DNA from: Heliocidaris tuberculata
Lineage: Eukaryota; Echinodermata; Echinoidea; Camarodonta; Echinometridae
Assembly: GCA_025618425.1 (NCBI GenBank)
Contig: CM046850.1
Coordinates: 28,428,987-28,492,986, forward strand
Length of the DNA stretch: 64,000 bases
Direction: 5' to 3'
Part shown: piece by piece, positions 1 through 64,000 of the stretch
How positions within the stretch are numbered: the first letter of the stretch is position 1
Layout: each line of letters starts with the position of its first letter
Notes under the pieces: generated by a model
Seen by the model: the letters and a program-made list of their open reading frames with translations, nothing else
Told to the model about the DNA's origin: nothing
Database searches by the model: none
Position numbers and translations under genes: made by a program

Positions 1-139
1 CTGGCTCCCGAAAGACTGGCATGGGCAAGGGCTATATATCGATTTCATCTCTAACTGGAGGTGTCAATATATATTTTCAGGGTAGACGGCGTGTGGGTGT
101 GTGATAGGGGTGGGGGAGCGCTGAATAAAGTGATATAGG

Positions 140-738
140 GGTTCTAGGACACCTACCCCCTCGACAACCACCCCCGGATAACCACCCCTAGGATAACCAC
201 CCTCTAGGACAACTACCCCCTAGGACAACTACCCCCGGATAACCACCCCTAGGATAACCACCCTCTAGGACAACTACCCCCTGGGACAACTACCCCCTAG
301 GGCAACCACCCTCTAGGACGACTACCCCCCCCCGGGACAATTACCCTCTAGGATGATTACCCCCCGACTAACTACCCCCTAGGGCAACCACCCTCTAGGA
401 CAACTACCCCCGGACAACTACCCCCAGACAACTACCCCCTAGGACACTTGTCCGGGGGGTAGTTATCCGGGGGTAGTTGTCCTAGAGGGTGGTTGTCCTA
501 GGGGGTAGTTGTCTAGGGGGTAGTTGTCCGGGGGGTAGTTGTCCTAGAGGGTGCTTGCCCTAGGGGGTTGTTAGTCGGGGGGTAATCATCCTAGAGGGTG
601 ATTGTCCTAGGGGGTAGTCGTCCTAGGGGGTGGTTGCCCTAGGGGGTAGTTGTCCTAGAGGGTAGTTGTCCTAGAGGGTGGTTATCCTAGGGGTGGTAAT
701 CCGGGGGTGGTTGTCCAGGGGGTAGGTGTCCGGATACG
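140..738. mobile_element. Foldback element, copy 1, with 8-bp target duplication
   Basis: The left half (140-446) is a degenerate tandem array with a period of about 16 bp, built on variants of GGACAACTACCCCCTA. The right half (447-738) is the same array in inverted orientation, so the whole unit can fold into a long hairpin. It is flanked by the direct repeat GATATAGG at 132-139 and 739-746. The left end is GGTTCTAGGACACC and the right end closes with GGATACG. Long inverted repeats made of short subrepeats are the hallmark of foldback (FB-type) transposons; an 8-bp duplication would fit hAT-like mobilisation. No protein is encoded. Confidence 0.8.
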
Positions 739-1017
739 GATATAGGATATCCCGACTCTAGGACGGAGGAGGGGGGGGGGGGAGGCGGAGGGTTCAAGGC
801 AATTTCGGGGGGGGGGTCCATTTATTTAGAGTCACGCCCCTAGTTTTGGCGGTTAATGCATTACTTAGTTGTTAGATATTGCTTCTCAGAAAAATTCACG
901 TATTGTTTTCGAATGTTTCGTTTGTATGAAAATAATGATAAGAAATTGCACAAAGACAGAAAATAGTCAAACAAGTAGTTTCCCCTTTCAGCTTCCCCTG
1001 CATAGATATGATAGTAG

Positions 1018-1474
1018 GGTTCTAGGACACCTACCCCCTGGACAACCACCCCCCGGATAACCACCCCCCGGATAACCACCCTCTAGGACAACTACCCCCT
1101 AGGACAACTACCTCCTAGGGCAACCACCCTCTAGGACGACTACCCCCCGGGACAATTACCCTCTAGGATGATTACCCCCCGACTAACTACCCCCTAGAGC
1201 AACCACCCTCTAGGACAACTACCCCCCGGACAACTACTCCCCAGACAACTACCCCGCAGACAACTACCCCCTAGGACAACCACCCCCCGGACAACTACCC
1301 CCCGGACAACTACCCTCTAGGACAACTACCCCCCTTCACAACTACCCCCAGACAACTACCCCCTAGGACACGTGTCCGGGGGGTAGTTATCCGGGGGTAG
1401 TTGTCCTAGAGGGTGGTTATCCTAGGGGTGGAAATCCGGGGGGTGGTTGTCCAGGGGGTAGGTGTCCAGATACG
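1018..1474. mobile_element. Foldback element, copy 2, with its own 8-bp target duplication
   Basis: Same outer ends and same 16-bp subrepeats as the element at 140-738, but a shorter inverted arm: forward array about 1018-1373, inverted array about 1374-1474. It is flanked by GATAGTAG at 1010-1017 and 1475-1482, which differs from the duplication around copy 1. The two are therefore separate insertions rather than one tandem duplication. The unequal arms suggest contraction of the subrepeats. Confidence 0.8.
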
Positions 1475-1482
1475 GATAGTAG

Positions 1483-2508
1483 TCCCCTCCACCTTCCCTC
1501 TCTCACTCTTTCCTCTCGCCCATCAAAACCCATCCGCACACCCACATAAATATACCCACATATCCACATGCACTCATGCACCTTTCCGCTCTCTCTCTCT
1601 CTCTCTCTTTCTAATTTTAGCTGTGTGGTGCTTGGTACACGGAGGTCCTAAATGAGTGTGTGGGTGAGCGAGTGTGGGTGTTAAAAAAAAAGTATATTTC
1701 TGGTGTGGAAGGCCATATGTATTATCCTGAAACGCTTTATATCTGTACTATTAAAGGTATTATTCAATCTTATTTCTTACTTTCCTAGCAATTTTTTTTT
1801 TCAATTTTTACTTTCCTAGCAATTTTTTTTTTCAATTTTTCAAAGACTTTGTTAAAATGTTATAAATTATCTTTAAAAGACCATTTAACTTCTAAAAAAT
1901 ATGGTTTCATATTGTATTTGTATTTCTTATTTATTATGAAACTTCAATGACAGGAGTGTCGATCCGTTTTCGGATGGGGGGGGGGGGCAAGACATGCCTC
2001 TTAATTACCAGCTTCTACACGGTTACAAGTCATGAAGCAAGGAAAAAATGATTTTATTTTACAACTCCGGATTTATAAACGATATATTTGGCCCCAATAT
2101 TTTCTTGGGGCAACTGCCCCTGCCCCCCCCCGCCAGGATCGACGCCCCCGTCCTTTGACATTGTACGTCAATATATCTTTTTACAGTGAAATACATTTAT
2201 AAATATAAAGGACGATAACAATTATAAATCGAGGCTTTAACTCTAAATAAGCTATGTCTTGTTCGCCCACGTCAATCTCACTATTAAAGGTTCGTACAAG
2301 GTTGTGCCATACACGGCAACCCATTTGTTTTACACATGCCCTCTCCACGGGTGAATTTACTTCTTAGCCCAGGATGTAAATTATTTTTCACCCTTATTTG
2401 TTCAGTATTAAAAGAGGTAAAAACTTTTTTTCGATTGCGTTTTTACTTGCGCTAATAGAACCTGTGAAGGCAATTAGCCCATATATACGTCATTTATTAA
2501 AAACATTG
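1483..2508. other. Non-coding stretch
   Basis: No supportable gene. It holds a short CT run near 1590-1612, a duplicated T-rich segment near 1785-1830, poly-G at about 1974-1987 and poly-C near 2125. Confidence 0.5.
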
Positions 2509-2733
2509 TTAAGCCCACACGAGGAGTCATTTTGGTTGCCTCAGTATACCTGCGCTAATCAAGCCTGTGAAATCAATTAACCCATAAGCCAGTCAATAGA
2601 AGTATTGTTTTCGCTGTTCATTCTACAATTACTTTTGAAATGATATCACCCTTTCATGACGAGCAAATGAACCTACAAGTCACTGACGCGGTAGTGACGT
2701 CAACAAATGACGCATTGTATGAGCCGGGCTTTT
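2509..2733. repeat. MITE with TTAAGCCC / GGGCTT ends, copy 1
   Basis: The left end TTAAGCCCACACGAGG and right end GAGCCGGGCTT are imperfect inverted repeats. The interior contains CACTGACGCGGT and GCGCTAATC motifs also found in the copy at 29295-29527. A related partial segment lies just upstream (about 2440-2508), suggesting a partial tandem duplication. Confidence 0.5.
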
Positions 2734-4500
2734 GTACGATGTCACTCTTACATGGCGCCCCAAAGACCCTACAGGTTACTGACGCAGTCCTATAAAATCA
2801 ATGACGCCTCGTATATCTTGCTATCAATAACTTGAAATTAAAGAAAACTGATGAAAAACTTTTTCATGGCTTATCAAAAAGGGTTTTTATTCTTTAAATT
2901 TTGACCATCACCTTAACTTGTGACTGGACATGATTGAAAAACAAACTAATACCATCTGTCCAGTTAACTTCCGATATTAATTCCGGTTAGCGTTGGCCAA
3001 TGAAAACAGATAGCTTGTTTACTACATTTAGACATATAGGCGTATGGTCCCAATTTCCATGGGAGGGAAGGGAGTTGACGTGTCTTGCTTGAATATCATC
3101 TTTCTAGTGTCTAAGTTTTGTGAGCGAACAGAGCGAGCAAAAAAAAAAAATTCAATAAGGTGACAATGTTATTAGCCCCGCCGCCTCTTCTGCATTTGCA
3201 TAAAGTAAATACCATAAGTATAATAGAGCTTTTTGTATGACCTGGAAAACAAAACCAATTTGTCCTTTTGAACCTTGCATCTCAAAACACTATTGATCAC
3301 ATGACCAAAGTCTGATCTAAGTACGTCAACGTTGTCTCTCACTTGGGTTAGACCACGTTAAATCACTATTCAGACAGTTTGTGGCAATTTTTCTAAATGT
3401 CGGTGGGGGAGTGGGGGGGGGGGGGGAAGGAACGACCCCTTCAGTATCTTCCAGTGAGACCAAGGCATCCTATGTACCCTATTGAAAATCTTATTATCTA
3501 GCTCTTGTAAGGACACAATGATCTTTGTGCCTGTACTAAACCTATAGTTTACAAATCTTATACAGGACTATCATGACTGTTATGTGTCATAATGTCGTTT
3601 GTACATGTATTATGAGAGAGCGCGTGACAACCGAGCGAGAAGGATTTGAAATTGTGAAACTTTGCTCTAAAGAACACTGCAGAGCGTAGAAATGCAGGAT
3701 GATGTAATAGCTAGGCCAAGTAAAATTGAATCATAGATTCCTGTCCGGATTTTTCAATAAAGGACGAGGAGGAGGTTCCATGTTATTTGATATTTCATAT
3801 TTTCCCCAGCACATTCAAAAGCTCTAGGGTCAATTTCAACACCAACTCTTTGAAATGAAATTAAATATATCGATGAGCTACAAAGGCTACAAACAAGTTA
3901 AAAATGCACTATATGATTTTTGTTATTCTAATTGTCTAAAGGTTTCATTAGGTTCTTTATTTCATGTCTTATAAAACATATCAAATAAAAAAAAAATTGA
4001 GGCGGGCTGAAAATAGGTAGGAGGAGGGGACAAGAAAGTTACCCTGGATACATCATATTATACATATTACATTAGTACAATGTGAAAAAAATTACTGAAT
4101 GAAAATAAGTGTTACATTGAATTGAATTCAACTGAATTGAAACTCATTTAGTATATATTTCCTTCTGCATTTTCTCAAAATTCCGGGAAAAGGACGTGTT
4201 CCCCCCCCCCCCCCGTATCCCTCGGGATTGCTGCCCTTGATTGTATCGTATATGAGAATGCATGGTTTGAACAAGCTAAAGTTCGTCGAAAAGCTTTGCA
4301 CGCGGAAGAAACGGTGGTCATTAAAAATGTTGTCAGAATTGTGTTGCGCGGATACTAATCTTGTATCTCATCACTCATGACTGTGTGCGAAAAAAAAAAA
4401 AAAAAAAAAAAAACATGGTCTGTGGATTATCAAAAGCAAAGGTTACAAGAAACGATTTTTTTTGTAGAACAATGGATGAATATGCAACAACTCCACTCTA
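2734..4500. other. Non-coding stretch
   Basis: No gene recognised. It is AT-rich with poly-G near 3411-3426, poly-C near 4201-4214 and a poly-A run near 4389-4412. Short open frames here have no recognisable protein features. Confidence 0.5.
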
Positions 4501-4839
4501 TTATACTATTAATACATGGTTGGGAGTGCGTTAGTGCGATCTGGCAACACAAAGGTTTTTATCGTGGTGTACTAACACACGAGGCGTAGCCGAGTGTGTT
4601 AGACACCACGATAAAAACCTGCGTGTTGCTGGATCGCACTAACGCACGAACTCACAACCATGTATTAATAGTTTTATAAAACGGGTCTACAATTTTAGTG
4701 TTTTATTACAATCTTAGTGTTTGATCCGGATTAGCCGTGCGTTAGTCCCCTCGCCGTGCGTTATTATTTTTTTTTTGCACGGTCACGTGATGTTATTTGA
4801 CCAATCAGGATGGCTACATTCTTGAACCCGTTTTATAAT
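4501..4839 (+). repeat. 338-bp foldback repeat family, copy 1
   Basis: The first half (about 4510-4675) folds on itself: arms from AATACATGGTTGGGAGTGCG to its complement near AACCATGTATTAAT enclose a central CACGAGG-CGTAGCC turn. The second half is bounded by TTATAAAACGGGTC and GAACCCGTTTTATAA. Nearly the same sequence occurs at 31735-32072 in the same orientation and at 40648-40981 reversed, which defines a family of fixed length. Confidence 0.8.
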
Positions 4840-5404
4840 GCGCAATATGATACCCAAATAGTTGGCAAACATAAGTAATTATGAATGCTGGCATTATATA
4901 CGTATACAACCATTTTTCGTTTGATCGCTCGCAGGGAAATGCGAGATTCTACGTTCAGGCCTGGATTTGGGGAAGCCACCCTTCTGGACGGGGGTGGTGG
5001 TGGGTGGGGGTGGGGTGGGCGTGGTCCCTTCTCTTACACCAGTGTGATCAGGACTTCCACAACTTTTCTTAAACCTTGGATCCGCTAGTGGGTATGGAAA
5101 ACATCAGGGGAATGGAAAACATTTCCTAAATCGAAAGGCCTTTTCGCACGATGTTTCTCGGTTATCCAAATATACGAATAGATCCAAATATCAGTACCGT
5201 ACAAACTAGAGGTTCGCACGCTGCGTGCGAACCCCCCCCCCTTAGGAAAAAAAGTTTTAAAAAGTTATTGTTGTGGTTGAAAATTAAAAGGAGAAGAGAG
5301 AAAGAAAAAACAGAAAAGAAAAGGGAAAGGAAAGGAAAGGAAAGGAAAATAAAACAGAAAGAAAAGAAGGAAAAGAAAAGGGAAGGGAAGAGAAGGAAAA
5401 ACTG

Positions 5405-6145
5405 GCCAAATTTTTTCCTCGCTCACTTCGCTCATTCGCAAGAACACTGGAATTTTAGTTTTCGGGCAATGAGGGCATCCCCCTTCGGCAATGGGCTGTA
5501 ACCCCTTCCCTCCCCCCCCCCCCCCGCGGATTTTTAAAGTTCCGATATTCATATTTGAGCAGCAAGGTGCTAGAATATCCAAATATTTGTGAAGCAAGGT
5601 TCCCAGTTGATTATGTAACTTGTGTATGTAACTTCTGTACATTTCCACCAAGAAAAGTTTCTAAAAACATTTAGAAATTGAAAAGTTGATATTCGGGCAA
5701 AAGGCGTCCCTTTCGGCAATAGGATGCAGCCTCCCCCCCCCCCCAAGGATTTTCAAAGTTCCGATATTCGGGCAACCACCACTTCATATTTGTGCAGTAA
5801 GGTGCCAAAATATCCACATATTTGGGCAGCGAGGTTCCCAGATAATTGTAACTTCTGTGTGTGTAACTTCTGTACATTTTCACTACGAAAAGGTTTTAAA
5901 AAATTTTGCTCCCTCGCTTCGCTCGCTTGCAAACATTTAGAAATCGAAAAGTCGATATTCGAAAAAAAGGCGTCAGCCCCCTCCTTGCGAAAAATGGGCC
6001 CGTATATGATCAAGATCTATACATCTGCGATTTCCTTTTATTATTATTTCTGTGAGGGGGATAAGGGTGCAGCATTTTTGTCGGCAAATTTGGGTGTCAC
6101 ACCCTAAAACTTTGTCAGCACATTTGGGTGTCACACCCCCCCCCC
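5405..6145 (+). repeat. Interspersed repeat with GGGCAGCGAGGT motifs, copy 1
   Basis: It contains repeated blocks based on CCGATATTCGGGCA and TTTGGGCAGCGAGGTTCC, followed by CTCGCTTCGCTCG and a tail reading TTTGGGTGTCACACC. Related copies lie at about 51842-52413 and 59680-60120 in the same orientation. Open frames across it are low-complexity and are not taken as genes. A purine-rich AAAGG tract (about 5280-5400) lies upstream. Confidence 0.6.
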
Positions 6146-7260
6146 ATTCAAAATGTTCTGCTAAGTAATACAGTAATAGTAACTAGTATAATTCTTTTCA
6201 TTTGTTCGACTAAAAGAACAAGAATATAGTGATGAACTACAGTCATATGTAAGCCGGTCGCCCCATGATTTTGAAGTTTTAGAAGGAAAATGATTTGTAA
6301 TATATTGGTCAGAAATTTGGGGTAAATGCTCTGAAATAAGGCAGAGTTTGCACCAGAGAGCATCTAAAACCCCTGAGCATCTAAAACCCCGGCCGCAAGG
6401 GACTTCGCGCTTCGCGCACATAATTATATATGTCTCTACTTAAGGTGCGAACCCCCCCCCTTAAAAAAAGCTTGTACAGGCTTGAATATACGTATAAACC
6501 ACATGTTCTGCTAAATGTTTCTTGTAGGATGTTAATGTTTAGCTCACGTAAATTATGCTTCTGTTTCGATTCGTTATATTAAAGGGGGAAGTCCAGACAT
6601 TTTGTATCTATTACGTGAAAGGGAAAGTCGCAACTTTTCTAGAGGTAGGCACTAAGTTATAAGGACAATAATTTAGACCATTTTTTACTGGCTCATGTTA
6701 AAGGGCATATCAAGACCTCTCCCATCTTTTTTCCATACATGTCCATGTATACGTTTTACGTTTATTTTCCTGATTTTGATATGCTGTATTATAATCTATG
6801 ATTATAATCTAAGTTTTTTTTTTTTTTTTTTTTAATTCAGGTCAAATATTTTCTGGAAGATAAAGAAGACACAGCTGGTACACTTTGGTTTGTAATATCA
6901 AGGAGTTATTAAAATCACTCCTTGGTTAATATTCAGGTCATGTTAGTATAATAGAACAGTTACATGCAGAATATCAGAGGTGTGAAATTAGTGGCGTAGC
7001 TACGGGAGGTAACATGCCCGCCTATCGAATGAAAAATGTGGGACAGAAAAAAGAGAAAAGAAGAGATAAAGGGAAAGAAGGAGGGAGAAAAGATGAGATA
7101 AGAAGATAATAAAGCCAATTCCAGCACCCCCCCCCCCCCCACCCCCTCCGAATCGGTGGCTGTGGCATTGTCGTTATCATGTGATTTACCGAGTAAAACC
7201 GCTGCCTCTCCTATGACTTGACCCACGCTGTGGTATTGTGCGCTCTGGTTAAATTCTTCT
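6146..7260. other. Non-coding stretch
   Basis: No gene recognised. A poly-T run lies near 6816-6834 and poly-C near 7128-7145. Confidence 0.45.
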
Positions 7261-7406
7261 GGGCCCTCTTGCATAAAAAGTTGCGATTAAACGCAACTCC
7301 AAAAATTGCACGCAACTTGATTTTCAGCCAATCAGGATCGTGTATTTGGGACTTGCGTTTAATTTTTGGAGTTGCGATTAAACGCAACTTTTTATGCAAG
7401 AGGGCC
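7261..7406. repeat. Foldback MITE with GGGCCCTCTTGCATAAAAAG ends, copy 1
   Basis: The left arm GGGCCCTCTTGCATAAAAAG continues into TTGCG(A)TTAAACGCAACT, and the exact complement closes at 7406. The middle carries CCAATCAGGATC. A second copy lies at 29104-29272. It is a short palindromic non-autonomous element without coding capacity. Confidence 0.75.
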
Positions 7407-9501
7407 TTGTTGTGCATAACTATTGTCCAGCAAATATTTTCAAGCACTGAAGCCTACAATCATGCTATACGCCATCGGGCTCTCTTCCTGTAAATATTTG
7501 CCGGAAAGTGCGAGAAAAAATTTCATGTGACTGCACAACTTTCCCACATCACAACCAGGAAAATGAAAGTTAGTGTTCATGAAACGTTGGGGTATTGACA
7601 AATAATTTACAGAAAAGGTCTGGATTTAACCTTTAAATCACATGTCTATTATACCTAACGTTTATCTTACGTTTTAGCAAAAGTAGTTGTCAGCCTGAAG
7701 GGAAAACATTCTGATAAATAAAACGTGTCAGGGTTATTGAAAGAAATTGTGCGCATGCGCAAACGTGCATGGAGACACGTTTGAAGGGGGGTGCACGGGG
7801 GGGGGGGTTGACATATAAAATCACAGAAGGAGTCATACTTGTTACTACACACACACACACACACACTCACACCATTAATTACTTTTTTTTTAGCGGATGG
7901 CCGGGGGGGGGGGGGAGGGGAGCATGGCCCCCTTGTGCTCCCTGGTTACGCCTATGGGTAGGTTATTACCATCACTATGCGTGCCCTAATTATTTTTTTG
8001 TAGTGTAGTCATTGACAGTAAATCGGAAAAATTGACTCACAACAGTTCCTTCCACGAGTGTCGACTTGAGGTGAGTTATCTGATCAGTTTATACATTTTA
8101 AAATTTAATTCAATTTTTTAAATATCTATTATTGGTCCCAGTAGCAAAATTATCTACGTAACAAAGCGACCGAGCCGTAGATATTTTTCATTTTTAATCA
8201 TCAAAAACGCAATTTAAAAAAAATTCCTTTTACCCCAAAATTCTCATAGGAGCACTGTAATCGAGCTTCTGAGTTTCAAATTCTGAATATTGATAAACGG
8301 TTTTTTATTTACCTTTTCTTCAAATGAGGCTCAAATTATTGAAAATCCTGGAGAAAAATAGTATTTGAATATAGCAAGGCAACCGAAATTATCCTGTGTC
8401 AGGGGCGCAATAGTTAACAAGAGGCCTATTAAACTTATATCACAGGGAGCGAAGCAACGAAAATTACATTTCCTTTCATATTTTGAACCCTTTAAAAAAC
8501 GCTTATTGATAAAATAAATCCTATATTGGTGAGCATTTTAATTCTTCCAAGATTCTATTTCTAATGAACTTTACACTGTGGATAGGGTGCGCATAATATA
8601 AATCATCATAAAGATCGTAACTTTTTAAAAATTCCTTCCCGATTTTTCTTTCTTTCTTTTGCGCTTTTTGCGCCCTTTCAAGTGCGGCCAGGGGCAAGTG
8701 CCCCCTCTGCACCTTTACATACGCCCCTGACATTCGGTGTACTAGAGTTACTCTACATTTTTACAATATATCAGAAATCGCCACGGAGATAGCTTCATGA
8801 TGCAACTCGTCGCTTTTCGTTGAAACTCTTGAGGTATCGTGAGAGATTTTTTGAATCTTACGTGAAAGTGCATTGACCTTGCCTATCAGCTTATTGTTGG
8901 TTAATTAATCTCATAACACCCAAATTATCTCAGATTCCTTTTTTTTTTCCTTTGTCGAGAACATCGATTCTGAACTTTACTGTCTGTTTTTATTTGGATC
9001 GTGATATTTCTAGGACTTTGTCATCTAATATCTGTCAATATTTGTTTAGCATCCGAACAATGGCACATGTTGCAATTTTATTAGTTATGATACAAAGAAT
9101 GAGGATCATGTTTATTTAGTAACCTATTGGTAATTTGCTTTGCTTCATTCATAATTTTTATGCAAGTGCCCGCAAAATGGTGCTTTTGTGTGACATGCAC
9201 TGGCGGAACCAGAAGGGCACCTCGAGTGAGTCTATGAAGGCTGACGGAAATCTTTTAAGTCACGCTCCCCTGCAAAAAGCGAAAACAAAACAAAACAAAA
9301 CAAGAACCAGAATATATGTTCTATTGTAACAGCTTGTATTTGAACTTATACAGTCTGAGCTATCCACTTCGACTGATCGCAAACAGATATGTATTGAGCA
9401 GCAACAGGGAATAATACTTTATGACGTCCGTAATCAAGTGGGCTCGTCAAGTTCGCACCTCGCTGATCTACAATCATCCCTAGAAAATTTTGAAATATCT
9501 A
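7407..9501. other. Non-coding stretch with a (CA)n run
   Basis: No gene recognised. (AC)n lies at about 7848-7868 and poly-G at 7796-7807 and 7903-7916. The interval 8401-8730 is bracketed by CAGGGGCG and CGCCCCTG and may be another foldback or hAT-like insertion, but no target duplication was seen. Confidence 0.4.
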
Positions 9502-10092
9502 TTAGAGGAGAATGAAAGCCCGAGGAAATATCCATTTTAATGAAAAGAGGGGATAGAGAGAAGCAATTTCAAAAAAATTCCATCAAAATCGGTTACGAAA
9601 TGAAAAAGTTACGAAAGTTTGAAAAGTCTCAATTTACTTTCTATGGCGATCCTCAATTTGGCAATGTTGCTTCAAAATGGCAGGTTTAGTAATACAACTC
9701 TCCAAATGTTTTGTACACAAAATTTCATATTTTCTCCATTATCTCTAAAGATGCTGCTTGTCTTTTTGTGAACTCAACATATGTTGTGTCAAATACATTT
9801 CCCATGATATATCGTGAGCTATATAAGAAGGAGACAAGCTGCACCTTAAGAGATAATGGAGAAAATATGAAATGTTGTGTACAAAACATATGGAGAGTTG
9901 TACTACTACTACTAAACCTGTCACTTTGAAGCAACATTGCCAAATTGAGGATCGCCATAGAAAAGTAAATTCAAACTTTTATAACTTTCTCATTTCGTAA
10001 CCGATTTTGATGGAACTTTTAAAAAAATTGCTTCTCTCTGTCCTCTCTTTTCATTAAAATTGATTTTTCTTCAGGGTTTCATTCTCCTTTAA
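9502..10092. repeat. Long palindromic MITE, right end at TTAA
   Basis: Two arms of about 250 bp are near-complements: AGGAGAATGAAAGCCC on the left pairs with GGGTTTCATTCTCCT on the right, and GGCGATCCTCAATTTGGCAA pairs with the complementary block near 9945. The right boundary is TTAA (10089-10092); the left boundary reads TTAG, probably a decayed TTAA. Confidence 0.7.
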
Positions 10093-10226
10093 GGGCACCA
10101 TCTTATAAAGAGTTGTGACTGATTCAAATCAATCGTAACTTGCTATCAGTCGTAACTTGCTATCAATCGTAACTTGCTATCAATCGTAACTTGATATCAA
10201 GCGCAACTCTTTATAAGACAGGGCCC
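10093..10226. repeat. Small MITE abutting the TTAA palindrome
   Basis: The left end GGGCACCATCTTATAAAGAG pairs with the right end CTCTTTATAAGACAGGGCCC. Between them are about four tandem copies of a 19-bp unit around CAATCGTAACTTGCTAT. It directly abuts the preceding element. Confidence 0.55.
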
Positions 10227-10228
10227 AG

Positions 10229-10440
10229 AAGTACGAAGAGGAATTAGAAGACTTGAAACAATACAGTCATCGCAAGTCCATCCGCATCTTAGGGTTACCC
10301 GAGGTTACTGACGAAAACACAGACTCTGTTCATATAACTCCAAACGCATCATAATGAGTAAGAAGTCACAGCTCAAAGATTCAGGCTTCATAATAGTAGA
10401 GGATCTCACAAAGAGAAATTTCCAACTGAAGCTCGAAGGT
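10229..10440 (+). pseudogene. LINE ORF1 (nucleic-acid-binding protein) fragment, degenerate
   Basis: Frame from 10229 reads a run rich in E, L and K and then YSHRKSIRILGLPE, matching the coiled-coil to RNA-binding transition found in ORF1 proteins of L1-type retrotransposons (family pattern YSRRxNxRIxGxPE). After a stop, another frame from 10354 reads LKDSGFIIVEDLTKRNFQL, matching the later ORF1 segment where a residue run ending in EDLT is conserved. The frame change and the missing material between them show a dead fragment. No matching reverse transcriptase is joined to it. Confidence 0.6.
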
Positions 10441-10696
10441 AATGATGATGACGATGCTGATGGTTTCTTGTATACTAGTAGCACGGGAATCGGCCTCTAC
10501 TGGGAGTTCATGGTGCTTGCTCTGGAATGTCTCATTTGTCATCCATTATCATTGTTGTTGTAGCTGGGAACAGGTAATTCTTAATAAGTCTTGAGAGCCG
10601 ACATGAAGGAGGACACAGAATCAGTACTCTTGATCGATACACTGAGGAAGGCTATTCCACAGCTTAGGTCTTTAGATGTAGAAGGCCCTATCTCCC

Positions 10697-11648
10697 CACA
10701 CTGTAAAAAATAACTGTAAAACTACAGGTTTTGAAATACACGTGATTGCCGTTATTTCAATTTTACAGTCTTTTTACTGTAAAACAAAAGCAAGTTTGTT
10801 GGTTTACCGGAAATCAGCATATATTTACAATCGCCCGACATAAAACACTGTTAAAAACCATTTTCTCATATTTTAACAAGTTACCCTGTTAAATTACAAA
10901 TTACCCAATATTGGGGAAAACGACTGATCGAAATTAAACTTGGTATTCATTTGTGTAAACTATGAACACTTCGTAAAAGAAATGGGTAAGATTGTCCCAA
11001 GTGCTTTGTGTCATGCATTTGCCCACCTTTTTATATTACTTTACCAAATACTGGGCGAAACACTTGTGTGAATATTCATGAATTTTTAGTAGCGTATGGT
11101 TTGGGGTTGCCCGATTTACTAACTGTCACCAAAGGCATAAAAAACTATAATGGGTATACAATAGACTGCACTCACTGGATAGGATAGGATAGGTCTAGGA
11201 TAGGATAGATTAAGTTGGAGAATATGATAAGATTAGGCAGGATCGGTTACACTGCAAAAAATAACTGTAAAACTACAGACTTTTTGGCCCTTGGGACTAC
11301 AAGTTATTGCCGTTATTTCAATTTTATAGTCCCTTTTCCTGTAAAACAACAGCAAGGTTTACGGTTTACCGGGAATCATCATTTATTTACAATCGCCCGA
11401 CATAAAACACTGTTGAAAAAACATTTTCTCATATTTTAACAAGTTACCCTGTTAAATTACAAATCGTTTCCATGGTTCCGTTTTAATTAACATAGATTTT
11501 CCTGTTAGAAATTAAAGTTTCTACTATTAACAAAAAACGGGAATCTGTTATTTTACATGTACTGTGGAAAAACGGGCATTCCCGACATCCTGACTGCCAT
11601 GAAATTTCCCGCGAAAAAAAAACGGCAATTTTTTTTTTTTTACAGTGC
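10697..11648 (+). repeat. Two copies of a CACTGnAAAAAATAACTG element
   Basis: A truncated copy (about 10697-10910) and a fuller copy (11252-11648) share CTGTAAAACTACAG, GCCGTTATTTCAATTTTA and CAATCGCCCGACATAAAACA. The fuller copy begins CACTGCAAAAAATAAC and ends with a poly-T run followed by ACAGTG, which gives terminal inverted repeats. The gap between the copies contains a (GGATA)n run near 11178-11205. Confidence 0.6.
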
Positions 11649-13267
11649 AGGTTAGATCTATGGGCTAGACTTCCCAGGTAGATTTTTCTTTTTACTAATG
11701 ATCGAGTATTGCAATTTAAACACAAACTTCTAAATATTAATGGGACGACAAAAAAAAAAAAAAAGAAAAGATGTAAACATATCATATAACTTTTCTCTGA
11801 TGTATTGTCCAGTTTGTACATTCTTGTTTCCCTATTGTTCGGTCTAATAGATCAAATTTAAGATGTAAAAGACCATGCATTACAAGTGGTATACTGGATT
11901 CAGTTATCAAGAAACAGAAATTGTATCAAAAACGTTTGAAAGAGATCTGCTAACAGAAAAAAAATATGTGACTTATAAGAATACACTTACTGCTGTTATA
12001 TGATCTTCTAAGAAAAAATATTTCTATAAATATATTTTAGAAAATAAAAGGTGATCTGACAAAAAAAAAAAAACTGGAACAAATTAATTGTTTATTAGGG
12101 AAAAAGCAGCTAAATATTCCTGTGAAAATGTAGCACGAAAATATTTATCTGTCTGGAAATTTCAGAGTCTATTAGCAACTTTTTTTCCAATGTTGGTGAA
12201 AATATCTGTAAAGATGTTCCTACATCAACCCATACGTTTCATGACTTTATGTCAGTTAACAAGAGATATTTTTCTTTATTTTCAAAACCTACATCTGTAC
12301 ATGAAATTTTGAATGTTGTTTGTTCTATGAAATCGTCAGAAGCAAGTGGGTCTGATGATATAGCCCCGAAAATTGCTAAGGACTCTATTCACTTATTTGT
12401 TGAATAGCTTGGTGTAATGTTTAATAAATCTTTATCACAAGGGTAATACTTGATAAGCTCAAAGTGTCCAAAATAATACCATTATGCAAAAAGAATAACC
12501 CTCATAATCTTGAGAATTATAGATCTATGTCACTATTACCATTTTTTTTTCTAAAATATTTGAAAATATTATGTATGAGAGATTGTAATCCCAACTTATA
12601 CACACTGATATTCTAATACCTGAACAATTTGGATTTCCAAAGAAATTTTCAACTAATTTCACATCACAGAAAACTGACGAAGGTAACTTTGCATCGGATT
12701 CTTTATGGACCTGTCAAAGGCATTTGACACCACTGACCATAATATTCTGATAAAAAGATAATTTTTATGGTGTGAGAAGCCTTGCTTTAAATCGGTTTAA
12801 ATATTATTTAAGTAATAGACATCAATATGTTATGGTAAATGGTGTCAAATCCCAATATGAAACGTATTAAATATGTAATTCCGTAGGGCTCTGTCCTAAG
12901 GCCCCTCCTGTTCCTTGTGTATATAAATGATATAATAAATTCATCCAAATTATTTCATTATTATTTGCAGATGACACTTGTGTTGTAATTTATCATAAAA
13001 ATGATTATAATTTAATGTCCATTTGAAGTAATGAAGTAAACAAATTATACGATTGGTTCTGTTGTTATAAGTTATCATTAAATCTTTATAAAACAAAGTA
13101 TATCATTTTTTGGAAGAAGAGGTATAAGGGTTCTAAATAATCTTTAAAATCTTGTTATCGGTGGTCATAATATATCACGTGTTGATGATATTCCGTCTTG
13201 CAGTATTACAGTCAATGAATTTCTTTCAAGCCACATATTACAAATGTTTGTTCAAAAGTTTCTAGGA

Positions 13268-14830
13268 GTATAGATTCAGATTCTTTTTATTGATCCATAT
13301 TTTTAAAAAACATAGAAATATGCCCTCCACTGGCAGTACATGAACAAAGTATTACAATAGAGTTACAATATAATAAATACCCACTTATGACATATAAATA
13401 GCATCCAAATTAAACATAAAAAAGAAATATAAACATCTGATAAATAAACATGTAATGCAATAAATTATATGATACAGAATTAACAAACTGTGAGCAGAGA
13501 GAGGAGAGAAGAGACAATGCGGGGCGGGAGAGGTGGAAGGAGAATATAAACAGAAAGTGGGCATGATGAATGAGGGGAAAAGAAAGAAAGAGAATTTGAG
13601 ATAGAAAGGGATTTAGACAAAATAAGATTGACATAAGTACAAAGCAATACCTGCATTAAAAACAATATATAATAATGATGAATACATCTAAAACATCTAA
13701 AACAGACCGGCTTTGTGGTGCGTGGCATACAGGAAAGGACAGAGGCAAGAATGGCCGGAGCACGAGGACGGAATATACGATATGAAATTTGAAGTTTGAG
13801 TTGAACTCATACAGTGACAAGACACATTAATGGGTTATTATCATCAACATTATTATTATTATTATTATTATCATTATTAATATTATTAATTATTAATTAT
13901 TATTATTATTATTATTATCATCATCATTAGTTATTATCATTAATATTATTATCATTATAATTATGATGATGATTGTTATTATTATTATAATTATTATTAT
14001 AATAATCATCATCATCATAATTATCACTATGATGATGATGATTAATATTATTACTATTATTTTAATTATTATTACTGATACTATTATTATTATTATTATT
14101 ATTATTACTACTACTACTATTATTATTATCATTATTATTATTATCATTATCATCATCATTATTAATATCATTATTATTATTATTACTATTATTATCATTT
14201 TATTATTATAATTATTATTATTATTATTATAATTATTTTAATTATATCATTATCACAACTATCAACTAATCATCATCATCATTGTCACTATTATCAATTA
14301 AGGGTTGAATCGCTGAAAGACAGGGCAAAAGTGTCAGCGTCTAACTTTGACATTATACATGTGAATTGCATTCGGTACAAAGGATTGTCTGAAGCGACAG
14401 CGGTTACACTTAGGTACGCGAAGGCGAATACCTGAGCGGTTAAATTCAAAAAGATGATGTAATGGATGTGATGAGTCATTCATTATTGTATGTATTTTGA
14501 GTAACGTACGTTTCTCATACAGAGTACTGATGGGGGGAAGATCTGACTGAATCAACCGTTGTGCAATTTTTCTGGGCCTTTCCAATTTTTTCTGATTTTG
14601 TTTTGAGAGATTACCAAAGATGCACAAAAAGTTGAATGTCAAGATACTCTGTATAAGAGATTGGTAGAACAGAACTAAGATCTTATTGTCAACACGAAAC
14701 TCCTTGAGTTTCCTCAGAAAGTATAACCTTTGACTCGCCTTGCCTGCTACAATTTGGGAGTTCTTATTCCAGTTAAGTTTATTATCAATAGTTGTTCCCA
14801 AGTACTTGAATTCAGATACTCCTATGGAGG
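13268..14830 (-). mobile_element. 5'-truncated LINE inserted antisense into the older LINE
   Basis: On the minus strand an intact stretch at 14801-14334 encodes the C-terminal region of a reverse transcriptase (about 155 residues). It includes LGTTIDNKLNW-like, RLYFLRKL and FYQSLIQSILTF blocks typical of Rex1/CR1/L2-like elements. Upstream in the same frame (to about 14830) comes FKYLGT, where the copy is truncated. The 3' part runs through a large ATT/ATC microsatellite and ends near 13268 at an AT-rich junction inside the older element. Target duplication is not clear. Confidence 0.65.
13843..14290. repeat. ATT/ATC compound microsatellite
   Basis: About 450 bp of interrupted ATT, ATC and ACT trinucleotides on the plus strand. 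The isoleucine-rich open frames across it are artefacts of the repeat. Confidence 0.9.
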
Positions 14831-15793
14831 CTTGAATTTATATTTTGTTGCTTCGTTTTACATGTTATGGTGTGGGGTCACACACTTTTAAGTCACCTTT
14901 CTAAGTTAGCAAATAATACAGAAACGAGCGATTAGATTAATTTCGCATTCCCAATTTAACTGTCCAAGCAGACCATTGTTTGAGAAACTTAATATTTTAC
15001 CAGTCTCAGAAATGATATCTCTGAATACTCTCCCTTTTATGTACAAGTATCAATCAGGAAATTTACCAAGATTATTTGATAACATGTTTACCCTTAATTT
15101 TTCTGTGCATTCGTTCAACACTCATCAACATAAAATGTTTCATCAACTTAAGTTGTTCTCTACTTTGGCCTTAGATTCATTTCGTATTAATGTATCAAAC
15201 AGTGGAATAGTCTAGACTGCGTATCAAACAAAATTCTACTGTCTCAAAATTCAATGTTTTGTGTAGAAAGAAATATTTTAATGATATGCTAATGTCGATG
15301 CATTCAGAGTTTATTATTCATAATAATTACCTTTCCTCCTAACTTTGATCCTTTTCTTTTCCTGTTATCTTATCCTGTCTCTTTCCCTTTCTCTCTCTGT
15401 CTTTCTAAATTTACTTTCTCTTCACTTATCTATTCATCTCCCCTTCATGTGCCCTTTTCTACTTTCTTTCTCTCTCTCTCACTTTATCACCTTCTTGTCT
15501 TTTATTTTCTTTATTCTCTCAATCCTTTGTGTGTACATGTCTGAATGTGTGTATTATGTTGTTCGGATGAATGATATTATGTGAATGATGTATGTCTGGA
15601 TTTTATGTAATATTGCTCTTTATAACTATTTTGTATTAATTTTGACCCTGTCCACAAGAAATTTGCTTTTTAAGGGTATCCCATCGATTTTAAATCTTGA
15701 TTTTCTTGCTGTTTAGATTTCCCATGTTCTTTCACATGTTTATATTGTTTTAAAATGGAAAATAAATCAATCGAAATGAATTGAATTGAAATT

Positions 15794-16249
15794 GGAAAAA
15801 ACCCTGCTATATTTTGAGAGCAAAAGAATCATTCCGGGGTGCTGCACTTCGCTGTTTTCAGACATTTCACCTGCATCCTTTCAGAAAATCCTAGACCCCC
15901 CCCCCCCCACCACCCCTCTCCATAAAACCTTAGTCATGCCGTCAAACTGTTCTTTCAAAACTTTTTTTCCCTGCACATGCATGAGTATGTCCTAGTTTAT
16001 ATATGACGAATTTATAGGCCACCGTGTGGTTTAAAATCAATATTCCCCGACCGCACCTTCCTGCACGATAATTTATAATTAGTGTTATCGTGAGTTTTAG
16101 ATATTCTATGGTTCTTTAGTCACAATAGATTTTTGATATCCGCTAAAAACATGTTTATCTTGTTTTTTTCGTGTACCAATTAAAAGGGAAGCACTGGATT
16201 TGAATGTGCCTTTCTATGTCATCACCGTTTGCTGTAAAACAAAATAATA
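15794..16249 (+). promoter_or_regulatory. Region upstream of the oxidase start codon
   Basis: No other gene is seen between the LINE tail and the ATG at 16250. An in-frame stop (TAA, 16235-16237) closes the frame upstream of the ATG, which supports this start. A poly-C run lies at about 15896-15908. No convincing TATA box or transcription start can be assigned by eye. Confidence 0.3.
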
Positions 16250-19200
16250 ATGGAGAAAATCTACCGCCCCTTGATTTCCATGATGGTTATTTCAGCAGTT
16301 GCAAAAGGTAAGTTGGACAAAAGTCTTAATTTCTGTTTGTGCATGCAAATTATTCTGTTGACAATCATAATTATAATAATAATGAATTTTAGTGATTTGT
16401 AAAATTGGATGATCTCTCCGGTTTTACTGATCACTAATAATCAGAGGAAACTAGAAAAGGATATTTCCGATCTAAATGTTCTTACTTCATGCAAGCCCAA
16501 GATAAGGTGTTCTTTTTTTATCGTTGTGAAATTTCCACCGTGACTATTTCCTACAAAGCTAATAATGACCCCCCCCAAAAAAAAAAACACAAAAAAAAAA
16601 CAAACCCGAAACAAACAAACAAACTTGTGTCACCATGCTTGATGAATAAGTCCGTAATAAAGTTTAAAGCTTTGTTCACTCTAATTTAGAATAATCAAAA
16701 CTGATAGGTTACGGTGTTTGAAGTTTACCCCTAGCGGCTGCACCCTAAATTTTACTGTTAAAGGGAAATCCAACCTTAATGGCAAGTTGCTTTGAAAGAA
16801 AGAGGAAAAATCAGAGAAGCAGACTGGTGAAAGTTTGAACGAAATCGGACAAGCAATAAGAGAGTTATGAATTTTTGAAAGTTGTAAACACTATGCTTAT
16901 GGGAATATCAAATTGGCCGAATAGGTAATGTCACTGTGATGTAGCTGTGGACAACTCCCCCATTCGCTCTAACACAAAAAATGACTAAAATGTCACTTTT
17001 TTTCAAAGTGCATTACTCAGTAGGATCTTTTCGTTCATAAATACCTATAACAATATGCTATCTCCAATACATTTTGAGTACAGCCCCGAGGGTAAAAGCG
17101 CCTCGAAGAAAGCCACAATTTTGTGTACGACAAATGGGAGAGTTGTCCACAAAAATGTCACAATTGACTCACCAAATTGCCAATTTGAGATTCGCATAGA
17201 TGTAGTGATCTCATTTTTCAAACATCCATAACTTTCTTAGTCCTTGTCCGATTTCTTTCAAACTTTCACCATCCTGTTTTTCTTATTTTTCTGCCTTCAC
17301 ACAAATCATCTTATTACCAAGGTTGGATTGCCCTTTAATAGTGAACTATTTGACCTTCATAAATGATATTGTTAACTGTTTGGCCTTCATAAATGAGTGT
17401 TTCCTAGGGAAATAAAATACCAGCTGCCAAAGTTCCTTTGTCACCTGACAATGTTAGCGTTGTGTGGGAATGTAGGTGAACAAGGACGCCTCCTGCCAAA
17501 ATATCACAATTCGATTTTTTGAATCGTCACTGGTTTCGTAAACCTACATGTATTCTACCTACGTCAGTTTCACGAAAGCAGAGACGACTTTTTGCGAACA
17601 AGCGAGCCGAGTGAGCTAAACAGACAATTTAATTTAGGTAAAAATATTTTTTTCGTCATGATACTCTAGATAACACATAAACATTATTGGGGAACCTGTC
17701 TGTCTGATTATGATGGTATTCTTGCACGTCACTCCCGAATAGGAAGTGGCAGGTCCCCATATATTGGAATTTTGAAATTTCTCGGGGCTGAAGCCCCCAG
17801 TCCCCATCTCGTATACCTGTGGCTACGACTCCAACAGCCAACAGACACCCCTTGCCCTTTTCGCACCCATTATCGCGAATAGATAGTCAAGTGGGATTGT
17901 GACAAAAGGTCACGAGAGATAAGATCTTTCTGGAAAATGACCAGACCATCTCTTTGCCATAATATAACAAGATATACATGTACGTCTACATGTATAGTGG
18001 GAGTTTCAAATCCTCGCGAGGCTTGGGGCTACAGCTCCTCAACCAACAGCCCTCCCCTAAGCGGCTCGCACACATGATCACGATACTAGAGTCACGTGCG
18101 ATCACGACAGTAGGAAGTGAGAGTGCACTATCGTGGCAAGGAATCACATGGCAGGTACCTATTTACACAGATGTGCAAATTTATTTTGTTTTTAACTGGA
18201 ACAAACTCTGCCTTTAAATGTTTGTGGGAAAATAGATATGGCCCCAAGTAAATAAATATTGTCAAAATTAATCGAAGAAAATAAATGTTAATTTGAATTG
18301 AATTGAACGTTATTAATCACGGCATGACAAATGTCTATTTCAACAGATGTGTACTATTGCTTTTTAATTACCTTTAATGCTTTTAAAACAGAAATATGAA
18401 ACCAAATAAACGTTATAAATCATAATTGTCATCAATTTCACGAACAGGGTATTTTGGGTGATTGGGAAATATGTCTCATTCCTCTTTTTATATGACTTGT
18501 TTAAGAAAATGAGACTGTGAAAACAATATTTATTACGTAATAAGAGAATATAAATACGAATGAATTAATGCAATGGCAAACAACATTGACATTTTATATG
18601 TACAATGTGAACAGATTGCTAGTGCGTAAGTGAATTCAAAGTTGAATTCTATCACGGTTCTTAAACGCGATTTTCCGAGGGTTCGAGATCTTGAGGTGGG
18701 GTATGTGGATTCTCCAAATAAATGGCAGAATGTTACCGAATAAGATCTCTGGTGTCGTATCTCAAAATTATCATTTAAACCGGTCAGATGCTTTGAAAAA
18801 TGGTGACTCGCCCCAACTTCAACTTAACAAAATGTGTAGTGAACCACTGCCTCATCCACGCGAACTGAACTGCTATTGTTTTACATGTAAAATACAATAA
18901 AAGAGTGCTGGGTATTAAAAAACGGAGGACTTAAAGGCCACCGCACACCTTACGATCGGTCTGCGATCCGATTTCAGAAGAAAATGTAATATCATTTGAC
19001 AAATTATCTAAAAACGAAAAATATATTTGATTGAGGGTCTGAATAGTCATACAGATAGTAAAATCGATAATACGGCTTTTGCCGAGTTTTCTAGTCGATG
19101 GAATGGCCAAATCGGCTCCGAGTCGTAGTGACGTCACAAAAATCGTACGACTGCCTACGATTTGAAACTAATTTTGCCCTTATTCCCTGTAGAAAGCTGA

Positions 19201-22200
19201 CAGCTCACAAAAACCCTACGTTTAGTATTCATATTACTTTTCAGAACCTGAACAGTGTAGATTTCATTTGTTAAAATGCCAATATTTAATGCCATAGCGA
19301 TTTATTTCACAAATCGGATCGCAGACCGATCGTAAGGTGTGCGGTGGCCTTACGAGACCTATTCAGTGAGCTTTCAGAATACCACCCGTACCTGTAATTT
19401 TGAACTCAGCTCTACTCAAATAGAAATCAGACTGATTTAGATCTGTGTATATGCAATCACCATGAACGGATTATGTTGATGCAATCAGTGGTGCAATATT
19501 CCGATCTCAATATGAAACAGGGCTACTACCACTATGCTGCATCTATACCCACCGACTCTCAAATCACATCGCGTATCCTCGTTCTATTTTCCAGTTTCGA
19601 AATCACTTGGCAATTAAAATCTCGTCAGTTTTGAAACTTGCAATTTTACCTTGTACAGCTTTAAAATCTTGTGATAAAAATGTATTATATAATTATTTTT
19701 GTATACCTTATAACGACCAAATTTGAATTTGTTGTCTTATCTTTATTTTTATTCCTTTCCTCGCTTTTAAAACATTATGCAGTCTACTTTCCATTCCCAT
19801 CCTCACAAGTAGGCCCTCGCCTTCAGATGTTATAGTGACGTCTATAAATTCTGACTGTTACATGTCGTATTTCGGATGGTTCTTTATTCGTAATTCCGTA
19901 AATAATATGGGGTTTATAATTCCAAAGTTCATAATTCCGATTTTTTTTTTTTTTTTTTCGAATCATGAACCTTCGGAAAAACAAACGTTCGGGAAAACGA
20001 GTGCCCCTCTTCCTTACAGGTTATTGGATAAACGATCTTGATCATCCATGCGTACGCGATTGTGAGACCAGTCCTGGACCAATGACGTGCGAGTATGACT
20101 GGACTGTAGAGTCCTATTACTCGATGTCACGTGCCTGCTACCAGTGTCCATTCACAGAGTTCGATTGTCATCGTCCGCACTGTGTACCTATGGCCGGTTA
20201 TGCTCGGCCCATCTACTCGGTCAACCGTCGGCTACCAGGACCGAGTATTCAGGTGACTGTAAGAGGGTTCAACTACACATGCTCCTGCGACAACTGCTCC
20301 GTGGTCAATTTCCTGCAATAACCGAAGTCCTGAAATCATCCCCTGTTCCAAATGCTATGCCTAAGCTAACCTTAACCCTAAACCTAACCTAAAGCCCGAT
20401 TGCAACCCTAAACCTAAGCTAAAACCCAGTCGCAACTTTTTCCCTAATTCTGAATCACTTAGGAAATACAACACGGGGCAATTGTCGCTGGCCAGTGCGT
20501 CGAATCGACAAACTTAGATAAAATCTCTTGTAACGTGGATCAAAATAGAAGACTTTTGAGTGATTATTTCTTCCTGAAAAAAAAAGACGCGTGACTAATT
20601 GAATTGATGAAATGAGAAAGAGTTCTTTTTATCTATTTCAAATGAGCTGAAAGGTTATTATACAGAGTCTAAAGTATGAGATAATGAATATGGGGGATGT
20701 TTTCGTTGGTTCATCAAAATGATTACAATATTCCCTTCAAATAGCATAGGTTTGATATGACATTATAGTAAGTTGGGTTGTCGCTCCTGACTGGCAAAGC
20801 TCTTTGAATACCATTATTCTTTAAATTATATATTTATGGTTATATCTATCACTGTAAAAGGATTTTACAAGGTCAGAAACAATTTTATCGGTTTGTTATT
20901 TGCATTGAAGGAAGGAAAAATCCAAAAATCCAAACAAAAGTTAATTTTAACATGTCTATCGGATAGACCTCTACGACTCGGACATTTACAAAGTCGGTGC
21001 GTACTACCTGTCAATGTCATTGTGTCTTCATTTAATTTGAGAACCTTTCTTGAGCATACATTAAAGAATCATCTTGGTAATCAATTCAACCTGAACCTTT
21101 TTTAATACTTTACATGAAAACAAATAACTGAAAAATGAAAAAAAAAAACTTGCGCAAAATGATCTGAATTGGTTCGTAGTTTAGTTTCATTTTATGTTTG
21201 ATTTCACATATAGCTATTCACAAATTATTCTATTGTCTTAAATATTTTTTTTTCTTTAAAATTCCATTCCAAGGTGTGTGAAAATGACATCATAAAGGTT
21301 CATGTACATAACAGAATGCAGAACGAAGAGGCTGAGACTATTCATTGGCATGGGTTTCATATGAGAGGCACCCAGCATATGGATGGGGTATCCAGAGTTA
21401 CCCAATGTCCCATCAATGCGGGCCATGACTTTACTTATGAGTTCACAGCAGAACAACCAGGTAAGTGCATTATTATTTTTGTTCACTTAACTCTAAATCT
21501 CTTGTAAGAGCATTTATCAAGATGATTCCTGCCCTTAACTGCATTCTCTATTCTTCATATACGTAGATGATAAATTTCATTTATGTAACTTATACTTCAC
21601 CTTTAAGTCTCGGCATGATGTCCTCAAATTTGCTTAAACTACCTGAGAATATATTTTCTCGTACAGTTGTACTTTGTTTTGACGACTTTCTTTTGACGGA
21701 AACTATATGTGGGAGCATCGTGGTATATTGTTGGATGTTCTCGACTCTCATACAAGCGATCCTGGGTTCTATCCTTCCTTGGTGGCTACATCTTTGGACA
21801 TACATGTTTAAGAACCGTGACAGAATTCAACTTTTTTACCGACATTTGTCTCGCTACACCCAGGTCTATAAAATGGTTACATGGCAACTATTCAGGGCCA
21901 TCAGGAAAAGCAGTATACATGTAATAAGAAGGCTCCATTGAGTAAATAAAGCCATATTACTATTATTGTTCTTATCATCTTCATCATCATCATCATCATC
22001 ATCATTATTATTATAATCATTATTATCGTTGTTCTATATCTTATCAACGCACACATTTACACCCACACCCACATTCCTTCATGACAGGTACGCATTGGTG
22101 GCATTCACACGCTGGTCTTCATCGTGCAGACGGTGTGTTTGGTTCGTTGATTGTTCGGCAATCTTCGGGAGCCGATCCCAACCGAGCGCTGTATGATAAA

Positions 22201-25200
22201 GATGATCCGCAACACGTGATCATTATCGACGAATGGTCAAAGGCTACGTCGATGACCATAGCTACTGCGGAGCAGAACGGAGTAGAGATTACTGTCAATG
22301 ATGGCATATTGATCAACGGCAGAGGTATGCCCAAATGTAGGGATGACATGTTTTAAGGAACAAAAACTTATTACTAAAGATGAAAGCTTATTTTTAAGGT
22401 GGTCCCCGAACCACCTATAAGGGGGGGGGGGGGGGGGGGATTGTTTTAAACTGCGAAATTATACGATTCCCTGTGTACCGTAGGAGCATTGGTCGTACTA
22501 ATCCCCCTCCACACACCCACACACCAACAGGCACACACTCACACACACACACACACACACACGCACACTCAGGGGCAGCTGAACCCTGGACAAGAGATGC
22601 CCCCCATGCATTGTCCGAGCCCGATGTTCCGACGCCTCTGAGTGTGTGTGTGTGTGTGTGGGTGTGTGTGTGCGTACACACTCACACTTTAGACGTTCGC
22701 GTCCGCCCGTGAGTGAAGAGGTTCTCTTTTGTACCAATGGGCCATCGAATATCGTTTTGAAGGAAAAGAATGTGAAGCATACTCACATTGTATGACCGTT
22801 CATAGATTAATGAGTTATCTATGGCGAGCGCTTACTAAGCTGTTTGGTATTTATCCTGTTTTAGGCAACATAGGAAACTTTTTAAAGTTGCTTTACAATT
22901 TTGAAATTCTATAATGAACCAAAAGGTTAACAGAAGGTGATTTTCTCTCCTTGCTCTCCTAGGGACAAATCAAGTATTCAGTAACACAGAGAAGACCAAT
23001 GCCACCGCTGATCATCATGTTGTGTTCGTCAAGTCAGGTCTCAGGTATCGCTTCCGCGTCATAGGTGCTTCCAATGATATCTGCCCGTTGACAATTTCAG
23101 TTGATGATCATCAGCTGACGGTGATTGCAATGGATGGTGCCCCAGTGAATCCAATTCATGTTGATAGGATCACCGTCTTTTCTGGAGAGAGATATGATTT
23201 CGTCTTAACCGCCGATCAGAAACCAACTAGCTATTGGATCCGGGTTGGTGGACAACTTACTTGTGCCCAACACCAGGTTTCTATTAATCCCATTTCTTAA
23301 CCCTATTTGATATAGGAAAGCTGTCATAGATCCCTTTCAATATATAGGATGGTATGACAGGTATCAATGGTGGACCAGCATCCCCCTCCGAGATGCAAGG
23401 ACAGATTAGATTATTTTTTTTAAATGGGAATATTATGATACTTGTCTTATCTAAGTGTATTAGGTGAATAATTACAATTCAAATAGTATTTTGGAGCTTG
23501 ACATTTTAAAAATTACAATACGCAGTTTAAAGGAAAATGGCAAGCCATGAGAATGCCCTTTGCAAAGTGGAACGACATGCCTACCTAGTCAGGGTAATCA
23601 CAGACTTTCTTTCTAAATGATATAAATGGAAGTGAAAAACGACAAACGTGCAGGCGTTGCAGGGTACAATACCACGCCCTATTTAGTCAAAGCTATATTA
23701 GTTAATTTGCTTTCGATTCAGTCAAATCTACTTCGTTTCTTGGTTATTTTAATTTTACTTAAAGTGCTATTGGATGTATGATAATGTTAATTAAATCAAC
23801 GTTTGGGATGGGAGAGATATTAACAAGATGGCTCTAGGGTGTTTGCATCCTCTCGACAGAACACTTTTAAGAGCGATTGCAGAATACAATAATTATAGTA
23901 TATACCCCTCTTTTAAAAAATGTTGATCTTATCACATTATTGATTCGTTCAGTGTATTTGAAAACAGACAGTATCGACTTTCGGGCCTGTAGGTTTTGCT
24001 GTTTTTAATAAACTATCTCAATTAAAACTACTAATTTTATCACTTTTGTCCTACCTTCACCCTCACAGGAAGTTGGTATTTTACGCTATGCAGGCACACC
24101 TTCCGGCTCAATACCAGACAGGGACAGGAACATAAGAGCACAAGGCAGGCATCTAAATCCTGTGGCAGCACAACGTGATCCTGAGACTCTTTTAGTGTCA
24201 GATATCACTGAAGCTGGTAAGTCTACTTTCTTGATACGAACCATTTTATTCACGCAAACTTCATCCCGAGTCTGTAAGGGCAGGGGCGGATCCAGGATTT
24301 GTATAAGGGAGAGGGCACACAAACATGCAGGATTGTCAACTTTGGAAAACTGCTTTTTTTAAAGTTCACATCTATATTCCATAATCCTTTGAAACATTTT
24401 ATGCAGTCATGCATAATTGCAGATAATAATAAAAAAAACTTTAAAATACAACATACAGAACAAAAATTAAATGAAATTTCCAGGCAGAACCTTATCAGAT
24501 CACAAACGGTTAGAACTGTATATTGTACAGTATATGATATAAAGCGTGAGTTAATAAAAAGGAAACCCAGATTCAACCCTAAATATCATTGCAATCAGTA
24601 CATATAAATTTATTAAGATACTCATATTGTAGCCTATCATGTTTCCTTTAATTTTACACCTTGATCAATAAAATCCGACAATGGACAGCTGAACAGTAAT
24701 AATTTTCCTGATTCATGTCAAATTGCCTCTGCCCAAGATTTGAATGAATGGACGGTAAACCCAAGGTTGGATGAATATCTCCTTTCCAGTTGAATGCATT
24801 CGCCTATAATGAAAGTAACTATTGAGCAACATTCAACCCAAACATGAAAAAGACGATTTTGACATGCTTTTTTAAAATTGGCACTGCTCAGTCATCCATG
24901 ATCGCATTTTGGTTAGCAGTCTATCAAATTAAAAGACATTATCAACTATCATACCATTATGATACATTTCAGCGATTTTACTTGGTTTTCAAAAGATATT
25001 GGGGCTTGAATATGAATGTCCTTTCAATTGACTCACAGTGTATACTGTAAAGTATATACTCAGCACGCATAGGAAATGCGCTAAAATGCCAAAGTGGGTG
25101 AAGGAAGCACGATATAATATTTGTATGAAGGTTGATGAAGAAAAAAAAAATGTATAATCGATTGAGATCTGAATTTATTTTCAGATGAAAAACAAGATGA

Positions 25201-27039
25201 CATGAGCCATGCTGACGTCACTCATTACCTTGAGCTGAACACTGTCCTCCGCAACAAGGCAAAGTCTCTTCACGACCCTGTCTTCTACCCCTTTGAGAAA
25301 GCAGGAAATGATACTTACATTGTGTCCGATCTTCCCGTCATCAACAATATAACGATGAACTTTCCAGGAATACCACTGCTGTCCCATTGGCGTCAGGTAG
25401 ACGACGCGTCCTGGTGCAACAGGGACTCGCTGCGCACATCGGGTAAAGACTGCTCACGAGAGGCGTGCGAGTGCATACACCGCATTGATATCAAGTATAA
25501 TCAGGTGGGATTATAGCACCCAGCGGGAACCACTGATCTCTAGATAAACATGTAGAGATCAGTGGCAGGAACTCGTGTATGTGTCTGTTTGAAAACAAAC
25601 GCAATAGATATTTTCATGGCTCTTACAATCATAAACCACTATTCTTTGTAGTATTGAAGTATCTTGACCATGCTACCACTGTCTTTATTTCAATGAAATA
25701 TTTTTCCCCAAACTTTTTAGCCCTCCACAGGCTATTTTATTGAGTCAAATAAAACACATTTTACAACTCAATCAAACTGATATGTATCTTAAATTCAAAT
25801 AAAACACAGTACTTTTACATTTCTCTCATTTTCGTTTATACAAAGAGTGAAGTAATTGCTATTTATCTTAATTAATTCATGAAGTAGTTAACTTAAGTCC
25901 TATCCTTCGAGTAAACATTGTCTTTCTAAGTACATTATGAACTCGCCGTCGCAATGGAAAGGGTCAGTTATGTAGGCTGTCGTGTTTTTGTTACTGATAT
26001 AAGAAGGGAAGGTAAAACTGCATGTTTTAGTCTGTTCATTTGTAAATTGGTAAGGGTTAAAATCAATGTTTTCACATGTAAAACAAAGCCTAAGTACGTC
26101 TCTCTTCAACGCTACTCTTTGTAGATTGTGTTGTTTTCAACGGGATTTTGTTTCTAACCATGGCAGGTAGTGGAGCTGGTGTATGTGAACACCATTACCC
26201 TAGGGCCACATCCAATGCATCTACATGGTCATTATCTTGAGATTCTTGGCATGGACACCATGTGGGACTTTTTCACCATCGAGGATTTTAAACGACTGGA
26301 TGCTGAAGGTCTGTATAATTTTGATTATTGATTAATAATTAATCATACATTGGGCATATCTAATCTTGGACATAAGGCATAGCTCACAGTCGCGTGTACA
26401 TTGTGTTGATTTAGATTAAATCAAATAGAAGATTCCTTCCCATTTTACGTCCACATTTTTCTGCTATTGTAGACGCTAGTACCGCCGAAGAAGGGGCGTT
26501 GAAAATTCGAGATAATTTAACAGCAATCCGATTGGCTATAAATGCATTTACTATGTGTGTGTACACTTTCTTTTGTCCTTGTCTACGTCACCACAATGCC
26601 AATACGTAAAATATATGAACACACACACTTTTTTTTTTTTTTTTTTTTAAATAACACACATGCACACGCTGGTATCAATATGCCTATAGCACTTCCTTTA
26701 TTTTATGTACGATAAAAGAGCAATGTAGATAAAATGCCTTGCTCAAGGGCATCAGTGCCGTACCGGGGATCGAACGCCCGATCCTCGCATCTCCAGTCAA
26801 GCGCCTTAAACCACTGGACCACGGCACCTCCACACACACACACACACACACACACGCACGCACACACACACACGCACGCACACGCACGCCCACACACACA
26901 CACATATATACCCAAAACTGGTGTAAAAGGGAGACACTCTTTGTACTTTTTCTTTGTACTCTTGTCTCCCATACGTAGGTGACGGAATAAACCGCATTGT
27001 CGTGTGTCTCCGAAAAAGCGGTATCCAGTGAAATATATG

Positions 27040-27094
<55 letters not shown>

Positions 27095-27098
27095 ATAT

Positions 27099-27129
<31 letters not shown>

Positions 27130-27635
27130 GGTGTGTGTGTGGGGGGGGGGTGTGCGTGTGCGTGTGGATGTGAGTACAGAGAGAGAGAGAGACCGTGAGT
27201 TGCCTCTGTGGTCTATGGTACGTTTTTTAATCTTCCTTTTTTCTGCAAAGTAAGGAGGAGCTAACAACCCTTATTCTCTCATTTCCTTTCACTGCAAATA
27301 TGTTTAAAATTTCATCTACAGGAAAAATCCCCCGCAACCTGAAGAACCCACCAAGGAAAGACACAATCATGATACCAGCTGGCGGGTATGTGATAGCAAG
27401 GTTCAGAGCCGATAACCCTGGATGGTGGTTGATGCACTGTCACTTTGACACACATTTCGCGGTAAGTCAATAAATAATCTGTCGTCTGCTCAGAGCGAGA
27501 AATCGTTGCTGTTGTTGGTTCGTGTTATATGGCGATCAGTCAATTTTGACTATTATCTCCGTCAATTTTTTTTTTCTCAAGAAGACTTTAATCATGAAAA
27601 AAATTACAATGACTTCTCTCTTTTCTGTAGTTTTA

Positions 27636-27680
<45 letters not shown>

Positions 27681-28677
27681 AAGATAAAATAGTATCATGC
27701 CAGGTTACCGAATCCTGACGGTTCTAAAATGCCACTGTCCTGACAAACCTCTTCGTGTTTTGTATGAAGGTTTTTCGGTGAAAAAAAAGGAAGGGCGTTT
27801 ACTCCATGTATAATTATACGAGTTAAGTCCTAATTATGCCTCTCAGCTCTCAGCAAACGATATTACAAAGCAATAACATTTGAATTATATCCTCTTTGGC
27901 TCATATTTGATACTAAATTTAAAAAAATAATAATAATTATAAGGCGACGTTAGGTATTTTATGGGAACTCAATAAAAAGGCGCCCTGAATGTATTCATAT
28001 AGGTTGTTACGTTTGAAAAAACAATAATTGGGTATCTCCAGATTTGGAACCAACACTATAAAATCATTCGTGAACATAGGGTGAATATGGAAAAATTGAG
28101 AAAGGGCAAAAAGCACAAGAACTCGTGGCCTAAAATACTTGATTTAGGTCTGCCTTTAGCATAAACTGCTTCCATTTCAAAATAGGCGTAGCCAGGGGGT
28201 ACGAGGGGGCCATGCACCCATGTTCATCAGCGAAAAAAATGAAAAAAGGCATCCCCGGAACTTAGGGGTCAAGACCTTAACCCTACCCCTACGACAGGTG
28301 TTTGGAGCCACCCCTTCCCCGTTCAACAAGTCTGGTTTTCAATGTGAAGTATGAGAGCATGTAAATGGTAATCTTTTCTGTTTTCATTGTAACTTAGATG
28401 TTTTTCCACATAGTATTTTAAATACAACTTTTTTGTATTTCAAATTACATTTTAAAGGACTGATGTTAGCATTCAATGATTGATTTTTAATGATTGAAAA
28501 CGTCAGTCGTTTTTATTTCGGCTCGTGTCCTACTGATAAAACATTCCATGATAAATCAAGCCCTTTATCTCTTTCACTTTTCAGCTGGGTATGGCTCTGG
28601 TTTTCCATGTAGAAGGACAGGTACCTCCACCACCAGCCTCCATGCCTGTCTGTACATCTAATTCTTATCAGCATTGA
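16250..28677 (+). CDS. Laccase-like multicopper oxidase, ten exons
   Basis: Exons: 16250-16307, 20020-20252, 21274-21460, 22088-22324, 22963-23276, 24069-24216, 25185-25504, 26167-26308, 27322-27461 and 28585-28677. All have GT/AG borders and consistent phase, giving 623 residues. The first exon encodes a probable signal peptide. Copper ligands are complete: HWHGFH (121-126), HWWHSH (162-167), HPMHLHGH (514-521) and [12 protein letters not shown] (585-596). Cys586 is the type-1 copper ligand and Met596 the axial residue, which in laccases suggests low to medium redox potential. The order matches Cu-oxidase_3, Cu-oxidase and Cu-oxidase_2 domains. A Cys-rich N-terminal segment (about 27-70) resembles that of animal laccases. 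The family oxidises phenols or metals with reduction of O2 to water, usually outside the cell; the substrate here is unknown. Exon 2 has a weak donor (gtgact); a stronger one 6 nt downstream (gtaaga) would add two residues. Confidence 0.93.
16758..17338. repeat. TTAA-flanked palindromic MITE in oxidase intron 1
   Basis: TTAA at 16758-16761 and 17335-17338 bracket arms AGGGAAATCCAACCTT and AAGGTTGGATTGCCCT. Longer complementary stretches continue inward, for example GAACGAAATCGGACAAG with CTTGTCCGATTTCTTTC. Length is 581 bp, with no coding capacity. The rest of this 3.7-kb intron shows no other supportable gene. Confidence 0.75.
18931..19355. repeat. MITE with about 45-bp inverted repeats in oxidase intron 1
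   Basis: The left end TTAAAGGCCACCGCACACCT and the following CGATCGGTCTGCGATCCG are repeated as the inverse complement ending GTGTGCGGTGGCCTTA near 19352. The left boundary is TTAA; the right is TTAC, probably decayed. Confidence 0.75.
20286..20495 (+). repeat. Element with GCGACAATTG ends and CCTAA-rich core, copy 1
   Basis: The ends GCGACAACTGCTCCGTGG and CACGGGGCAATTGTCGC are inverted repeats. The core is a degenerate array of CCTAAACCTAACCC-type units resembling telomeric TTAGGG repeats on the other strand. It lies just after oxidase exon 2, inside intron 2. A second copy is at 50736-50912. Confidence 0.6.
22424..22690. repeat. Poly-G, (CA)n and (GT)n around a hAT-like remnant in oxidase intron 4
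   Basis: Poly-G lies at about 22422-22439, (CA)n at 22503-22563 and (GT)n at 22641-22674. Between them, 22571-22641 contains TTGTCCGAGCCCGATGTTCC and CGCCTCTG, matching the end of the hAT-like element at 39237-39359. The left end is poorly preserved. Confidence 0.6.
26690..26830 (-). mobile_element. tRNA-derived SINE in oxidase intron 8
   Basis: Read on the minus strand from 26829, the head resembles a tRNA: A-box-like TGGTCCAGTGGTTTAAGG and B-box-like GCGTTCGATCCCC, with acceptor-stem-like ends GGTGCCG and CGGCAC. It is followed by the SINE body motif CTTGAGCAAGGCATTTTAT. The non-tRNA tail and the position inside an intron argue against a functional tRNA gene. Confidence 0.7.
26831..27200. 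repeat. Microsatellite cluster (CA)n, (TA)n, (TG)n, (GA)n
   Basis: In order: (CA)n at about 26831-26905, (TA)n at about 27040-27088 and 27109-27129, TG-rich at 27130-27170 and (GA)n at 27179-27192, all in oxidase intron 8. Open frames here are repeat artefacts. Confidence 0.9.
27640..27678. repeat. (TA)n microsatellite in oxidase intron 9
   Basis: Perfect TA dinucleotides over about 38 bp. Confidence 0.9.
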
Positions 28678-28906
28678 TGTCATATGAACATTTAGAGAGC
28701 TATATACATCTAAAAAAGCCAGAAGAGAAAGATGCAGACTACTCTAACAACCAATGATGATGATGATTGTGATAACGAAATTCATGCAGTCGGTGAAGGC
28801 TTGTGGAAAAAGGCGCTTTATTTCATCTTACCATATTCATACTTTATTTCACGATAAACTCTGCCAAATCTACATGAAGCATTCTTACTCTATTTATACT
28901 ACATCA
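28678..28906 (+). other. Probable 3' UTR of the oxidase
   Basis: This follows the TGA at 28675-28677. No AATAAA hexamer is evident before the MITE at 28907, so the polyadenylation site is not assigned. Confidence 0.35.
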
Positions 28907-29035
28907 GGGGCCTGTAACATAAATAGATAAATCAATCCTACGATTCATGTCAATCGTAAGTCTATGGCAAACCATGTACTGAAGAGTTACAATTGATCGT
29001 AAGATTGATTGTATCTCTTTATGTTACAGGCCCCC
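28907..29035. repeat. Palindromic MITE with GGGGCCTGTAACATAAA ends
   Basis: The left end GGGGCCTGTAACATAAA pairs with TTTATGTTACAGGCCCCC at the right. Internal CAATCCTACGATTCAT and ATCGTAAGATTGATTG extend the pairing. Confidence 0.75.
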
Positions 29036-29103
29036 GGTGATGGTCAAGCAACTTAATGAGTCATTGTTTCTAAAAATCAGAGATGCTGGTACCATTCAGA
29101 TGT

Positions 29104-29272
29104 GGGCCCTCTTGCATAAAAAGTTGCGTTTAAACGTAAACGCAAGTCCAAAAATTAAGCGCAACTTGATTTTCAACCAATCAGGATCACGTATTTGGGA
29201 TTTGCGTTTGATTTTTTTTTTTTTTTTTGTTTTTTTGAGTTGCGATTAAACGCAACTTTTTATGCAAGAGGA
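29104..29272. repeat. Foldback MITE with GGGCCCTCTTGCATAAAAAG ends, copy 2
   Basis: Same arms and CCAATCAGGATC middle as 7261-7406, but with a poly-T expansion near 29212-29236 in the right half. Confidence 0.75.
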
Positions 29273-29294
29273 CTCTGATCTGAAATCCTGACTA

Positions 29295-29527
29295 AAGCCC
29301 GGCTGATACGAGGCGTCATTACGACTGCTTCAGTACCTGCGCTAATCGAGCCTGTGAATGCAATCAACACACAGGTCCGTTATTAAAAGTGTTTGTTTGC
29401 ACTGTTCACTTTGCGATCACCTTTTAGACGATATCATTCTTTCATGGTGCGCGTGCGCAAATAAAGCGTACCAATCACTGACGCGGTTTTAACTTCAGCA
29501 AAAGGCGCCTCGTGTGAGGCGGGCTTA
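29295..29527. repeat. MITE with AAGCCCGGCT / GGCGGGCTT ends, copy 2
   Basis: The ends AAGCCCGGCTGATACGAGGC and GCCTCGTGTGAGGCGGGCTT are imperfect inverted repeats. The interior shares GCGCTAATC and CACTGACGCGGT with 2509-2733. The right flank is TTAA. Confidence 0.6.
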
Positions 29528-30169
29528 AAGGTAAGAGATAGTTCTGGGAAGCTCTCAAAAACTTTTCGTGAGATTTCTTTGATTTTACTTAATAAATAGC
29601 AGGGAACTAACTGAACTAAGATGCTGTGAAGTTTTTTCCTCCTCAAGTGAAATACTTATCGAATAAGAGGTGAAAAGTAATAAAAATCCCTGGCCCAAAA
29701 AAAAGGGGATGTAAATTCAAACAACGGCCACACACATTATGCACATGGGGATTGATGTGTGTTATAGAATACGCTACACATAGTGCGAAGCGCTGGGTTT
29801 ATTGTGCGGGGAACCTTCGGGTGGATATGGTCTTAGCCGTGAGGCAGTGAAAAGCCGTTACCAAGAATTTCTTACAGATATTTACAATAACATTTGTTCG
29901 AAATCGTGAATGGAATTTTAAATAATCTCGTACATGTGCCTTATGATGAAAGGAGAATAGTATGTGACTATGTTAGATAAGTTTCTTGCCAGTATGTTTT
30001 TGCTACCGAGACTGTCTGTGAGCTTTGAAACAAAGAGGTCTATAAGGTGAGCATTTAGACCTTGTACTAATGTAACGATTTTCTCAGGATTATAAGATAT
30101 ACAACGATGCATATCAACATATTTTGACTAATCAAAATGATATTCTGTGAAGTTTTAATTTCTACAAAA

Positions 30170-30420
30170 TCTATAGGGATTAATCACTAAAGGCTCAGGG
30201 CAGTGTTTATAATGAATATAAAAGTTTTATTGGCCTCTTGTATGGCGCTTTTATCTGCATAGAATGTATTAATGCCCTTACATATTAATCAAGCTTTAGC
30301 TAAGCTAGGCTACCGATTTTGATGATTCCTTTCTATCAAGAAAATCAGGTACATTTTTAGTATGAGAGGGTAGCAAAGTAGCAACGTACATTAAACTATA
30401 TAGATAAATATCTTACCTAA
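30170..30420 (+). repeat. Dispersed repeat around TTAATCACTAAAG, copy 1
   Basis: TAATCACTAAAGG followed by TATAATGAATATAAAA, a GGCGCTTTTATC motif and AAGCTAGGCTACCGATTT recurs in diverged form at about 48478-48720. The flanking 29530-30169 and 30421-30960 are AT-rich with no gene recognised. Confidence 0.45.
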
Positions 30421-30960
30421 ATTGTGATTAGCTTATATAAATCAAATTAAAGATAAAAATGCTTACTTTAAAATACATCCAACTAGTATTTATTTTACAA
30501 ATATGATTAAAAATCATCAATCGTCAGGTGTCGTCACTAGGCCGGGGTTAGCAGCTATGCAGGTCCACCTTCAATCAAAAATTGAAAATGCAAATGAAAT
30601 GTTATTAATAAAGCAATGTTTGTATAACAAGACTATACCATGATTTTGCAGAATTTGTTTATTTCTGTCTTATGAAGAAGAGCTAAATTATGCGTTACTT
30701 AAGGGCGTGGAGAGTGGCTTAATTACAACGTAGCTTGTGTATAATAAAGATCCCATTCGCGAATTGAAAAATATATCACTGAATATCACGTGATATTGGA
30801 TAAATTAAAGCTTACGTTGTAATTTACATTATTACCACTACTTGACAATGTTGCCGAAATTATCCAAACGAGGAAACTAAGACTTAAGTAATTTGAACAA
30901 CTGGCTGCAGTAGAATTAAGAGGTCCTATAGATGAAATTGTCTTTGATTAGGTTTTAGGA

Positions 30961-31375
30961 TTAACCCTTTCAAGACAATTGACCACATTTTGTGGTTTGG
31001 CTCAATAACTTTTGATTCAGAGCTCTAGAAAATATACCAGATGCATGAGTAGAAAGAGCAAAAATTTTGGCACATACTAATGTATTTTTGTTTCATGACC
31101 ACATTGCGTTTAATGTCAGGAATTTTTAAAACAAGTATAAGCTTTAAAATCCTTAAATTGGCAACACATTGAGAGGTTCAAAATCATTGTTTTTCATCAA
31201 AATTGGCAATTTTTCAACTTTTCAACAAAATTTTTAACCATGAATATTGTTTTCAAAAAACATCACACCTTATTAGAACCATGTAGCACTAAAAGAAAAA
31301 TATTATTATTGCCAATTTGAAGAACAAAATAAGATTAATTTAGCCCTTAAACAATTCCTGTCCTGAAAGGGTTAA
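30961..31375 (+). repeat. 415-bp TTAA-flanked MITE family, copy 1
   Basis: TTAA at both ends encloses CCCTTTCAAGACA on the left and its partner TGTCCTGAAAGGG on the right. The interior carries CCACATTTTGTGGTTTGGCT and GGCAACACATTGAGAGGTTC. Copies of 415 bp at 50978-51392 and 413 bp at 58519-58931 (reversed) are nearly identical in structure. TTAA duplications are the signature of piggyBac-type transposition. Confidence 0.85.
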
Positions 31376-31430
31376 AACCAAGGACAAATGAAGTGGTAAA
31401 AGTTCACTGTTAATCCATAGGACATCTAAT

Positions 31431-31579
31431 CAGTGGCGGATCCAGGATTTCTTGAGGGGGGGGCCTCAATATTCACAAAAAAATTTGACAAGCAAAAAAA
31501 AAAAAAAAAAAAAAAAGGTCCTCAGCATTTTTGCGGCCCCCTTTTGGTCCCAGGGCCCCCTCCTCTGGATCCGCCACTG
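31431..31579 (+). mobile_element. hAT-like MITE with perfect 8-bp target duplication
   Basis: The ends CAGTGGCGGATCCAGGA and CTGGATCCGCCACTG are inverted repeats. The direct repeat CATCTAAT flanks both sides (31423-31430 and 31580-31587). An 8-bp duplication with CAGnGGC ends is typical of hAT transposons. The interior has poly-G, GACAAGC and poly-A tracts and codes for nothing. Confidence 0.88.
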
Positions 31580-31734
31580 CATCTAATAACCTATGAACCT
31601 AAATATATGTGTGACAGGTTGTAAAATTAATGATGTTACGGATGAAGCAGGTCAAAGACTGTATTTTTTTTTTTTCAGGTTTTTGCGCCTTGACCCCTTT
31701 ATGTAAAACATCGAAGTTGACAAAAATAATCTAA

Positions 31735-32072
31735 TATACTATTAATACATGGTTGGGAGTGCGTTAGTGCGATCTGGCAACACAAAGGTTTTTATCGTGG
31801 TGTACTAACGCACGAGGCGTAGCCGAGTGTGTTAGTACACCACGATAAAAACCTTTGTGTTGCCAGATCGCACTAACGCACGAACTCACAACCATGTGTT
31901 AATAGTTTTATAAAACGGGTCTACAATCTTAGTGTTTTCTTACAATCTTAGTGTTTGATCCGGATTAGCCGTGCGTTAGTCCCCTCGCCGTGCGTTAGTA
32001 CTTTTTTTTGCACGGTCACGTGATGTTATTTGACCAATCAGGAAGGCTACATTCTTGAACCCGTTTTATAAT
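31735..32072 (+). repeat. 338-bp foldback repeat family, copy 2
   Basis: Same structure and orientation as 4501-4839, including the CACGAGG-CGTAGCC turn and the closing GAACCCGTTTTATAA. The hairpin arms are better preserved here than in copy 1. Confidence 0.85.
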
Positions 32073-32865
32073 TGTTAATGTTAACAAACACGAGGTAAGA
32101 AAATACACAAAGCCTTACTCTCCAAGATACCTGAGGTGTTTATACCGGGAAGTTATATGGCAACAGCTTAATTGCTTTAAAAGCGATGGTCTTGAAACGA
32201 GCTTAATTGAGTTTACGGTATCAGGTTGTCATCAATTCTAAGAACGTTCTAATTTTTGTTTTTGTTTGTTTGTTCGTTTGTTGTTTTTTTGTTTCTTTTT
32301 CGGCTGAGTATCGAGTGATCCGGTTACATAGTAGTATACCCACACGTCGTGTCCTGACAGGTTGGTTATCCGAACAGCTTATTTTTATTTAACAGTATAA
32401 AATTAAAAAACTTTTCATGCATATTGTCATAAATTTTTCAAAATATAGGTTAACAACTGAACGAATTGCATATATATTCACTGATTTTATTTTCATTTGA
32501 TGCATATTTTGCGTAAAATCCGACGGCAAAATTGACAGGTTTATTTTTGCTAAGTGTCCGGACACAAGCGGGGCTGTCGTCGGAGGCCATTTTTTATAAA
32601 CTTGTTTCCATGGTGGCTCCTTATCTGTTCTATATTGCCGCCTTATACATTCTGTTTATATATTGTATATATACTTTTTTTATCTGTCTGCCAATTTTAA
32701 TTTTATTCATTATTTTTTTTATTTCCTATCATTTTAATATCTTTGTTTTTATGTGATTGTTTTCTATCAATTCAATAAAACATATAAATATATTTTCAAA
32801 AAGTATCCGGACACACAACCCCCATACTATAATAGAAGTACGATAATGGATTCATATTCGGGGTC
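32073..32865. other. Non-coding stretch
   Basis: AT-rich with T-rich runs near 32250-32300. No gene recognised. Downstream sequence for the minus-strand FCGBP_N gene may lie here, but no polyadenylation site can be assigned. Confidence 0.4.
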
Positions 32866-32867
32866 CA

Positions 32868-33133
32868 CTCGCTATTCATAGAAAACCGCTATTCATAGAA
32901 AACCGCTATTCATTTAACACGCGTTATGAATAGCGGTCCTTACGAATAGTTATGAATAGTGGTCCTTATGAACGGAAGTCCTTATGAATAGCGAGGTAAT
33001 TTGTCTATGGTTTGCTCGCTATGTAGAAGGACTGCTATTCATACAAAACCGCTATTCATTTAGTAAAGCGTTATGGATAGCGGTCATGAATAAGTAGTCC
33101 TTATGAATAGCGGTCCTTATGACTAGTGAGGTT
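32868..33133. repeat. Tandem duplicate of a palindromic GCTATTCAT unit
   Basis: Two units (about 32868-33000 and 33005-33133). Each begins with TCGCTATTCATAGAAAACCG-like sequence and ends with its complement in TATGAATAGCGGTCCTTATG, so each unit can form a hairpin of its own. Confidence 0.65.
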
Positions 33134-33193
33134 ACCCCTCATATTCATACCTTCACAGTCTCGATCGTAATCAGTGTTGTTCAATGTCGGCAT

Positions 33194-33519
33194 TTAGTCC
33201 ACGCGAGTCAGTGTTCTATCATCGGAGGCTGCACGATACAAGTAGGATTCACGGTAACCTGTACCATACATAGAAGCACTGAACCTGGGATAGAAGTCGT
33301 GGCCATCGTCAGTCATGCGTTGACTTCTTAAGGTGTGTGTTCCGTGGGAAACTTCAGCCCATCGTGCGCAGTACCTCGTTCCGGCGTTCAAGACATCGAC
33401 GGTATTATTAGCCATGTATGTCCACATCGGCTGTTGGAGAGACGGGAAATTTTTTTTTAGTCCCAGTGCAGGTGAAACTTACGAAACCAGTTTCTTTGGA
33501 ATATGAGGATGGGTGTTGT

Positions 33520-33597
<78 letters not shown>

Positions 33598-35750
33598 ACA
33601 GTAGACGACTTTGTTGGATGAAAATTGGGATATGGTCATACAACTGAATTAATGGATCTTGCACTATCATTCATTTATGTGCATTCAAATTAGCGAATAT
33701 ACCAGTTGGGCCAAAGACTCATAAATTGAATACACATGCAAACTGTGAAATTGGCCGGAAAATCTATATTTTCCCCAATTCTGGACAAAGAATGACCAGA
33801 ATGTGAAAAATATTCCCTACTTGGGCATTAAATTGCGTAAGTGGGATCCACAAGTACTCTTATGATAGCATCCATTCGGCCGTAAATTTTAGGGATGAAT
33901 TTTTATTATTAGTGATTTAGTAAATTTACGATGCTGATGGCTTACGTAATGATCAAAATAATGTGTAGTCAGTGCCTTAGAAGTCACGTTAAAATGCAAA
34001 TCGAATCGAATATCGAAAATATTGCCCTTAAAAGGACCATAATACCCTCGTCTTCGACTCGGGGCAATATGATGCTCTTGCAGGCAATATATTCTGATAT
34101 CCCCTTCAAGGCAATCCAATATTATATAAATATTCATCAAAAAGTAAAGTTACATACTTCAAACCTAACGGGGATACCGTCCATCAAAGCAGTTATATTC
34201 TCCATATATTCGCATCTAGATGTGATTCCTAGATAATAATTGCGTACATAGGTGATCGTTGGGGAAAATTCATAGACTGGAAAGGTTGCCATCGTTACGT
34301 ATTGTTCGATCGGAATTGCACGGATCATAGAGGGATCACCAACCCTATGGTCTCTGTAAAGTCCTGGACTGTACTGCATGATGGATATCGGTTTGTCTGC
34401 TGATACAACCAACATTTCTTGAGTTTGAATATCGACTGTCTCGTAATCACCCATGTTCAGCTTCACAACCACGTCGTCGTACGAAACAGTGGTATTGTCA
34501 CGACCAGCTATAACCTGAAGAAGATACCCCGCCGTTCGCGACGCCAACGGACTAATAACATACACCTTTCCCCATGCAGTGAAAGGTGCAAGCTGCTCTG
34601 CTATGTGATCACAAGCGCTTACATTTGCAGGAACGTTGGCACATTTCGAGCCGACACTTACAGCGAGAGAAGTATTTGCAAGGACACGTGATCCTGTAAT
34701 GTTGATGAACTGTGGGAGTAACTGTATTGTTTCATACGGGAGAAGGGTATATCGAATGATGTCACCTGCGTAGAACTGATCATTCTCAAATTCAACACTA
34801 GACTGAAGGTAAATTTCAACGTATGTGTTTTGCTCCGATGCAGAAATTGAAATGAAACCTCTACCACCGTTATAATTGTTTTCCCTGGTCATCGTCGCTA
34901 TGAAATATTCCTGTCCGAGATATTGCTTTGGAATCACACTGAATGTATCTGAAGAGCGGTTGTAGATATTGTATGCTAGGACGAATATGTCACTGTCCGA
35001 TGTGATAACGACTGTAGAGTTGATCTTACCAGATACATTCCTATATATGAGGGAGTTTGGTAACGGATAATCATATGGTCCGGACCCAGACAGCAAGGTG
35101 ATGTTGACATCGAGTGATATCCCGCGAACCTGGATATTAACAGTAATGTTTTCATCTGATACTCCTTGAAGGACCACTCCGATAGACTCGGAGGTGTTGA
35201 AATAGATATAATTGGCCACGGGAGCGAACACAAATTCCCTACCACCATTGCCGGAGAGGACTGACGTTGCACATATTCCTGTAAATCAAAATAGAAACAT
35301 TATATTAACAAAAAGTCATGGAATTCAAATTCTTTTTTTTATACCATGTTATTAAATATATATGCATTGCCTGTATATAGGGAGACAAACTTCGAATCTA
35401 TATCGTCGAGGTGATTGTAATGACTATTTCCTGAGGGGCGCAGCCCCAAAGGAAATTGTGCTATTTCAGTGGCTGAGACCTCATAGTTTTAGCTGGTGTC
35501 TCGAATAACTGTAGGCCTTGTGTTTGTCTTATATCCATCCAGTTTGACTATTTACATTTTGTAAATAAACAAATACATATCTAAAGAGATGCAATGACTT
35601 CTCGTCAATAAGATGACATTTTTTCCAGCCAGCAAGCGAAATCACAAACGCGCCTGAGCCTGAGCCGTTGTTCCGCAGGGGGAGCCCTAGAGCAGTGGCG
35701 GATCGGGGGGGGGGGCGGGGATCAAAAAGGGGCAAAAAAAATGCTGAGGA

Positions 35751-35784
<34 letters not shown>

Positions 35785-36966
35785 TGTCAGAGATTTTTTG
35801 AGTGAAAAAGGAGCCCAAAAATGCTGAGAATATTTTTTTTTTTTTTGCTCGTCAGACAATTTTGTAAATATTGAGCCCCTTCCCTCAAGAAAACCTGGAT
35901 CCACCACTGCCCCAGAGCGTAACTCGGCTCCCCGCAAAAGGATATGACTTCTGCCACTCAATCACTTAGCTGCCCCACTAAAGCAATCTCCTCAAATAAA
36001 CGGGAAATAGAATTATCTTTCTCTCAAAATATGCTAAAACGTCAGAGTTTTTGTGCTTCGCGCGGGAAGGGGGAAACTCCCCCTCTCTACAAAACCTCGC
36101 TACAAAACCATACGCAGTTAGCTTTTTTGGCTATTGGGATTGCGCATGTGCACTGTGTAATGCGCTTGTCGGGCTGCCTACGTCATGATGTCTTGTACGA
36201 ATGGCGTGTCACGACTGGAACATAGCATTCTCGACAAGACAGCCAACTTTGAACGAAGATAACTTATTTCCAAAGTATTTTTCATGCCAAAAAATTGTTT
36301 GGCCAACATCTATGGAACTTAAGTTATGTTACATCGATAAACAGAAAATATGGTACAAATTATCTATTTTGTTTCAAGAGGAAGTTCTTGCTTTACCGAA
36401 AAATTAGTAGAACATAAAAGAGCCCCGTGGATCATTCTCTTTGAAAACGAACTTTGCCTGCCGTCATTCTTTGCGCGATCGGCTGCGAGCGAAACGCCGC
36501 ATAATTGTTCCTTATTTATTTTGGTACCATATCTGCTAGCCAATCGCATCCATTCATTAAGCACCAGAGAGATTGGGGCAGTTGACATTGGTCATTGCAG
36601 CAATGAAGCTGTATATCCAAACCCTTTAGAAGCGCATAGGGACGTTATATCATAATGTGATATGCGCTATACAAGAACGGTTTATTATTATTATTATTAT
36701 TATTATTACATTGGTGCGTCACCACTGGTGACAGTACGGTATTGACAATATTAATAGTTTGAATTAAATACCATATAGGCTACACTTTTTAAACTGCTCA
36801 TTGTCACTCTTCAGGATATGGCAAAACAAATCTAGCTAAAATGATGAGCTATCTCAAAAATTATTCTTAACTATCTGATTACTGGAGATGATAAAACGAA
36901 TTTACCGAAAATGATAAGTAGTCCTGCGCGAACTCCAAAGGATTGCCATGGTTGCTTAGGCGCCAT
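33194..36966 (-). CDS. Secreted IgGFc-binding (FCGBP_N) domain protein, three exons
   Basis: Minus-strand exons: 36966-36906, 35278-34158 and 33430-33194, with GT/AG borders and phases 1 then 0, giving about 472 residues. Exon 1 encodes a signal peptide with hydrophobic core AGLLIIF. The mature chain begins with GNGGREFVFAP, the usual start of the FCGBP_N (IgGFc_binding) domain. Family landmarks follow: SDSDIFVLAYN, a Cys-linked block with ACDHIAEQL, GDPSMIRAIPIEQY, and in exon 3 the closing YGTGYRESY. There are many N-glycosylation sequons. In vertebrates this domain heads the mucus protein FCGBP, whose VWD repeats are absent here. The stop at 33194-33196 makes exon 3 terminal, but a splice donor inside it (gtatcg after GAATCCTACTT) could lead to unseen exons. 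No membrane helix is seen, so the product is probably secreted. Whether it binds antibody-like ligands cannot be said. Confidence 0.85.
33520..33597. repeat. (GTA)26 microsatellite in FCGBP_N-gene intron 2
   Basis: Twenty-six uninterrupted GTA units lie between the second and third exons of the minus-strand gene. This is likely a highly length-variable marker. Confidence 0.95.
35693..35909 (-). mobile_element. hAT-like MITE in FCGBP_N-gene intron 1
   Basis: The ends CAGTGGCGGATC and GGATCCACCACTG match the family at 31431-31579, reversed. Direct repeats CCCTAGAG (35685-35692) and CCCCAGAG (35910-35917) agree at 7 of 8 bases. The interior contains long poly-T tracts and GCTTGTCAGA motifs. Confidence 0.8.
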
Positions 36967-38628
36967 TCCTGTATAAGAAGAATAATTTTGAAGAAGCGTT
37001 GTATAAAGAAACTTGATTAGGAGATAATGGTGCGGTTTTGTAAAATACGATACGACACGATCGAAGAGTAATGTTGACCCCGATTCTTTATCGAGTTTTT
37101 GTACAAAATGATGTCTAAATCTCGGTTTCGCCATATAGCTTGGTGGGTTAGGGTAAAAAAAATTCGATTATCGTGGCAAGGCGGGCAAAAGCACCATTTT
37201 GGGGGTGTGAAGTTTCCTTAGGGTATGTAACCATGATAACAGGCAATATCCAAGATGACCGCTGGGTCAAGCAGCCACTTATAAGAGAAAATCCTACTTC
37301 ATAACTCTTTATTACAGAATTACTTTAACTTTTTACTCAAATCATGGAAGTCCATATTGTTGCTGTTTTAACCAAAGAAGAAAACAGAAAAATAAAGAGA
37401 AGGCATGGCAATATTAAATTTCATTTTCCCTGTCTTAGAGCCGGTTTTCGGCATAGTGGTGCTGGTCTTCGGCCACATAAAAAACCCAATGGAGAACAAA
37501 ATTCCAGCGGGGCAAGAAAGGACACGAAAGGATGGGACTGATAAGGCCCAACTATAGTATTCATATATATCGTCAACTCACTAAGTACTTTGTTATGCAA
37601 AGCACAATATAAAGCTATTTTTACATTATCAGGTTAGGTTCTTCGACAAATTTTTATTTGGATTTTAAAGACCAGAAACAATTCAAAAGTTAATTCAAAT
37701 TTAAGGTCAGTCTACTGCATAGGCATACAGGCACAGTTTCGCGTAGGGCCTGACGTCTCTTGCCCGAATATCAACTTTCCACGCAGTTTCCAAAATAAAG
37801 GTTTTACATTATAGTAAAAATAACACGAGATAAGACATAAAGATGAGTATTTGGTTACATCGCTACCCGAATGATGATGGTTTTCCGAGTAGGAACTTTG
37901 GAAATCCTCCGGGAAATAAGGCCTATGATACATTCCCCAGGCCCCCACCCCATACCCTTTGCTCTATTGGTGTTTTACAGCACTCACACATGCGGCATTC
38001 ATAATATGTCATAGTAAATTCAAGGTGGTATTATAACTTATACATATCAATATAATATTGATTTGATTGTCAGTACCGGAAGTATGCAAAAATTTATACA
38101 TTAAATGATGATAGAGATAATTTTTTGGGAAAAATTCCATAATTGCTGTCCTAGGACTGAACTGACATGGATTACGGTTTTACAAAATATATAGGCCTAC
38201 ATATATTACTGACAAAAATACAACGATACCCCCCAAAAAACAAACAAACAAAGACAACAACAAACAAACAAACAACAACAAAACAAAACAAAACAAAACA
38301 TAACAAACAAAACAAAACAAAACGAAAAGAAACAAAACAAAACAAAACAAACAAACAAAAAACCCAGCAAACAAAACAACAGCATAAGATATGACAGAAA
38401 TGATGGAAATAACAAAGAGCGAAATTATTCAGAAATAAGAATCTTGGAAAACAAAAATCTGCATTACACTTGAAGTTCATCATGACTCCCAATAAAAACT
38501 GTAATGTTCGGGAAAGGAACATCATGCGTCCTCTAATATCTACCATGCACATTACGGACTTTTTTTGCTGTTTGCATTATATAATGTGCAATATTAGAAT
38601 ATAAGAATTGAATTGAATTAGATTATGT
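36967..38628. other. Upstream of the FCGBP_N gene; non-coding, with (CAAAA)n tract
   Basis: No second gene recognised. 38236-38375 is a CAAAA/CAAAC simple-repeat tract whose open frames are artefacts. Promoter elements for the minus-strand gene should lie above 36967 but cannot be pinpointed. Confidence 0.4.
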
Positions 38629-38864
38629 CATGCGCGTACCGGGGGGGGGGGTGTTTTGGGTGTTTTAGGTGGTTAAACACCCCCTTTTGGTGTTATTTGA
38701 TGTTAAAACACTTCCCTTTGAATTTCAAAACACCCCCTTTAGAATTGCTGATAACCTTCTTTTATTTTTTATTTTTTTTTTTTTTTATTTTTTTTTTTTT
38801 TTGCTTGTCAGAAAATTTTGGAGTAAAAAACACCCCCTTTTAAAAAATCCTGGGTACGCCACTG
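38629..38864 (-). mobile_element. hAT-like MITE with perfect 8-bp target duplication
   Basis: The left end CATGCGCGTACC and right end GGTACGCCACTG are inverted repeats with two mismatches. GATTATGT flanks exactly at 38621-38628 and 38865-38872. The interior has poly-G, T-rich tracts and GCTTGTCAGAAAATTTT, a motif shared by several family members here. Confidence 0.85.
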
Positions 38865-39236
38865 GATTATGTTACTTTCATTCACGAATTAAAATGTCTT
38901 TTAACCAATTCATCTTATTCGGTAATTCATTGCACAGGGAATGCCTACTAAGAGTTGGTATACTGGATTAGTTCCTGTTATGCTAGAGCATAACAGGAAA
39001 TTTCTCAAGAGAATTAGGCTATAATGTTGTTATGATATAGGGAAAAAAAAGATCATAAAATGTTATCAATATCGTTCATATTTCCTGACGCAATCATACA
39101 GTGAGTTTGCGATCCCTTATTCCATGAAGCCAAAGCCGTTGTTTTTTCCTGAGCGGTATCTCCATTTCATATATAAAATATTTTATGTGTAAGTTAATTA
39201 CAACACCTATAACCACCAAAAGATGTTTACAAGGAA

Positions 39237-39359
39237 CAGAAGCGGCGGAACGTCGGGCTCGGACAATGGAAATGTGGGGGGGGGGCACCTTTTGTTGGGC
39301 GGAAAAAAGGTACCCCCTCCCCAATTCCATTGCCCGAGCCCGACGTTCCGCCGCCTCTG
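39237..39359. mobile_element. Short hAT-like MITE (123 bp) with perfect 8-bp duplication
   Basis: The left end CAGAAGCGGCGGAACGTC pairs with GACGTTCCGCCGCCTCTG at the right; pairing continues through GGGCTCGGACAATGG. ACAAGGAA flanks at 39229-39236 and 39360-39367. A related fragment sits in oxidase intron 4 (22571-22641). Confidence 0.88.
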
Positions 39360-39367
39360 ACAAGGAA

Positions 39368-40647
39368 TAACCTTACAAATCATGTGTACTACCAGTCTGT
39401 TTGCTCAGTAAGCAATCTCTTCTATTCAGCGGCGACAAATGAAAATGACATATTAGACGCATCAAGATTGAATTATAAGAAAAGAAGTAAACATCTCTTA
39501 CATTACTATGAAAAAATCTAGGAACGAGTAGAACAACCTCCCCCCCCCCCCCCCCCCCCCTTATTCTGTTATGTTTTTCATATTTTTGTCCTGGCTGAAA
39601 TGCACCTCCTTTCCCAGTGACTGCTATACGAGCGGACTTTTGGATCAAAGTGAGGGCGCCCTTATCAGATATTATTTTACAACTCATTTTTTGTCCCTAT
39701 AAACCAGCTTTTTATTTTCTAATATGAAAAGTAACGTGCTATGATCTCGATAATTTCATTTTGCAACAAATTTTATGTATCCTATGAAATTAATTAACCC
39801 GAAAAGGTTGTTTTTATTATACTGGATGGCGGCCATTTTGGATTGGTGCATTTTACACGAGTATCTTTTAAAAATCTCGAGGGCTCCTCGGCTAATATTG
39901 ATTAGTAGGCCACAAGAAGTTCATGCGAAATTTGGTAGGCCCTACTTTTGTCCACTCTGTCACGAAGATTTCCCCAAGCCACCCCTACTAATCCGACCCT
40001 TACGCGAAAATAAAAACAGAACAATTACTTTAGCTTATAAAAAGTCTGAACATAAGGTCCCATTGCTCTTTGGTAGGTATTTTTTAATCTATTAATATCA
40101 ATATTGAGAAAGTGTTCCAAATTTACAACGTAATAAAGTGAAATAATTTTGCTCTTTAAAAAAGTGATAAATATGTTTGGCAGTTAACACCAACTGTAGT
40201 AGTAGGTTTGATTGATAACTGAAATGGGGTAGTTAGAGGCTAATCAAATGAGTAATTACATACTGCAAATCAAGATAATTTGATATAATAACGGAGTATA
40301 CAACTCTAATAAAGTACATGTTAAAACAAACAAAAAGTTCACAATTTTACCTTTGCCCCTCAAACTCATAATGCAGCAAATTCATGCGCCTTGTGGTAGT
40401 TTCCAGAAAAAAAATGTTTATGAAGCAAGTCCTGTTCCTTAATTGCTGGACCAAACATAAAAGTCAACACGATAGCCTAGCTTTCTGTATGATCATCTAA
40501 CTTGCGGAAAGCGAGCAGCCGAATGCAAAAATTATCAGCAATCCTTATTTGAGAGGTGTTAAACTTGTCCACATGCCACTCCTAAATTGCTGTCGTAGTG
40601 ATTGCGACAACGCGAAACAAAAATAACACTGTCATAGGCTAGCCCAT
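39368..40647. other. Non-coding stretch
   Basis: No gene recognised. A poly-C run of about 20 lies at 39540-39560. Confidence 0.4.
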
Positions 40648-40981
40648 ATTATAAAACGGGTTCAAGAATGTAGCCATCCTGATTGGTCAAATAACACCAC
40701 GTGACCGTGCAAAAAAAAGTACTAACGCACGGCGAGGGGACTAACGCACGGCTAATCCGGATCAAACACTAAGATTGCAAGAAAACACTAAGATTGTAGA
40801 CCCGTTTTATAAAACTTTTAATACATGGTTGTGAGTTCGTGCGATCCAGCAACACGCAGGTTTTTATCGTGGTGTCTAACACACTCGGCTACGCCTCGTG
40901 CGTTAGTACACCACGATAAAGATAAAAACCTTTGTGTTGCCAGATCGCACTGACGCACTCCCCATGTATTAATAGTATAAT
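40648..40981 (-). repeat. 338-bp foldback repeat family, copy 3 (reversed)
   Basis: Reverse orientation of the units at 4501 and 31735: it opens with ATTATAAAACGGGTTCAAG and closes with CATGTATTAATAGTATAAT. The hairpin arms carry small differences, including a GATAAA insertion near 40918. Confidence 0.8.
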
Positions 40982-41192
40982 ATACACCCTACCAGAGGAG
41001 ATGGGCACGAATGATCTTGTTATGACCCGTGAGAGTTGCCAATTTGATATCTGTGGCAAGGGGGGGGGGGGGCCACTGAATAATTATTAATCATGGGAGA
41101 TATTTTTTAAACAAAGCTATCAATGACTTAGACACATTTTGTATTTGATTTGGATCAGCCTTGTTTATTTTTAATGTCACTAGAGCATCCTA

Positions 41193-41216
41193 AGCTATGG
41201 TCACAACCCCCCCCCC

Positions 41217-41249
<33 letters not shown>

Positions 41250-41755
41250 GGCATGCTCGGCGGCCGGGCGGCGAGTTTTTAGCCAATTTCGCCCTGGCAT
41301 GGCTGGTTTTTAGGGCATCGCTCGGTCGATGCTGAAGTTTTAATAGCGCGGAGTTAAAATTCTGCCCACTTTTCACCCGCCGCTCCTTGTTTAATCGTGC
41401 GGTCGTCGTCGAGCGATTCAGGTTAGAAAAAAAAATCGAAGCTGCTAGACTAAAGGTTGCCGAACGGTCGCTGGGAGATCGCTGGGAGATCGGTAGGTCA
41501 CCGGGCGGCGCGTCCAAAATCGGCCGGTGGCCAGTTGGAGACCGCCCAGGAATCGGTGGGTAGTCAGTCGCTCACTGCCCGGACGCCTCCCCGAGAAGCT
41601 CCCCCGATTCCGCACAGTTTTGACCTAAAATTGACCGGCGACCGACAGGAAATCGACAGGGCACCGCCCCGGCTTCGCTGGGGATTTACAGCCCGCTCGA
41701 CTTCTCTGGGCAGGCTACAAATCGGTCGGTAGCCGCTCTGATTTGTGACCAAAGC
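41193..41755. repeat. GC-rich foldback element with GCTATGGTCACA ends, copy 1
   Basis: Begins GCTATGGTCACAA and ends in a diverged complement, TTTGTGACCAAAGC. The body is strikingly GC-rich against an AT-rich background and includes CGGCGAGTTTTTAGCCAATT and CAGCCCGCTCGACTTCTC. Both also occur, reversed, in 47320-47732. This copy carries a poly-C/poly-A expansion near 41209-41246. Open frames in it are composition artefacts. Confidence 0.7.
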
Positions 41756-41982
41756 ATTAATGATGGAAAGGGTTCATTATCGTGCACAAACAAAACTACT
41801 TACTATAAATGGAATGCGTTACTCTGGCAACGAATATCACTTGCATCAAATTTCAACAGAAGTAATCCGGCAAGCCTAATCTGACGTGTATCAACAACAT
41901 GACCCATGACTTTTTAAAGGGCATAGCATAGATGGCCCGGGAGAGAGATGGAGAAGGAGGGAGAACGAGAAAGTCAGAGGGA

Positions 41983-41984
<2 letters not shown>

Positions 41985-42030
<46 letters not shown>

Positions 42031-43082
42031 GTGAGCAGGCGCGCCGGAAGCAGTTTGGGATTGGGGGGGGGGGGGAAACATTCAAGGGGGCTCACCTTTC
42101 AAGGGCTCATGTCTTCTCACCCCTAAAAAAACACACACGCTTTCCCACCCTCTCACAACAATACAGATCCTACTGCTAAATCAAAATTTTACTCAAAAAT
42201 TCTCTGACAAGCATTTTTGGGGTGTATTTTTACTCGAAAATTCTCTGACAAGCATTTTTGGGGTGTATTTTTACTCGAAAATTCTCTGACAAGCAAAAAA
42301 AACAACAAAACACCAGAATTATGCTAAAATTCTGCTAAATTTTGTCAAATTATGCTAAAGCGGTCAAAATTCTGCCAGAAAGCAGAATTCTGCCAACTCT
42401 GGCAACCTTGCGTCTAATACAAAACTTCCACTACGTTAAAGTTTAAAGTTTGAATGCTTTATCTGTCTTCAGTGATCTCCATGAATACGAAAAATGAATA
42501 CAAAGGCTTACAATTACGTAATAAAGCAATCAAGCTTTTAATATACACACGATTTTTACTCCTTTACTACTGATTTTTTTTTTTTTATGGGGGGGGGGGG
42601 GCTTTTTTGGGGGGGCGAAAATGCATTTTGCCCCCTACTTTTTTGTTTGGGGGCGACTGCCCCCCTGCCCCCCCCCCCCCACTTCCGGCGCCTATGTGGG
42701 TGAGCCAAAAAGAGTTAGAATGGGAGAAGATGAGAGTTGGCTAAAACAAAAAAAAAACAAAAAAAAAACACGAAAAAGAGAAGAGAAATGAAAGAAAGAT
42801 TCTTAGAGCGGGAGAGGGAGACATGCTGATGGCAGTGGCGGATCTACGGGGGGGGGGGGTTTAGGGGGTTTAAACCCCCCCCCCCCCCCCCCCCTTGGGC
42901 TGCCAAGTAAACATTTAATGTGCATAGGAAAACCAACAAAAAAAAGAGAAAAAATAGAGCATGCAACTATGCTTAAAATCGCAAGCTGGCAACCCTAAAA
43001 ATGAAAAATCTCCCTACTGTGGGAGGGGGGTATCCCCCCTCCCACACCCTCCCCCCTTGGAAAAAAAGCTAGATCCGCCCCT
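41985..43082. repeat. (GA)n, 41-bp tandem repeat and a hAT-like copy
   Basis: (AG)n covers 41985-42027. A 41-bp unit containing TCTCTGACAAGCATTTTTGG repeats about 2.5 times at 42199-42297. A hAT-like unit lies at about 42833-43082, with ends CAGTGGCGGATCTA and TAGATCCGCCCCTG; only GATGG is shared by its flanks. Further (TG)n lies at about 43313-43362. The interval 43083-44562 holds no recognisable gene. Confidence 0.6.
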
Positions 43083-44562
43083 GGATGGAGATGAGAGGGA
43101 TAAATGGATAGAGATGGGAAGAGAGGAAGGATATAATATAGATAAAGGAGGAGAGAAAGAAAAAGAAAAGCTAGTATAGTAGTATGATAACTAGAAAGAA
43201 AGACAGTGAGAGATCTATAGAGACGGTAAAATAGATAGGTATAATAGAGAGGTAACGGTACAACGCGAAGGGAAATAAAAAGGTTGGAAGGGATAAGGCC
43301 AGTATTCCGGAGGTGTGTGTGTGGGGTGTGTGCGTGTGTGTGTGTGCGTGTGTGTGTGTGTGAGCATGGGCATGGACCTACTGGTAGGTCTCACCTCTAG
43401 ATAGATGGTGGATAGAGATGAGGAGGTCGAGATGAGGGGGTCTTGACTGATCCATAGCATAGGCTAACTAAAATTAGTGTCAGTCGGTCAAGCCCAAAAT
43501 TATGAGCGTCATTTCTGTTCGATTCTCCCATTTGTGTATAATTTTCCTGCGGTGCGATTTTCATTCACGCAAAATGCATAGGGCAATTGGGGCTGCAGTT
43601 GTGTTGCTAGACTTGGCTATCTGACTTGATATAATGACGTCACCGAATCTAAGAAATTTGTTTAATATGTCGTCTGAGATGTCGTCTGAGCTGAGAATAA
43701 GTGCTTAACGTTTTTAGAATACTGCTAGGGCATATTCTTAAAGCAGACAAATTCTTAGAAAATTTTCTTAAACTTAAGAAAAAATGTTCTAGAAGTTTAT
43801 TGAACATATGGAAAAGTTGCGCGTATCTGCTCCATATACGCCCCGCCGAATCCCGTTTAACACCGGAAATGAACATCGAAAACAGCGCTTTTTGATGAAA
43901 TGACTATAATTACGTAAAATTAGTCATGTTTTTCCCAAAACTTCAACTTTTTCAGCTTGTCAATGGAGATTGTGCTATTTTCCCCTATTTCTGCGAGTAG
44001 TTGGTACAATCAATGGCCTGCCAAATATCAATGGAGTGTGGTATCAATTTTCTTCGGACGGTTTCTGAAAATAGATATTTACAGTTCTATTTTCATATAA
44101 CAATGATTCTTATTCGTCGAGAGGAAATGGTTGCACTTTTAGCATCCAATCAGGTATAGTTATAACTGGGAGCACTACACACACGCACACCAGCCTGCAC
44201 GCGTCCCTCTACTAGTGTAGAGAGGACTTTCGGTGCGTGTAGCACTTTCTGCGCGTTTTAGGGTTAAACTTTTTCATATGTATACGGCCCCAGATATATA
44301 AGAACGCAATGGTTTATCTTGTCAGTCATTGTACGGTCACTCTTTCTACGGTCAGTGTATTATGGGATATTAAACTAAACACTCTGCTAAAAAAAACGAG
44401 GATTCATGGGCCTCATTTTCCCCATATTGATTAGTTACAATACTTTTGGACAGAAATCTTCATCCATTTTACACATTGCTATTGTTCTTATCGTTGACCC
44501 AGGTCCCATTATTCCATGATCAGATGATTAATCGAGATCTATTTATCTCGTTTACTTTTCAG

Positions 44563-44601
44563 TTTGGTATGACGATTGTTTTCCACGGAATAAACATGTA
44601 A
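44563..44601 (+). pseudogene. Fragment resembling the last exon of a second multicopper oxidase
   Basis: After the acceptor-like sequence TTTACTTTTCAG, the frame reads FGMTIVFHGINM and then TAA. The oxidase gene's last exon starts at the same phase with [11 protein letters not shown]. The GM pair follows the copper-binding HCHxxxH motif in laccases and includes the axial residue. No matching upstream exon ([11 protein letters not shown]) was found between 29 and 44.5 kb. It may be a relic of a tandem duplicate, or a chance match because only 13 codons are involved. Confidence 0.4.
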
Positions 44602-44637
44602 ATTCAAGTTCGTTTGATTTTAAATAAATACAAATAC

Positions 44638-44767
44638 AAATAATAATAATAATAATAATAATAATTATTATTATTATTATAATAATAATCATAACAATAA
44701 TTATAATAGTGATAATAATAATACTAATACTACTACTACTAATAATAATGATAATAATAATAATAAA
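44638..44767. repeat. TAA/ATT microsatellite, retrotransposon target
   Basis: Mixed TAA, ATT and ACT trinucleotides abut the 5' end of the R4/Dong-like element; a short TAA run (46488-46505) follows its 3' end. Confidence 0.85.
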
Positions 44768-46487
44768 GTGCTTGGAGAAGTCACTATCAAGAGAGGAATC
44801 TTTCAAGGAGATAGTTTATCTCCACTATTGTTTGTGATGGCTATGACCCCATTATCACAGGTGCTAAGGAGATCCAGACTTGGATATGAATTCAAAAGCA
44901 AGGCAAAGATTAATCATCTGTTATACATGGATGACTTGAAATTATTTGGGAAGTCGGAGCGCAACATAGATTCTCTTATCAACACTGTTCAAATCTTCAG
45001 TGAAGACATCGGTATGCAGTTTGGGCTGGATAAATGTGCAGTGATCACTCTACAGAGAGGTAAACAAATCAATGGTAGCAGCTTCAGAATGCCAAATGGT
45101 GAAGAGATCAGAGCAATGGGAGCAGACGATACTTACAAATATCTAGGAGTACTAGAGGCAGATCGGGTGAAACACCAAGCTATGAAGAAGAAGACTGAAG
45201 CCGAATACATCAGAAGAGTTCGAAAGGTGCTCAAATCTAAACTCAATGCAGGAAACATAGTCAAAGCTATCGATACATGGGCAGTGGCCCTGTTGAGGTA
45301 CGCTGCAGACATAGTAGACTGGAACCAACAGGAGTTGGATACTTTGGACAGAAAAACAAGGAAATTGTTGACTATGCATGGGATGTTCCACCCCAAGTCT
45401 GATGTAGATAGGCTATATGCGCCAAGAGAGCACGGAGGACGCGGACTCATGGGAGTAGAGGAAACTGTAAGGTATGAAGAACAGAGCTTATACTGCTATA
45501 TTGATGGAAAGATGGATGAAATTATGACTGCCATTAAAGGGTCTATGAAGAAAGGAAAAGACTTGACAGCAAAACAGCTCAAGGCTGATCAGAGAAATGG
45601 GAGACTTGAAGGATGGAAAGGAAAGGTGATGCACGGACAACATCTAAGACAGACAGAGGAATTTGCGGCACCAGAGAGTTGGCAGTGGTTGAAAAGAGGA
45701 AACCTGAAAAGGGAGACTGAAAGTTTGTTAGTTGCTGCTCAGGACCAGGCTTTGAGAACAAACTACAGGAAAGCAAAAATTGAGAAACAGGAAACATCAC
45801 CATCATGCAGAATGTGCCATAGCAAAGATGAAACGGTAATGCATCTTGTGAGTGAATGCAGTAAAATGGCACAGAGTACAAGGGAAGGCATGATAGAGTG
45901 GCTGCTGCAGTCCATTGGGGTCTGGCGAAGAAGTATGAACTACCGCATACAGACAAATGGTACGATCACAGGGCGGATCCCGTGATCGAGAATGAAGATG
46001 TAAAACTTCTGTGGGACTTCAACATCCAAACAGACAAGGTTATACAGGCTAGAAGACCAGACATCATTCTAACGAAAAAGAAGGACAAGGAATGTCTCAT
46101 CATAGACATTGCAATTCCTGGAGACTGCAGGACGTGGAGCAAGGAGGAAGAAAAGATACAAAAGTACAACGACCTGGCATGGGAACTAAGAAGGATATGG
46201 AAGGTGAAGACGAGAGTCATACCAATAGTGATCGGAGCCTTGGGAACAGTGACAACAAGACATAAGAGCTTCCTGGCTGATCTAGGAGTCGACGTATCGT
46301 TTGAAACCATACAGAAAGCAAGCCTGCTCGGGACAGCTCATATTCTGCGAAAGGTCATGGACTAGAATGAAAAGGAGAATTACGAATAAGATGAGGACTT
46401 GTTGAAACAAAGACTAACCCTAAATTTCTGGATGAAATCCGGTTACTTCTTAATTTACCAACTGATCATTAGGTTGTGGACAAATCG
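44768..46487 (+). mobile_element. 5'-truncated R4/Dong-like non-LTR retrotransposon
   Basis: The open frame at 44768-45985 begins inside the reverse-transcriptase domain (IFQGDSLSPLLF), then YMDDLKLF with the catalytic Asp pair. It continues to a CX2CX8HX4C zinc knuckle (about 45808-45861). The next frame, to the stop at 46365, carries the restriction-like endonuclease: RRPDIIL and, 14 residues after that Asp, a second acidic residue in LIIDIAIP. A frameshift near 45870-45890 separates the two. About 120 bp of 3' UTR follow. The domain order, with the endonuclease C-terminal to the RT, marks the older non-LTR lineages, and TAA-repeat flanks are the known target preference of Dong-type R4 elements. 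The N-terminal half is missing, so this copy is inactive. Confidence 0.85.
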
Positions 46488-46505
46488 ATAATAATAATAA
46501 TAATA

Positions 46506-47319
46506 GCTGTTTCTTATATAGCGCCTTACCGGTTACAATGCAGGGGCCGCGGAGCGTTTTTGAAAGTGAGGGGGCTGATCTGATTTCAATCATTAATGAC
46601 AATTTTCGAGCCTTTTTTCTGATTTTTTTAACGTGTCTACTCAAAAAAGTGGGGGGGGGGGGGGGCTGCAGCCCCAAGCCCCGCGGCTCCGCGGCCCTTG
46701 CAATGTAACCGACCAAACGCTTACAGCATTATTACCCCGGTCACTGGATTCAGTTGCGATTCTGCACATTAAATTACAATGCACACACATAATACAAACA
46801 ATGCAAACAATGCAAAGTACAAAATAGATATACAGAAAAAGGAATTCAAATCAAAACGTGGGGGGGAAGTCAATTGACCATAGGTCAATCCCATAAAAAC
46901 ACCCCCCCCCCCCAAAAAAAAAAAAAAAAAAAAAAAGAAGAAGAACATTTAGGAAGTAATTACATCGTAGCAAGAAGAGACGGATAAAAGATACACCACC
47001 AAGAACAAGAGCACTGCAACAAATAAATTCCAACAGGAATAGTTCGTAGAATTTGTGTTGGCTTGTGTGAATTCGCTTTATTTCATCAACCAACGTCAAC
47101 AATTTTCTCAGCAGAATAATTCATCATAACTTGTATGTGCTTATGTACAGCGATACATATCGACCTATAATCTATACTCTATAAAAGTGTAATTTCTACC
47201 CAAAATATATTCAGTCCATTTTCATCACAAGAGACTCCGGAAGTAGTAAGAATAGTGCACTTATACCCACCACCCTGACCACGCAATATGCCAAAGGCAC
47301 TTGAATTACCATAGCTAAT
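46506..47319. other. Non-coding stretch
   Basis: No gene recognised. A repeat with GCAGGGGCCGCGGAGC and its partner GCTCCGCGGCCCTTGCA (46541-46703) forms a short palindromic element around a poly-G run. A poly-C/poly-A run lies near 46904-46936. Confidence 0.45.
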
Positions 47320-47732
47320 GCTATGGTCACAAATCAGGGCGGCGACCGACCGATTTGTAGCCTGCTCGGTCGCCGCTGGAATTTAGGCATCGCCTAACGA
47401 TTTTTGGAGAAGTCGAGCGGGCTGTAAAGCCCCACCGATGCCCTGTCGATTTCCCGTCGGTCGCCGGTCGATTTTAGGTCAAAATCGGGGGATCTTCTCC
47501 GCGCGGCGTCCGAGCAGTGACCGAATGATGACCCACCGAGTCACGGGCACCGAACGTATTTTGGGCGGCGAGTTAAAAGTGGCCAGGCGCCTCTGAAATT
47601 TTAACTCCAGCGGCGACAGAGCGATGCCCTAAAAAACAGGGGTGCCCTGGCGGCCGCCGCTCGGTGTCCGGGCAAAATTGGCTAAAAACTCGCCGAGCGC
47701 TCATGCTGATTTTCTGGGATGTGACCATAGCT
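47320..47732. repeat. GC-rich foldback element with GCTATGGTCACA ends, copy 2
   Basis: The ends GCTATGGTCACA and TGTGACCATAGC are exact complements. The body is reversed relative to 41193-41755 and lacks its poly-C/poly-A expansion. It is very GC-rich (CGGCGACCGACCG-type sequence). Confidence 0.75.
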
Positions 47733-48248
47733 TGAGCTAGGCTACCGATTACTGTGCTCATAATTAAGTGTTAATTAAGGGTCACTTAAGGTCAATTTAA
47801 GGATTCCTTCCTGCAGGGTATACCTATTTATTACAATAGGGTTTTTTTTAAATCGCAAATGTAGATTAAGTTCGATAAACTTCTTGGCAATATATATCCT
47901 CAGAATCATACAATAAAATTGTGATAGTCATATATAATTTAAATTGAAGTCAAATGGATTTTTATATTCAAAGATAGAGCACATATAAATGAAATATTAA
48001 CAACAAAATATATTTGTACAATAAAGTACAAAAGGATTGTTTCAGTTATTATTCATTTCTGTCGCGTTAAATCATAATGTATAGCTAGACATAACAATTA
48101 ATTATGGACTGAACGGCGGCTTATTTAAAAACTGAGCTTGTATGATGAAGGCCCCCTTTCAAGGATAAGCTAAAATAAAAAAGAAATCATTAAATATCAT
48201 TTTTTATCAGTACAGTACATTTGACATTACTACTAAAATACACTATCA
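47733..48248. other. Non-coding AT-rich stretch
   Basis: No gene or clear repeat boundary recognised. Confidence 0.4.
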
Positions 48249-48425
48249 ACACGATAAAAACTATTTTCGAAAAATCAACTGAAGGCAATTTCAATAGCCC
48301 TGTCTATCACCTTTAGAAATGTGCGAACATTACAGTGGCGTATTACGTAATGATTTTTATGGGCAGTACAATAGGCCTTTGAAATTGCCCCTGAGTTTAT
48401 TTTTCGAAAGTAGTTTTTATCGTAT
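48249..48425. repeat. Palindromic MITE with CGATAAAAACTATTTTCGAAA ends
   Basis: The left arm CGATAAAAACTATTTTCGAA pairs with TTCGAAAGTAGTTTTTATCG. GGCAATTTCAATAGCCCTGT inside also appears, diverged, at 61920-61950. Confidence 0.65.
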
Positions 48426-48978
48426 TTATCGTAAACAAAATTGCCGATAAGTGTTCCGAAAATGTTTTAAAAATCTATTGAGGCTAATCACTAAAGATTC
48501 ATGCAGTGGTAATAATTAATATAAAAATGATATTGGCAGTTTGTATAGCGCTCTTATCCACATGCAAGGTGCCAAAGGCGCTTTTAAGCCTGATTAAAAT
48601 TTAGAAATTTTAATCACGCTTCAACTAAGCTAGGCTTCCAATTTCGGTGATTCCTTTCATGATCAGGTACATATTTATTACGCGAGGTAAACAACATATT
48701 ACCGTAATCTGTATATACAGCTTATAATCTGTATATACAGATTACGGTATTCTGTATACACAGATTATAATCTGCAAAGAGCGATATTCCTCTTTTGACA
48801 CACTATCCGGACAAAATATTACTTGAAAGTTTCTTATATGTTTTTAAAACATTTTAGTTCAGGTTTGTATTCAATATAATTAATTTCATTTTCCCTTGAC
48901 GATTCAATAATCAATGAAAGTACATTAGAAACCTTATAAAATAATGTTTGGTGAAGAACTCTTTTATATGTACCATAT

Positions 48979-49014
<36 letters not shown>

Positions 49015-49267
49015 CATATATACGTTTTCCCTGACGAAGGGGGAGGACCCCCGAAAATTTGGAGAATAAATATACTTGGAATTGGCATTCAATGCATTCG
49101 AGTCATCCTTTATTATTTCTCATCATATGCCAATACGTGGAACATCATGAATTTATATGTATACATATATATATATATAAAACATGTGAAACGAATGAGA
49201 GAATAATGGTTGCGTAACTTAAATCAAAGTTCCCTAGAGCTGTCCTACCTTTTTTATTTTTTATTTT
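48426..49267. other. Repeat-derived stretch with AT-rich hairpins and (TA)n
   Basis: A copy of the TTAATCACTAAAG repeat lies at about 48478-48720. Nested hairpins built on CTGTATATACAG lie at 48708-48776. (TA)n lies at about 48980-49022 and 49160-49180. No gene recognised. Confidence 0.5.
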
Positions 49268-49338
49268 TTTGCAAAAGAATCGAACCCGGGTCGTTGGCTT
49301 AGAGCGCCAATGCCTTAACCACAAGATCACGGAGAAGG
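49268..49338 (-). mobile_element. tRNA-like SINE head
   Basis: On the minus strand: A-box-like TGATCTTGTGGTTAAGGC and B-box GGGTTCGATTC with a plausible anticodon arm between. There is no paired acceptor stem, and low-complexity A/T tracts flank it, so a working tRNA gene is unlikely. Confidence 0.55.
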
Positions 49339-49371
49339 GCGAGTAAAAAAAAAATAAATAAAAAATAAAAA

Positions 49372-49373
<2 letters not shown>

Positions 49374-49413
<40 letters not shown>

Positions 49414-50735
49414 TTAGAAATCAACTATCTTTCGTTTTCTCATTCTCACACCGCCGATTACGCCAAGTATTGTTCAGTAGAATTCATGCCACAGTGACAG
49501 TAAGCAGTGAACAATAGGTCCCTGCAGAAAGAGACGGAATATGCGCGTGATGTTGTCTCTCAGATGTTCTGCATGCACTCACATGCGGTCATTTGGTTGT
49601 GTAGAGTGTTCCTCCGGTGTTCCGTCGATATTTATGTTCAGATCTGTTCGAAAATTGACTTTCAAAGGAGGACTGGTATGTTCACTGCTCACTGTGGCAT
49701 GAAATCTGCTATTTATACTACTTTCTGTTTATACAACTCTTTCATCCTGTATTTTTAAAGCATGCTGTGTCGAAAAGAAATGATCCTGCTACCAGGTCTT
49801 GAACTAGAAACTTCAGGGTCTACATAGTGGGAATTCAGAGTTATTGCATTTACAACCATTTCGGCACTATGAACTACACGACATAATAACAAGTACAGCT
49901 ATACATGTTTTAACAATTACACTGTATGAAATTACAATTTCTACTAAACTATGATAATTTACAAGCAAATACTACAGAATGCAAAACACTGAACAGATTT
50001 TATAATCCGATAATTGTTTACAAATAATTAAGCATAAATTCACAACAAATAACCATCAACAGCTACAGAACAGTTCATAATCATTCAGACTGTCAGGAAG
50101 GAGGAGTATTCGAGAAATGTTATCATCTACAGTGTGAGCTAGATGAAGCAGTTTCATGTTCTTTAAATAAGAGGATCCATTTTGAAATCGAGCATAACCA
50201 AGTCTGGAAGGTCTTAATTTCATTTCATATAAGATTTAAAAGTGATTATTAAAGATGTGAATTTTACAAGATTAATGATTTGATTAATGGACCCCTACGG
50301 AAAACAGCATTCTTGCTGATGATGGTCTTTCCATCCCAAAAGTGATAAATAAATAAATAAATAAAAAACAAAATGAAAAAAAAATGCGAAGCATATTCCA
50401 ACAATTTCATGCTCGCAATACACTTACATCATTACATTCTTGATTTAGATCATGTCAAATGGGAATCATTCGAGGGTACTGAATAAAACCCTGCTTTGAT
50501 TTTCGATTGATATGATTAATTTGATTTATCTATTTCTGTTTGATGTTTTGGTTTTTTTTTCTACTGTTGCATGCTTACCAATTATTGACAGAGGGGAGAT
50601 TATTTTTATAGTACAATATAGAGAAAACTGGCAGCTTGTGAATCAAATTTGTCAAATATTCCTGCATTTTAGTGATGAATTAGTACTAAGTCTTAAATCT
50701 TATTATTGATTATCAATAAATGGGGTTCGACGAGA
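49374..50735. other. Non-coding stretch with (TA)n
   Basis: (TA)n covers about 49376-49408. The remainder is AT-rich with no gene recognised. Confidence 0.4.
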
Positions 50736-50912
50736 CAGCTTCCAGCGACAATTGCTCCGTGGTCAATATTGTACACTTAACTTTAACCCTGGACCAAACA
50801 CTATATCCAAACCCTGACCTGAACCCCAAACCTAATCTAAATCCAAACTGCAACCCTTACCCTAACCCTATTACTTTAAGGAAATTGTCGAGGGAGCAAA
50901 TGTTGGGTCATT
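50736..50912 (+). repeat. Element with AGCGACAATTG end and CCTAA-rich core, copy 2
   Basis: The left end AGCGACAATTGCTCCGTGG matches 20286-20303. The core is a degenerate CCCTAACCCTAAT-type array, and the right end GAGGGAGCAAATGTTG is diverged. Confidence 0.55.
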
Positions 50913-50977
50913 AAACACAGTCGGATGGTTGAATATGGGGTGCCTCTGTGATTCTCCATGTAGCAGTTGAAGGTTGT

Positions 50978-51392
50978 TTAACCCTTTTGAGACAAGTGAC
51001 CACATTTTGTGGTTTGGCTCAATAACTTTTGATTCAGAGCTCTAAAAAATATACCAGATGCATGAGTAGAAAGAGCAAAAATTTCTACACACATTGTTTC
51101 CATTTTTGTTGCATGACCATATTGCATTTGATGCCAGGAATTTTAAAAAGGAGAATAAGCTTCAAAATCCTTAAATTGGCAACACATTGAGAGGTTCAAA
51201 ATCACTATTTTTTAACAAAATTGGCAATTTTTTCAACTTTCAACTAAATTTCTAATGATGTTTATTGTTTTCAAAGACATTACATTTTGTTAGAACCATG
51301 TAGCACTAAAAGAAAAATATTATTGTTGCCAATTTGAAGAACAAAATGTGATCAATTTACCCCTTAAATAATTCCTGTAATGAAAGGGTTAA
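50978..51392 (+). repeat. 415-bp TTAA-flanked MITE family, copy 2
   Basis: TTAA at 50978-50981 and 51389-51392, with the same ends and interior as 30961-31375 and identical length. Confidence 0.85.
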
Positions 51393-51802
51393 GCTTGGGT
51401 TGTACGCTATAAATCCGTGTAGATTTATGCTTCTTCTTCTTCAGTACTCGTCGATTTCTTATGTTTGACACCAGATATAGAGGGAAAAAATGATAATTGC
51501 TCGAAAACTTGTGGATCTTAAACGCAAATATCATGTCTCTAAATTCATTAAGTAATGTAAAAGAAAATCCGATCCAAGTGGAATGCAAGACAAAAAAATG
51601 GCAGCAAATATTTGAAGGAATAAAAAGAATGGTCAATAAGAACGGTCTTAAATCAGTGGACCAAAAACGCGATCTGGGTCGAAACTACCTTCGTGAATTC
51701 GGACTAAAATATTTGTGTAAAAAGAAGCCCAGAAATATAATTCTTACTCTTTAATTTTGTCATAATCTAGCAACATCGACATATGCAATGGTGTATGCTT
51801 GT

Positions 51803-51841
<39 letters not shown>

Positions 51842-51842
<1 letters not shown>

Positions 51843-52413
51843 GGGCGTCGCTAGCAGGGGGTGTAGGCCCCCCCCCCCCGAGGATTTTCAAAGTTTCGAT
51901 ATTTGGGCAGCGAGGTTCCCAGATAATTATGTAACTTCTTTAAGTTTTCAACGATTTTCAACGAAAATTTAGAAATTGAAAAAAGTTGATATTCGGGCAA
52001 AAGGCGTCCCCCTTCGGCAATCGGCTGCAGTCTCTCTCTCTCACACCCCCCCCCCCCCCCCCCCCCGAGGATTTTCAAAGTACCGATATTCGGGCAGCGA
52101 GGTGCCAGAATATCCACATATTTGGGCAGCGAGGTTCCTAGATAAATATGTGACTTCTGTATGTAACTTCTGTACATTTTCACTATGAAAAGTTTTTAAA
52201 AATTTGCACGCTCGCTTCGCTCGATATTGACAAGTTAATATTGGGGCAAAAGTCGTCAGCCGCCCCCCCCCCCTTGCGAAAATTGCCCCGTATGATCAAG
52301 ATCTCTACATCTCCGACCTTCTTTGATTATTATTTGTGGGGGGGAGAGATTAAGGTGCAGATTTTTTGTAGGCAAATTTGGGTGTCACACCCCCATTCAA
52401 AATGTTCTAGCAA
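51842..52413 (+). repeat. GGGCAGCGAGGT repeat, copy 2, bordered by (GT)n
   Basis: Same blocks as 5405-6145 (CCGATATTCGGGCAGCGAGG, CTCGCTTCGCTCG, GGTGTCACACC), with poly-C expansions at 51870-51879 and 52047-52066. It starts GGGGCGTCGCTAG just after (GT)n at 51808-51838. It is followed by (GT)n at 52430-52453 and (TA)n at 52454-52478. Confidence 0.65.
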
Positions 52414-52421
52414 CGCCCATG

Positions 52422-52477
<56 letters not shown>

Positions 52478-52627
52478 CATTCATCGGCTTTTAACCACTT
52501 TTTTCCACAGGAGCAACAGTCCACGAGGCTGTAATTTTTTGGTCATTCTTTATTTTTTGTTTTCTTGGTCTCGTTGGTTGTCGGTCTCCTGAACCTTTTC
52601 GGATTTTCAGTCTGCTGTGCTGCTGGG

Positions 52628-55600
52628 CTACTCCATTCCCTCAATAGTGGTAGCATAAACATGCTCCGGTTCATCACCTTTTGTCTTGTGTGTCATCTGG
52701 TTCATATATACCAGGTCCGACGGTGGAAGATGAGGGGTTCTTGCACTTTTCGATGAAGCCATTGGCACTGTCAAAAGGAGAGTCAAATCCTCGTAGCTTT
52801 GGTCTTGTTGGGTTCTACGCTTTAAATCAATATAGAGATCTGGAGTTTCTACCTTGGTAGTGGTTGACATTTTACGTCTGATGCCACAAAATGCAAAAAT
52901 ATAATGATGGTGGTAGTAGTATAATTGTACTAGTAGTAGTAATATAAAATAAGGTCAAACAAAAATATTATTATTTTTAAAATGAGTGCAAGCAAAAGAG
53001 TTATATATTTTTATTCGCTCGTGGTCATTTACACTGTTTTTATCATAGTTTTTACCCTTTGGCCGTCGTTAATAGTAAATATGTGGTTTAGTCCCTGTTC
53101 GAGGTTGAAAGGGTTTGATGGTTTATTTTACCTGACTGCTAAGAAAGCATGTGTATACTTGTAAGTAAGCAACCAGGGGACCCACGGCTTTAAGTCCTCT
53201 CCGAGGGATTTGATAATGAGGATTAATGCCTTACCAAAAGGCACTAGCGCATCCACTTGGTTTCGAACCCGGGTCACCCAGTTACGAGACCACTGCTCTA
53301 CCACTGAGCCATCGCGCCTCATCATACAGAGGGTATATAAAAAAACGTTCAACTTTTGAAAAATCTTTCAAAATTACATTTCAAAATATTTAGAAGATTT
53401 TTTCATGTCGTTAGATGCCCTATAGTCTCATCTATCAAGTGCCACTAACAAAACAAATTTTCGTTCACGCTTGGGCGAACACTGACTATTTTTGTTCAGA
53501 GTGTGAAAAATGGCTTGCGCCAAACTGAAAGAAGAGGGAAAATTAAACCAGCAGTCCGAATAAGTACTCCCATTCAAAAAAATTGCTCTTTTGCATGAAT
53601 TTATGATTATGTTATGATAGTCTAGGATTTTTAAGTCAATTTTCTATCATAATTTTAATGATATCATTACTTTAGGCATGGGTGCGAATTAATAATGTGT
53701 AAATACTTCAAGATCTTTTAAGCACAGTATTCACAATTTACAGAAACATCAAATCCACATGTCAGTCATTCAGTCAAGAAGAAAAGTACCAAATTAATAC
53801 ATATTCAGATCATTCAATCAATCAATCAAAAAATCAATTAATCAATCAATCATTCAATCAATCAACAATCAACCCAACAATACTGTGCATCAACCGATAG
53901 ATCAGTCAGTCAGTCAGTCAGGCAGTCGGGCAACTCTGTCAATCAATCACACTGTAATTTAACAAATTATTAACAAGCACATCAAAGCACTTCCAAACCA
54001 GTCATTCAATCGAGAATGCCAAATTAATCAATCAATTTTCGATCAATCAATCAATAAATCATTCAATTAACTATGTAATGTGGTTTTGATGTGTCTGTCT
54101 ATTGTGAATACTGTGCTTTAAAAGATCTTGAAGGTAATTACTCATTATTGATTCTCACCCATGCATACAGCAATTGAAATTATTAAAATTATGATAGAAA
54201 ATAGACACAAATTTCCTAGACTATCATAACATAACATAATCACAAATTTATGGCAAAGAGCAATTTTTTTTTTTGCATGTGAGTACTTATTCGGACGGCT
54301 AGTTTAATATTCCCTCTTCTTTCAATTTGGCGCAGTCATTTTTCACACTCTTGACAAAAACAATCAGTGTTTGCCCAAGCGTGAACCAAAATTTGTTTTG
54401 TTAGTGGCACTTGATAGATCAGACTATTGGGCATCTATCGACATGAAAAAAAATCTTCTAAATATTTTGAAATGTAATTTTGACAGATTTTTCAAAGGGT
54501 AACTTTTTTTGATACGCACTGTAGTTAAAGCAAATACTGTATCACAAGCACTCTTTGTGTGTAGTTTAAATCACCACCATGAATTCGGGCAAAATATTTC
54601 TTTTTGCAGAAGATATGTGTTTCATTCTTAATGAAATGCAATATAAAACATTACGGCTTCTGATATTGATACTGCCTCTTTTCACAAGAAACACAGAAGA
54701 TATACAAAGAGGTTAGAAACATGTACATACATAAGGAAAGAAAATACATAATATCTTACTATCTTGATTACCTAAGGTGAATATGCATGAAGGTTATAGC
54801 TACAGCATACACGAGCAAGACTGAAACACCAGCAACCAGGCTTCTCTGTATCCCTGAGAAAAGACAAGAAATCGATTACTGAAAATATATTATTTCATTT
54901 AACAATAAAACAATCCTATTTTGTGTGTTAAATGAACACAAATGATTTTACTTTACTTTACTTCACGGCTTATTCTATGATTGTTCTTCTCATCAGGATC
55001 GTATGAATAGACCTATACATACAAAGACTGCTTGTGATACAATATTTGTTCTCACTATGACTGACCAAATATGAAGTACGTTTACCTTTCAAAAAAGGGG
55101 GTACCGAATAACTTGGTATCATTGAATTTTGAGGGTTTTTTATGCTGGATTGCTTGGTTTTAAGAGAAGTGTATACACTTTATATCAGAAATAGTTACTC
55201 ACAAAATGAGTACACCATTTACAAACAGTTCAACGTTCAGATGGAACTTTTGACATAGTTGTATGTAATATGTGTTTTCACTGAAGAGCATTGAGCCTAA
55301 GTAACTCTGACAGATCGAGTATATCTTTATTACAGAGTTAAGTGGGGTTTTTTTTTGGTTTTTTTTTTCGATTGCAGTGGCTTAGATTACGTCGGATCAG
55401 TAACATTTTGCTTAGAGTGAACTGACTTCAGTGAGCTCCTATTTTACGAACTTTGTAGAGAAAATTAATAATTTCTTAGCTTTCCTGTAAATTGGCTACA
55501 AATACTAGATGGAATTGAAGCTTCAGTTGTTGACGCTTCCGTAGTGGTGACTAGTGTCGGAGAACTTGGTGAAGAAAATGATTCACTGTTAAGCATCCCT

Positions 55601-58600
55601 AAAACCGTACTGGAAGTAGTGGTTGGAGTTGATGCTTCGGTTGATGACGGTTCCGTAGTGGTGACTAGTGTCGAAGAAGTTGAATGCGAAAAGAAAAATA
55701 ATGACCAGATATTCCGACATTAACCATGTTAACGTTCCTGAAAAATGTGCGCCCCAGAAATGAAATGCTTTTCTTGTCCATTATTGATTTTTTTTAATAT
55801 TACAGGCACAATGGAAGAGCAATGTGCCCGAGCAAAAACTGTTCGAATATATCTTGATTATAACGTTGGGCTTCCATATTTGCTTACGATACACCGGATC
55901 ATTCATATTTTAAGAAAGGAAAACTCTCTTCTGTGAGTTATTTTAATAAACTTTGTGAAGTAAACGAATAACTCTTTAGCATACATGTGCAATGGTTGCA
56001 AATATTTGATGGACTTGATGCTTCAGTTGTTGATGCTTCCATTGTGGTGACGAGTGTCAGGGAACTTGGAGAAGAAAACGATTCATTGTTTTGCACACCT
56101 GTAAACTTACTGGAAGTAGTGGTTGGAATTGATGCTCCGGTTGATGGCGGTTCCGTAGTGGTGATTAGTGTCGAAGAAGTTGAATGCGAAAAGTAAAATA
56201 ATGACCAGATATTAACGTCACTGAAAAATGTGCGCCCCAGAAATGAAATTCTTTTCTTGTTCATTATTGAGTTTTGAAGATACTATACCCGTATGCGAAT
56301 ATTTTTAGATACATTGTATTTCGTATTCTGTTGATTTTTTGTATTTTTTGGGGTATTTATTTATTCTCCGAAATTCACAATAAAAACAAATGAGCATAGG
56401 AACATAAATAGGAAAATATAAATAAACATACAAAACGAATATATCATACAAGGTAAAAGAAAAGAAGAACAAAGATAATAAAAATCGGAAGGACACCCAG
56501 TTCAGCTATGCCCATGGACATCACTGTTCTTCCATGGGGTCCAAAGTGATTATTTTATATTTATATAACAGGAAGACGTAACTGGATTTTTGAAATAATT
56601 AACAGAATTCTTGCAGAAATTTCCAAAGAAGAAGAAGGGGAAAAAAGAATTAATTAAGGGGTGGGGTGAAAAAAAATAAAAAAATACAGTATCCAATTCA
56701 ATTTTTACAGATCAGGGAAGAAGGCATTGAGCCTATGTAAGAACACTTTGAGACTACACGGGACCTTAAGATTTGCGGGGAGATTATTAAACTGAGAAGC
56801 ACCTCTGTATGAGAACGAACGTTTACAATAGTCTGTTTTTGGTTTTGCTAACATTAAGTTTCCATGGGACCTGAAAGAATAATTGTAATGGCTACTAGTA
56901 CGTTGGAAAAATGTTTTTAAATACGGAGGGGCAAAATCATTTAAAGCCTTGAAAACCATAGTACTGAGATGACAGCGACGTCTAATTGTTAAGGATTTCC
57001 AACCCAATCGAGCATGCAACTCCCGGATAGACACATGACTGTAGGGACTAATTCCTAGTATAAGTCTACATGCTCTGTTTTGAAGTGTCTGTAATGAGTC
57101 GATGTATTTTGCACAGGCTGATCCATATACTATATCACCATAGTCAAAAATTGGAAGAATAATGGCATTATACACAATTTTCATATTAGTCAGATCAATA
57201 GAATGACGCAATCGAGCCAATAAGCTTATAAGTTTACTTATCCTAGAACACATATTAGCAATATGTAGATTCCACTTTAAACTTGGATCTAACAACATGC
57301 CAAGATATTTCGTTGATTGTACATGTTTGATATTTATCCCATTTACAATTAAATTCAACCTACTACATTTACCTATCATTCTACGTGAGCCAAATAACAT
57401 GCTTACCGTTTTATCACAGTTAAGACTTAATTTTGAATCGCACAACCAGTTGCTTATTCTTTTAAGTTCAGAATTCAACACAGACTCTATAGTTGAAATG
57501 TTCATTAATCAATTCGTATGCACCCACAATTACATAGGGTTTTCATACTTATTTCTTTTATACGAGTATATGAGGCTGAGTCCAGTTACAGATTCATATC
57601 ATAAGCAATGATTGTACTGCAATCCCACAAAATAAAAATTTTGGAATAACGGTGCTCTAGCCCTCACTTCTCATTTCCCTGCTACCACTAGGCCAGTTTT
57701 TAATTTACAAGATCATAGCAATAAATGATATTTCAACATATATTCGCATACCTAATTCAACTGTAACGTTGAATGAACACGATGCATTGTTACCAGCACG
57801 GTCAGTTGAAGTGAATGTGTAAGTTGTTGTACCAACAGGAAAATCATCCCCTGGGAATACGAAGGGGTGGAGCGTTTGAGATACAAATCTACCAGAGTTA
57901 TCAGTATTATGTACGCGAAAGAATGTGCTTTGAACTGTGGTTTGGGTCTGGTAAATGTCATCTGGACAGACAATCGTAGGAGGCTCCCGATCTGTTAAAG
58001 ATGTGAACAAAAATCATAGAATACTAATGTTTTTTTTTTTTTTTTTTTTTTAATTATTTGAAAACATTAAGTGCTTTTAACAAGGAATTTAAACTCTCTG
58101 ACGTAGGTGCCAGAAGCGGGGGAGGGAGAGGGGACAGAGAGGGCAGTTGCCCTCCCCCAGTCATTCAAGTGGGGGGTGGGATGAAATCGATCCCCCCCCC
58201 CCTCGCAAGAAAAATAAAAGGAAATTTACATGTAATGATTTCGTATTACAACGATGTATAATTGTAATGTGTAAAATTCTCACTCGGTCGCTTATAGACG
58301 CAATGTTTCTTAACAGTATTTTAGAAACCCTGTCTATAACAGGAGCCAGGAGAAAAGGGGTAAGATGTTTACTTCCATCTATAGGGGGGGGGGCAAAATA
58401 GTCCCCCCCCAAAAAAAAAGGGCCTTTTCAATTTGCGGTATTGTGATCAGCTTTCTATTGCTCTAAAAGGCGAGGTTTCACCACTCCAACACCTAAACCT
58501 CAGTTGGTCTCCCTCGTATTAACCCTTTCATGACAGGAATTATTCAAGGGCTAAATTGATCACATTTTGTTCTTCAAATTGGCAACAATAATATTTTTCT

Positions 58601-61600
58601 TTTAGTGCTACATGGTTCCAATAAAATGTAATGTCTTTGAAAACAATATACATGGTTAGAAACTTTGTCGAAAAGTTGAAAATATGGCCATTTTCAATAA
58701 AAACTGATTTTGAATCTCTCAATGTGTTGCCAATCTAGGGATTTTAAAGCTTAATCTCCTTTTCGAAATTCCTGGCATCAAACGCAATATGGTCATGTAA
58801 CAAAAATGGACGCAGTGAGTGCAGAAGTTTTTTCACTTTCTACTCATGAATCTGGTATAATTTTTAGAGCTCTTAATCAAAAGTTATTAAGCCAAACCAC
58901 AAAATGTGGCCAATTGTCTCGAAAGGGTTAAAGATAAGAAAGATGTTTTTGATGTACAACGATGGATAATAAGCTTTTTTCCCCTCCAAAATGTAAGGCC
59001 TCAACATTCCAACAATAAAAGAATTTACGCTCTCTCGAGGATTAATAGGAGGATTGAATCTTGGACTTTACACACTCTTGTAAGGCCCCGAAGTGCGTGG
59101 GAGGGCAGGTGCTTCTCTCTGCCAAAAGAGAAGGAAAGATTCTAAAATACGTGGTTTCAACATGAAATAATCTAATTTTCTGACTTGATCGCGTCTCTTC
59201 CTCGCATTTCCATAAATGACTGTTTATTAACATTGTACTGCAGGAACCCAGTCTACATCAAGACCCCGAATGTGTCGGGCAGGGCTTTCCTATTATATTA
59301 AGGGATAGGGGCAAAAGCGGTTTTTTCCCCCGCCCCCTCTGAAGATTATTATCTATATTTGAAGCCTGGACTATATCTTTAATGTTATGTAAATCATAAT
59401 ATTGTTATGACTTGCCTGTGTGTATAAAGTTTCTATTAAATGCAAATTTCAATATCATGAAAACATTTTTTTTTTTTGGTCGGTCGCTACGCTCCCTCGC
59501 CTGATACTCCACTAATTTAAAAGTCATATTCTGTTCTTTTAAAATATTATCGTTCTCTTTAAAAAAAAAAAAAAATTGGAATTATTCTGAGATATGCATA
59601 AAACTTGCTTTAGAAAGCTGTGATCCAATACTACGAAATCAAATTTTTAAAAATATTTTAAGGATGTTTTGCATGAAAACGAGTGAATGAGTACGAGGCA
59701 GGGATGAAGTGCCAGCCACCATTCCCTCGATTTTTATAGTTTCGGGCAATCTCTACCTCATATCTGGGCAGCGAGGTGCCCGAATATTCTCACATTTGGG
59801 CAGCGAGATGCACATATTCGGGGAGCGAGGTGCCCGAATATGTAATGTCTGCAAATGCTTCAAAACCAAAAGAGTGTAAAAAATTTGAGCGCTCGCTTCG
59901 CTTGGGCGCTCGCTTCGCTTAGAAACTATAAACAACCCTATTTCAGGTCTAATGAAAAACTCTAAACCTCGCAATTTCGAAATATCAAGACATGTGAGCT
60001 GTAAGTAGGTAGTAAGCGTTCGAAACGGGCCCCCATAACCCGTTTCAGGTGGAGCCCCTAGAGTGTTTACCCCTTCCCCCCTCCCCCACAAAGCTGGAAC
60101 CCTTCTGGCGGGCCTGCTTATTGATCATAAAAAAATTGCTTATACTAGGTGTGATAAAGAAACATGGAAAATTTTCACAAAACTTACTCCAAATGAATTT
60201 GAAATCCATTAACTTTACAATGTAAAAACCTTAAATTGGTAGAAGTTATAAGTTTTGAGTTATTAATGAACAAAGGTTTCAATTTTTTTAAACACTTACA
60301 ATAATCTAAGCGCTAATATGATTTGAAGTAGTCACTCCGACCCTCTGGAATTCGCTCCCTCCGCACATACGCCAGGCTTCAAGACGACAGACATTCAAGA
60401 CCCTTCTTAAACCCTCACTGTACTGGGGGGGGGGGGGGGGGGGCTCCCCTTGACAAATTCCGCCGCGCATTTCTATCCCCTCCATTTCATGCCTCATCAC
60501 TTTCTGACTGTTTTTTCTTTTAAGTCTTGCTCATCTTTTGACATCAAGTTTACGAAAATCGGTCATACCGTTACCGAGTCATGTGACCTTGTATCAGTGG
60601 CGGATTTAGGGGGAGGGGCACTTCCGGCCCGTGTCTCCCCCCCCCCCCCCCCTTTTGAAAGAAAATTGTACATTGTGCCCCATCTTTTTTTCAATAGTGC
60701 CCCCTTTTTTCAATTGTGCCCCCCCCCCCCCCTTTGGAACTGATAACCTTTTTTTTTCTTCTTTTTTTTTTTTTTTTGTTGTTGTTGGCTTGTCAGAGAT
60801 TTCTGGAGGCAAACTGGACCCCCAAAATCTGATAACCCCCCCCTTTTTTTTTGCTTGTTAGAAAATTTTCTGAGATTTGTGTGCCCCCCCCCCCCTTTTA
60901 CAAAAGAAAAAAAAAACTTCTTGCATTAAAACTTTGTCTCCAAGGCCTTTCTTTACTTGATTATTAATTGAAATGTATATATTTATGCATGTAATGTGCA
61001 TACATGATTATAATATCAAATAAAATCAAGATTTACATAAAAAATAACGATGGATTTGAGTTCTTTACGCGATTCTCGAGGTCCATACAAAATTTTCCGG
61101 CAATCGGTCATGTCGCGGCCGGGATCAGAGCCCCCCCCCCCCCCCCAAAAAAAAAAAAAAAAAAAGTCAGAGAGAACTTGAAATAGCCCATACATTAAGG
61201 GTTAAAACCTACCTGTTTTGTTTACAAATCTCTATCTCTTTTATTAGTTATGTACCCTATAAGTACTGATATTTCTGTAATTACCTTGTATAAATTATAT
61301 TTTACTATATAGTACCTAATAAAGATGTAATGTTAGTACATTTCGGTTACCAAATTGTAATTTTAATGTAATAATATTGTTATCTTTCTCGTAATAATCT
61401 TTTAAAGAAGGAAACAGTTATCAGGATGAGATTTACAGACCTGTTATATTATGCTTTTCCCTAAAACTCGGAAATAATTATACAATTCTAAATGAGTTAT
61501 AAAATTTTTTTAAACATACGTAGGAATATGTTACCATCCAGATGAATCGCTTATATTATAAATATTCATCCGTAAACATGATGAATTAGTGTATCAGGAT

Positions 61601-61896
61601 CATACCTTCTACAATTACCGTTGCTTCCGTGCATGACTTCTGTAGTGTCCCATCAGATATCGTGATAGTGACGGAATATCCAGGTTGTGTTAGTAGGGAG
61701 ATGGCCAGTCTAGGGTCATTCGTACTGCCATCATATCTTCTCACCATTGTGATATTACCATAGGGAACATAAGTCACAGACTCGGGTGGATAAGCGAAGT
61801 TGAATAGAAGGTCTGGGTAGGTGTAAAACGGTTGACCAGGATCAGTTCCTACGGTGAGATCCATGGTAGGCGGACAGACGATTGGAAGCTGAAGTA
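52628..61896 (-). CDS. HYR-domain transmembrane receptor with ITAM-like tail (5' partial)
   Basis: Minus-strand exons: 61896-61606 (HYR-like 1), 57991-57752 (HYR 2), 56098-55985 and 55664-55506 (Ser/Thr-rich stalk), 54853-54772 (membrane helix) and 52877-52628 (tail). The first five begin in phase 1 and the first four end in phase 1; the helix exon ends in phase 2 and the tail exon completes that codon. HYR 2 has PPTIVCP, DNSGR, FPVGTTTYTFTSTDRAGN and a closing Cys; HYR 1 keeps both Cys (IVCPP, KSC). The helix is about 23 residues without charges, followed by RRK. The 83-residue tail has Tyr16 and Tyr29 in YIDL-x9-YEDL, an ITAM-like pair, plus YMNQ at 58 and Tyr75. HYR is an Ig-like fold found in adhesion and complement-linked proteins. 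Ligand unknown. The signal peptide and any further ectodomain lie upstream. Stalk-exon borders are the least certain. Confidence 0.75.
53160..53318 (-). mobile_element. tRNA-derived SINE in last intron of the HYR receptor gene
   Basis: Minus strand from 53318: GCGCGATGGCTCAGTGGTAG (A box), a CTCGTAA anticodon-like loop and GGGTTCGAAACC (B box). The body includes GCCTTTTGGTAAGGCATTAA. The tRNA part is well preserved, but the fused body indicates a SINE. Confidence 0.75.
53325..54523. mobile_element. 1.2-kb palindromic TA-flanked element (Tc1/mariner-like foldback)
   Basis: Arms of about 410 bp (53327-53745 and 54105-54521) are near-complements, for example TGCCACTAACAAAACAAATT against its inverse near 54395. 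The outer ends are CAGAGGGTATATAAAAAAAC and its counterpart ending TTTGATACGCACTG, each bordered by TA. The centre (about 53810-54070) is an AATC/ATTC simple repeat. It has no coding capacity and begins six bases beyond the SINE. Confidence 0.8.
56600..57520 (-). mobile_element. 5'-truncated LINE in HYR receptor intron
   Basis: An intact minus-strand frame (57505-56705, 266 residues) covers the end of a reverse transcriptase. It contains NCDKTVSMLFGS (thumb side), KYLGMLLD, ILPIFDYGDIVYGS, LQTLQNRACRLILG and the terminal SFSYRGASQFNNLP. This order is typical of CR1/Jockey-like elements. The catalytic palm is absent. The A-rich 3' tail lies near 56640-56690. It sits between HYR 2 and the stalk exons and is not part of the receptor. 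Confidence 0.75.
58519..58931 (-). repeat. 413-bp TTAA-flanked MITE family, copy 3 (reversed)
   Basis: TTAA at 58519-58522 and 58928-58931. It opens CCCTTTCATGACAGGAATT and closes CAATTGTCTCGAAAGGG, the reverse of copies 1 and 2. It lies in the intron between the two HYR exons. Confidence 0.85.
59680..60120 (+). repeat. GGGCAGCGAGGT repeat, copy 3
   Basis: Three blocks of (T)GGGCAGCGAGGTGCCCGAATAT-like sequence and a doubled CGCTCGCTTCGCTT, in the same orientation as 5405-6145 but more diverged. Confidence 0.55.
60331..60426 (+). pseudogene. C-terminal scrap of a LINE reverse transcriptase
   Basis: A 32-codon open frame reads TLWNSLPPHIRQ, then FKTLLKPSLY. This is the WNxLPxxIR...FKxxLKxxL signature at the very end of many CR1/L2/Jockey-like polyproteins. 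It is followed by a poly-G run at 60425-60443. Confidence 0.65.
60596..60900 (+). repeat. hAT-like copy with homopolymer runs, ends unclear
   Basis: Begins CAGTGGCGGATTTAGGGGG and contains GGCTTGTCAGAGATTT and GCTTGTTAGAAAATTTT, as in other family members here. Several poly-C and poly-T tracts interrupt it, and no right terminus or target duplication could be fixed. Confidence 0.5.
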
Positions 61897-64000
61897 CTGT
61901 AATTAAACACGATCAACCCAAGGCATTTTCAATAGCCTTGTCCATCACCTAGATAAATGCGCGAACATTACATGATTTCTATAGGATATGGGCAATTTCA
62001 CGGAAAATGTTCCCTTGCCCCAAATCACAAAAGTGGCCGGATAACTCGATAAATATTTCTTCTATAACGACAAATTTATTATCAAGCAATAATTGAGCTC
62101 AACAAGCTCTTTAATGTGAGTGATAAAATGATAAAAAGAGTGAAGCATGTTTAAGCATGATTTTCTATTAAAGAACACATTCAAAGAAAATCACAAATAT
62201 GATAAATAATGTATCACTAGAAACTGGCAAGTTAACAGATAGCAATCGTATCAGTTTAAAGTCAACTACATATCAGGTAATTAAACAATAATAAAATAAA
62301 ACTACCTCCCAGCATCTGCGATATACAAGCGCTTCGCCAAAAAAATGACAATGTTTCAATGACGTCAATAAAGGGAACAATCCTGTCCAAGCAGACGACG
62401 TCCCATAAAGAATGAACATAAGTGCAGTGCAGTTATTTCTCAAATTATAAAGAATTGAGTGTATTCAAACGTGCCCATATTTCACACCATTCTAAAATGG
62501 GAATGAAACAGATTCTGATTACTGAAATCTTTTGTTTGTAAATATATAGGATGAGGGTTAATGAACAATCAAAGAAACCACACTTTCAAATTGAAAAGCC
62601 CGCTGAATGATTGCAAGGACGGTATTCATCCCTCATTCAACGCCGAACGTCCAGCGGTGTATGCAGCTGTGAATGCAATGGCGTCTATTTTGTTTACAAG
62701 CAACTGATTCCTTTATTCTTGTAACGCTTCATTTTCCATCCAAATAAACCCATGCACGGGGTTTAGAGTGAGGCAATATATGTATTAAACATAATAGACT
62801 AATGCTAGTGAAGTGAAATAACTGAAGAGAAGATGACAAAACAGGCACTGAAAATATGTGAGATGTTATGGGACATCGTCTGCTTGTGCAATTAACGTCC
62901 TGTCTTTGACGTCACACATTTCAGCGGCTTTCGGAGAGCTGTTCAGGTGCTATGTCGGGGCTGTATTTTAGCAATTTGTAATTGATAATAATCATTACTT
63001 CGAATGTTTGCAAGTGTCGAATTTTGACAAACTTGTCCGGTCTAAGCTTCACCTACGCAATAATGAAACTTAAGTCAGTTTTAAAAATCAATGAATATCT
63101 ACTTTAAAAAAACCTCACTTTTCAGTCAAAATGTGGCAACATTTTTTGTCAAAAAATGCAATCTTTGGCTTTCATTATTTCACGCCACAAGCACATCAGA
63201 TTTGATTTTTTTAATAGTAAATAATTGTGATGAATGGATACAAATAACAGGTTTGCATGATCAAATGAACACTATAAAGCGACACTATAGGGGGTTTATT
63301 ATATAAAAATAGGAGAAAAAAGTGTCTTGCCCGCCCCCCTTTTTTTTTAGCTCTGATAAGAAAATGTTCAATCTAATTGTTATAAAATATTTCTTTATGT
63401 TATAGGAGTATGGTTATAAGCTTCTCTTAATAACTTAATACCTAAATTAGACCCATTGAACCCTAAAAATCAGATTTTTCAAACTGTTCACAGGAGTAAT
63501 AAATTCTTATCCATTTGGTGTCATGTCCGTTACGGCTACTAAGAGTCCATTTTCTCTTCAACTATTCAGTGATATAGTATGAAATTTGCTGTGTCTGATT
63601 CAGTAACTTAAATATGTTTTAGGACTCTTGCTTTTGATCAAACTGACTTAAGTAATCAAAAAAATTGTCTGACTGTCATGTGCATAACGCTGCTGGAATT
63701 GAAATCGCCCTCGAGCTGATTTCTATATGTTTCTATATGTAAAAAAAAGAGAAGAAAAGAAAAAAAAACAACGAACAGATGTTTGAATTATGTATATAAT
63801 TATAATGATTTTTAATAGGGAACATGCTATTTACAAGCTCCGCTTCTTTGCTAGTTCCCTTTCGTTACCTTTTCGATTATCATTATCAAGAAACAATTGA
63901 AATGTGTACACCTCTCTCTGTTACTAGTATAACATTTATTTCAGAAAACAATATGTAAAACAAAGCTCATATGCGTTATGTCTGAATGATGAGTTTCTTC
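61897..64000. other. Upstream of visible HYR receptor exons; contains a palindromic element
   Basis: No additional receptor exon with a matching donor could be recognised. About 62335-62940 is a palindromic repeat: CAAGCAGACGACGTCCCATA on the left pairs with TATGGGACATCGTCTGCTTG on the right, along with blocks around TGACGTCA. Beyond 62940 the sequence is AT-rich without a recognisable gene. Confidence 0.5.

Follow-up and report, generated by a model that had tools for sequence, protein, structure and literature searches.

The window, by which we mean the whole stretch of 64,000 nucleotides of Heliocidaris tuberculata DNA analysed here, is best read from its sequence as holding the 3' part of an echinoid hyalin-like membrane family gene that encodes a predicted one-pass protein. 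A preliminary description of this DNA had proposed a membrane receptor with an ITAM-like tail. Its HYR ectodomain, stalk, helix and tyrosine-bearing tail do stand together in one predicted chain; a conserved ITAM was not upheld.

Gene model in the window

The six minus-strand exons of the preliminary description were all found where it had placed them, with AG/GT borders and compatible phases, and they join in frame; translation of the predicted splice gives 320 residues with no inner stop. The LPIVCP-domain exon, weakly HYR-like (61606..61896, 291 nt, phase 1-1; identified by its borders and tblastn), is followed by the HYR-domain exon (57752..57991, 240 nt, phase 1-1; Pfam PF02494) and by two Thr/Ser-rich stalk mini-exons recognized by their borders (55611..55664, 54 nt, and 55506..55550, 45 nt, both phase 1-1). 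Next come the transmembrane exon (SLVAGVSVLLVYAVAITFM; 54772..54853, 82 nt, phase 1 to 2) and the terminal exon (52628..52877, 250 nt including the stop codon TAG), which completes RRK and carries the tail with YIDL-x9-YEDL, YMNQ and YATT. On the same strand an AATAAA poly(A) signal lies at 52549..52554, 74 nt past the tail stop. The stalk is similar to that of L. pictus P0013 (VEIV...STEAST). The predicted transmembrane helix has a mean Kyte-Doolittle value of 2.26 over 19 residues and contains no charged residue, and the join of the helix exon to the tail exon, across which an Arg codon is split, creates the RRK stop-transfer sequence.

The gene model was judged to be beyond chance, and its splice sites are intact and consensus-like in all six exons. 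In a scan for helix and tail exons, whose thresholds were looser than the observed values but were chosen after those values had been seen, only four helix-exon candidates were found on both strands of the window, 54772..54853 having the best splice sites and two others, more hydrophobic, being situated in repeat-like sequence; the same scan gave 83 tail-exon-like ORFs, 19 with a poly(A) signal, 8 with an ITAM-like pair and a single one, 52628..52877, with both. By codon score, for which the training set was small (734 codons, exons 1 and 2 included), the tail frame ranks top of the six frames at a value that only 2 of the 182 other open stretches attain, and the coding frame scores best of three in each stalk mini-exon.

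Neither a signal peptide nor the first (VTCNS) domain of the relatives was found in 61897-64000, the 2.1 kb from exon 1 to the window end; the 5' part of the gene, with its predicted signal peptide, presumably lies beyond the window edge.

Ectodomain and tails of the hyalin-like family

The preliminary description had treated both ectodomain exons as HYR or HYR-like, and we checked this exon by exon. Exon 57752..57991 is a true HYR domain (PF02494, E=8.1e-16, 58.6 bits against a cut-off of 21.7), and HYR alone exceeded the cut-off in a Pfam scan of the window protein, for which NCBIfam gave no match. Exon 61606..61896 matched no Pfam family at E<=1, and its profile-profile match to the HYR set had a probability of 11.8% and, taken as a single comparison, E=6e-4. 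Its sister domains scored below the PF02494 cut-off as well (P0020, 18.2 bits, E=0.0033; P0010, 15.7 bits), and the P0020 domain in the same position as this exon did not match PF02494. AlphaFold, run with 5 rows, gave this domain a pLDDT of 45.8, too low to be of use; among solved structures no convincing match was found (best E=0.21, CELSR1), and a second search gave none. The domain is specific to the hyalin-like family, with only a weak likeness to HYR.

The closest relatives of the window ectodomain are echinoid 'hyalin-like' proteins; in all, 10 echinoid proteins that bear the annotation hyalin or hyalin-like are homologous to it. By tblastn, the best copies of the LPIxCP-HYR pair in the named echinoid hyalin-like proteins gave E values of 5e-31 to 5e-16 for Strongylocentrotus/Lytechinus and about 1e-10 for Diadema P0020. 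Exon 61606..61896 is 57-61% identical to the Strongylocentrotus/Lytechinus relatives (64% in one partial match) and 41% identical to Diadema P0020, again by tblastn, while for exon 57752..57991 identity to the matching copy is 54-61% and 45%, respectively.

The order of domain, HYR, stalk, helix and tail is complete in six of these relatives. They are the six of 11 proteins named as echinoid that reach the family helix and tail (P0003, P0010, P0011, P0012, P0013 and P0020, annotated as hyalin-like or as hyalin isoform X2 or X3), and they share with the window protein the LPIxCP domain, HYR, a Thr/Ser stalk and one helix. However, all six, from Diadema to Lytechinus, carry a conserved tail, IFGIGxKEPxK...GASRHGVATD, that lacks a YxxL pair. 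The tail of P0019 is of yet another type, likewise lacking the pair, and P0001, P0002, P0004 and P0009 of S. purpuratus stop before a usable tail. The pattern YxxL/I-x6-12-YxxL/I occurs nowhere in the 11 proteins named as echinoid; it occurs somewhere in 8 of the 64 proteins compared, none of them named as echinoid. The homologue search had given 59 matches, many of them bacterial, most of which were checked for the YxxL-pair motif only, and sequences were read for 11 matches new to that search.

Searching with the window tail gave no homologue among 379 candidates at E<=10. When it was compared with the family tails, 193 (L. pictus), 385 (S. purpuratus), 406 (L. variegatus) and 1324 (Diadema) of 2000 shuffles scored as well, so the window tail has no detectable homology to them, and the idea of a disguised family tail was dropped, the shuffle test not being significant. 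The last 30 tail residues alone gave a weak signal in this test (1.6-4.6%; helix, 8-11%). Elsewhere in the window, no convincing copy of the family tail appeared among the matches listed; a stretch at 19903-19859 agrees at 10 of 15 residues but is neither preceded by a helix nor followed by GASRHG, and was taken as chance.

Since the relatives bear another tail and no homologue of the window tail was found, the ITAM-like tail is divergent or replaced and not a family feature; conservation of an ITAM across the family was rejected. The preliminary description had held that loss of the YxxL pair in close relatives would count against its receptor. The loss does speak against a conserved ITAM, but it is not a full refutation, because the window gene is divergent, with no close orthologue among the proteins compared, and four S. 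purpuratus models do not extend to a usable tail. In a tree, the window gene could not be placed more precisely than among S. purpuratus and Lytechinus members, and long branches were flagged; the tree was built without P0004 (a fragment), the second unit of P0011 (letters identical to P0003's), two incomplete P0009 units, P0019 and every non-echinoid match. We interpret the window gene as a putative divergent paralogue within the hyalin-like family.

The tyrosine tail and its possible function

The tail exon comprises 82 codons, or 83 tail residues if counted from the split Arg. The motifs reported for it earlier are present: tyrosines 16, 29, 58 and 75 stand in YIDL, YEDL, YMNQ and YATT, and 9 residues separate YIDL from YEDL. 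YIDL-x9-YEDL fails the strict ITAM test (two YxxL/I, spacing 6-8, the consensus given in an excerpt of PMC12058738) and passes the broad one (spacing 6-12, excerpt of PMC9405953). An ITAM-like pair arose in 1.1% of shuffled window tails, and its frequency was ~3% as judged from 9 other matches in 25,508 residues of window open stretches, these 9 having been sorted from microsatellites by eye (38 pattern matches overall). The pair is thus only moderately beyond chance, being expected in ~1-3% of tails of this size. ITAM tyrosines favour an acidic residue at -3, which Tyr29 has and Tyr16 lacks. YxN is a pYxN site for a Grb2-type adaptor, the rule that was applied to YMNQ. Neither NPxY nor ITIM motifs occur at the four tyrosines, which argues for an activating tail.

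It is possible, and we suggest it tentatively, that the predicted one-pass protein with its non-family tail would signal by itself through the ITAM-like tyrosine pair. Ligand binding by the HYR-type domains would cluster the receptor, a Src-family kinase would phosphorylate Tyr16 (LYIDL) and Tyr29 (SYEDL), and the phosphorylated pair would bind both SH2 domains of Syk or Shark/HTK16, which would set off responses through PLC-gamma, calcium or actin. At Tyr58 (YMNQ), a Grb2-type adaptor may be recruited in addition. A separate adaptor chain would not be needed, as the helix has no charged residue. TCR/Fc-type ITAM chains usually pair with separate ligand-binding chains. Echinoderm Syk/HTK16 were counted in favour of self-signalling because readers of an ITAM-like tail exist in the phylum: Syk and HTK16 are among the tyrosine kinases of a sea star egg transcriptome (excerpt of PMC11593052), and invertebrates carry HTK16/SHARK alongside a single Syk-like gene (excerpt of PMC10253181). 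The cell concerned could be either a coelomocyte, in engulfment, or the egg or embryo surface, and the immune or phagocytic role suggested earlier found no support in the analysis, gamete or cell-adhesion roles being equally plausible. A bolder version, which we regard as rather unlikely, is that a sea-urchin hyalin-family protein acquired an ITAM-like tail in place of the conserved family tail and became a one-chain activating receptor that links HYR recognition domains directly to Syk/Shark in coelomocytes or eggs; the Draper/MEGF10 design would then have arisen twice, independently.

The same motifs could be sorting signals, the tail serving endocytosis and turnover of an adhesion receptor and not kinase recruitment. 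YIDL and YEDL each match YxxPhi, and the downstream stretch DLTLLL resembles the dileucine sorting rule (D/E)xxxL(L/I). It also favours sorting that YxxPhi motifs form parts of ITAMs (excerpt of PMC9405953). Four spaced tyrosines, including a YxxL pair 9 residues apart and one pYxN, are however more than sorting requires, and we would be somewhat surprised if sorting were the explanation. We also think it unlikely that intron retention makes the helix exon the main or sole end of the gene, giving a tail-less or lipid-anchored protein, with the tail exon rarely used or an unrelated ORF. Readthrough past the helix-exon donor (54772) does meet TAA immediately, S. purpuratus P0001 likewise ends shortly past its stalk in a hydrophobic stretch, and the lack of a homologue for the window tail fits as well. 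But neither AATAAA nor ATTAAA occurs within ~460 nt downstream of this TAA, the tail stop has its own AATAAA, and the good donor, the matching phase, the stop-transfer sequence made by the join and the tail codon score all favour splicing to the tail. Moreover, P0001 and P0002 themselves look like retained-intron models, as judged from the protein only, since Gly-Lys-Asn-Ser-Leu follows the stalk, as a GGTAAGAAC donor would encode.

The locus might alternatively be a degenerating or fragmentary, functionless paralogue with a drifting tail and a YxxL pair arisen by chance. Acceptors are lost in two of four stalk mini-exons, the introns hold large repeats and are transposon-filled, the sequence that lies past exon 1 at the window edge has no match to the relatives' first domains, and the tree offers no close orthologue; yet each of the six exons has an open frame, the HYR score is far over its cut-off and the splice sites are intact, and we consider such decay improbable.

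Among known systems, Draper and Megf10 are, like the predicted window protein, single-chain one-pass receptors with an ITAM in their own tail, and they recruit Shark and Syk, while CED-1, also single-chain and one-pass, has just one YxxL (excerpt of PMC8092387). Unlike the part of the window protein seen (Pfam scan and sequence), Draper/MEGF10/CED-1 have EMI and EGF/NIM outside and NPxY in the tail. TCR/Fc-type ITAM chains also carry a YxxL pair in the tail, with strict spacing of 6-8 against 9 here (excerpt of PMC12058738). Monosiga RTKB and RTKC combine an HYR ectodomain, one helix and tyrosine signalling, as predicted here (excerpts of PMC10263333 and PMC3584944), but have their own kinase domain, which the window tail lacks; P0042, among the homologue matches, is an HYR receptor tyrosine kinase of this kind by its Pfam labels. 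The architecture had been called one not known as characterised: this holds for HYR with an ITAM, which was not found in the literature searched, but HYR with tyrosine signalling is known from these Monosiga proteins. HYR repeats also occur in EBR1_5 of strongylocentrotid urchins, whose HYR repeats are under selection and which also bears a SEA domain and a transmembrane domain (excerpt of PMC5521101), and in EBR1 (excerpt of PMC8403831), which carries CUB/TSP repeats and for which no helix is predicted; a Pfam scan found no SEA, CUB or TSP in the part of the window protein seen.

To our knowledge, activating receptors of echinoderms are poorly known. The HYR module was discovered in hyalin, which belongs to the extra-embryonic matrix of echinoderms (excerpt of PMC3723904), and if self-signalling is true, this module would be coupled directly to the tyrosine switch known from immune and engulfment receptors. 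The protein would then also offer a concrete receptor candidate to the Src-family/PLC-gamma calcium pathway of echinoderm eggs, whose signalling molecules are only partly known according to an excerpt of PMC11593052. Even without the ITAM reading, an echinoid family is outlined by its strongly conserved tail (GASRHGVATD), on which no studies were found in the literature searched, and one hyalin-like paralogue has a different tail.

Intron contents

A tRNA scan of the window found none. The stalk mini-exons also occur as two decayed copies, with starts at 56164 and 56050, which occupy 56006..56164 on the minus strand (500-nt spacing, 83% identity; the low end was placed by register with the intact pair). 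They were rejected as real exons: read by eye, both have lost the acceptor AG, and use of the upstream AG would put the copy at 56164 out of phase and bring in a stop. Two further minus-strand features are outside the protein. An intronic ORF of 267 aa (56705..57508), with no Pfam match at E<=0.01, looks like a C-terminal portion of a LINE reverse transcriptase, and a fold-back (inverted-repeat) element with seven arm pieces, 83-92% complementary, lies in the helix-tail intron at 53341..54510.

Six exons of a predicted gene on the minus strand

The six minus-strand exons claimed in the preliminary description were all found open with AG/GT borders, joining in frame to a predicted spliced product of 320 residues followed by TAG. 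Exons 1 (61896-61606) and 2 (57991-57752) and the stalk exons 3 (55664-55611) and 4 (55550-55506) have phase 1 at both ends, so that skipping or repeating any of them keeps the frame. The helix exon 5 (54853-54772) runs from phase 1 to phase 2, and the tail exon 6 (52877-52628) ends in the TAG; an Arg codon is split between these two, and the junction reads HLR-RK.

The helix exon has strong splice sites (pyrimidines at 12 of 13 positions, 6 of 8 donor letters). We scanned both window strands for exons with the same phases, using thresholds looser than the observed values but set after these were known. Among four helix-exon candidates, that of the window gene had the best splice sites; of 83 tail-exon candidates, 19 came with a poly(A) signal and 8 contained an ITAM-like pair, but only the window gene's tail exon combined the two. 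Codon scoring, with a training set of 734 codons from exons with known homologues, placed the tail frame first of six, a score equalled by 2 of 182 other open stretches, and the stalk and helix frames were each the best of three. Given the exon scan, the splice sites and the codon model, the predicted gene model is well supported.

Ectodomain, stalk and echinoid relatives

Exon 2 matches the HYR domain (Pfam, E=8e-16), in agreement with the preliminary description. The label "HYR-like" that it gave to the exon 1 domain is plausible but unproved, because this exon has no Pfam match, a Diadema sister domain matches PF02494 at E=0.0033 but under the curated score, and profile-profile comparison gives a probability of 11.8% (E=6e-4, single comparison). 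The Diadema domain at the same position is likewise without a PF02494 match, and the relatives of exon 1 form a family-specific "LPIxCP" domain. The stalk consists of two mini-exons of one repeated unit; two more copies, which arose by duplication at a spacing of 500 nt and have lost their acceptors, lie upstream.

Searches with the spliced product matched 8 of 1927 candidate proteins, and 59 of 5108 when longer proteins were admitted (E<=0.1 in both), the best being echinoid hyalin or "hyalin-like" proteins. These relatives come from S. purpuratus (P0001, P0002, P0003, P0009, P0011 and the fragment P0004), L. pictus (P0010, P0013), L. variegatus (P0012) and Diadema antillarum (P0020). Across the two ectodomain exons, the encoded protein shares 54-61% of its residues with the relatives from Strongylocentrotus and Lytechinus, where one partial match reaches 64%, and 41-45% with that from Diadema. 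An echinoid origin of the window is therefore likely. In a tree of the domain pair the window gene takes no resolved position among the rows from S. purpuratus and Lytechinus; its end branch measures 0.38. Between P0003 (named isoform X3) and P0011 (isoform X2) the difference is a complete domain pair plus a portion of the stalk, in keeping with the symmetric exons. The window gene very probably codes for a hyalin-like one-pass membrane protein.

HYR domains are known in other membrane architectures: strongylocentrotid EBR1_5 combines HYR with a transmembrane segment (PMC5521101), and Monosiga proteins join HYR to a tyrosine kinase (PMC10263333, PMC3584944). By title and start of abstract, none of the matches listed among open-licence papers concerns an HYR protein with an ITAM. 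Precomputed Pfam labels place an HYR ectodomain on a protein-kinase receptor (P0042) and, in Antedon mediterranea (P0043), on a seven-helix receptor with GPS and SEA domains.

The cytoplasmic tail

The helix and tail of the family occur in 6 of the 11 proteins named as echinoid (P0003, P0010, P0011, P0012, P0013 and P0020, the isoforms P0003 and P0011 counted separately). The family tail, which follows the pattern IFGIGxKEPxK...GASRHGVATD, is strongly conserved from Diadema to Lytechinus; counted from the start of the helix, this C-terminal part is 100-125 residues long. The longer HYR protein P0019 of Diadema setosum has a tail unlike it, and P0001, P0002, P0004 and P0009 stop short of the tail, P0009 being cut before it. 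In P0001 and P0002 the stalk is directly followed by Gly-Lys-Asn-Ser-Leu, the residues that a GGTAAGAAC donor would encode if retained; judged from the proteins alone, they look like incomplete gene models ending in retained introns.

Shuffling revealed no homology between the window tail and the family tail: of 2000 shuffles, 193 (P0013), 385 (P0003), 406 (P0012) and 1324 (P0020) scored as high. The last 30 residues gave a weak hint (1.6-4.6%). Helix and tail alone matched none of 379 candidates of about 275-875 residues at E<=10. As it has no detectable homology in the relatives' tails, the window tail is, on this comparison, either new to this paralogue or evolving too fast to trace.

An HYR membrane protein with an ITAM-like tail had been proposed, an interpretation that finds partial support. 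The exons and the HYR domain hold, and the spacing of YIDL-x9-YEDL lies inside the broad consensus x6-12 (PMC9405953) but outside the strict x6-8 (PMC12058738). Retention of the pair in relatives was not borne out: YxxL/I at spacing 6-12 occurs in 0 of the 11 proteins named as echinoid, and the 8 of 64 proteins that carry the pattern somewhere include none so named. A pair at spacing 6-12 arises in 1.1% of random orders of the tail residues. In 25,508 residues of window open stretches (at least 60 residues each) there were 38 matches, namely 28 microsatellite translations (sorted by eye), the window tail and 9 others; the latter give a chance of about 3% per tail length. None of the four tail tyrosines fits the ITIM consensus (PMC9405953). 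NPxY likewise fits none by sequence. Tyr58, counted from the split Arg, stands in YMNQ and fits pYxN, a Grb2-type site. The helix contains no charged residue, so there is no need to invoke a partnering adaptor.

That the tail serves as an activating, ITAM-like signal is possible, if rather doubtful; steps of mechanism beyond the amino-acid sequence are what we infer. The main competing reading takes the letters of YIDL and YEDL as YxxPhi sorting signals. Next comes a tail-less form whose reading frame stops at the TAA just past the helix exon; against it, neither AATAAA nor ATTAAA was found within about 460 nt past this retained-intron TAA, while AATAAA lies 74 nt 3' of the tail-exon stop. Last in rank, the window gene would be a decaying paralogue. 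As to possible partners of an ITAM-like tail, the egg transcriptome of a sea star contains Syk and HTK16 among its tyrosine kinases (PMC11593052).

Other features of the window

The helix-tail intron holds a large fold-back element (53341-54510; seven arm pieces, 83-92% complementary), followed by a tRNA-like SINE head seen by eye near 53320-53250; ARAGORN finds no tRNA. Another intron of the gene contains a LINE-like ORF (56705-57508, minus), a retrotransposon remnant for which no Pfam match was found. Further retrotransposon remains lie at 44624-45985 (plus; RVT_1, E=2.7e-14) and 14337-14837 (minus; ALKBH8_N, E=9e-14), the latter on an ORF whose translation looks like the tail of a LINE reverse transcriptase. 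A multicopper oxidase (laccase-like) gene has plus-strand exons at 21214-21507, 21946-22356 and 22941-23300 (Pfam: Cu-oxidase_3, E=2.7e-20 and, under the cut-off, 0.0025; Cu-oxidase, E=1.4e-23). About 17 kb downstream of the HYR gene and on the same strand, a long exon (34137-35285, minus) encodes an IgGFc_binding protein (PF17517, E=1.1e-51).
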